Origin: Rhizobiales bacterium Ga0077556
GTDB taxonomy: Bacteria > Pseudomonadota > Alphaproteobacteria > Rhizobiales > Phreatobacteraceae
Direction: 5' to 3'
NCBI GenBank assembly: GCA_001464235.1
Contig: LNFH01000420.1
Location: 1 to 36,041 of the forward strand
DNA: 36,041 nt
The notes below the pieces were generated by a model, which saw only the letters and a program-made list of their open reading frames with translations, did not search any database and had not been told where the DNA came from. Shown piece after piece: positions 1 through 36,041 of this stretch (positions are counted from its first letter, which is position 1; the number at the start of each line of letters is the position of its first letter). Made by a program: the position numbers and the translations under genes.

Positions 1-3
1 CCC

Positions 4-888
4 TCAATTCTCCCGCTTCAGCGCGCTCTCGTGCCAGCGGCGCAGCAGCAGGTGCGACACCCAGCTGATGGCGAGGAAGATGGCGATGCCGGACATGGAG
101 ATCATGATCAGCGCCGCGAACATGCGCGGGATCTTGAGCTGGTAGCCGGCCTCGAGGATGCGGTAGGCCAGGCCCGAGGCCGAACCGCCGGAGCCCGCCA
201 CGAACTCCGCCACCACCGCGCCGATGAGGGCGAGACCGCCGGAAATCTTCAGGCCGCCGAGGAAATAGGGCAGCGCCGCCGGAAGGCGCAGGTGGCGCAG
301 CGTCTGCCAGCGCGAGGCGCCGTAGAGCTCGAAGAGGTTGCGCAGATTGTGGTCGGCCGAGTTGAGGCCGAGGATGGTGTTGGACAGGATGGGGAAGAAG
401 GCGACGATCCAGGCGCAGATCAGCAGCGACAGGTTGATGTCGCCGACCCAGATGATGATCAGCGGTGCGATGGAGACCACCGGCGTCACCTGCAGGATGA
501 CCGCATAGGGAAAGAGCGACTTCTCCAGCCATTTCGACTGGGTGAAGAGCACGGCGAGGCCGACGCCGAGGGAGACCGCGGCGATGAGCGCGGCAGCCGT
601 GATGCGCAGGGTCACCCACAGCGAGGCCGAGAGAGTCCCCCAGTCGGCGACCAGGGTCTTCGCGATCAGCCAGGGCCCCGGCAGGATGAAGGGCGGGATT
701 TCCCGCCACCAGACGATGAACTCCCAGGCGGCGAGCGCGAAGATGCCGATGCCGAGCGGGGCGAGGATGCCGGGCCAGGCCTCGGTGGAGATGCCGAGCA
801 CCTTGCGGTCCTCGCGGAAGATCGGCCGGGCCTCGGCGTCTGTCCCGTCGTGGGGGACGGCGGCGGGGGGAAGCGTCGCGTCGGTCAT
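4..888 (-). CDS. ABC transporter permease, SsuC/ThiX-like
   Basis: Inner-membrane permease of an NMT1/THI5-type importer, 294 residues. After a hydrophilic N-terminus of about 35 residues there are around six membrane segments typical of the BPD_transp_1 family, and an EAA-type loop (ELYGASRWQTLRHLRLPAALPY) that docks on the ATPase. The ATG at 888 overlaps the stop of the ATPase gene (ATGA, 885-888), so I chose it over the longer frame that runs back into the ATPase gene. It is the last gene of a three-gene operon read leftward, and its stop lies six bases from the window edge. The substrate is not evident. The class handles thiamine pyrimidine precursors, nitrate, sulfonates and similar small molecules. 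Confidence 0.9.
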   Translation of the reverse strand: MTDATLPPAAVPHDGTDAEARPIFREDRKVLGISTEAWPGILAPLGIGIFALAAWEFIVWWREIPPFILPGPWLIAKTLVADWGTLSASLWVTLRITAAALIAAVSLGVGLAVLFTQSKWLEKSLFPYAVILQVTPVVSIAPLIIIWVGDINLSLLICAWIVAFFPILSNTILGLNSADHNLRNLFELYGASRWQTLRHLRLPAALPYFLGGLKISGGLALIGAVVAEFVAGSGGSASGLAYRILEAGYQLKIPRMFAALIMISMSGIAIFLAISWVSHLLLRRWHESALKREN

Positions 889-1694
889 GCGGAGATCGCC
901 TCCTTGAGCTTCTCGGATGCGATCCGGCACCAGTGGGCGTAGTCCGCGGAGGTGCGGAACAGGTCGTCGCGCGGATAGGCCGCCTCGACGCGCAGGTCGG
1001 CCATGACCCGGCCGGGCCGCGCCGCCATCACGACGATGCGCTGGGAGAGATAGACGCTCTCGAAGACCGAATGGGTGACGAAGACGGCGGTGAAGCGGTT
1101 GGCCTCCCACAGCCTGAGGAGGTCGTCGTTGAGCTTGTGGCGGGTGATCTCGTCGAGGGCGGCGAAGGGCTCGTCCATGAGCAGGATCTTCGGATGGGTC
1201 ACCAGCGCGCGGGCGATGGAGACGCGCATCTTCATGCCGCCCGAGAGTTCACGCGGATAGCTCTTCTCGAACCCCTTGAGCCCCACGAGCGCCAGCATCT
1301 CGGCGCCGCGCGCCTGCGCCTCGCCCTTGTTGATGCCGCACAGCTTCAGCGGCAGGATCACGTTGTCCAGCGCGGTGGCCCACGGCATCAGGGTCGGGTC
1401 CTGGAAGACGAAGCCGAGCTCGCGCGCCGGCCGCCCCCAGGCGTCGTGGGTCATCGTCGCCCAGTCGATCGTGCCGACGCTGGGCTCGCCGAGGCCGGCG
1501 ATCATGCGCAGCAGGGTCGACTTGCCGCAGCCGGACGGGCCCAGCAGGCTGACGAACTCGCCGCGTGCCAGGTTCAGGTTCACGTCGCGGACGGCGATGG
1601 TGCCGTTGGCGAACTGCTTGGAGACGTGGCGGATGGCGACGAGCGTGGATGCGCCCATCGCCACCGGCCGGTCCAGGGTCGACACTGGCGTCAC
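885..1694 (-). CDS. ABC transporter ATP-binding protein, SsuB/ThiZ-like
   Basis: Cytoplasmic ATPase that powers the importer, 269 residues. Walker A GPSGCGKST is at about residues 52-60, the Q-loop at 98, the signature LSGGM at 150-154, Walker B ILLMDEP at 170-176 and the switch histidine at 208. I chose the GTG at 1694 because it overlaps the stop of the binding-protein gene (GTGA), matching the other overlap in the operon. An in-frame ATG at 1658 would also give a complete nucleotide-binding domain. It belongs to the nitrate/sulfonate/taurine ATPase family. The family assignment is firm but the substrate is unknown. Confidence 0.9.
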   Translation of the reverse strand: MTPVSTLDRPVAMGASTLVAIRHVSKQFANGTIAVRDVNLNLARGEFVSLLGPSGCGKSTLLRMIAGLGEPSVGTIDWATMTHDAWGRPARELGFVFQDPTLMPWATALDNVILPLKLCGINKGEAQARGAEMLALVGLKGFEKSYPRELSGGMKMRVSIARALVTHPKILLMDEPFAALDEITRHKLNDDLLRLWEANRFTAVFVTHSVFESVYLSQRIVVMAARPGRVMADLRVEAAYPRDDLFRTSADYAHWCRIASEKLKEAISA

Positions 1695-2728
1695 GTGGAC
1701 TTGCCCACGCCCTTGTTGACGAAGCGCAGGTCGTAGGCCTTCTTCACGTCGATGCCGGCCGGGAAGACGCCGGCGTCGCGCATCTGGACGTAGAAGGCCT
1801 GCCAGCGCGCATCGGTCATGGCGCCGATGCCGAGCGTGGTCGCGTCGCCGGACAGGACGATGCCGTTCTCGGTCATGACCTTGATGGCGTAGTCGATCTT
1901 CTTCTGATCCATGTCCGGGTTGTCGCGCATGATCAGCTTGTTGGCCTCGGCAATGGCCGCGCCGCCCTTCATGTACTCGGCCCAGCCCTCCAGCGAGGCG
2001 GTGACGAAGCGCTGCACCACGTCGGCGCGCTCGTCGACCATCTTCCTCGAGATGTTGATGGTCGTGTTGTAGTTGGCGAAGCCCGCATCGGCGATGAGGT
2101 GCACCAGCGGCTTCACCCCGCCCTGCTGCTCGATGGCGAAGGGCTCCGACGACAGGAAGCCCTGCTGACAGATGTTCTTGTCGGCGAGGAAGGGCGCCAT
2201 GTTGAAGGTGTAGGGGCGCACCTGCTCGTCGGTGAAGCCGAAGCGGGCCTTGAGATAGGGCCAGAACGACGTGCGGCCGCCGGCGCCGACGAGGATGGTC
2301 TTGCCCTTCAGGGCGGCCAGGCTGTCGTTGCCGACACCGGGATGGCAGATGATGACCTGCGGGTCCTTCTGGAAGATGGAGCCGATGCACAGGAACGGCA
2401 GGTTCTCCTGGACGTAGCGGACGGCCTCGAAGGAGTTCGACATGATCATGTCGACGCGGCCGCCGAGCAGGAGCTGGGACGGGTTCTGCTGCGGGCCGCC
2501 CATACGGATGTCGGCGTCGATGCCGTACTTGCGGTAAATGCCGGCGGCGACAGCCTGGTAGAAGCCGCCATGCTCGGCCTGGGCGCGCCAGTTGGTCTGG
2601 TAGGAGACCTTGTCGAGGCCCTGGGCCGTGACGAGATCGGACCGCATCAGATAGGCGGCGGAGACGCCGGCCCCGAGGGCGAGGGCACGGCGGCGGGTCA
2701 TGCGGTGGGCGGGGGACGTGACGGACAT
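1691..2728 (-). CDS. ABC transporter substrate-binding protein, NMT1/THI5 family
   Basis: Periplasmic solute receptor, 345 residues, first gene of the importer operon. The ATG at 2728 follows a strong AGGAGAGG ribosome site. The N-terminus has three consecutive arginines (TRRRALALGAG) and then a hydrophobic stretch, so it may be a Tat-type signal. The mature part opens with the motif seen in THI5/NMT1-like receptors: a beta strand (VSYQTNW), then AEHGGFYQAVAAGIYRKYG, then GGPQQNPSQLLLGGRVDM. These resemble receptors for pyrimidine or thiamine precursors more than the CmpA/NrtA type encoded at 15802. Given the amidohydrolase and diaminopropionate lyase nearby, a ureido or pyrimidine-like ligand is possible, but that is inference. 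Confidence 0.88.
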   Translation of the reverse strand: MSVTSPAHRMTRRRALALGAGVSAAYLMRSDLVTAQGLDKVSYQTNWRAQAEHGGFYQAVAAGIYRKYGIDADIRMGGPQQNPSQLLLGGRVDMIMSNSFEAVRYVQENLPFLCIGSIFQKDPQVIICHPGVGNDSLAALKGKTILVGAGGRTSFWPYLKARFGFTDEQVRPYTFNMAPFLADKNICQQGFLSSEPFAIEQQGGVKPLVHLIADAGFANYNTTINISRKMVDERADVVQRFVTASLEGWAEYMKGGAAIAEANKLIMRDNPDMDQKKIDYAIKVMTENGIVLSGDATTLGIGAMTDARWQAFYVQMRDAGVFPAGIDVKKAYDLRFVNKGVGKST

Positions 2729-2808
2729 GCGACCTCTCCTGAAGCGGGCCTTGTACGACCCTTGAAATCCATGATGGCGGCCAGAGCAACGGGCATGCCG
2801 GCTTATCC

Positions 2809-2820
2809 TACGATATCGTA
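2809..2820. promoter_or_regulatory. Perfect 12-base palindrome, candidate operator
   Basis: TACGATATCGTA is a perfect inverted repeat in the 245-base space between the divergent importer operon (start 2728) and the FAD oxidoreductase (start 2974). The position suits a shared operator, for example for a GntR-type repressor. No regulator gene lies next to it, so the role is inferred from position only. Confidence 0.4.
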
Positions 2821-2973
2821 AAGCACCCGGGATCAGCCTGCATATTTTTTGAGCAGCCACACCTTTCCCCCGCGCAAATTCTCATCCTTGAACTGCGGAT
2901 TTGACCGGCTCGCCGGCATGGCGCTGACCGCCGCGATTTGGCACTGTGCCGCCGTCTCCAACGGGTTTCGTCC

Positions 2974-4359
2974 ATGAGTGCTCTCGACCGTCTCCGCGCC
3001 GACCTCGCCGGCATCGCCCTCACCGAGGACGCCGCCTCCGTCCGGATGGCGAGTCGCGACTTCTTCTGGTTCTCGCCGGTGCTGAAGCCCGAGCTCGAGG
3101 GCAAGGTGGCCGACCTCGTCGCCACCCCGGCGGACAAGGACGAGCTCCGCCGCATCGCCGCGGCCTGTGCCCGCCACCGCGTGCCGCTGGTGATCCGCGG
3201 CGGCGGCACCGGCAATTACGGCCAGGCCGTTCCGCTCGCCGGCGGCGTGGTGGTCGACATGCGGCAGATGAACCGCATGGTCTTCGCGAAGCCGGGCGGA
3301 GCGCGCTTCGAGGCCGGCGCCAACATGCTCGACATCGACAAGCTCCTCGACCCGCACGGCCAGGAGCTGCGCTTCCACCCCTCGACACGGGCGCAGGCCA
3401 CCATCGGCGGCTTCGTCGCCGGAGGCGCCGCGGGCGCCGGTTCCTGCACCTGGGGCCAGATCGACAATCTCGGCGCCGTGACGGCGCTGGAGGTCATGAC
3501 CGTGGAGGCCGAGCCGCGGCTGATCGAGCTGCGCGGCCGGGAGATCCTCAAGGTGATGCACGCCTATGGCGTCAACGGCATCATCACCGAGGTGGAGGTG
3601 CCGACCGCCCCCGCCCACGACTGGGCCGAACGCATCGTCACCTTCGACAGCCTGATGGCGGCGGCGCGCTTCGGCCAGGCCTTCATGGAATGCGACGGCA
3701 TCGCCAAGAAGCTGGTCTCGGTCCACGATCCCCACATCGTGCCCTACCTGAAGCGCCTCGCGCCCTACCTGCAGGAGGGCCGCGCCTTCGCCATCCTCAT
3801 GGTCTCGGAGCCGCAGGCCGACACGCTGGACCTCCTCATCGCCGACCACGATGGCGAGGTCACCTTCCGCCGCGGCGCGGCCGAGGCCAAGGCGGTGGCC
3901 TTCGGGACGCACAAGGGCCGCGGCGGCCCAGGGCCCCTCTACGAATACACCTGGAACCACACGACGCTGCACGCCCTGAAGATGGACCCGTCCATCACCT
4001 ATCTGCAGCTCCGCTTCCCGGCGCCGAACAACCTCGCCCTGGTGGAATGGGCGGCGAAGGAGTTCGACGAGGACGTCTATTTCCACCTTGAGTTCCAGCG
4101 CCGTGAGGGCAAGGTCATCACCTCCTCCCTGCCGCTGGTGAAGTACACGACCCAGGCGCGGCTCGAGGAGATCATGGCGCGCGCGGCGGAGGGCGGCGTG
4201 CAGCCGTCGAACGCCCACACCTTCGTTCTCAACAATGCCGGCTGGAAGCGGATCGACGCGCCGCAGCCGGAGTTCAAGCGGCTCGCCGACCCGCATGGGC
4301 TGATGAACCCGGGCAAGCTCCTCGGCTGGGAAGCGGAGGCGCAGCAGGCGGCGGAGTGA
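2974..4359 (+). CDS. FAD-binding oxidoreductase, GlcD/FAD_binding_4 family
   Basis: Flavoprotein dehydrogenase of 461 residues. A PCMH-type FAD-binding domain is clear: PLVIRGGGTGNYGQAVPL at about residues 69-86, then TIGGFVAGGAAGAGS and the DNLGAV segment that hold the cofactor. The C-terminal half is the substrate domain and ends in the family-typical GLMNPGKLLGW. Relatives oxidise 2-hydroxyacids or similar alcohols and pass electrons to the respiratory chain or to oxygen. The ATG at 2974 starts at the beginning of the conserved fold; the ribosome site is weak. The gene is divergent from the NMT1-type importer and may share its regulation. No substrate can be assigned. Confidence 0.85.
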   Translation: MSALDRLRADLAGIALTEDAASVRMASRDFFWFSPVLKPELEGKVADLVATPADKDELRRIAAACARHRVPLVIRGGGTGNYGQAVPLAGGVVVDMRQMNRMVFAKPGGARFEAGANMLDIDKLLDPHGQELRFHPSTRAQATIGGFVAGGAAGAGSCTWGQIDNLGAVTALEVMTVEAEPRLIELRGREILKVMHAYGVNGIITEVEVPTAPAHDWAERIVTFDSLMAAARFGQAFMECDGIAKKLVSVHDPHIVPYLKRLAPYLQEGRAFAILMVSEPQADTLDLLIADHDGEVTFRRGAAEAKAVAFGTHKGRGGPGPLYEYTWNHTTLHALKMDPSITYLQLRFPAPNNLALVEWAAKEFDEDVYFHLEFQRREGKVITSSLPLVKYTTQARLEEIMARAAEGGVQPSNAHTFVLNNAGWKRIDAPQPEFKRLADPHGLMNPGKLLGWEAEAQQAAE

Positions 4360-4399
4360 GCAGGTGGGCCGCCGCCACGACCCGTGCTAAACTGGGCGC

Positions 4400-4699
4400 A
4401 TGACGCGTGACGAGGTCATCGCCCGCCTGAAGTCCGCCGAGAGCGAGCTGCGCGCGCTCGGCATCGGTGAGTTGTACCTGTTCGGGTCCTATGCCCGGGG
4501 CAAGGCGACCGCGGACAGCGACGTGGACCTGCTCGCCGACCCAACGTCGCCGGACGGGGGCATCGGCTTTCGCCCCTATTTCGGAGCGCTGAGCCTCATC
4601 GAAGAGCGGCTGGGAAAACGCGTGGACCTTGTCGTCCGGCGCAACCTCCATCGTCTGGCCCGCCCTGAGGTCGAGCAAAGCGCAGTGCAGATTTTCTGA
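4400..4699 (+). CDS. mntA: MntA-type nucleotidyltransferase antitoxin
   Basis: Minimal nucleotidyltransferase of 99 residues. It has the signature GS at 29-30 and the metal-binding DVD at 41-43, with a third acidic residue at D76 (VDLVV). In the HepT-MntA (type VII) toxin-antitoxin family this enzyme transfers AMP units from ATP onto HepT and so silences it. The stop overlaps the start of the next gene by one base (TGATG at 4697-4701), which gives tight translational coupling. All three catalytic acids are present, so it is probably active. Chromosomal copies like this are common and may serve in defence or stability; nothing mobile is visible next to it. Confidence 0.9.
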   Translation: MTRDEVIARLKSAESELRALGIGELYLFGSYARGKATADSDVDLLADPTSPDGGIGFRPYFGALSLIEERLGKRVDLVVRRNLHRLARPEVEQSAVQIF

Positions 4700-5058
4700 T
4701 GTCGGCCGATCAGAGCCACGCGAGACTGCGGATCGTGCATATCCGCGACGAAATTTCGTTCCTACGGGATGTCCTGGCCGGTAGCACGGCAATCGCGGCG
4801 GTTGCAGATCCGCTTCGCCGCAGGGCGATCGAACGCAGTCTTCAGATTATTTCCGAGGCGGCCCGTCACATTCCGCAGGAGTGGACCGACCGCTTTCCGC
4901 AGATCGAATGGCGAGCGATCCGGGCGATGGGAAACCGGCTGCGACACGAATATCACCGGCTGGACCAGAACATCATCATCGAAGTGCTGGATTTCGAACT
5001 GAGCGATATCGACCACGCCTGCGAGCAACTCCAGGAGGCGCTCCGCCTCCCCCGCTGA
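4699..5058 (+). CDS. hepT: HepT-like RNase toxin (DUF86)
   Basis: All-helical HEPN-type protein of 119 residues, partner of the MntA enzyme just upstream. Toxins of this family are RNases with an R-x4-H-x-Y active site, in which the tyrosine region is the target of AMP addition. Here the segment is MGNRLRHEYHRLD: H83 and Y85 are in place, but the position five before the histidine is glycine (G78), with arginines at 80 and 82 instead. This variant occurs in part of the DUF86 family. Whether it cleaves RNA well is uncertain. Its stop codon touches the stop of the convergent amidohydrolase gene with no spacer (TGATCA). Confidence 0.88.
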   Translation: MSADQSHARLRIVHIRDEISFLRDVLAGSTAIAAVADPLRRRAIERSLQIISEAARHIPQEWTDRFPQIEWRAIRAMGNRLRHEYHRLDQNIIIEVLDFELSDIDHACEQLQEALRLPR

Positions 5059-5970
5059 TCACCCCTGCGGCGACACCGCGCCCCGCTGCTCGACGATCCG
5101 GCGGTACTGGTCCGGCTGGCGGTGCATGTCGAAATTGAAGATGGTCGTCTTGTAGCTCTTCGTCAGGTCCAGGTCGCAGCGGGCGACGACGAGTTCGTCC
5201 TCCTGGGTCAGCGCCTGGCCGATGACCTCGCCGGTCGGCGCGATGATGGAGGAGCCGCCGATCATCTCGCAGCCCTCCTCCACCCCACATTTGGCGACGC
5301 CGACGACCCAGGTGCCGTTCTGGTAGGCGCCGGCCTGCATGACGAGCTGGTTGTCATGGTCGGGGGCCGGCGGGTTGTGGCGGGGCGTGTTGTAGCCGAG
5401 CAGGATCATCTCCACCGACTGGAGGCCCATGACGCGGTAGCTCTCCGGCCAGCGGCGGTCGTTGCAGATCATCATGCCCATGGGGCCGCCGAGGCCGTTC
5501 CACACGCCCCAGGAGAGGTCGCCGACCTCGAAATAGCGCTTCTCGAGGTGCTGGAAGGCGCGCCAGGGCTCATGCCCCGCATGTCCCGGAAGATGGATTT
5601 TCCGATATTTTCCAACGATCTCTGCGGATTTGTTCACGAGGATCGCGGTGTTGAAGCGCTGGCCCTCGGGGGTGAGCTCCGCATAGCCGAGGGAGAAGCC
5701 GATGCCGAGCCGGGCAGACTCGTTGAACAGCGGTGCGGTCTCGTTCGACGGCATCTCGCGCTCGTAGAAGCTGTCGATCTCCTCCTGGCTCTCCATCCAC
5801 CAGCGCGGGAAGAAGGTGGTGAGGGTGAGTTCGGGAAAGACGACGAGGTCGCAGCGATGCGAGGCGGCCTCGCGCATGAGCTCGACCATGCGGGAGACGA
5901 CCTCGCGCCGCGAATGGGCCCGCTGGATGGCGCCCATCTGGGCGGCGCCGACGGTGACGATACGGCTCAT
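5059..5970 (-). CDS. N-carbamoyl-D-amino-acid hydrolase-like amidohydrolase (nitrilase superfamily)
   Basis: Cytoplasmic carbon-nitrogen hydrolase of 303 residues. The catalytic triad of the superfamily is complete: E47 (VVFPELTLTTFF), K124 (KYRKIHLPGH) and C169 (MMICNDRRWPE). The whole sequence tracks the Agrobacterium D-carbamoylase, including FPRWW, LGYAEL, HLEKRYFE and YNTPRHNPP. Such enzymes split N-carbamoyl amino acids into the amino acid, CO2 and ammonia. The ATG at 5970 follows AGGAG and overlaps the diaminopropionate lyase stop (ATGA, 5967-5970), so the two are translated together. The partner suggests that the true substrate may be a carbamoyl derivative of 2,3-diaminopropionate rather than a hydantoin product; no hydantoinase gene is in the window. 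Confidence 0.9.
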   Translation of the reverse strand: MSRIVTVGAAQMGAIQRAHSRREVVSRMVELMREAASHRCDLVVFPELTLTTFFPRWWMESQEEIDSFYEREMPSNETAPLFNESARLGIGFSLGYAELTPEGQRFNTAILVNKSAEIVGKYRKIHLPGHAGHEPWRAFQHLEKRYFEVGDLSWGVWNGLGGPMGMMICNDRRWPESYRVMGLQSVEMILLGYNTPRHNPPAPDHDNQLVMQAGAYQNGTWVVGVAKCGVEEGCEMIGGSSIIAPTGEVIGQALTQEDELVVARCDLDLTKSYKTTIFNFDMHRQPDQYRRIVEQRGAVSPQG

Positions 5971-7118
5971 GCGAGCTCCTTCTCGACGTCGGCGGCGTCG
6001 CGGCCGACGATCTCGCGGTAGATGGCGGGGTCCGTGGCGCCCTCGGTGCCGATGCACAGGATGCGGGAGCCGGTGTCGAGGCCGAGGGCGGCCCTCACGG
6101 ACGTGTCGCCTGCCGCCGCCCGGAAGCCCGCAAGGCCGGCGACGCCGGATTCGCCGGCGGCGAGGCCCTCGCCCGCGAGCAGGCGCATCGTGTCGGCGGC
6201 GAGAGAGTCGGGGATCGCCATGAAGGCGTCGGCGCCGGGCGACAGCAGTGCCCAGGCGAGTTCGGAGGGCTCCCCGCAGGCGAGACCGGCCATGATGGTG
6301 TCGAGATCGCCGCCGACCGCGGTCCAGCGGCCCGCCTTGGCGCTGACGAGGAGACAATCGGCCTTGTCCGGCTCCACGACGACCAGGACCGGCCGGGACG
6401 CGCCCTGCGTCTCCCAGTACCAGGAGAGCACCCCGGCGGCGAGGCCGCCGACGCCGCCCTGGATGAAGACGTGGGTCGGGCGGGCGCCCTGCCCCTCGGC
6501 CTCCAGCGCGAGCACGGCATAGCCCTGCATGACGTCGCGCGGGATGAGGTCGTAGCCGGGCCAGGACGTGTCGGAGACGATGGTCCAGCCGTTGGCGGCC
6601 GCCGCCTCGGCCGAAGCGCGCACGGCATCGTCGTAGTTGCCGGGCACGCGCCGCACCTCGGCGCCGAAGGCGGCGATGGCGGCCGCCCTGCCCTCGCTCA
6701 CCGTCTCGTGGACGTAGATGGTCGCCTCGACCCCGAGGCGGCGCGCGCCCCAGGCGACGGCGCGGCCGTGGTTGCCGTCGGTGGCGCAGGTGACCGTGAG
6801 CCCGTCCGCCGATCCGCGGGCCGCCACCAGGCGCTCGACCGCATAGGCCCCGCCCAGCGCCTTGAAGCTCTTCAGCGCGAAGCGATGCGCCTCGTGCTTG
6901 TAGAGGACCTCGGCGACGCCCGCCTCGGCGGCGATCGTGGCGAGAGACAGAAGCGGCGTCGGACGGTAGCCGTCCCAGGCGGAGATGGCGCGGTGGGCCT
7001 CCGCCGCCTTGGCGAGCGAGAGGATCGCCCGCTCGGCCTCACCATAGGCCCGATGACGATCGAGGGCCGGATTGGCGAGGAGGGCGGCGCCCCCGGACAT
7101 GCGGATGGGTTCGGGCAT
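5967..7118 (-). CDS. dpaL: Diaminopropionate ammonia-lyase
   Basis: PLP enzyme of fold type II, 383 residues. It converts 2,3-diaminopropionate to pyruvate and two ammonia. The PLP lysine is K86 in SFKALGGAYA, preceded by YKHEAHRFALK as in the DpaL/YgeX family. An ATDGNHGRAVAWGA segment binds the cofactor phosphate region and a glycine-rich QGGVGGLAAG loop follows. The chosen ATG at 7118 sits just before the family N-terminus; no good ribosome site is visible, and an ATG at 7100 (MSGG) is possible. The gene leads a two-gene operon with the carbamoylase. In E. coli the homologue ygeX lies beside a carbamoyltransferase-like gene and hydantoinase-type genes, which makes a carbamoyl-diaminopropionate link plausible. 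Confidence 0.9.
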   Translation of the reverse strand: MPEPIRMSGGAALLANPALDRHRAYGEAERAILSLAKAAEAHRAISAWDGYRPTPLLSLATIAAEAGVAEVLYKHEAHRFALKSFKALGGAYAVERLVAARGSADGLTVTCATDGNHGRAVAWGARRLGVEATIYVHETVSEGRAAAIAAFGAEVRRVPGNYDDAVRASAEAAAANGWTIVSDTSWPGYDLIPRDVMQGYAVLALEAEGQGARPTHVFIQGGVGGLAAGVLSWYWETQGASRPVLVVVEPDKADCLLVSAKAGRWTAVGGDLDTIMAGLACGEPSELAWALLSPGADAFMAIPDSLAADTMRLLAGEGLAAGESGVAGLAGFRAAAGDTSVRAALGLDTGSRILCIGTEGATDPAIYREIVGRDAADVEKELA

Positions 7119-7582
7119 CGTCAGAGGTGACCAGGCAAGACGAGGCGCACCGGCTTTGGCCGGAACGGCAATGGAGGGGGACCTGCGAGTCGTAAGCGGG
7201 AGCGGGTCATCTGTCACCTCGGCGCCGCGCGCAGATGCCACGCGTGGGACGGGCGACCTGCGGCATCGGAGCCCCAGCCGGCATGCGAATAAAACCTTGG
7301 ACCTATTCACTATTCATGCGATGATGTTCCATCGCTGCAACGTGCCGTCACCTTGCTTCGATGCAATTCGATCCATCGACGATCCTATCGGGGCGCGCTT
7401 GTGTTTCATGCGACGCCGCCGATGCGACAATGGTCGAGCCGGCGCCGCGGCGCCGGAGCGGATGATCGACTGCGATACTGACGGCGACGTCCTCTTCCTG
7501 CGATTGCGATTTGACGTGGCGTGCCGGTTCTTCCGGTGCCCGCGCCGCCTCCTGCGCGCGACCGCCGACCGAAAGATCAGTC
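7119..7582. other. Intergenic region without a recognisable gene
   Basis: 464 bases between the divergent dpaL operon and the zinc-ribbon gene. A more AT-rich patch lies near 7285-7335 and probably contains promoters for one or both sides. Open frames crossing the region on either strand have no recognisable motif or ribosome site, and I treat them as chance frames in GC-rich DNA. Confidence 0.5.
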
Positions 7583-7948
7583 ATGACATATGACAATTCC
7601 CTTCGCCGCACTTCGTCTCCCCGTCGCTTCGACGCGCTCCATGCCGAAGGCTGGTCCGGCTGCCCGGCCTGCGGCGTCCGCCACCCGATCGCGCCGGTCG
7701 GGTCCCGCCATCTCGCGCCCGATCGCATCGAGCACGACTGGCATTGCGACTCCTGCGGGCACAGCTGGACCACGACTCTCGCCGGGACCGGCGGAAGCCT
7801 TCGCCCGGGGGCGGCGCCCCGTCACGACAATGACGCCGGGACCGCGGTCTTCCGGATCGTCCCGGCTGACAGGGCCCTGCTGCGGAACGCCGTCCTCGCG
7901 GCCCGCATGTCCGGCTCCTCCGCCATCGTCCTCCCGTTCCGCCCGTGA
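7583..7948 (+). CDS. Small zinc-ribbon protein, function unknown
   Basis: Protein of 121 residues with two CxxC knuckles (GCPACGV near residue 27 and HCDSCGHSW near residue 56), which together could bind one zinc ion as a treble- or ribbon-type fold. The rest is low in recognisable features and rich in Ala, Arg and Pro. The ATG at 7583 was chosen because the knuckles then sit near the start; a longer version from 7511 adds only arginine-rich sequence. The next gene begins at or just after its stop, so the two may be co-translated. I do not recognise the family. Confidence 0.55.
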   Translation: MTYDNSLRRTSSPRRFDALHAEGWSGCPACGVRHPIAPVGSRHLAPDRIEHDWHCDSCGHSWTTTLAGTGGSLRPGAAPRHDNDAGTAVFRIVPADRALLRNAVLAARMSGSSAIVLPFRP

Positions 7949-7956
7949 CCCTCGCC

Positions 7957-8244
7957 ATGACAGTCGCCAGCCTGGTCCGCAGTCTCGCCGTCGCCGGCGC
8001 CTTTGCCACGACCATGGCCATGGCTGCCGAGCCCAGCGCGCCGGCGGGGCGCGCACCGACGGGCGAGGAACGGCGCGCCATCGACCAGCAGTTGACCGAG
8101 GCCGGGCTCGCCGCGGTCGGCGAGGTGACGCTGGTCGGCAGCCGTTGGTCGCTTCAGGCCTCCGCTCTCGCCACGGGTGCACGGTTCACCCTCGAGCTGA
8201 GCAATCTCGACTTCGCCATCGTCAGCCGTCGCGCCGCGCCCTGA
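7957..8244 (+). CDS. Small secreted protein, possibly PepSY-like
   Basis: Protein of 95 residues with a Sec signal: hydrophobic stretch SLVRSLAVAGAFATTMAMAA and a likely cleavage after AMA-A. The mature part of about 70 residues has one helix (EERRAIDQQLTEAG) followed by beta strands (AVGEVTLVGSRWSLQA), a pattern that recalls PepSY-like periplasmic proteins, though the match is weak. A GTG at 7945 overlaps the upstream stop (GTGA) and would add four residues; I prefer the ATG because it places the signal directly at the N-terminus. The function is unknown. Confidence 0.5.
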   Translation: MTVASLVRSLAVAGAFATTMAMAAEPSAPAGRAPTGEERRAIDQQLTEAGLAAVGEVTLVGSRWSLQASALATGARFTLELSNLDFAIVSRRAAP

Positions 8245-8369
8245 GGGCGGCCGCCGAGCCATGCGCGCGGCGGATGCCTCGCTTCCCGCCGCGCTCGCTG
8301 GCCAAGGCGTGAGGCCCGTGGAATGGTCTCGCCGCGACCACCGGCTGCGAGCGACGGGACCTTCAGGAC

Positions 8370-9845
8370 ATGCGCATCTTCACCGCCAGCATCGCCACGG
8401 AGACGAACACCTTCTCTCCCATTCCGACGTCGCTGGAGAGCTACCTGACGAGCCTGGCGGCCCGGCCGGGCGAGCATCCCACCGACAAGCCGACGCTGTG
8501 CACCGCGCCGCTGTTCGTCGCCCGCCGCCGCGCGGCGCAGGAAGGGTTCACGCTGGTCGAGGGCTCCTGCTTCTTCGCCCAGCCGGCCGGACCGACCACG
8601 AAGGTCGCCTACGAGACCATGCGTGAGGAAATCCTCGACCAGCTGAAGGCGGCGCTGCCGGTGGACGGCGTGCTGCTCGGCATGCACGGGGCCATGGTCG
8701 CCGACGGTTACGAGGACTGCGAGGGCGACATGCTCGAGCGCGTGCGGGCCATCGTCGGTCCGTCCTGCGTCATCGGCGTCGAGCTCGATCCGCACAACCA
8801 CATGACGACGAAGCGCGTCGGCCTCGCCGACATCATCATCTGCTTCAAGGAATATCCGCACGTCGACATCGTGCCGCGCGCCGAGGAACTTGTGACGCTG
8901 GTCCTGAAGACGATCCGCAAGGAGATCCGCCCGGTCGCCTCGCTCTACGACTGCGGCATGATCGCCTTCTATCCCACGACCTCGGAGCCCAACACCTCCT
9001 TCGTCGCCCGGCAGAAGAGCTTCGAGGGGCGCGACGGCGTGCTCTCCGTCTCCTTCGTCCACGGCTTTCCCCATGCCGACGTGCCGGAGATGGGCTCGCG
9101 GGTGCTGGTCTATACCGACGCCGCCAAGGCGACCGGCGATGCGCTGGCGACGCGGCTCGGGGAGGAGATCATCGCCCTGCGCGGCAAGACCGCGCCTCCC
9201 AACCTCGATTTCGCCGAGGCTCTCGACCAGGCGCTGGCGGCCGACACCGCGAAGGGTCCGGCCATCATCGCCGAACCGGCCGACAATGCCGGCGGCGGCT
9301 CGGCCTCCGACAACACGCTGTCGCTGCGCGAACTCGTCGCCCGCGGGGTGGAGAACGCGGCGGTGGCGCCGCTCTGGGACCCGCTAGCGGTCGGCTTCTG
9401 CCATGCGGCGGGAGCCGGCGCCCGCCTGCGCCTGCGGATCGGCGGCAAGACCTCGGAGCTCTCGGGCGAACCGTTCGACGCCGACTGCGAGGTGCTGGCG
9501 GTGGCGAAGGACTGCCACCAGAGCTTCGGCGAGGCGAAGGGGCCGGTCGGCGATCTCGCGGCGGTGAAGATCGCCGGCGTCACCGTGATCATGAACACCA
9601 ATCGCGCCCAGGCGCTGGGGCGCGAGCTGTTCACCGCCCTCGGCCTCGACCCCGCGTCCTACCGGCTGCTGGTGCTGAAATCGGCGCAGCACTTCATGGC
9701 GGCCTATGGCCCGCTCGCCTCGCACGTCTTCTACTCGGAGACGCAGGGGCCCTCGACCCAGCGCTACGAGACCCACCACTACACGCGGATCGCCCGGCCG
9801 AAATGGCCGTTGGATGCCGAGGCGCCGGGCGCGCTGATCCTCTGA
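8370..9845 (+). CDS. M81 family metallopeptidase (MlrC-like)
   Basis: Protein of 491 residues of the MlrC/M81 family, whose founding member breaks down linear products of microcystin. The conserved opening MRIFTASIATETNTFSP, the zinc-site segments LLGMHGAMVADGYEDCEGD and ELDPHNHMT, and the C-terminal domain ending with the SAQHFMAAY and TQGPSTQRYE region are all present. An AGGAC stands just before the ATG. Family members outside microcystin degraders are widespread in alphaproteobacteria beside amino acid and peptide importers, where the substrate is unknown. Here the gene is convergent with the aapJQM importer, with stops seven bases apart, so the two are not one operon but may belong to one amino acid or peptide theme. 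Confidence 0.9.
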   Translation: MRIFTASIATETNTFSPIPTSLESYLTSLAARPGEHPTDKPTLCTAPLFVARRRAAQEGFTLVEGSCFFAQPAGPTTKVAYETMREEILDQLKAALPVDGVLLGMHGAMVADGYEDCEGDMLERVRAIVGPSCVIGVELDPHNHMTTKRVGLADIIICFKEYPHVDIVPRAEELVTLVLKTIRKEIRPVASLYDCGMIAFYPTTSEPNTSFVARQKSFEGRDGVLSVSFVHGFPHADVPEMGSRVLVYTDAAKATGDALATRLGEEIIALRGKTAPPNLDFAEALDQALAADTAKGPAIIAEPADNAGGGSASDNTLSLRELVARGVENAAVAPLWDPLAVGFCHAAGAGARLRLRIGGKTSELSGEPFDADCEVLAVAKDCHQSFGEAKGPVGDLAAVKIAGVTVIMNTNRAQALGRELFTALGLDPASYRLLVLKSAQHFMAAYGPLASHVFYSETQGPSTQRYETHHYTRIARPKWPLDAEAPGALIL

Positions 9846-9852
9846 CGCCGTC

Positions 9853-10998
9853 TCAGCGAACCCGTTCGGGGTTGAGGTCCTTCTCCAGCCGCTGCGAATA
9901 GCGGCTCATCGTGTAGCAGGCGATGAAATAGACGAAGGCGGCGTAGAGATAGGCCTCGGTGGCGAAGCCCAGCCAGTTGGAATCGCCCAGCGCCGAGCGC
10001 AGCGTCGTGAAGAAGTCGAAGATGCCGATGATGAGCACCAGCGTCGTGTCCTTGAACAGGCCGATGAAGGTGTTCACCTGCGCGGGAATGGTGATCTTCA
10101 GGGCCTGCGGCATGACGATGAACCGCATGGTCTGGGCATAGTTCAGGCCGAGCGACTGTGCGCCCTCGAACTGGCCCTTCGGGATGGCCTGGAGGCCCCC
10201 GCGGAAGACCTCCGCCATGTAGGCGGCGGCGAAGGCGATGAAGGCGATCTGGGCGCGGATCAGCCGGTCGATCTCGACTCCCTGCGGCATGAAGAGCGGC
10301 ACGATGAAGGTGGCGATGAAGAGGAGCGAGATCAGCGGCACGCCGCGGATGAACTCGATCCAGGCGACCGAGAGGGCACGCACCACGGGCCGCCGCGACC
10401 GCCGGCCGAGGGCCAGCATGATGCCGATGGGATAGGCCATGGCGAGGCCGAAGACCGACAGGAAGATGGTGACCAGCCAGCCGCCCCAGAGCCGGGTTGC
10501 CACGGGCTCGAGGCCGGGGATCGGGATGCCGAGGACCGAGCCGCCCATCAGGCCCCACATCAGGGCGAGAACCGCCAGCCAGGCGTAGACGAGTTCCCGC
10601 CGCCAGAAGACGCGCTGCGTCGAGAAGGCCACCATGACCGCGAAGATCACCAGGACGGTGGCCGGCCGCCAACGCTGCTCGAAGGGGTAGAGGCCGAAGA
10701 CCGAGAACCAGAATTTTTCGCCGATGAAGGCCCAGCAGGCCCCTCCCGCCTCGCGGCACTGGGCGGCGGTGCCGGTCCAGGTGGCGTTGATGAAGGCCCA
10801 TGTCAGGAAGGGCGGCAGCGTCCAGGCGAGGACGGCGAGGCAGACGATGGTGATCGCCGCCGTGCCGGGCGTGCCGAAATAGGTGCGGAAGAGCGCGACC
10901 GGCCACGGCGGCAGGACGCTCGCCGGCGGCTTCAGGTCGGCCAGCTTCTCGTCGGCGACGTAGTGGACGAGCGCGTCCGGGGAGACGGGGCGGTTCAT
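9853..10998 (-). CDS. aapM: General L-amino acid ABC importer permease AapM
   Basis: Inner-membrane permease of the polar amino acid (HAAT) family, 381 residues. It has the long AapM-type N-terminal half with several membrane segments before the transport core. The core carries an EAA-type loop (GAQSLGLNYAQTMRFIVMPQALK) that contacts the ATPase. The ATG at 10998 lies four bases after the aapQ stop. In the standard aapJQMP order an ATPase gene should follow, but here the next gene is the convergent mlrC-like gene, so aapP is missing at this locus. Expected cargo is broad: acidic, basic and neutral L-amino acids. Confidence 0.92.
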   Translation of the reverse strand: MNRPVSPDALVHYVADEKLADLKPPASVLPPWPVALFRTYFGTPGTAAITIVCLAVLAWTLPPFLTWAFINATWTGTAAQCREAGGACWAFIGEKFWFSVFGLYPFEQRWRPATVLVIFAVMVAFSTQRVFWRRELVYAWLAVLALMWGLMGGSVLGIPIPGLEPVATRLWGGWLVTIFLSVFGLAMAYPIGIMLALGRRSRRPVVRALSVAWIEFIRGVPLISLLFIATFIVPLFMPQGVEIDRLIRAQIAFIAFAAAYMAEVFRGGLQAIPKGQFEGAQSLGLNYAQTMRFIVMPQALKITIPAQVNTFIGLFKDTTLVLIIGIFDFFTTLRSALGDSNWLGFATEAYLYAAFVYFIACYTMSRYSQRLEKDLNPERVR

Positions 10999-11002
10999 GG
11001 GG

Positions 11003-12181
11003 TCAGCGCTCCCGGATCGCGACACGGCCGTTGTACCAGTTCATGAAACCGGAGGTCAGCAGCGAGATCGTGAGATAGACGAGGGCGAAGACGAGGATCA
11101 CCTCCACGGCGCGGCCTGTCTGGTTCATGGTCGTGTTGGAGACGTGGACGAGGTCGGGATAGCCGATCGCCACCGCCAGCGACGAGTTCTTGGTGAGGTT
11201 GAGATACTGGCTGGTGAGCGGCGGGATGATCACCCGCAGCGCCTGCGGCAGGATCACGAGCCGCATGATGCGCGGGGACGGCAGCCCGAGCGCGCGGGCG
11301 GCCTCCCACTGGCCCTTGGAGACGGCGACGATGCCGCCGCGCACGATCTCAGCGATGAAGGCGGCGGTGTAGAGCACCAGGCCGAGCAGCAGGGCGACGA
11401 ATTCCGGCGACAGCTCGATGCCGCCGGTGAAGTTGAAGCCTTGGAGGACGGGCACGCTGATGGTGGCCGGAAAGCCCTGGACGGCGAGCGCCAGGAAGGG
11501 CGGCACGACCACCAGCGCGACGGCGATGGGCAGGGTCGGCGGCGCGTCGCCGGTCGCCTCTCGGCGCCGCTTCAGCGCGCGGGCGGCGATGACCGCGGCC
11601 ACGATGCCGGCGACGAAGGCCCAGACGACGGGCCAGAGCACATGGGACCATTCCACCCACGGCACCTTCATGCCGCGGTTCGACAGGTACATGCCCGGCC
11701 CGAGCGGCAGGGCCTGCCGTGGGCCCGGCAGGGTGTTGATGATGGCGTACCAGAGGAAGAGCTGCAGCAGCAGCGGGGTGTTGCGGACGACCTCGACATA
11801 GCCGGCGACGAGGCGCGCCAGCAGCGGGTTCGAGGACAGGCGCATGACGCCGATCGCGACGCCGAGAAGGGTGGCGAGGACGATGCCGACCACCGCGATG
11901 CGCAGGGTGTTGAGAAGCCCGACGACGAGGGCGCGGCCGTAGCTGTCGGTCGGGGCGAAGGGAATGAGACCCTCGCCGACCGCGAAATTGGCGGGGCGGG
12001 AGAGGTAGTCCCAGCCGAAGGTGAGGCCGCGCGCCACCATGTTCGCGGACATGTTGGACCAGGCGGCCCAGACCACGAGCACGACGAAGGCGAGGAGCGC
12101 CGCCTGGAGGGCGAGCCCGCGCTTGACCGGATCGTTCCAGAAGGCCGTCCGGGCCGCCGGCGGGGTCTCGATCGTGCTCAT
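11003..12181 (-). CDS. aapQ: General L-amino acid ABC importer permease AapQ
   Basis: Partner permease to AapM, 392 residues, also larger than simple HisM/HisQ proteins. Conserved AapQ landmarks include VVRNTPLLLQLFLWY, the EAA loop AARALGLPSPRIMRLVILPQALR and the C-terminal NTTMNQTGRA segment. I chose the ATG at 12181 (MSTIETPP) because family proteins start similarly and a GGAC lies at suitable spacing; an ATG at 12193 adds four residues. A strong stem-loop with a T-run separates it from aapJ, so the permease genes probably receive less transcript than the binding protein. Confidence 0.92.
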   Translation of the reverse strand: MSTIETPPAARTAFWNDPVKRGLALQAALLAFVVLVVWAAWSNMSANMVARGLTFGWDYLSRPANFAVGEGLIPFAPTDSYGRALVVGLLNTLRIAVVGIVLATLLGVAIGVMRLSSNPLLARLVAGYVEVVRNTPLLLQLFLWYAIINTLPGPRQALPLGPGMYLSNRGMKVPWVEWSHVLWPVVWAFVAGIVAAVIAARALKRRREATGDAPPTLPIAVALVVVPPFLALAVQGFPATISVPVLQGFNFTGGIELSPEFVALLLGLVLYTAAFIAEIVRGGIVAVSKGQWEAARALGLPSPRIMRLVILPQALRVIIPPLTSQYLNLTKNSSLAVAIGYPDLVHVSNTTMNQTGRAVEVILVFALVYLTISLLTSGFMNWYNGRVAIRER

Positions 12182-12236
12182 GAGAACGTCCATGGTGCCG
12201 TAGCGGCCGGAAGGGCACGCAAGAGGCATGCCCGGC

Positions 12237-12268
12237 AAAAAGGCGCCGGGGCGCGGGCGCGCCCCGGC
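12237..12268 (-). terminator. Attenuator or terminator hairpin between aapJ and aapQ
   Basis: Read on the minus strand, a perfect 10-base-pair stem (GCCGGGGCGC with GCGCCCCGGC, 12245-12268) with a four-base loop is followed, after three bases, by five T residues at 12241-12237. This is a standard intrinsic terminator shape. Its place right after the binding-protein gene suggests partial termination, which would give more AapJ than permease. Confidence 0.7.
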
Positions 12269-12302
12269 AAGTCAAGGCTGCCGGTCGATGGCAATGCGCC
12301 GG

Positions 12303-13337
12303 TCAACGGGCCGGCGGGGCGTAGAGAAGGCCGCCCTTGGTCCAGATGGCGTTCTGGCCGCGCTCGAGGCCGAGGGGCGTGTTGACGCCGAGATGACGCT
12401 CGAAGATCTCGCCGTAATTGCCGAAGGCCTTGATGATGGTGCGGGCATACTGGTCGTTGGCCGCGCCGATCGCCGTGCCCATGCCCGGCTCAACGCCGAG
12501 CAGGCGACGGATGCGGGGATCGGTGGCGGAGCCGGCGATCTGGTCGACGTTGGCCTGGGTGATGCCGAATTCCTCGGCGTCGATCAGGGCGAAGACGGTC
12601 CAGGCGACGATGTTGGTGAGCTCCTCGTCGCCCTGGCGGATGGTCGGGCCGAGGGGCTCCTTGGAGATGCGCTCCGGCAGGATCACGTGGTCGCGCGGGT
12701 TGGCGAGCAGCGTGCGCTGGGCGGCGAGCGCGGCGAAGTCGTTGGTGAAGACGTCGCAGCGGCCCTGGTCGTAGGCGCGGCGCAGCTCGTCCAGCGCCTC
12801 GATGACGACGGGGCGGAAGGTCATGTTGTTCTGGCGGAAGTAGTCCGCGAGGTTCAGCTCGGTCGTGGTGCCCGGCTGGACGCAGACGGTGGCGCCGTTC
12901 AGGGCGCGGGCCGAGGTCACGTTGAGGCGGCGCGGCACCATGATGGCCTGGCCGTCATAGAAGACGATGGCCGGGAAGTTGAAGCGGTTGACGCCGGTGT
13001 CGCGGGTCAGCGTCCAGGTCGTGTTGTTCGACAGGACGTCGACCTCGCCGTTGGTGAGGGCCGGGAAACGCGACTGGGTGGTCACCGGCACGAACTCGAC
13101 CTTGGACGGGTCGTTGAAGATCGTGATGGCGATGGCACGGCAGATCTCGACGTTGAAGCCGCCCCAGACACCCTGCGCGTTCGGCACGCCGAAGCCGGGG
13201 TTGGACGGGCCCTGAACGCCGCAGCGGATCGTGCCGCGGGCCTTGATGGCGTCGAGATCGCGGCCCGCCTCAGCGGCCGTCGGGCCGAAGACGAGGGCGG
13301 TGGCCGCGAGGCCCGCCAGGACGATGTTCCTGATCAT
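12303..13337 (-). CDS. aapJ: General L-amino acid ABC importer binding protein AapJ
   Basis: Periplasmic receptor of 344 residues with a Sec signal ending at PTAAEA, so cleavage is probably near residue 24. The mature protein starts with the AapJ-like TIRCGVQGPSNPGFG and continues with GVWGGFNVEICRAIA. Paired cysteines (RCGV with VEIC, TVCV with RCDV) are typical of this family. The ATG at 13337 follows AGGAGAG. It is the first gene of aapJ-aapQ-aapM. The 365 bases upstream contain a perfect 16-base palindrome that might regulate it. Confidence 0.93.
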   Translation of the reverse strand: MIRNIVLAGLAATALVFGPTAAEAGRDLDAIKARGTIRCGVQGPSNPGFGVPNAQGVWGGFNVEICRAIAITIFNDPSKVEFVPVTTQSRFPALTNGEVDVLSNNTTWTLTRDTGVNRFNFPAIVFYDGQAIMVPRRLNVTSARALNGATVCVQPGTTTELNLADYFRQNNMTFRPVVIEALDELRRAYDQGRCDVFTNDFAALAAQRTLLANPRDHVILPERISKEPLGPTIRQGDEELTNIVAWTVFALIDAEEFGITQANVDQIAGSATDPRIRRLLGVEPGMGTAIGAANDQYARTIIKAFGNYGEIFERHLGVNTPLGLERGQNAIWTKGGLLYAPPAR

Positions 13338-13702
13338 TCCCTACTCTCCTGTGAGGAACCCGCGCGCCGGAGGCGTCGTCGGGGCAACCGTGGGCTGCCG
13401 GTGGGTCCCGGAAGCGGAGGTAAGGTCTGCGAAAGGTTTCCCCGCATTTCAACGGGGGCATCAATATCTGTGACAATTTGCATCAGCCACGCTTATCGGT
13501 TGCGCATTACCGGTTTCGCGTGCCGATTCCCGCATCAAACCGACCGGTGGGACCCCCGATTTCCGGTGCCATGGCACCGCTTCTCTCACGCAGGTCTGCC
13601 TATCCCGCAGGCGCGACGGGCGGCGACCCGAGGCCTCAACCGTCGTCCGGATGACGCGTTGCGGCGATCCGTCGCAGCAACCTTGGCGCGAACACAGGGG
13701 CG
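13338..13702. other. Intergenic region upstream of aapJ
   Basis: 365 bases between the start of aapJ and the end of the sigma54 activator gene, both on the minus strand. It should hold the aapJ promoter. No convincing coding frame is present. The clearest element is the palindrome at 13564-13579. I searched by eye for a -24/-12 promoter reading into aapJ and found none. Confidence 0.5.
13564..13579. promoter_or_regulatory. Perfect 16-base palindrome upstream of aapJ
   Basis: CGGTGCCATGGCACCG is fully self-complementary over 16 bases and lies about 230 bases before the aapJ start codon. It could be an operator for a dimeric regulator or the remnant of a terminator for the activator gene, although no T-run follows on either strand. 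The role is not established. Confidence 0.4.
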
Positions 13703-15607
13703 TCAGACAGACGGACGGGACGCACTCCGCCAGGCGCGGGGATCGAGGCCATGGGCCTTCAGCCGCGACGCGAAGGTGGTCGGGCGAAGGCCGAGCCTCT
13801 CGGCGGCGCCGCCCGGTCCGGACACCTTGCCGCCCGAGAGCTCCAGCGCCGCGACCAGGCTGCGCCGGTCGAGCTGGCGCCTCTCCTCCTCGGTCAGCAG
13901 GCCGTCGGCCGGCATCACGATCGCTTCTGGAACCGCGCGGCTCGGGGCGCTGCCCGGCAGGTCGATGGCGAGGCGGCCCTTGCGGGCGAGGATGGCGGCG
14001 CGCTCGATGACGTTCTGCAATTCGCGCACGTTGCCCGGCCAGGCATAGCCGGCGAGGCGGCGCACGTCCTCCTCCGACAGCCCGAGGCCGGAGATCTTCA
14101 GCTTGCGCTCGGCGTGGCGGAGGAAATGCAGCGCCAGCGGCGCGACGTCGTCGACGCGCTCGCGCAGCGGGACGGAATGGATGGGGAAGACGTCGAGGCG
14201 GAAATACAGATCCTCGCGGAACCGCCCTGCCCTCACCTCGGCGCGCAGGTCGCGGTTGGTCGCGGCGATGACGCGCACGTCGACGCTGCGGGTGCGCTCC
14301 TCGCCGACGCGCTCGAACTGGCCCTCCTGCAGGATGCGCAGGAGCTTGCCCTGCAGCTCGAGCGGGATCTCGCCGACCTCGTCGAGGAAGAGCGTGCCGC
14401 CGTCGGCCAGTTCGAACCGGCCGATGCGGTCGCGCAGCGCGCCGGTGAAGGCGCCGCGCACGTGGCCGAAGAACTCGCTCTCGAAGAGCTCACGCGGGAT
14501 CGCCGCGCAGTTGACGCGGATGAGCGGCCGGTCGCGCCGTCCGCTGGCCTCGTGGATGGCGCGGCCGATCAGTTCCTTGCCGGTGCCGGATTCACCGGTG
14601 ACGAGGACGGTCGCGTCGGTCGGGGCGACGAGGTCGATCTGGCGCAGCGTCTTCTGGATGGCCGCCGAGCGCCCGATGATGCCACGGTGGTTGCTCTCGA
14701 GGCGGATTTCCTCCTGCAGATAGGCGTTCTCGCGCTCCAGTCGCTGGCGCAGGCTGTCGACCTCGGCGAGGGCCTGTCGCAGCTTCTCCTCCGCCTCGCG
14801 CCGCTGGCTCACGTCGCGGAACACGATCACGGCGCCGATGATGGCGCCGCGCTCGCGGATGGGCGTCGAGGTGTATTCGACCCAGAGCGGCGTGCCGTCC
14901 TTGCGCCAGAAGACCTCGCCCGCGACGGTCTGGACCGCGCCGTTCCGGAAGGCCGCATAGATCGGGCAATCGTGGTTCGGATAGGGAGAGCCGTCGGCGT
15001 GATGGTGGTGGACGAGCGAGTGCATGTCCTTGCCCACCAGTTCCTCCGCGGCCCAGCCGAGCAGGGCTTCGGCCGCCGGATTGACGAAGGTGGTCTTGCC
15101 GTCGGCATTGACGCCATAGATCCCCTCGCCCGCCGCCTTGAGGATGAGCTGGTTCTCCCGCTCGATGGTGTGAAAGAGGCGCTCGACCCGTTTCCACTCG
15201 TCGATGCCCTGGCGCAGCGTCCCATCGGCATCGGCGTCGACGTCCCGGCGGTGGCGTGCGTCGAGGTCGGCCATGGCGAGGAGGATGAGGGGCTCGGCTC
15301 CGGCCCGCAGCACGGTGCCTGCATATTCGACGCGCAGGGTGCCGCCACCCGCCTTCAGCGGCGACAGGCTGCGGGTATGGGCGAGACCCCGATGGAGGAC
15401 CTCCTCGGTGAAGACGACGAGGGCCGGCCGCTGGCCGCGGTGCAGATCCGTGATCCTGAGGGCCCTGAGCGCCGCAGCGGGATAGCCGAGGAGCCGCTCG
15501 GCGGCCGGATTGGCGTCGACGATGGCCGCAGAGCGCGGATCGACGACCAGCGCGGGTTCGGCCAGGGCGGTGAAGGCGGCCCCGGCGGGGGATGCGGTCG
15601 GGATCAT
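13703..15607 (-). CDS. cynF: Sigma54-dependent activator with two PAS domains, CynF-like
   Basis: Enhancer-binding protein of 634 residues. There is a divergent PAS-like domain at about 10-115, a second PAS domain at about 150-268 (typical [12 protein letters not shown] and [17 protein letters not shown]), a coiled-coil linker at 270-305 and an AAA+ domain from about 308. The AAA+ part has Walker A GESGTGKE at 338-345, the sigma54-contacting GAFTGA at 385-390 and Walker [13 protein letters not shown] at 403-414. A Fis-type helix-turn-helix lies at about 590-620. There is no receiver domain, so it senses a ligand or redox state itself. The start at 15607 follows GAGGAGG. It is divergent from the cyanate operon, as cynF is associated with cynABDS in Pseudomonas pseudoalcaligenes. 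Sensing cyanate or nitrogen status is inferred. Confidence 0.88.
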
Positions 15608-15623
15608 GGGGGCCTCCTCGATG

Positions 15624-15639
15624 TCACGACTTATCGTGA
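15624..15639. promoter_or_regulatory. Upstream activator site 1 (inverted repeat)
   Basis: TCACGA, four bases, TCGTGA: a perfect six-base inverted repeat. Its centre lies about 132 bases before the predicted transcription start of the cynA operon, within the usual range for an enhancer bound by a sigma54 activator. It shares the ACGA-N4-TCGT core with the next site. Confidence 0.6.
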
Positions 15640-15646
15640 GATGGGC

Positions 15647-15660
15647 GACGATATCTCGTC
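15647..15660. promoter_or_regulatory. Upstream activator site 2 (inverted repeat)
   Basis: GACGA, four bases, TCGTC: a perfect five-base inverted repeat with the same core and spacing as site 1. The two centres are 22 bases apart, about two helical turns, so two activator dimers could sit on one face of the DNA. Confidence 0.6.
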
Positions 15661-15665
15661 AATCC

Positions 15666-15675
15666 CGATTTTTCG
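15666..15675. promoter_or_regulatory. Possible weak third activator site
   Basis: CGA, four T residues, TCG, followed by T. It keeps the inner part of the motif of sites 1 and 2 with the same four-base gap. The arms are only three bases and the spacing to site 2 is 17 bases, so this may be chance. Confidence 0.3.
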
Positions 15676-15737
15676 TCATTCCACGCGGGATCACGGGTTT
15701 CCAGCAGCACTGCAGCTTTGCGCGCGCCGGACCCAAC

Positions 15738-15753
15738 TGGCCTCGACCTTGCT
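15738..15753 (+). promoter_or_regulatory. Sigma54 (-24/-12) promoter of the cyanate operon
   Basis: TGGCCTCGACCTTGCT matches the consensus TGGCAC-N5-TTGCW except at the two AC positions. The invariant GG and GC are exactly ten bases apart. The predicted start is near 15764, which leaves a leader of about 38 bases before the cynA ATG, with the AAGGA ribosome site inside it. A divergent gene for a GAFTGA-type activator and the upstream inverted repeats support this reading. Confidence 0.75.
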
Positions 15754-15801
15754 AGCCCAGGAGACGCGATCGCCGTCCACCGCCAGCCGAAGGATGACCC
15801 C

Positions 15802-17184
15802 ATGGCCCTGTTCGACAATCCGTTCAATGCCGCGAAGCGTTTCCTGAAGGGCTGCGTCTGCGGCCGCCACGCCTCAGATGCCGAACATGAGGCCGCGATC
15901 ACGGCGGAAGCCGTCGCCGTCGAGGCGGCCGGCGAGGAGAGCCGCTACCGCCGCATCGTCGAGCAGGCGGTGATGCGCGCCCTCTTCCCTGAGGACCACC
16001 AGCGCCGCGCCTTCCTGAAGGCGGTGGGCGCCTCCACCGCCGCCGCTGCCATCGCCACCTTCTTCCCCATCGGCGCGGCCACCGAGGCCCTCGCGCAGAC
16101 GGGTCCGATCGAGAAGAAGGACCTCAAGGTCGGCTTCATCCCGATCACCTGCGCCACGCCGATCATCATGGCCCATCCGCTCGGCTTCTACTCGAAGCAC
16201 GGCCTCAACGTGGAGGTGGTGCGCACCGCCGGCTGGGCGGTCATCCGCGACAAGACCATCAACAAGGAATACGACGCCGCGCACATGCTGGCGCCGATGC
16301 CGCTCGCCATCACCATGGGCGCCGGCTCGAACCCGATCCCCTACGCCGTCTCGGCCATCGAGAACATCAACGGCCAGGCGATCACGCTCGCCAACAAGCA
16401 CAAGGACAAGCGCGATCCGCGCCAGTGGAAGGGCTTCCGCTTCGCGGTGCCCTTCGACTATTCCATGCACAACTACCTGCTGCGCTACTACCTCGCGGAG
16501 CACGGCATCGATCCGGACCGCGACGTGCAGATCCGCTCCGTGCCGCCGCCGGAGATGGTCGCCAACCTGCGCGCCGACAACATCGACGGCTATCTCGGCC
16601 CCGACCCGTTCAATCAGCGCGCGGTCTTCGACGGCGTCGGCTTCATCCACATGCTCTCCAAGGAGCTGTGGGACGGACATCCGTGCTGCGCCTTCGCGGC
16701 GAGCCGCGAGTTCGTCACCGGCATGCCCAACACCTATCGCGCGCTGCTGAAGGGCATCATCGACGCCACGGCCCATGCGCAGAAGCCGGAGAACCGCAAG
16801 CAGATCGCCGAGGCCATCGCGGCGCCGAACTATCTCAACCAGCCGGTCACCGTGCTGGAGCAGATCCTCACGGGCACCTATGCCGACGGGCTCGGCCAGG
16901 TGAAGCGCGACCCGAACCGCATCCAGTTCGATCCGTTCCCGTGGGAGAGCTTCTCGGTGTGGATCCTCACCCAGATGAAGCGCTGGGGCCAGATCAAGGG
17001 CGACGTCGACTATGCCGGCATCACCCGCCAGGTGTTCCTGGCGACCGACGCGGCGGCGATGATGAAGGAGCTCGGCCTGACCCCGCCGGAGACCTCCACC
17101 AAGACCTTCTCGGTCATGGGCAAGGCCTTCGATCCCGCCAAGCCGGAGGAGTACATCGCCTCCTTCGCCATCAAGCGGACCTGA
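15802..17184 (+). CDS. cynA: Cyanate ABC importer binding protein, CmpA/NrtA family
   Basis: Periplasmic receptor of 460 residues from the nitrate/bicarbonate/cyanate group. The start at 15802 follows AAGGA at suitable spacing. An unusual leader of about 60 residues contains [13 protein letters not shown] and precedes a Tat-like signal ([13 protein letters not shown], then a hydrophobic run ending EALAQ near residue 98). I have seen such leaders in other proteobacterial members of this family. The mature part has the family landmarks [41 protein letters not shown] and [12 protein letters not shown]. Cyanate is favoured over nitrate or bicarbonate because cyanase closes the operon. It is the first gene behind the sigma54 promoter. 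Confidence 0.88.
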
Positions 17185-17210
17185 CGGCCGGACGCCGCGG
17201 AGCCCTGCCG

Positions 17211-17675
17211 ATGACCCGGCCTCCCCTGCCGCCCTTCACGCTGGAGACGGCGCGCCAGAAGGTGCGCGCCGCCGAGGACGCGTGGAACACGCGCGATCCC
17301 GACCGCGTGGCGCTGGCCTATACCGAGGGCAGCACCTGGCGGAACCGGTCGGAGTTCTTCTCCGGCCGGCCGGCGATCCGCGCCTTCCTCGCGGCGAAAT
17401 GGGCGCGGGAACAGGACTACAGGCTGATCAAGGAGCTCTGGGCCTTCCACGAGAGCCGGATCGCCGTGCGCTTCCAGTACGAGTGGCACGACGGCGCCGG
17501 CCAGTGGTTCCGCTCCTACGGCAACGAGCAGTGGCAGTTCGACGCCGACGGCTTCATGGAGCGGCGCGAGGCCAGCATCAACGACGTGCCGATCCGCGAG
17601 ACGGACCGGCTGTTCACCTGGGAGGCGGGTCCCCGCCCGGCCGGCTTCCCCGGCCTGACGGAACTCGGCCTGTGA
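17211..17675 (+). CDS. DUF1348 (NTF2-like fold) protein inside the cyanate operon
   Basis: Cytoplasmic protein of 154 residues, matching DUF1348, a family with an NTF2/SnoaL-like cone fold. Typical segments are [38 protein letters not shown] and [18 protein letters not shown]. No function is known for the family; the fold often holds small ligands or serves as an isomerase or hydratase. It sits 26 bases after cynA and 25 bases before cynB in the same direction, so it is almost certainly co-transcribed with the cyanate genes. A role in handling carbamate, bicarbonate or cyanate would be a guess. The ribosome site is poor and the ATG choice rests on the conserved start of the domain. Confidence 0.85.
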
Positions 17676-17700
17676 CGCCGGCAAGCCAGGAGATCCCATC

Positions 17701-18546
17701 ATGACCCGTTCGGTCGGCGCCCGCGCGCTGGTCCTCTCCCTCGTCATTCTCGGCGTCTTCCTCGCCGCCTGGCACGTTGCCGTCAGCGGCGGCGGCGCGG
17801 GGGGCCAGGCGGTCGATCCGGAATATGCCAAGCTCGTGGGGGCTGCGGCCGCCACCGGCGGGCAGACGCCCATGCCCGGGCCGGTGGACGTCGGCAAGGC
17901 GATCTGGAAACACCTCTCCGACCCGTTCTACGTGCGCGGCACCAACGACATGGGCATCGGCATCCAGCTCGCCTATTCGCTGGCCCGCGTGCTGATCGGC
18001 TTCGGCATCGCCGTGGCGGTGGCCGTGCCGCTCGGCTTTCTCATCGGCATGTCGCCCATCGTCTACCGGGCGCTCGACCCCTTCATCCAGGTGATGAAGC
18101 CGATCTCGCCGCTCGCCTGGATGCCGCTCGCCCTCTACACGATCAAGGATTCCTCGCTCTCCTCGATCTTCGTGATCTTCATCTGCTCGCTCTGGCCGAT
18201 GCTGATCAACACGGCCTTCGGCGTCGCCTCGGTGCGCAAGGACTGGCTGAACGTCGCCCGCACGCTCGAGGTCGGGCCGGTGCGCAAGGCTTTCACGGTG
18301 ATCCTGCCGGCGGCGGCGCCGACCATCCTCACCGGCATGCGCATCTCCGTCGGCATCGCCTGGCTGGTGATCGTCGCCGCCGAGATGCTCGTGGGCGGCA
18401 CGGGCATCGGCTACTTCGTCTGGAACCAGTGGAACAACCTGTCGCTCACCGACATCATCACGGCCATCCTGCTGATCGGCCTCGTCGGCATGGCTCTGGA
18501 CCAGATCCTGGCGCGCCTCACGCGCCTCGTGACCTATCCGGAGTGA
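17701..18546 (+). CDS. cynB: Cyanate ABC importer permease
   Basis: Inner-membrane permease of 281 residues in the NrtB/CmpB group. There is one N-terminal membrane segment ([19 protein letters not shown]), then a periplasmic stretch of about 65 residues, then a five-segment core. The ATPase-contact loop is [28 protein letters not shown] stands at good distance from the ATG at 17701. It pairs with CynA and CynD to bring cyanate into the cytoplasm for cyanase. Confidence 0.88.
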
Positions 18547-19442
18547 CGCGCGTGGCCGCTTCCTACATCTCCATCGAGGGCATCGCCCGCCGCTTCCCCG
18601 CCCCCGAGGGCGGCAAGACCACCATCTTCGAGGACCTCTGGTTCGCGATGGAGCGGGGCGAGTTCGTCTGCGTCATCGGCCATTCCGGCTGCGGCAAGAC
18701 CACCGTCCTCAACATCCTGGCAGGGCTTGACGAGCCGAGCGAGGGCGCCGTCATCATCGACGGCAAGGCGATCGAGGGGCCGAGCCTCGACCGCGCGGTG
18801 ATCTTCCAGAGCCACGGCCTGCTGCCCTGGCGCACGGTGCTCGGTAATGTCGCCTATGCCGTCTCGTCGAAATGGCGAGACTGGCCCAAGGCGAAGGTCG
18901 AGGACCATGCGCGCAAGGCCATCGCCACGGTCGGCCTGTCGGGCGCCGAGATGAAGAAGCCTGCCCAGCTCTCCGGCGGCATGAAGCAGCGCGTCGGCAT
19001 CGCCAGGGCGCTGTCCATCGAACCGAAGATCATGCTGATGGACGAGCCGTTCTCGGCCCTCGACGCGCTGACCCGCGGCACCCTGCAGGACGAGGTGCGC
19101 GGCATCTGCCGCACCACCGGCCAGACCGTGTTCATGATTACCCACGACGTGGACGAGGCCATCTACCTCGCCGACAAGATCGTGCTGATGACCAACGGGC
19201 CGGATGCCCGCGTCGCGGAGATCGTCGTCAATCCTTTGCCGGCTGACCGTTCGCGCAACGAGGTGCACAAGCACCCCGCCTACTATCCCGTGCGCAACCA
19301 CATCATCGATTTCCTGGTGGCGCGCTCGAAGAGCTTCGCGACCGAGCTGGCCCAGCCCGGCAAGGTGTGGAACCGCCGCGCCCCGCCTCTCGTCACGCCC
19401 GGCGCCGCCGGCGGCCCTGCGCCGCTGGTGCGGGCCGTCTGA
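18543..19442 (+). CDS. cynD: Cyanate ABC importer ATP-binding protein
   Basis: ATPase of the NrtD/CmpD group, 299 residues. Walker [10 protein letters not shown] is at 46-54, LSGGM at 143-147, Walker B IMLMDEP at 163-169 and the switch histidine at 201. The GTG at 18543 overlaps the permease stop (GTGA); a second in-frame GTG lies at 18552, so the start is uncertain by three residues. After the core there is a C-terminal extension of about 80 residues including [23 protein letters not shown], common in nitrate and cyanate ATPases. There is no NrtC-style receptor domain fused to it. Confidence 0.9.
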
Positions 19443-19477
19443 CCCCATCGACCACAACAATCCCCAAGGAGACGGAC

Positions 19478-19966
19478 ATGATCCGCGACGACCTCACGGA
19501 AAAGATTCTCGACATCAAGCGCGAGAAGGGCTGGACCTGGAAGCACATCACCGACGAGATCGGCGGCATGTCGCCGGTCCTGGTGATCGGCGCCCTGCTC
19601 GGCCAGCACAAGCTGGTGAAGCCGCTGGCGAAGAAGGCGGCGGGACTGTTCGGCCTCTCCGCCGCCGAGGAGGCCATGCTCAACGAGGTGCCGATGCGCG
19701 GCACCGGCACCTCCATGCCGCCGACGGACCCGCTGATCTACCGCTTCTACGAGCTCGTCCTCGTCAACGGTCCGGCCTGGAAGGCGATCATCGAGGAGGA
19801 GTTCGGCGACGGCATCATGTCGGCGATCGACTTCAACATGGAGTTCGAGCGCGAGCCGAACCCGAAGGGCGACCGGGTGAAGATCACCATGTCCGGCAAG
19901 TTCCTGCCCTTCAAGTACTACGGAAACGAGCAGGGCATCCCTGACTACGGCTTCAAGGAAGCCTGA
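19478..19966 (+). CDS. cynS: Cyanate hydratase (cyanase)
   Basis: Cyanase of 162 residues. It combines cyanate with bicarbonate to give carbamate, which falls apart to ammonia and CO2. The active-site triad known from E. coli (R96, E99, S122) is present as R89 and E92 in YRFYELV and S115 in DGIMSAIDF, with constant spacing. The N-terminal helical domain (KILDIKREKGWTWKHI) and the dimerising C-terminal domain ending GIPDYGFKEA are complete. The ATG follows AAGGAG. It is the last gene of the operon, 35 bases after cynD. No carbonic anhydrase gene (cynT) is nearby, so bicarbonate must come from elsewhere. Confidence 0.97.
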   Translation: MIRDDLTEKILDIKREKGWTWKHITDEIGGMSPVLVIGALLGQHKLVKPLAKKAAGLFGLSAAEEAMLNEVPMRGTGTSMPPTDPLIYRFYELVLVNGPAWKAIIEEEFGDGIMSAIDFNMEFEREPNPKGDRVKITMSGKFLPFKYYGNEQGIPDYGFKEA

Positions 19967-19976
19967 GGTCCCGGCA

Positions 19977-20000
19977 GGCCGGGCGCGGTTCCGCCCGGCC
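19977..20000 (+). terminator. Stem-loop after cynS
   Basis: A perfect nine-base-pair stem (GGCCGGGCG with CGCCCGGCC) with a six-base loop begins 11 bases after the cyanase stop. No T-run follows on the plus strand, so it would act as a GC-rich or protein-assisted terminator, or as an RNA-stabilising end, rather than as a classic intrinsic terminator. Confidence 0.5.
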
Positions 20001-20075
20001 ACGCCGCGCGCAAAAAAGCACGTCCAACCTGTCATAAGACACTTGGCTTGCGTCCGACTATGGGCATGATGCGCG

Positions 20076-20555
20076 ATGGACAGGACGACCGAGACCCGCG
20101 ACGCGCGCATGAGCGACACCACAGACCTCATGCGACTGACCTACTTCAGCCGCCACGACCTCCCCTGCGACGCCGACGGGTTCAACCCCGCCTTCACCGC
20201 GATCGAACAGGTGGCGGTGCCGCGCAACGGCGATCTCGGGATCACCGGCTTTCTGATCTGCGCCCGCGCCTGGTTCGCCCAGGTCATCGAGGGGCCGGCG
20301 GCGAGCATCGAGCAGCTCTACGCCCTCATCGAGCCCGACCCGCGGCATCACTCGCTGCAGGTGGTCGAGCACGTCGCCGCCGAGCGCCGGCTCTTCCCCG
20401 ACTGGCACATGGCGATCGGCCATGCCTCGCCCCAGGCCGGCATGGTCTTCGCGACGCTCGACTTCTCCGAGGTCGAGGCGCCGCAGGGCCGCCTGCCCAG
20501 TGACTTCCACGATCTTGCGACCGACCTCGCCGCGCTGAAGCGGCTGACGGACTGA
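20076..20555 (+). CDS. BLUF-domain blue-light sensor
   Basis: Short photoreceptor of 159 residues consisting almost only of a BLUF domain, which binds FAD. The three flavin-network residues are present: Y23 (RLTYFSRH), N51 (PRNGDLGITGFLI) and Q69 (WFAQVIEG). The Asn-Gln spacing is the same as in AppA; between Tyr and Asn there are about four extra residues. There is no output domain, so it must act through a partner protein. An ATG at 20109 would trim 11 residues and places the domain right at the start; neither start has a clear ribosome site. It follows the cyanate operon after a stem-loop and is probably separate. Confidence 0.88.
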   Translation: MDRTTETRDARMSDTTDLMRLTYFSRHDLPCDADGFNPAFTAIEQVAVPRNGDLGITGFLICARAWFAQVIEGPAASIEQLYALIEPDPRHHSLQVVEHVAAERRLFPDWHMAIGHASPQAGMVFATLDFSEVEAPQGRLPSDFHDLATDLAALKRLTD

Positions 20556-20559
20556 CGGC

Positions 20560-21348
20560 TCAGAACCCCGCCTGCACCGCGATGATCGTCTCGCCGCGGA
20601 TATCCTCGGTGAGCTGCTCCTCGAGCCGGCCGAAATCGGGCGTGGTCTTCAGCTTGTAGGACCGCGGGTGGGCGAAGGGGATCGTCACCTCGCTCTTGAA
20701 CCGGCCGGGACGGGCGCTCATCACCAGCACGCGGTTGGCCATGAACACGGCCTCCTCGATGTCGTGGGTGACGAAGAGCACGGTCTTGCGGTGCGTCTCC
20801 CAGATGGAGAGCAGCAGCTCCTGCATCAGCGAGCGGGTCTGGTGGTCGAGCGCGCCGAAGGGCTCGTCGAGCAGCAGGACCTTGGGGTCGTTGGCGAGCG
20901 CACGGGCGAGCGCGGCGCGCTGCTGCATGCCGCCCGAGAGCTGCTTGGGATAGTGGTTGGCGAACTGGGTGAGGCCCACCTGCGCCATCAGCTTCTCGGC
21001 GACGGCGCGACGCTCGGCAGCCCCCACCCCGCGCTCGCGCGGGCCGAACTCGATGTTCTCGACGACCGTGAGCCAGGGGAAGAGCGTGTAGCTCTGGAAC
21101 ACCATGCCGCGGTCGGCGCCCGGGCCTGTGACGGGCTTGCCGTCGAGCGTCACGGTGCCGGTGGTCGGGCGGTCGAGGCCGGCGACGATGCGCAACAGCG
21201 TGGACTTGCCGCAGCCGGAGGGGCCGAGGATGGCCACGAAGTCGCCCTCCCCCACGCTGAGGTCGACCGGCGCCAGCGCCTGGACCGGGTCGCCGCCGCG
21301 CACGCCCGGGAAGGTGCGCGAGACGCCCTTGACGACGACGCCGCTCAT
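20560..21348 (-). CDS. ABC transporter ATP-binding protein, SsuB/TauB-like
   Basis: ATPase of 262 residues. Walker A GPSGCGKST is at 42-50, LSGGM at 137-141 and Walker B VLLLDEP at 157-163; the THDIEEA switch region follows. The ATG at 21348 overlaps the permease stop (ATGA). It is the last gene of an importer read leftward from 23232 and ends four bases from the convergent BLUF gene. The family imports sulfonates, taurine, nitrate or aromatic acids; the cargo is not evident here. Confidence 0.9.
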   Translation of the reverse strand: MSGVVVKGVSRTFPGVRGGDPVQALAPVDLSVGEGDFVAILGPSGCGKSTLLRIVAGLDRPTTGTVTLDGKPVTGPGADRGMVFQSYTLFPWLTVVENIEFGPRERGVGAAERRAVAEKLMAQVGLTQFANHYPKQLSGGMQQRAALARALANDPKVLLLDEPFGALDHQTRSLMQELLLSIWETHRKTVLFVTHDIEEAVFMANRVLVMSARPGRFKSEVTIPFAHPRSYKLKTTPDFGRLEEQLTEDIRGETIIAVQAGF

Positions 21349-22118
21349 ATCGTGCTCCAGGGAAACAGCTTCTGGTTGACCGCCTTGAACAGGAAGTCGG
21401 AGATGAGGCCGATGACGCCGATGACGATGATGCCGAATATCATCTGGCCGGTGGCGAGCAGCGCCTGGCTCTCGATGATCATGTGGCCGATCCCCGAGGA
21501 CGAGCCGATGAGCTCGGCGACGATGACGTAGGTCCAGGCCCAGCCGAGGACGAGGCGCAGGATCTCGGCGATCTGCGGCGCGGCATAGGGCACCATGACG
21601 CGGCCGACGATGCCGGCGTCGCGGGCGCCGAGGGTGAGCGCCGCCTCGACCAGGTCGCGGCGGATGGAGCCGACCGCGACCGCCACCATCAGCACGATCT
21701 GGAAGACCGAGCCGACGAAGATGACGAGCAGCTTCTGCTTCTCGCCGACGCCCGCCCACAGGATGAAGAGCGGGATGAAGGCGGAGGCCGGCAGGTAGCG
21801 GGCAAACGAGACGAAGGGCTCGAAGAAGGCCTCGACCGGCTTGTAGGCGCCCATGGCGAGGCCGAGCGGCACGGCGATGAGCGCTGCCAGAATGAACCCG
21901 CCGACGACGCGCCAGACGGTGACGGCGATGTCGGCGAGGAAGCCGTGGTTCGTGATGAGATACCAGCCCTCGCGCACCATCGTGACGGGGTCGGCGAGGA
22001 AGATCTTCGGCACGAGGCCGCCGAAGGTCACCGCCGCCCAGGCCGCGAAGAAGATCACGAAAAAGGAGATGCCGAGGACGACGCGCGCCGTCGTCGATAC
22101 GGGCTCGAGGGGTTTCAT
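21345..22118 (-). CDS. ABC transporter permease, SsuC/TauC-like
   Basis: Inner-membrane permease of 257 residues with about six membrane segments. The first is VVLGISFFVIFFAAWAAVTF and the ATPase-contact loop is EAALTLGARDAGIVGRVMVPYAAPQ. A SSSGIGHMIIESQ segment near the end is typical of the taurine/nitrate permease group. Its stop overlaps the ATPase start. The 151 bases separating it from the binding-protein gene hold a paired-hairpin repeat element. Confidence 0.9.
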   Translation of the reverse strand: MKPLEPVSTTARVVLGISFFVIFFAAWAAVTFGGLVPKIFLADPVTMVREGWYLITNHGFLADIAVTVWRVVGGFILAALIAVPLGLAMGAYKPVEAFFEPFVSFARYLPASAFIPLFILWAGVGEKQKLLVIFVGSVFQIVLMVAVAVGSIRRDLVEAALTLGARDAGIVGRVMVPYAAPQIAEILRLVLGWAWTYVIVAELIGSSSGIGHMIIESQALLATGQMIFGIIVIGVIGLISDFLFKAVNQKLFPWSTI

Positions 22119-22161
22119 GGGATCATCCGTTCCGCAGCATGCATAGCCGCGACCTCCAACG

Positions 22162-22253
22162 CGTCATGGCCGGGCTCGTCCCGGCCATCCACGACTTGAA
22201 CACAAGGGGTCAGCAGGACGTCGTGGATGCCCGGCACGAGGCCGGGCATGACG
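22162..22253. repeat. Paired-hairpin REP/BIME-like element
   Basis: Two 34-base arms (22162-22195 and 22220-22253) are inverted copies differing at only four bases. Each arm is also a perfect nine-base-pair hairpin: ATGGCCGGG with CCCGGCCAT in the first, ATGCCCGGC with GCCGGGCAT in the second. The four differences fall as matched pairs that keep both hairpins intact. It lies between the binding-protein and permease genes of the importer. Such elements are frequent intergenic repeats in GC-rich Hyphomicrobiales and may stabilise the upstream message. Confidence 0.75.
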
Positions 22254-22269
22254 ACGTGAGCGCGACTGC

Positions 22270-23232
22270 TTACTGGATGAAGCGCGTGTCGACCATGGTG
22301 TCGAAGTTCGGCTTCTGACGGATGATGCCGAGTTCCAGCAGCAGGTCGGCGGCCTTCTCGGAGAAGGTGCGCCACTCGCCGGCGAAGAAGGTCTTGTTCG
22401 CCGCCTGATCCTGCCAGCGCAGGTACTGCGCCGAATTGCCGAACTGCTCGGCCGTCTGGCGCACGTCGGCGCCCATGATGCGGAAGGCCTCGGCCTGGTT
22501 CGACTTGATCATCTCCAGCGCCTCGAAATAGCTCTTGGCGAGCGCGCGGACGGCGGCCTCGTTGCCCTGGATGAAGGCGGGCGTGCAGCCGAACGTGTCC
22601 ATCACCATGGGATAGTCGAGGGTGGTGGCGATGATCTTGCCGGCCTGCGGGGCGGCGCGCACCGACGACAGGAAGGGCTCGTAGGTCATGGCGGCATCGT
22701 TCTGGCCGGCGACGAAGGCCTGGGCGGCCGGACCCGGCTCCATGTTGACGACTGTGACGTCGCGGATGGAGAGGCCGTTCTCCTTCAGCATCCAGGCGAG
22801 GGTGAAATAGGGCGCAGTGCCCGGCGCCGAAGCCGCCACGGTCTTGCCGCGCAGGTCGCGGATCGAGTTGATGCCGTTGCGCACGGCCATGCCGTCGGCG
22901 CCGTAGCTCTTGTCGAGCTGGAAGAGCTGGGTGGTGGCGATGCCGTTGGCGTTCCAGACGATCCAGGTCTCCACCGTGGTCGCGGCGCACTGGATGTCGC
23001 CGGAGGCGATGGCGAGGTGGCGGCTCGCCTGAGGGATCTTGCGGATCGTCACGTCGAGGCCGTTGCGGGCGAAGATGCCGGCTTCCTTGGCCAGCGTCAG
23101 CGGGGCGAAGCCGGTCCAGCCGGAGATGCCGATATTGACCTTGGTCTGGGCGAAGGCCGGGCCGGCCATCGACAGGCCGAGGGCAAGGGCCGCGCCGGCC
23201 ATCAGGCCGCGCAGGGTGGACGGTTGCGACAT
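22270..23232 (-). CDS. ABC transporter substrate-binding protein, SsuA/TauA-like
   Basis: Periplasmic receptor of 320 residues. The ATG at 23232 follows AGAGGAG and is followed by a Sec signal (LMAGAALALGLSMAGPAFAQ, cleavage after AFA). Mature landmarks are NIGISGWTGFAPLTLAKEAGIF, the GDIQCAATTVETWIVW segment and GKTVAASAPGTAPYFTLAWML. These resemble receptors of the taurine/sulfonate/aromatic acid group. It is the first gene of the importer, and two direct repeats upstream (23316-23348) may bind a regulator. The next gene upstream encodes an unrelated TRAP receptor. Confidence 0.88.
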   Translation of the reverse strand: MSQPSTLRGLMAGAALALGLSMAGPAFAQTKVNIGISGWTGFAPLTLAKEAGIFARNGLDVTIRKIPQASRHLAIASGDIQCAATTVETWIVWNANGIATTQLFQLDKSYGADGMAVRNGINSIRDLRGKTVAASAPGTAPYFTLAWMLKENGLSIRDVTVVNMEPGPAAQAFVAGQNDAAMTYEPFLSSVRAAPQAGKIIATTLDYPMVMDTFGCTPAFIQGNEAAVRALAKSYFEALEMIKSNQAEAFRIMGADVRQTAEQFGNSAQYLRWQDQAANKTFFAGEWRTFSEKAADLLLELGIIRQKPNFDTMVDTRFIQ

Positions 23233-23315
23233 CGTCGTTCTCCTCTGGCGGCTCTGACGAACATGAACCGCTTCTGCCGTCACTCTAGGGGGGAGCTTCC
23301 ATCCCGCGGCATACG

Positions 23316-23348
23316 GATTTCTGCGTAGGCGGGCAGATTTCTGTGCAG
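23316..23348. promoter_or_regulatory. Tandem direct repeat upstream of the importer
   Basis: GATTTCTGCGTAG at 23316-23328 and GATTTCTGTGCAG at 23336-23348 match at 11 of 13 bases and start exactly 20 bases apart, about two helical turns. They lie 84-116 bases before the binding-protein start codon. The arrangement fits a pair of regulator half sites but no regulator gene is adjacent. Confidence 0.4.
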
Positions 23349-23409
23349 CGCAGCACGAGGCTGCGCCGCCCGATGTCGGAAGCGGTCATGCGTCGCCGGC
23401 CGTGCCGGC

Positions 23410-24498
23410 TCAGCTCTTCACCCAGGCGGGTGCCGCGAAGCGGAACTGGTCGAGCGTGTTCTCGGCGATGCGGAACCAGAGGTTCGAATCGTCGGTGAAC
23501 TTCTTCCAGCTGTCATAGACGGCCTTGAACTCCGGGCTCTTCGTCGCGAAGTCGTCCAGCGTCTCCACCGTCGCCTTCAGGCAGGCGTCGAGAACGGGCT
23601 TGGGGAAGGCGCGCAGCTGGGCGCCGGCGGCCACGAGCCGGCGCAGGGCGTCCGGGTTCTTGGCGTCGTAGTTCGCCATCATCTGCACGCATTGCTCGCT
23701 GGCCGCCGCCTCGTAGGCCGCCTTGAAGGCAGGGGGCAGCTCGGCCCACTTCGCCTGGTTGACGAAGGAGGTGATCTGCGCCGAGCCCTCCCAGAAGCCG
23801 GGCGTGTAGTAGAAGCGCGCCACCTTGGCGAAGCCGAGCTTCTCGTCGTCATAGGGGCCGATCCACTCGGCCGCGTCGATCGTGCCGCGCTCAAGCGCCG
23901 TGTAGATATCGCCGGCGGCAATCTGCTGGGGTACGACGCCGAGCTTCGACAGCACGGTGCCTCCGACGCCGCCGATGCGGAATTTCAGGCCCTTGAGGTC
24001 CTCGAGCGTGTTGATCTCCTTGCGGAACCAGCCGCCCATCTGAACGCCGACGTTGCCGCAAGGCACGTTGACGAGACCGAGCTTGGCGAAGACGTCGCGC
24101 ATGAGCTCCTTGCCGCCGCCGGCCATCATCCACGCCTGCTGCTGGCGCGTGTTGAGGCCGAAGGGCATGCCGCCGTCGAAGCCGATGGCCGGATTGCGCC
24201 CGAAAAAGTAGCTGGAGAGCGTGTGGGAGCACTCGACGGTGGAATTCGCCGTCGCGTCGAAGACGCCGAGGGCCGGCACGATCTCGCCGGCGGCGAAGAC
24301 CTGGATCTGGAACTTGCCTTCGGTGATCTGGCCGATGCGCTCGGCCATGGCGAGGGCCGAACCGTGGATGGTGTCGAGGCTCTTCGGCCAGCTCGTCACC
24401 ATGCGCCAGCGCACGGAGGGAGTCTGGGCGATTGCGGGCGCGGCGACGGCCGCGGCGGCGGCTCCTGCCGTGCCGGCCAGAAAGTGACGTCTCTTCAT
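23410..24498 (-). CDS. TRAP transporter solute-binding protein (DctP family), orphan
   Basis: Periplasmic receptor of 362 residues for a TRAP carrier. The ATG at 24498 follows GGGAG; the N-terminus MKRRHFLAGTAGAAAA is a likely Tat signal. Landmarks of the TakP-like subgroup include VTSWPKSLDTIHGSA, the CSHTLSSYFFGRNPA and FWEGSAQITSFVNQAKW segments and the EWIGPYDDEKLGF ligand region. Related proteins bind keto acids or other carboxylates. No DctQ or DctM membrane genes are in this window, so its membrane partner must be encoded elsewhere. It lies between the methyltransferase gene and the ABC importer in the same direction. Confidence 0.88.
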   Translation of the reverse strand: MKRRHFLAGTAGAAAAAVAAPAIAQTPSVRWRMVTSWPKSLDTIHGSALAMAERIGQITEGKFQIQVFAAGEIVPALGVFDATANSTVECSHTLSSYFFGRNPAIGFDGGMPFGLNTRQQQAWMMAGGGKELMRDVFAKLGLVNVPCGNVGVQMGGWFRKEINTLEDLKGLKFRIGGVGGTVLSKLGVVPQQIAAGDIYTALERGTIDAAEWIGPYDDEKLGFAKVARFYYTPGFWEGSAQITSFVNQAKWAELPPAFKAAYEAAASEQCVQMMANYDAKNPDALRRLVAAGAQLRAFPKPVLDACLKATVETLDDFATKSPEFKAVYDSWKKFTDDSNLWFRIAENTLDQFRFAAPAWVKS

Positions 24499-24581
24499 GA
24501 TGATCTCCCGTGTGTTCGGCGTCGGTGGCACTTCTTGCGTGCCTTCCTCGACGTTCCCCCAAAGACTGGTCGTGCGATGCG

Positions 24582-25700
24582 TCAGGTACCGGCCTTCTTG
24601 CTGATGACGGTGACGCAATGGACGTAGTCCATGGCGTGACCGGCGGGATTGGCGGCGACCTCGGCCTCATAGGCACCGTAGAAGGCGTCGACGATGGCGG
24701 CGCGCTCGGACGCCGGCCGGCGCGGGTCGAGCGCCCCGGCGAACACCGTCTCCGACCAGGAGCGCAGCGTCGGCACATAGGCGTGGGCGAAGGCGGCAGC
24801 GTCGCCGTGGCGGGCGAAGTCGGCCGCGTAGGGGCATGCCGTCACGGTGGTGGAGATATGGTCGAGGACGAGGCCGGCCTTCGAGACCGCCGATCCGGCG
24901 TCGCGGAACGGCGCGGCGAACTCGTCCGGCGTCTTGTAGAACTGCTGGAAGGTCGCGCCGCGATACTCCGCTTCGGTGATGCGCCCCTTCGTCCACAGCT
25001 CCCGCCAGTGGCGGGCGAATTCGTCGAACATGTTCACGCCGCCCGTGTTGCCGAGATAGCGGCCCTGCTCGTCGGCGCAGAAATTGGCGAGGACCAGCTT
25101 GCCGCCCGGCGCGAGTTCGCGGGCGCGGGCGAGCAGGATCGTGTCCCAGTCCTCCATGGCCTGACGGCGGAACAGGGCCTGTTCCTCGGGCGTCGCGCCC
25201 ACCGCCTGGACGTGGTCGGCGATGAGGCCGGGGCGCTTGCTCAGCCAGTGCATGGCGGTGGCGGAGAAGCCGAGATGGAGCGTGCCGTCGGGCACGATCT
25301 GCCGGTAGAAACTGGTGCCGGAGCCGAGGATGTAGAGGTTCGGCGTGTCGGCGAGGGGCGACTGCGCCTGGTCGCCGAGTAGCCCCTGGGTGAGGCGGAA
25401 CAGGGCCGAGAAGTCGTTGTGCGGCAGGTCGGTATAGGTGACCTGGATGGCCCGGCCCGGCGCCCGCCGACGGACCGCCTCGACGAGGCGCCGCATCATG
25501 TCGAGGGAGGTGCCGCCGTCGGCGGCGCCATAGTCGCAGACCGAGAAGGCGGTTTCCGCCGCCTCCAGCGCCATGGATCCGAGCGCCTCGACCACGAGAT
25601 CGCCGGCCTTGTCGATGACGGCCTTGGCCCCCACCGTATTGGAGGAATAGTAGCCGGCGCCGCGCATCGCGATCACCTGGGCGGAAGCCTTGCCTGCCAT
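24582..25700 (-). CDS. SABATH-type SAM-dependent carboxyl methyltransferase
   Basis: Protein of 372 residues that resembles plant salicylate/jasmonate carboxyl methyltransferases (Methyltransf_7). The SABATH order of motifs is clear: AMRGAGYYSSNTVGAK near residues 12-27, the SAM-binding VCDYGAADGGTSLDM, TDLPHNDFSALF, the SFYRQIVPDGTLHLGFS segment and the AMHWLSKRPG substrate region. It should methylate a small carboxylic acid. I chose the ATG at 25700 because AGGGGA sits six bases before it; an ATG at 25706 is too close to that site. It is probably co-expressed with the DUF3726 gene 88 bases upstream. Its substrate is unknown. Confidence 0.85.
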   Translation of the reverse strand: MAGKASAQVIAMRGAGYYSSNTVGAKAVIDKAGDLVVEALGSMALEAAETAFSVCDYGAADGGTSLDMMRRLVEAVRRRAPGRAIQVTYTDLPHNDFSALFRLTQGLLGDQAQSPLADTPNLYILGSGTSFYRQIVPDGTLHLGFSATAMHWLSKRPGLIADHVQAVGATPEEQALFRRQAMEDWDTILLARARELAPGGKLVLANFCADEQGRYLGNTGGVNMFDEFARHWRELWTKGRITEAEYRGATFQQFYKTPDEFAAPFRDAGSAVSKAGLVLDHISTTVTACPYAADFARHGDAAAFAHAYVPTLRSWSETVFAGALDPRRPASERAAIVDAFYGAYEAEVAANPAGHAMDYVHCVTVISKKAGT

Positions 25701-25788
25701 GCGCATTCCCCTACGTGCGGCTGCCGGAGAACAGCCTATCTGCAATGAACCCCGACGCAACGCGAAAACATCTGCGGTATTCTCCGGA

Positions 25789-26169
25789 TCAGTCGTTGTC
25801 GGTCAGTCCCGCCCCGGCCCCCAGGACGCGCGAGCGCGCCGAGGCCGGCACATAGGTGCGGGCGGCCAGCGCATCGAGCGCGGCGATGACGTCGGCCGGG
25901 ACGGCGGCACGGGTGAAGGCGCCCTCCCCGGCTGCCGCGACGGCGGCCTCGGCACGGTCGAGAGCGGAGGCTTCCACGGCCGGGTCGCCATAGGCGGGGC
26001 CGTCGAGCGCGAGAACCAGGGCCGGCCAGTCGGCGCCGGCGCGTGCGAGGCGGCGCGCGGCGCGCCCGATCTCTTCGGCGCCGCCCCAGGAGAGCCCCGC
26101 CCCCCGCGCCGCCTTGGCGGCGAGCGTCTCCACCTCGTTCAGGGAGAGATCGACAGGCACGGCACTCAC
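25789..26169 (-). CDS. DUF3726 family protein
   Basis: Small protein of 126 residues, mostly helical and alanine-rich. The N-terminal LSLNEVETLAAKAARGAGLSWGGAEEIGRAARRLA is the hallmark of DUF3726, which has no assigned function. The start is a GTG at 26169, seven bases after GAGGG and 10 bases after the stop of the 550-residue gene; a second GTG lies at 26165. In its family it tends to accompany a malate/L-lactate-type dehydrogenase, as here. It may be a chaperone or accessory protein for that enzyme, but this is inference. Confidence 0.75.
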   Translation of the reverse strand: MSAVPVDLSLNEVETLAAKAARGAGLSWGGAEEIGRAARRLARAGADWPALVLALDGPAYGDPAVEASALDRAEAAVAAAGEGAFTRAAVPADVIAALDALAARTYVPASARSRVLGAGAGLTDND

Positions 26170-26179
26170 GACGGAACCC

Positions 26180-27832
26180 TCACGATGCCATGCGCTCCGC
26201 CGTCGCGCGGCAGATCTCGTCCGGGAACGGCGCATCGGCGAAGAGGGCGATGCGCAACCATCGGTCCGAGCGCGGATCGAAGCGGCTGGCGCCGAAGAAG
26301 GCGAGCTTGGCGCGCAGGAGATCGACGGGACGCATCGTGGCGGCGACGAGATTGTCGCGCACCTCGGCATAGGGATGGACGAGCGCGATCTGCGCCCGCC
26401 GCACCACGTGGCGGAAGGCCGGCCGTCGCATGAGGAAGGCGGCGACGCTGTCGCCCGCGGGCGTCGCGGTGAGAGCATCGATGAGCCGGCTCACGTCCCG
26501 GGCCACGGCGAGAGGCTGCTCGCGGTCGGCCCCCTCCTCCGCCTGCCGTTCGCCGAGCCGCGGCTCTAGCTTTTCCTCCGAGACGTACCAGAAGCGGGCC
26601 TCGCTCGCGGGATCGGCAAAGTCGAAGCGCCTGACCCAGGCATAGGTCTCCGCGAGCCTCGCGCGGAAATCGCCGACGCTCATCCGCCCGTCGATGGGGA
26701 AGACCGCGTCCTCGTCGGCGTCCATCGTGTCGGCGAGATCGTCGACCAGCGCGCCGTTGGGCTCGAGGATGAGCGCGACGACGGCCTCCTGCCCCTCCAT
26801 GGAGAGGTTCGTTTCGGCATGACGGTAGAGCGCGTCCCATGGCGCGGGGCCGGCGAGGAGCGGACCGGCGACAGTCGCGAGGGTGTCGAGATCGCCGGCG
26901 AGCCCGGCGATCCGCGGCGCTTGGACGGGATCGTCGGTGTGCCAGCGGGCCACGGTGGAGCGCATCGCCGCCAGCGCCGCATGGAAGTCCGCCTGCTGCC
27001 TTGCCGAGGCGGCGGGCACCGCGCGCACCCGCGCCAGCGCCGTTTCGCGCGCGCAGAACCAGCGATGGACCAGAAGGGGGTGGCGGACGAGGAAGGGCGC
27101 CATGCCGAGGCCGGTCGAATTGCCGACGCCGAGGCTGCGGCGCAGCGCCGGCTCGAGCCGCACGGCGCGATCGCCACCGCGGGCGGCAGCCACGTGCTCG
27201 ACGAGGTCGAGGGTGAAGGTGCGGATGAGCCAGACGGCCAGCATCTCGGCGCGGAACGGGCCGGCGAGTTCGGGACGGCCGGCGATCCGGTCGCGGTCGG
27301 CGATGCCGAACTTGCCGTTGCCGTAGACGGCCGTCGTGCGCATCAGGTAGCCGACGCCCGCGAGGAGCGCCGCGTCCGGCTGCCGGCCCTCGGCGAGGCT
27401 GTCGGCGACATGGGCGAAGAGGCGGACGCTCTTGTTGGCGCGGGCGAGCACGAGGTCGCGCTCGGTGAAGCGGCCGGCCTCCTGGCGAGGCGCGTTGGCG
27501 CGCAGCCGCTCGACCTCGGCGGCCGTGGGCACGCCGTCGTAGAGCACGTAGCTGGTGTCCCAGGCCTCGGCGATGACGCGGTCGGTGCGCATCTCGTCGG
27601 CGAGCGGCGTCGAGAAGGCGACGAGCGAATAGGTGTTGCGGGGCGAGGACACGGTCAGAACCGCATGGCCGTACCCCTCCGCATCGATCTCCCAGGCGGT
27701 GCGGGCATAGGTCCAGCCCTCCGCCTCGATGCGCCGCAGGAGGGCGCGCAGGAAGCTCAGCCGGGTGGGATGGGCGGCGCCGAGCCGCTCCAGCGTCATC
27801 ACCGCATCGGGCGAGCGGAGCGCGAGGGTCAT
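26180..27832 (-). CDS. Uncharacterised 550-residue protein
   Basis: Soluble, helix-rich protein of 550 residues with no signal, membrane segment or motif I recognise. The first 110 residues contain beta-strand-like stretches (GHAVLTVSSPRNTYSLVAFST); the remainder is mostly helical. Conserved-looking patches are NKSVRLFAHVADSLAEG, MRTTAVYGNGKFGIADRDRI and GVGNSTGLGMAPFLVRHPLL. The ATG at 27832 overlaps the stop of the dehydrogenase gene (ATGA), and the DUF3726 gene follows 10 bases after its end. The three are therefore a tightly coupled unit. The real frame was chosen by that coupling and by the balanced amino acid composition against arginine-rich frames on the other phases. Confidence 0.8.
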   Translation of the reverse strand: MTLALRSPDAVMTLERLGAAHPTRLSFLRALLRRIEAEGWTYARTAWEIDAEGYGHAVLTVSSPRNTYSLVAFSTPLADEMRTDRVIAEAWDTSYVLYDGVPTAAEVERLRANAPRQEAGRFTERDLVLARANKSVRLFAHVADSLAEGRQPDAALLAGVGYLMRTTAVYGNGKFGIADRDRIAGRPELAGPFRAEMLAVWLIRTFTLDLVEHVAAARGGDRAVRLEPALRRSLGVGNSTGLGMAPFLVRHPLLVHRWFCARETALARVRAVPAASARQQADFHAALAAMRSTVARWHTDDPVQAPRIAGLAGDLDTLATVAGPLLAGPAPWDALYRHAETNLSMEGQEAVVALILEPNGALVDDLADTMDADEDAVFPIDGRMSVGDFRARLAETYAWVRRFDFADPASEARFWYVSEEKLEPRLGERQAEEGADREQPLAVARDVSRLIDALTATPAGDSVAAFLMRRPAFRHVVRRAQIALVHPYAEVRDNLVAATMRPVDLLRAKLAFFGASRFDPRSDRWLRIALFADAPFPDEICRATAERMAS

Positions 27833-28839
27833 GCGCCCTGCCCCGCGAGGCGCAGCAGCATGGCCTCGGTCGTCTCGTCCACCTCGACACCCTCCGCGGC
27901 GATGCGGGCCCGTGCCGCCGCGCGCCGGCCACCCGGCAGCAGGCCGCCTGTCTCGGCACCGAGCGCCTCCACCACCACGGCGAGGCGGTCGGCGAAGAAG
28001 CCGCCGGAGGAGATGTCGGGCGCCAGGGCGATGAAGAACTGGCCGGTCTTCGGCGGCCCGCCGGCGGGCCCGGAGAAGGGACTCGCCTGGATGCCCGGTG
28101 TCGCACCGGCGAGGCAGGCGGCGAAGACCTCGACGAGAAGCGCCGCGCCCACACCCTTGTAGCCGCCGGACGGGACCATCGTGCCCTTGAGGCCCGCGGC
28201 CGCATCGGTCGTCGGCTTGCCGTCGGCGTCCAGCGCCCAGCCCTCGGGGATCGCCTCGCCGGACTTGGACCGCTTGATGACCTCGCTCTTGGCGATGACG
28301 CTGGCGCTCTGGTCGATGACGAAGCGCGCACCGCCCTTGCCGTCGGGCACGGCGAGCGACCAGGGATTGGTGCCGAGCACCGCCTTGCGGCCACCCCAGG
28401 GCGCGATGGAGGCCGGCGCATTGGTGAAGCCGAGGCCGACCAGTCCCGCCTCGGCGATGCGCTCGGTATGATAGGCGAGGATGCCGCAATTGTAGGAGTT
28501 GCGGATGGCGAGGCTGGCGATGCCCTGGCTGCGGGCGGTATCGATCAGCGCCGGCAGGCCGAGATCGATGGCGGCGTGGGCGAAGCCGGAACCGGCATCG
28601 ACGACGAGGCTGGCGGGCGCCGGACGCGAGAACACGGGCTCGGCGCCGCCGATGACCTTGCCGCAGGTCAGATGCTCGCAATAGACCGGGAGGTACATGA
28701 GGCCATGGGACCGGATGCCGTCGCGCTCGGCCCCGGCGAGGCCCGCCGCCAGCGCCGCCGCCTGCGTCTCGCTCGCACCATGCCGGCGAAGCGCCGCGGC
28801 GGCGAGGGTCTCGATGGCATCGACGGTCATGCGCGGCAT
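27829..28839 (-). CDS. Malate/L-lactate/ureidoglycolate-type dehydrogenase (Ldh_2 family)
   Basis: NAD(P)-dependent dehydrogenase of 336 residues. Ldh_2 features are clear: GAERDGIRSHGLMYLPVYCEHL near residues 35-56 with the catalytic-region histidine, NSYNCGILAYHTERIAEAGLVGL, and APWGGRKAVLGTNPWSLAVP at the cofactor site. Later segments GTMVPSGGYKGVGAALLVEVFAACLAGA and SGGFFADR also match. The family reduces or oxidises 2-oxo/2-hydroxy acids (malate, lactate, sulfolactate, ureidoglycolate) or reduces cyclic imines. The ATG at 28839 was used; one at 28830 would also work. It begins the three-gene coupled unit with the 550-residue and DUF3726 proteins. Confidence 0.88.
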   Translation of the reverse strand: MPRMTVDAIETLAAAALRRHGASETQAAALAAGLAGAERDGIRSHGLMYLPVYCEHLTCGKVIGGAEPVFSRPAPASLVVDAGSGFAHAAIDLGLPALIDTARSQGIASLAIRNSYNCGILAYHTERIAEAGLVGLGFTNAPASIAPWGGRKAVLGTNPWSLAVPDGKGGARFVIDQSASVIAKSEVIKRSKSGEAIPEGWALDADGKPTTDAAAGLKGTMVPSGGYKGVGAALLVEVFAACLAGATPGIQASPFSGPAGGPPKTGQFFIALAPDISSGGFFADRLAVVVEALGAETGGLLPGGRRAAARARIAAEGVEVDETTEAMLLRLAGQGA

Positions 28840-28927
28840 ATGCAGTCCTCACCCGTGTCGGCCCGCAGGGCCCTTGCCCGCGGCCGCGCCAGGGCGCTGC
28901 CGCGTCCATGCACGCTTCAGGCCAACC

Positions 28928-29917
28928 TCACCCGGACCCGAGCGTCCGCCTGAGAAAGGCCATCCAGTTCTCGCCCATGATGCCGTCCACCTCGTCCTGC
29001 GCAAAGCCCGCGGCCCGCAGCGCCGCGGCGATGCCCGGAAAATCGGCATTGGAGCGAAACCAGGCAGGCTGGGCCGGGAAGACCGGCGGTCCGTTCGGAT
29101 TGGACGCGGTCTCGAAGGTCCAGCGACCGTCGCGCATCCAGGCGACGGCGGAGTCCGGCCTGTCCTGGCAGAGGTCCGAGCCGATGCCGATCCGGTGCGG
29201 TCCGATCTGCTGGGCGAGCCGCGCCGCCATGGCGGCGAAGTCGGCAAGCGTGCAGGCGGAGCCGCCGGCCATGTGATGGGGATAGAGAGACAGGCCGAGG
29301 AGACCGTCATGGGCCTTGAGCGCGTCGATCACCCGGTCGGAGACGTTGCGCGGGGTGTCGCGCCACCAGCGCGGATTGGCGTGGGAGACGGTGACCGGCC
29401 TTGCCGAGCGCTCGATCGCCTCGACGGTCGTGCGCTCGCCGGCATGGGACATGTCGATGACCATGCCGAGGCGGTTCATCTCGGTGATGACCTCGCGGCC
29501 CATCCGGGTGATGCCGCCGTCCTCGTATTCCTGCCAGCCGGCGCCGAGCAGAGACTGGTTGTTGTAGGTCAGTTGGAGGAAGGAGAGGCCACAGTCGCGC
29601 AGCACCTCGAGGAGGCCGAGATCCGCCTCGATCGGCGACGGGTTCTGCATGCCGAAGAGGATGGCGGTGCGGCCGGACGCCTTGGCCGCCTCGATGTCGG
29701 CCATCGAACGCGCCCGGGCGATGAGGTCGCCATGGGCGGCGAAGCGGCGGTTCCAGGCGACGAGGAGATCGACCGTCTCGCGGAAATTCTCGTGATAGCC
29801 GACGGTGGCATGGACCACGTCGACGCCGCCGGCCCGCATCTCCTCGAAAATCCCCCGGGACCAGTTGGCATACTGGGCGCCGTCGACCACGAAGGGGCGG
29901 GATGCGGGAACCGGCAT
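28928..29917 (-). CDS. M19 (membrane dipeptidase) family protein with altered metal site
   Basis: TIM-barrel amidohydrolase of the renal dipeptidase family, 329 residues, without signal peptide. Two of the usual zinc histidines are present, H158 in DMSHAG and H179 in SHANPR, as is the late GSD (RIGIGSDLCQ). However the N-terminal His-x-Asp is replaced: the segment reads VVDGAQYANW, with A14 and Y16 in those places. The bridging glutamate is Q91 in FGMQNPSPIE. A subfamily with this signature exists in Hyphomicrobiales. It could use one metal or act on another substrate. The ATG at 29917 lacks a good ribosome site and a GTG at 29935 is possible. It heads the leftward gene set down to 20560. Confidence 0.85.
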   Translation of the reverse strand: MPVPASRPFVVDGAQYANWSRGIFEEMRAGGVDVVHATVGYHENFRETVDLLVAWNRRFAAHGDLIARARSMADIEAAKASGRTAILFGMQNPSPIEADLGLLEVLRDCGLSFLQLTYNNQSLLGAGWQEYEDGGITRMGREVITEMNRLGMVIDMSHAGERTTVEAIERSARPVTVSHANPRWWRDTPRNVSDRVIDALKAHDGLLGLSLYPHHMAGGSACTLADFAAMAARLAQQIGPHRIGIGSDLCQDRPDSAVAWMRDGRWTFETASNPNGPPVFPAQPAWFRSNADFPGIAAALRAAGFAQDEVDGIMGENWMAFLRRTLGSG

Positions 29918-30060
29918 GCAGGAGACCCGTTGCACTGGCGAGCGGTATTCTGACGCGACGTTAGACCAGGCCCGCGCGCGCGGACCAGTGCGCTGCCGGC
30001 GTGGCTGGTCCCGTGCCGGTGATACCCTCGCCTTCCCTGCAGGAGCATCAGGAGCGCCCC

Positions 30061-30606
30061 ATGGCTTCCCCGACCACCCCCTCCGACGTCATCGCCTTCT
30101 GGAAGGACGCAGGCCCCGACGCCTGGTTCACCAAGGACTCCGCCTTCGACGCCCGCTTTCGCGAGGCCTTCCTGGACGACCATTTCGCCGCGGCCCGGCG
30201 CGATCTCGACGGCTGGACCGAGAGCGCCGAAGGCATGCTGGCGCTGATGATCCTGCTCGACCAGTTTCCCCGCAACTGCTTTCGCGGCACCGGCCACATG
30301 TACGCCACCGACCCGCTCGCGCTCTCCTTCGCCCGGATCGCCGATACGCGCGGCGACGACGCGCGCATCGATCCGGCGCTCCGCGTGTTCCTCTACCTGC
30401 CCTATTCGCATTCGGAGGTGCTGGCCGACCAGGAGCGGGCGGTGGAGCTCAACCAGCGCATTGGCGCCCCGTATCTCGACCACGCCGTCGGTCACCGGAA
30501 CGTCGTCGCGCGCTTCGGCCGCTTCCCCCACCGCAACGCCCTGCTCGGGCGGGAGACGACGGCGGAGGAACGCGCCTTCCTCGCCGACGGAGGCTTCGCC
30601 GGCTGA
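30061..30606 (+). CDS. DUF924 family protein
   Basis: Cytoplasmic helical protein of 181 residues. DUF924 hallmarks are FWKDAGPDAWFTKDSAFDARFREAF near the start, LMILLDQFPRNCFRGTGHMYATDP in the middle, and FLYLPYSHSE followed by GRFPHRNALLGRETTAEE at the end. The family resembles a TPR-like helical bundle and has no established reaction. AGGAG stands before the ATG at 30061. It is divergent from the M19-type gene across 143 bases that must carry both promoters. Confidence 0.9.
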   Translation: MASPTTPSDVIAFWKDAGPDAWFTKDSAFDARFREAFLDDHFAAARRDLDGWTESAEGMLALMILLDQFPRNCFRGTGHMYATDPLALSFARIADTRGDDARIDPALRVFLYLPYSHSEVLADQERAVELNQRIGAPYLDHAVGHRNVVARFGRFPHRNALLGRETTAEERAFLADGGFAG

Positions 30607-30714
30607 GCGGCGCCGCCCTCGACAGCGCGGCCCCTTGCGTCTTTACTCGCGCCGCCACCGGTTCGCAGGTCGTCCCGCGGACGGCGTGGCCACGAACATT
30701 CCCGAGGAGACACC

Positions 30715-31113
30715 ATGGACATCCGCCGCTGCGGCTCGATCGATTCCCGCCGCCCCCCCGCCGACTGGTTCACCGGCAGCGTCTGGCAGGATCCCATCGT
30801 GGAGGCCGAGGCGCCGGCGCGCGTGCGCGCCGCGGTGGTGCGCTTCGACCCCGGCGCCCGTACCAACTGGCACACCCATCCGCTGGGCCAGACGCTCTAC
30901 GTGATCGAGGGCAGCGGCCTCGCGCAGACGCTCGGCGGACCGATCCAGGAGATCAGGGCCGGCGACACGGTGTGGATACCGCCGGGCGAAAAGCACTGGC
31001 ACGGCGCCGCTCCCGGCACCGCGATGACGCATATTGCCATCCACGAGGCGCTGGACGGCAAGCATGTCGACTGGATGGAGCCCGTCACCGACGCGCAGTA
31101 CCAGGCCCGGTGA
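30715..31113 (+). CDS. Manganese cupin, hydroxynitrile lyase-like
   Basis: Single-domain cupin of 132 residues. It closely follows the cupin hydroxynitrile lyase of Granulicella: PADWFTGSVWQDPI near the start, the metal site H53, H55 and Q59 in NWHTHPLGQTLYV, and H94 with H96 in PPGEKHWHGAAP, then TAMTHIAIHEALDGKHVDWMEPVTD. Those relatives bind manganese and split or form cyanohydrins, releasing cyanide. Most family members are untested and may have other roles. GAGGAGACACC precedes the ATG. The gene follows DUF924 after 108 bases. A physiological tie to the cyanate operon 11 kb away is only suggestive. Confidence 0.85.
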   Translation: MDIRRCGSIDSRRPPADWFTGSVWQDPIVEAEAPARVRAAVVRFDPGARTNWHTHPLGQTLYVIEGSGLAQTLGGPIQEIRAGDTVWIPPGEKHWHGAAPGTAMTHIAIHEALDGKHVDWMEPVTDAQYQAR

Positions 31114-31130
31114 GAGACGTCGGCCGCAGG

Positions 31131-31337
31131 CTAGTCGCCACTGCGGCCGTCGCCCTCGTCGACGTCGCGCGGCAGCGCCTCGTCGGGCTTGCGCGTCCGG
31201 TCGGGGACGCCGGCAGGCTGGTCGACCGCCTGCGCGGCGCCTCCGGCCGGCTTCTGGCCGCGGCGGGCGACGTCCCAGTGCGCCTGGTCGTCGAGGGTCT
31301 TGTCGTCCGTTCCGGTGAGGTCGCGCGTCTTGCTCAT
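31131..31337 (-). CDS. Small hydrophilic protein, function unknown
   Basis: Protein of 68 residues, strongly charged and probably disordered (MSKTRDLTGTDDKTLDDQAHWDVARRGQ, then Gly/Pro/Asp-rich). The ATG at 31337 follows GGGAG at good spacing and the frame ends with TAG, 18 bases from the convergent cupin gene. Similar short acidic proteins occur in Hyphomicrobiales without known role. The good ribosome site and even composition are the main support. Confidence 0.6.
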   Translation of the reverse strand: MSKTRDLTGTDDKTLDDQAHWDVARRGQKPAGGAAQAVDQPAGVPDRTRKPDEALPRDVDEGDGRSGD

Positions 31338-31474
31338 GGATCATCTCCCTGCTCAAGGGGGTAACAGCACCTGCCAGGCGCATGTTCCTACACCGGGTCG
31401 GCGGGGCCCGACCTTCTTGCGGCCGGGGCCGACCCGCCCGCCGGGAGATGCCTCTGACAGACAGGACGTTCTCG

Positions 31475-32833
31475 ATGGTCATGGCTGAAGATGGGGACGA
31501 CCGGCCCCGCCTGCGCGCCAGCGAGGCGGCCGCGCTCCTCTATATCGGCGCCCCGCTCGCCCTGTTCTTCGCGTGGTTCCTGCAGCCGGCCATCGGCCTG
31601 CCCTGTCTTGCCGGGCTCGCCTTCATCGCGTGGCGCATGCGCCACGCCGTGGACAGGCCGGAACCGACGTCGGTCGATCTGTGGCTGGTGAGCGTTGCCT
31701 TCGTCTGGACGCTTCTGGCGGGGATCTGGCCGATCGGGGGGCAAGGCCTCGACTGGCTGAAGCACTCCGCCGTGTTGAACCTGCTGGTCTCCGACGCCTG
31801 GCCCCCGATGTACGAGGGCCAGTATCTCCGCTACGTCGTCGGCTGGTATCTCATCCCCGCCGGCCTCGCCAAGGTGATGCCCGCCCAGCTCGAAGTGCTG
31901 GTGGGCCTGTGGACCTGTCTTGGAGTCTATCTGTCGCTCCGGCTCGTCACCAATGTGGCCGGGGTGCGCTTCGCGGCCGTCGTCTTTGTGCTCTTCAGCG
32001 GGGCCGACATCCTCGGATATCTGATCACCCAGTTCGCGATCATGCCGCTCCACTACGAGTGGTGGAGCGGGTGGGGACAGATTTCGTCCACCACCACGTC
32101 GCTGTTCTGGACCCCGCAGCACGCCATCCCCGGCTGGCTGATCATCGGCCTCGTCGTGGGGTCAAGGTTTCCGATCACGAGGATCGGAGGCGCGATCGGT
32201 GCCGCGGTGCTCCTGTGGTCACCGTTCACCGTCGCCGGGCTGGCGCCGTTCATGGTCTATCGATGGGCGCGGGACGGCCTGACCAGCCCTCTGACACTGA
32301 CCAACGTAGTGGGCGCCGCCATCGCGCTTCCCATTCTCGCCTATCTCACCAGCGGGATTGCCTCCGTCCCCGTCGCCTTCGCCTGGTCGACGCCTCAGTT
32401 CACCTGGGCGAAGTGGGCTCTTCTGATGCTGATCGAATGGGGCGTTCTGGCCGGGTTCCTGGCCCTCGCCCTGCGAGCGAAGCAGGAGCGCGCCCTGCTC
32501 GCCGTGGCGGCTGCGACGCTGGCCGTTCTTCCCTTCGCCTATGTCGGCGCGGTGAACGATCTGATGATGCGCGGGACGCAGCCTGCGGTCGCCGTGCTGG
32601 CCATCCTCTCGGCCATCGCCATCTCGCGACGGCCTGCTGCAGCCACCGGCGTGATCGCGGTTCTGTCGGTCGGAGCGGTGACCGCGTTTGCGGAGGTCGC
32701 GCGCAACGCGAAGAGCCCGAGGCACAGCGCCCCGTCCGTCACCCTGACCATGGCGATGCCGACACCGGATTTCCTGGTCCAGTACCTCGCCCCGCGGCCT
32801 TTCGGCATCAGGGACCGGGAGCCGCCGAGATAG
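31475..32833 (+). CDS. Polytopic inner-membrane protein, function unknown
   Basis: Membrane protein of 452 residues with about ten hydrophobic segments, for example ALLYIGAPLALFFAWFL and LWLVSVAFVWTLLAGIWPI. A first periplasm-sized loop holds GGQGLDWLKHSAVLNLLVSDAWPPMYEGQYLRY, and a later loop is HYEWWSGWGQISSTTTSLFWTPQHAIPGW. The aromatic-rich loops and the acidic residue after the first hairpin recall polyprenyl-phosphate-sugar glycosyltransferases or O-antigen-type proteins, but I cannot place it in a family. The ATG at 31475 follows AGGA; ATGs at 31448 and 31481 are alternatives. It stands alone, before the tRNA-Arg gene on the other strand. Confidence 0.7.
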   Translation: MVMAEDGDDRPRLRASEAAALLYIGAPLALFFAWFLQPAIGLPCLAGLAFIAWRMRHAVDRPEPTSVDLWLVSVAFVWTLLAGIWPIGGQGLDWLKHSAVLNLLVSDAWPPMYEGQYLRYVVGWYLIPAGLAKVMPAQLEVLVGLWTCLGVYLSLRLVTNVAGVRFAAVVFVLFSGADILGYLITQFAIMPLHYEWWSGWGQISSTTTSLFWTPQHAIPGWLIIGLVVGSRFPITRIGGAIGAAVLLWSPFTVAGLAPFMVYRWARDGLTSPLTLTNVVGAAIALPILAYLTSGIASVPVAFAWSTPQFTWAKWALLMLIEWGVLAGFLALALRAKQERALLAVAAATLAVLPFAYVGAVNDLMMRGTQPAVAVLAILSAIAISRRPAAATGVIAVLSVGAVTAFAEVARNAKSPRHSAPSVTLTMAMPTPDFLVQYLAPRPFGIRDREPPR

Positions 32834-32921
32834 GGACAGGGACAGGGACATCCGTCTCGTCCCGCGCGGAGCGCGGTTCAGTCCAGGGCCCCGCGAGAGT
32901 GGAGCACCGCAGGACAAGCAC

Positions 32922-32998
32922 TGGCGATCCCGGCAGGGCTCGAACCTGCGACATTCTGCTTAGAAGGCAGATGCTCTATCCTGCTGAGCTACGGGACC
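32922..32998 (-). tRNA. tRNA-Arg (anticodon TCT)
   Basis: 77 bases read on the minus strand, with encoded CCA. The acceptor GGTCCCG pairs with CGGGATC with one G-T pair. The anticodon stem CTGCC closes the loop TTCTAAG region with TCT in position 34-36, and the T-arm carries GGTTCGAGCC. It decodes AGA. Confidence 0.95.
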
Positions 32999-33022
32999 GG
33001 AACCCGGCCGCCGCCCTCGCCC

Positions 33023-33328
33023 TCAATGGGTCCAGGCGCCGACCCGGTTGAACTTGAAGTTGTCGGAATAGGCCGCGAGGCGGCGCTTCGGCTGCTCGGC
33101 CTCGAAGACCTGGTAGGCAATGCCGTTCTTCTCGGCATAGGCGATGGCGTCCTCGCGGGTGTCGAAGGAGAGACGCACCTGCTGGGCCATGTCGGTCGAG
33201 CTGGTGTAGCCCATCAGCGGCTCCACCGTGCGCGGGGCCTCGGGCTCGAACTCCAGGCGCCAGTGGTCGGTCTTGGCCAGACCCGACTGGGTGGCGGTCC
33301 TGGCGGGCTTGTAGATACGGGCGACCAC
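33023..33328 (-). CDS. NDUFS4-like complex I accessory subunit (ETC_C1_NDUFA4 family)
   Basis: Small protein of 101 residues homologous to the mitochondrial NDUFS4/18-kDa subunit of NADH:quinone oxidoreductase, found in alphaproteobacteria. Conserved features are [28 protein letters not shown] at the start and the end region with DNFKFNR. The start is a GTG at 33328, six bases after GGAGG; the longer frame would run into the tRNA-Pro gene. It probably peripherally stabilises the NADH-oxidising arm. It lies between two tRNA genes in the same direction, only 16 bases downstream of tRNA-Pro, so the three may share a transcript. Confidence 0.92.
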
Positions 33329-33344
33329 GTTGTTCCTCCGGATC

Positions 33345-33421
33345 TGGTCGGGGCGACTGGATTCGAACCAGCGACCTAGAGTACCCAAAACTCTCGCGCT
33401 ACCAGGCTGCGCTACGCCCCG
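33345..33421 (-). tRNA. tRNA-Pro (anticodon TGG)
   Basis: 77 bases on the minus strand with encoded CCA. The acceptor CGGGGCG pairs perfectly with CGCCCCG. The anticodon stem AGAGT/ACTCT closes the loop TTTGGGT (anticodon TGG), and the T-loop is GGTTCGAATCC. It decodes CCA and, with wobble, other proline codons. Confidence 0.95.
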
Positions 33422-33475
33422 TCAGCCTTGGCAATAGCCGAGGGTCGCGGCAGCGGCAAGCACGATACGCCCTGA

Positions 33476-33931
33476 TCAGCCGCGGAAGAACGGGTGCTCG
33501 ACCCGGTCGCCGGCGGCGATGCCGAGACGCCGCGCCGTGCCGCCGATCACCTCCAGCACGCCCTTGACCGGACCGTTCGAAGAGATCGTCGCCTCGGACA
33601 GGGGCGTGGTGTTCTCGGCGATGTGGTTGATGAGGCCGTTGGCGCGGATGAAGATCATGTCGAGCGGGATGTAGGTGTTCTTCATCCACATGGTGACCTC
33701 GGTCTCGCGCGTGCCGAAGTCGAAGAGCATGCCGCGCCCGTCGGGCAGCTCCCGGCGGAACATCAGACCGCGGGAGCGCGTCTCCGGGGTATTGGCGATC
33801 TCGAGGACGAAGGGATGGCTGACGCCCGCCCGCGTGACGATGGTCAACCGGCCGGTATCGCCGCGCGCCAGGGCGGGGGCAGCTGGCAGGACGAGGGCAG
33901 CGGCGAGAAGACGGCGGCGATCGATCATCAT
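33476..33931 (-). CDS. DUF192 family secreted protein
   Basis: Exported protein of 151 residues. The N-terminus has RRR then LLAAALVLPAAPALA, a signal with cleavage near residue 22. The DUF192 core is complete: EIANTPETRSRGLMFRRELPDGRGMLFDF, TMWMKNTYIPLDMIFI and VLEVIGGTARRLGIAAGDRV. No reaction is known for the family. It lies 54 bases before tRNA-Pro and 18 bases after the cold-shock gene, so it may be read with the cold-shock gene. Confidence 0.9.
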   Translation of the reverse strand: MMIDRRRLLAAALVLPAAPALARGDTGRLTIVTRAGVSHPFVLEIANTPETRSRGLMFRRELPDGRGMLFDFGTRETEVTMWMKNTYIPLDMIFIRANGLINHIAENTTPLSEATISSNGPVKGVLEVIGGTARRLGIAAGDRVEHPFFRG

Positions 33932-33949
33932 GGCCGCAGTTCTAGCCCG

Positions 33950-34558
33950 TCAGTGGGAGGCTGGAAAGGGCGCTCCGTCGGGCCGGACCTCGGCCGCCAT
34001 CAGACCTTTGGAGCCGTCGCCGAACCGGACGAGGACCCACTGCCCGGGCCGCAGCTCGGTCATGCCGTAGCGGCGCAGCGTTTCCATGTGGACGAAGATG
34101 TCGGGGGTGCCGGGGCCGCGCGACAGGAAGCCGAAGCCGCGCAGGCGGTTGAACCACTTGACCTCGGCCCGCTCCAGCCCGCTGGTCGGCACGACGGCGA
34201 CATGGGTGCGGGCCGGCGGCATCTGCGCCGGATGAATGGCGGTGGAATCGTCCATGGAGAGGACGCGGAAGGCCTGCAGGCCGCGGGCCCGCGCGGTGGC
34301 CTCGACCACGATCCGGGCGCCCTCGTGTGCCGTCTGGAAGCCGTCGCGACGCAGCGTCGTCACGTGCAGCAGGATGTCGGCCCCGCCACCGTCGGGCACG
34401 ATGAAGCCGTAGCCCTTGGCGACGTCGAACCACTTGATGGCGCCTGAAATCTCGACCAGGTCGGTGGGCGCGGCTTCGGGCGCGGAGGAAGCTTCCGCCC
34501 GCAATGCCAGGCCGCTCTTGCCGCCGAGGCCGTCTGCATCGGAACCGTCCGACGTCAT
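33950..34558 (-). CDS. Double cold-shock-domain protein
   Basis: Protein of 202 residues with two cold-shock domains. The first is at about residues 39-105 with RNA-binding motifs KGYGFI and DILLHV. The second is at about 131-197 with RGFGFL and DIFVH. Such twin-domain proteins are common in alphaproteobacteria and bind single-stranded nucleic acid, often with growth-phase or cold induction. The ATG at 34558 begins a 38-residue low-complexity lead. It is followed by DUF192. The roughly 155 bases upstream could hold a long leader typical of cold-shock genes. Confidence 0.92.
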   Translation of the reverse strand: MTSDGSDADGLGGKSGLALRAEASSAPEAAPTDLVEISGAIKWFDVAKGYGFIVPDGGGADILLHVTTLRRDGFQTAHEGARIVVEATARARGLQAFRVLSMDDSTAIHPAQMPPARTHVAVVPTSGLERAEVKWFNRLRGFGFLSRGPGTPDIFVHMETLRRYGMTELRPGQWVLVRFGDGSKGLMAAEVRPDGAPFPASH

Positions 34559-34713
34559 CACTCTCACCGCCGCGCTATCGGGATCGTGGCCTCGATCCCG
34601 CCCCACCCTGATTCTCAGGACAAAGGATAACACCCGCCCGGCTTCGGCAAAGCCCAAAATGCAGCCGCCATGCGTCTTCCACACCACTTTGGTGCATGAG
34701 CTGTTGCTGATCG

Positions 34714-35499
34714 TCAGGAAAGCCGATCGATGCCCAGTCGGCGCGCCAGCCCCTCCAGCACCGCGCCGATATCGGCCCGGATGACGAGGTGGGCGGCCTC
34801 GTCGAGCGGGGTCTCCTCACGGTTGATGATGACCAGCCTCGCCCCGCTCTCGCGGGCGGCGAGCGGCAGGCCGGCGGCCGGGTAGACGACGAGCGAGGAG
34901 CCGATGGCGAGGAAGAGGTCGCAGTCGGTGGACCAGGCCGTCGCCCGGCGCATCTTGGCCTCCGGCATGGCCTGTCCGAAGGAAATGGTGGCGGATTTCA
35001 CCGGGCCGGCGCAGTCCTCGCAGTCCGGCGGCTCGCCGCCGCTGGCCTCAAAGCGCTCGCGCACCCAGGCGAGTTCGTGGCGCCGTCCGCAGGCGAGGCA
35101 CGTGGCATAGGTGCCGTTGCCGTGGATCTCGATGAGGTGCGCGTCGCCGGTGCCGGCGTCCTGGTGCAGGTTGTCGATGTTCTGCGTGATGATGCCGGAG
35201 AGCCGGCCGGCGCGGATCATGGCCGCGAGGGCCAGGTGCCCGCGGGCGGGCGCCGCCCCGCGATAGCTGTCGTCCATGGTGAACTTGCGCCGCCAGGCCT
35301 CGGCGCGGGCCTCCCGGCTGGCCATGAAGGCCTGAAAGGGGATGGGCTTGTTCTGCGTCCACAGGCCGCCGGGCGAGCGGAAATCGGGAATGCCGCTCTC
35401 TGTCGAGATCCCAGCCCCGGTGAAGGCGACCGCGCGGCTGGACTGCCGGAAGAGACTTGCCAGATCGTCCGTGGCAGTCTTCAACTCCGCTTCCGTCAT
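34714..35499 (-). CDS. Sirtuin, NAD-dependent protein deacylase
   Basis: Sir2 enzyme of 261 residues that removes acyl groups from lysines with NAD. The NAD site is [20 protein letters not shown] near 28-47, [11 protein letters not shown] follows at 106-116, the catalytic histidine is H126 and the zinc cysteines are C134, C137, C160 and C163. The Tyr/Arg pair that marks bacterial CobB-type desuccinylases is not evident, so a class II-like deacylase is more likely. The ATG at 35499 follows GGAGGTG. Its start is only 30 bases from the divergent glyoxalase start. Confidence 0.93.
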
Positions 35500-35529
35500 C
35501 GACACCTCCGGCGAGAACGAGGGTTCCCC

Positions 35530-35988
35530 ATGCGCTACCTGCACACCATGGTCCGAGTGACCGATCTCGACCAGTCGCTGGACTTCTACTGCAACAAGCT
35601 CGGCCTGGTTCAGGTGCGCAAGAACGATTTTCCGCAGGGAAAGTTCACGCTCGTCTTCCTCTGCGCGCCGGAGGACAAGGCGGCGGCGGAGGCCGACATC
35701 GCAGCCGGCCGTCGCGACGCCCCGATGCTCGAGCTCACCTACAACTGGGACCCCGAGGCCTATTCGGGCGGCCGCAACTTCGGCCATCTCGCCTATGAGG
35801 TCGACGACATCTACGCCACCTGCGAGAAGCTGCAGAAGGCCGGCGTGGTCATCAACCGTCCGCCGCGCGACGGCCGCATGGCCTTCGTCCGCTCGCCCGA
35901 CAACATCTCCATCGAGATCCTGCAGAAGGGCGAGGCCAAGGCCCCCGCCGAGCCCTGGGCCTCCATGGCGAACACGGGCGCGTGGTAA
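35530..35988 (+). CDS. gloA: Glyoxalase I (lactoylglutathione lyase)
   Basis: Metalloenzyme of 152 residues that turns the hemithioacetal of methylglyoxal and glutathione into lactoylglutathione. The four metal ligands are present: H5 (YLHTMVRV), E68 (LELTYNW), H86 (FGHLAYEV) and E129 (SIEILQKG). GAGGG stands seven bases before the ATG at 35530. The start lies just 30 bases from the divergent sirtuin start, so the promoter must reach into the sirtuin coding region. The next gene begins across its stop codon. Confidence 0.95.
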
Positions 35989-36041
35989 GCGGCTTGTTCG
36001 CGCTGAACGCCAACGTCGTCGATACGGGCACGCCGCCGATC
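35982..36041 (+). CDS. Start of a gene running off the window, possibly an aminotransferase
   Basis: A GTG at 35982 overlaps the end of gloA and opens 20 codons to the window edge without a stop. The predicted residues end [13 protein letters not shown], which recall the N-terminus of some class I/II aminotransferases. With so little sequence, the start and the identity are tentative. Confidence 0.3.

Follow-up and report, generated by a model that had tools for sequence, protein, structure and literature searches.

The window, the whole 36,041-nucleotide stretch of Rhizobiales bacterium Ga0077556 DNA analysed here, contains a cluster of cyanate genes in the order cynA-DUF1348-cynB-cynD-cynS, with a divergent cynF (Table 1). 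It has the divergent sigma-54 activator, NrtABD-like transporter and cyanase of clusters of the cynFABDS type, the order of which is broken after cynA by a gene for a protein of the DUF1348 family. The reading frame of this gene scores 220.3 bits against PF07080 (gathering score 22.1), residues 7-135 aligning with positions 1-129 of the 130 in the profile. The original prediction had placed a DUF1348 gene between cynA and cynB with gaps of 26 and 25 bases, and both the profile searches and the coordinates confirm this. The cynA-like protein has a twin-arginine signal, a motif spotted by eye.

Table 1. Features of the window around the cyanate gene cluster.
Feature	Position	Strand	Remarks
Diaminopropionate ammonia-lyase-like gene	5967-7310	-	
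MlrC-like gene	8370-9845	+	Below cut-off
Polar amino-acid ABC transporter	9853-13337	-	
cynF-like sigma-54-dependent activator with PAS domains	13703-15607	-	PF00158 6.6e-72, plus PAS; divergent to operon
Sigma-54 (-24/-12) promoter-like element TGGCCTCGACCTTGCT	15738-15753	+	Score 13 of 15; upstream of cynA
cynA-like (CmpA/NrtA type) periplasmic binding protein	15802-17184	+	PF13379 (NMT1_2) 1.1e-85
Gap between cynA and DUF1348	17185-17210		26 nt
DUF1348 protein, NTF2/ketosteroid-isomerase-like fold	17211-17675	+	154 aa; PF07080 8.4e-66
Gap between DUF1348 and cynB	17676-17700		25 nt
cynB-like permease, ntrB type	17701-18546	+	TIGR01183 216 bits, cut-off 209
cynD-like ATPase, ntrCD type	18552-19442	+	TIGR01184 289.6 bits, slightly below cut-off 291.8
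cynS, cyanase	19478-19966	+	PF02560 2.9e-34; PF21291; NF002773 1.2e-62 and TIGR00673, both above cut-off
BLUF blue-light sensor gene	20109-20555	+	PF04940 3.3e-22; downstream of cynS
Second ABC transporter, SsuABC/Tau-like	20560-23283	-	Convergent with cyn operon
ATPase of the second transporter		-	
Permease of the second transporter	21345-22118	-	
Binding protein of the second transporter	22270-23283	-	

The window resembles the cynFABDS cluster of P. pseudoalcaligenes CECT5344 in its divergent sigma-54 regulator, ABC transporter, cyanase and sigma-54 promoter-like element before cynA, and differs from it by the extra DUF1348 gene, which lies between cynA and cynB here and at other positions in other genomes; in the available parts of the source, the CECT5344 cluster is described as cynF-cynABDS without additional genes (PMC6627978). 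The cyn cluster of E. coli (cynR, cynT, cynS, cynX) likewise combines a cyanase with an accessory gene, although there, as far as the same partly available source describes it, the accessory gene is the carbonic anhydrase CynT and the putative transporter is an MFS protein (PMC6627978). Downstream of cynS, the window has a gene for a BLUF blue-light sensor and a convergent second ABC transporter, and genes related to this transporter lie immediately 3' of cynS in several genomes of the window's genus. The genes beyond cynF (5967-13337) may together serve the catabolism of some unusual amino acid or peptide.

Transcription and selection

The sigma-54 promoter that belongs to clusters of the cynFABDS type is represented in the window by a sequence match, and when the region was shuffled 100 times the score of this element was reached twice. 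Scores of at least 13 were found in 33 of 34 cynF-cynA regions, the exception being L115, although these regions are not independent (seven come from the window's genus) and the score is exactly 13 in eight of them, the window included. Across the whole window the bare pattern occurs four times, against 4.05 expected by chance; since it is no commoner than chance, the weight of the element comes from its place and its conservation. Between 15600 and 20110 no sigma-70-like site was found, and terminator-like sites number one against a chance mean of 1.7. From the shared strand, the gaps and the conserved promoter-like element, we infer that DUF1348 is probably co-transcribed with cynA, cynB, cynD and cynS. 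Within the genus, purifying selection acts on the gene, whose pN/pS is 0.20 as against 0.08-0.12 for the four cyn genes (21 pairs each, from 7 genomes). Because it evolves faster than the cyn genes, it may be a less essential part of the operon.

Recurrence of DUF1348 in cyanate gene clusters

DUF1348 is present as a single copy in 7 of the 12 genomes of the window's genus, and its place in all seven is between the cynA and cynB genes of a cluster of the cynF type; three others (G001, G005 and G011) have cynS without DUF1348 and two further genomes have neither gene. An even sample of the window's order, 297 genomes in all, contained 119 with DUF1348 and 70 with cyanase. After removal of weak rows (DUF1348 in G090, G103 and G233; cynS in G099 and G202), both genes were present in 49 genomes and linked in 14, spread over 8 families. 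These 14 are the seven genus members, six in which DUF1348 lies 25-146 nt 3' of cynS on the same strand (L114, L134, L140, L145, L157 and L161), and one (L115) in which it adjoins the divergent cynF, on cynF's strand. The remainder comprise 34 genomes in which the genes are unlinked and one (G053) in which DUF1348 is found only beside a cynS remnant. In that genome, DUF1348 has been kept next to a remnant with a stop codon (L181, 8371-8841, minus strand), and G155, which has the same genus code, has DUF1348 and no cynS match.

Within the order sample, DUF1348 occurs in 35 of 38 genomes with cynABDS versus 81 of 259 without (Fisher p 4e-13), the corresponding figures being 16/17 versus 36/105 by genus (p 3e-6) and 14/14 versus 18/38 by family (p 3e-4); these p values ignore kinship, with no tree correction, the genus and family tallies were made by hand with weak DUF1348 rows kept in and 52 families in total read from codes, and G197, with no more than an ATPase match and cynS on its 3.8 kb contig, was scored as cynABDS. 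Two of the three cynABDS genomes that lack DUF1348 belong to the window's genus. The gene is also present in 67 of the 229 genomes of the sample that have no cynS and, being common in genomes without cyanase, is not dedicated to cyanate.

An even sample of the phylum (339 genomes) contained 16 genomes outside the order with both genes. These were linked within 10 kb in two, G476 and G513, both of one family, f79, by a by-eye count from their places, and the dense linkage signal is therefore not uniform. Family f79 was then sampled because these two links had already been seen there, and its rate therefore does not stand for a family picked at random: the 309 genomes around G513 include 113 with DUF1348, 130 with cyanase and 79 with both, and in 56 of these 79, from 33 genera, the two lie within 10 kb, always on the same strand (56/56), as against about 0.34 expected by chance for 5 Mb genomes. 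In 36 of the 79, from 23 genera, they lie within 1 kb (about 0.05 expected by chance, again for 5 Mb genomes). Measured as distances between Pfam domain ends, with the intervening genes read for L204 and L207 only, the arrangements in f79 place DUF1348 immediately 3' of cynS at 26-156 nt in 24 genomes, 3' of it at 441-771 nt in five, immediately 5' of it at 280-440 nt in seven, 5.5-8.4 kb upstream on the same strand in 14, about 3 kb downstream in four, and 1.9 kb upstream and 6.0 kb downstream in one genome each.

Among the best 80 of 590 named loci, DUF1348 follows cynS after 5 nt in a Hyphomicrobiales MAG (L305), 155 nt in a Hydrogenophaga MAG (L337), 1.1 kb in a gammaproteobacterial MAG (L301) and 2.1 kb in Azospirillum oleiclasticum (L296); in Nitrospira moscoviensis (L309) it lies about 6.7 kb from cynS with several genes between and was scored as loose, and the other 75 gave no cynS match in flanks of at most 8 kb, some of them far shorter. 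Synechococcus elongatus has matches for both DUF1348 and cyanase. The cyanase search gave no match in the Escherichia coli control genome, contrary to expectation. Plasmid records with the two genes together number at least two among the matches listed (40 of 273, 60 of 100 and 60 of 274 records were examined). Plasmid pB32-1 of Bosea sp. F3-2 has cynF followed by cynA-DUF1348-ntrB-ATPase-cynS, with DUF1348 starting 4 nt past cynA and overlapping ntrB by 4 nt. Plasmid plas2 of Loktanella salsilacus has Nit1C, cynF, cynABDS and DUF1348 in one stretch, DUF1348 coming 43 nt after cynS; the Nit1C cyanide-assimilation cluster is complete and lies directly beside cynF-cynABDS-DUF1348 (L392, 4451-16305), in what appears as a compact cyano-compound island. 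Cupriavidus metallidurans, like others, has both DUF1348 and cynS far apart.

A tree of 178 DUF1348 proteins has low resolution, with stars on 19 of its 173 branches. On it the linked label must change at least 13 times when the 20 linked rows are taken (17-20 times in 60 shuffles) and at least 9 times when the 16 rows of strict adjacency are taken, from which it follows that the linkage has been gained or lost repeatedly. DUF1348 is thus found in cyn clusters between cynA and cynB, after cynS, before cynS and beside cynF, and a linkage that is persistent yet shuffled points to a functional tie between DUF1348 and the cyn genes. The gene-neighbourhood survey that had been proposed as a check favours the link, with DUF1348 found again beside cynS in a variety of positions and in dozens of bacterial genera. 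Linkage in this strain only, which was to count against it, is contradicted by a link that extends across many lineages and positions.

DUF1348 outside cyanate gene clusters

In the order sample, 101 of 116 DUF1348-bearing genomes show no link to cynS or a remnant of it, and in f79 57 of 113 have no cynS link within 10 kb. The recurrent neighbours among 160 neighbourhoods are genes for TetR (18), LysR (14), alpha/beta hydrolase (11) and CMD (AhpD-like; 10) proteins, as obtained by crude gene calling and clustering in which each cluster is named by one representative; the unlinked neighbourhoods are 80 loci of the order, with cyn-bearing genomes chosen first. On annotated plasmids, the neighbours are TetR, glutathione transferase, PNPOx-family, peroxidase-related and MBL-fold genes. 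In L226, a glutamine synthetase gene (PF00120; 2544-3686) is found some 3 kb away from an unlinked DUF1348, and its cluster is present in four loci. The detoxification neighbours suggest a role in the clean-up of reactive compounds in general and lead us to prefer, for the cyn operon, detoxification to a bicarbonate role. The proteins PFL_3262 (PDB 2IMJ) and Cercospora 71cR belong to the same Pfam family as the window protein, and in the literature searched, as far as it was available, we found no function or cyanate context for either. Cercospora 71cR was studied for cercosporin resistance: in the available parts of that paper, N. crassa transformants carrying a fungal DUF1348 gene are called cercosporin-resistant, and fungal 71cR mutants are like the wild type in cercosporin resistance (PMC4608573).

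Fold and conserved residues

The AlphaFold model of the window protein has a mean pLDDT of 96.5 and closely matches 2imj (phmmer 2.3e-64; 63% identity by Foldseek; VIA Z 28.3, 1.4 A over 154 residues), 2IMJ being the one DUF1348 structure found. The next-nearest folds are ketosteroid isomerases (VIA Z about 15.8, rmsd 1.7-1.8 over 119-122 residues), in agreement with the DALI Z of 14.1-15.4 for 2IMJ against ketosteroid isomerase given in the parts of the 71cR study that were available (PMC4608573). Across 176 DUF1348 proteins, 52 positions, many of them polar, are conserved to at least 97%, and 16 polar residues are identical in all 176 (K17, N26, R44, R46, K63, E67, Y70, K74, R87, Y90, E91, R101, N105, E106, R119 and N124). 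With its ketosteroid-isomerase-like NTF2 fold and this degree of conservation, DUF1348 is probably a small soluble enzyme.

In ketosteroid isomerase, Asp40 is the catalytic base (P. putida numbering) and Tyr16 forms part of the oxyanion hole. A weak profile alignment (Prob 2.3), which spans 28-125 and so falls short of Tyr16, aligns Asp40 with Asn45, a position that is Asn in 175 of 176 proteins, and Asp103 with Glu106, which is Glu in all 176, and for this reason DUF1348 is unlikely to be a ketosteroid isomerase. Residues 89, 107 and 120 co-vary (Q/Q/E versus A/N/other), which gives two DUF1348 subtypes, with R/N/E in two linked proteins. The 25 Glu120 loci of the order set fall into 18 from cynABDS genomes, four from genomes with cynS or its remnant only and three from genomes with neither. 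Because 20 loci without Glu120, two of them outside the order, also lie in cynABDS genomes, and because the set is enriched for cyn genomes, we dropped the reading of these residues as marking a cyn-specific subfamily.

Carbonic anhydrases

That cynT is absent, as had been claimed, holds for the window, whose reading frames gave no match to a beta-carbonic anhydrase profile for which the genome's own enzyme served as seed; the only Pro_CA match of the genome lies on another contig (C323). Over 101 cyn regions (100 and the window), a beta-carbonic anhydrase match lay within reach in four, with a single-seed profile that could overlook more remote CynT proteins; it is beside cynS in L197, L200 and L210, and 2.4 kb away on the other strand in L142. 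Carbonic anhydrase is thus no regular member of cyn clusters, so that its absence in the window says little, and with four such regions there are too few for a test of exclusion between DUF1348 and CynT. Since most of the 101 regions have neither gene, we rejected the idea that DUF1348 replaces a carbonic anhydrase.

A metal-free class of carbonic anhydrases has a cone-shaped alpha+beta barrel of the NTF2-like kind, and in all2909 His197 and Ser199 are catalytically important, according to the available parts of the source (PMC8132391). The iota-class carbonic anhydrases (COG4337 and kin) have an NTF2-like fold of the same general class as DUF1348, whereas DUF1348 is without their His-Ser motif: residues 116-128, the last strand, contain no mostly-His column in 176 proteins. 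Three presumed iota-type proteins, chosen from PF08332 matches by the letters HHSS, which we take to be the spelling of that motif, show HHSS in their last strand. A comparison of DUF1348 with the presumed iota-type profile was not significant (Prob 0.9, E 0.061, residues 15-64 only), and we rejected an iota-carbonic anhydrase identity on these two grounds. Entries 7C5V and 7C5X are not among the best 50 structural matches, a list nearly filled by ketosteroid isomerase entries. Of what the original prediction expected, the functional handle on DUF1348 is provided by the linkage, the handling of carbamate, bicarbonate or cyanate stays a proposal, and bicarbonate chemistry by way of an iota-type carbonic anhydrase is not borne out; the structure comparison it proposed yields a ketosteroid-isomerase-like fold with invariant residues of its own and no iota-type His-Ser motif.

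Discussion

Cyanate serves as a nitrogen source and is at the same time toxic through the damage it does to proteins, and the cyanate operon is usually described as a transporter, a cyanase and sometimes a carbonic anhydrase. From the recurrent linkage described here, we are highly confident that DUF1348 serves cyanate metabolism, and it probably helps cells to live on cyanate or to tolerate it. In the explanation that we favour, which we put at a probability of about 0.38 as a whole and with its chemistry included, DUF1348 would be an accessory gene of the cyanate-assimilation operon, driven by the CynF/sigma-54 promoter, and would encode an enzyme that clears a reactive product of cyanate. 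The ABC transporter would import cyanate faster than cyanase removes it, and a reactive product, either isocyanic acid, its tautomer, or a small thiol or amine that has been carbamoylated, would then accumulate; DUF1348 would clear this product by a chemical step that we infer, and its relatives outside cyn clusters would carry out the same kind of clean-up on other electrophiles. The cercosporin resistance ascribed to the N. crassa transformants counts in favour of a detoxification role. Several observations run against this explanation: in 35 of the 49 order genomes with both genes, DUF1348 is not linked to an intact cynS; the even phylum sample has 2 of 16 linked outside the order; three cynABDS genomes are without DUF1348; the gene evolves faster than the cyn genes; the detoxification neighbours of unlinked copies vary and come from crude gene calling; and the fungal 71cR mutants are no different from the wild type in cercosporin resistance. 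In the literature searched, as far as its texts were available, we found no biochemical or genetic datum tying any DUF1348 to cyanate, and the literature matches listed, which cover few subscription journals and no bioRxiv preprints and were available in part, contain no description of DUF1348 in a cyanate operon.

Other explanations assign DUF1348 a different task. It might work on the CO2, bicarbonate and carbamate side of the reaction, rehydrating CO2 to bicarbonate as a functional stand-in for CynT or speeding the breakdown of carbamate, which would maintain the supply to cyanase. Bicarbonate is required by cyanase, the cyn cluster of E. coli includes the carbonic anhydrase gene cynT (PMC6627978, available in part), a metal-free carbonic anhydrase class with an NTF2-like fold exists (PMC8132391, likewise), and no beta-carbonic anhydrase match lies near any DUF1348-linked cluster examined. 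We nevertheless consider this role unlikely, given the absent His-Ser motif and the non-significant match to the presumed iota-type profile, the many DUF1348 genes in genomes without cyanase, and the prevalence of cyn regions with neither gene, in which a missing cynT leaves no gap to fill. A non-enzymatic partner or sensor, which would bind cyanate, bicarbonate or carbamate and tune CynF, the CynD ATPase or cyanase, would suit the L115 gene, which adjoins cynF on cynF's strand, and also the 14 f79 copies 5.5-8.4 kb upstream of cynS, which would be near cynF if their layout is like that of L204 and L206. Such a role seems improbable to us, since the position of the gene varies too widely for a dedicated partner of one gene, its many invariant polar residues resemble an active site, and many copies have no cyn genes nearby.

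We likewise give little credence to the proposal that DUF1348 acts on another cyano compound that accompanies cyanate, such as cyanide, a nitrile or thiocyanate/isothiocyanate adducts, the cyn operon being one of its several homes. The Loktanella stretch with Nit1C, cynFABDS and DUF1348 is what would be expected in that case, and two further records are of the same kind: an 8.9 kb contig of an Antarctic cyanobacterium with Nit1C and a gene of an 'ntf2' family, whose identity with DUF1348 is unstated in the available parts of the report (PMC9716671), and a 29 kb Tabrizicola plasmid with Nit1C, on which DUF1348 is flanked by MBL-fold hydrolase and PNPOx-family/glutathione-transferase genes. A general link to Nit1C, which Loktanella had prompted us to consider, was rejected, the other cyn and DUF1348 loci searched having given only scattered weak matches to Nit1C proteins (nitrilase-like at eight loci and one weak NitH-like). 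Finally, a common stress gene might have landed beside cyn genes by chance or hitch-hiking. DUF1348 is indeed common (119/297 genomes), and the even phylum sample has a mere 2/16 linked outside the order, but the excess over 0.34 expected in f79 (56/79 within 10 kb, all on one strand) and the repeated changes of the linked label on the tree (at least 9 for the strict 16 and at least 13 for the wide 20) make recurrent linkage by chance very unlikely.

A further and rather doubtful proposal is that DUF1348 represents an unrecognised enzyme family that undoes heterocumulene damage. Its members would hydrolyse or reverse the carbamoyl-type adducts of cyanate (HNCO), and the copies beside glutathione-transferase and MBL-hydrolase genes would do so for isothiocyanate adducts. 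If this were true, DUF1348 would be a common and overlooked third arm of the system, next to uptake (CynABD) and breakdown (CynS). A third operon component that turns up in dozens of genera would provide DUF1348, a family that is widespread, has a solved structure and had no function that we could find, with a testable role, and would imply that the usual scheme misses part of cyanate physiology.
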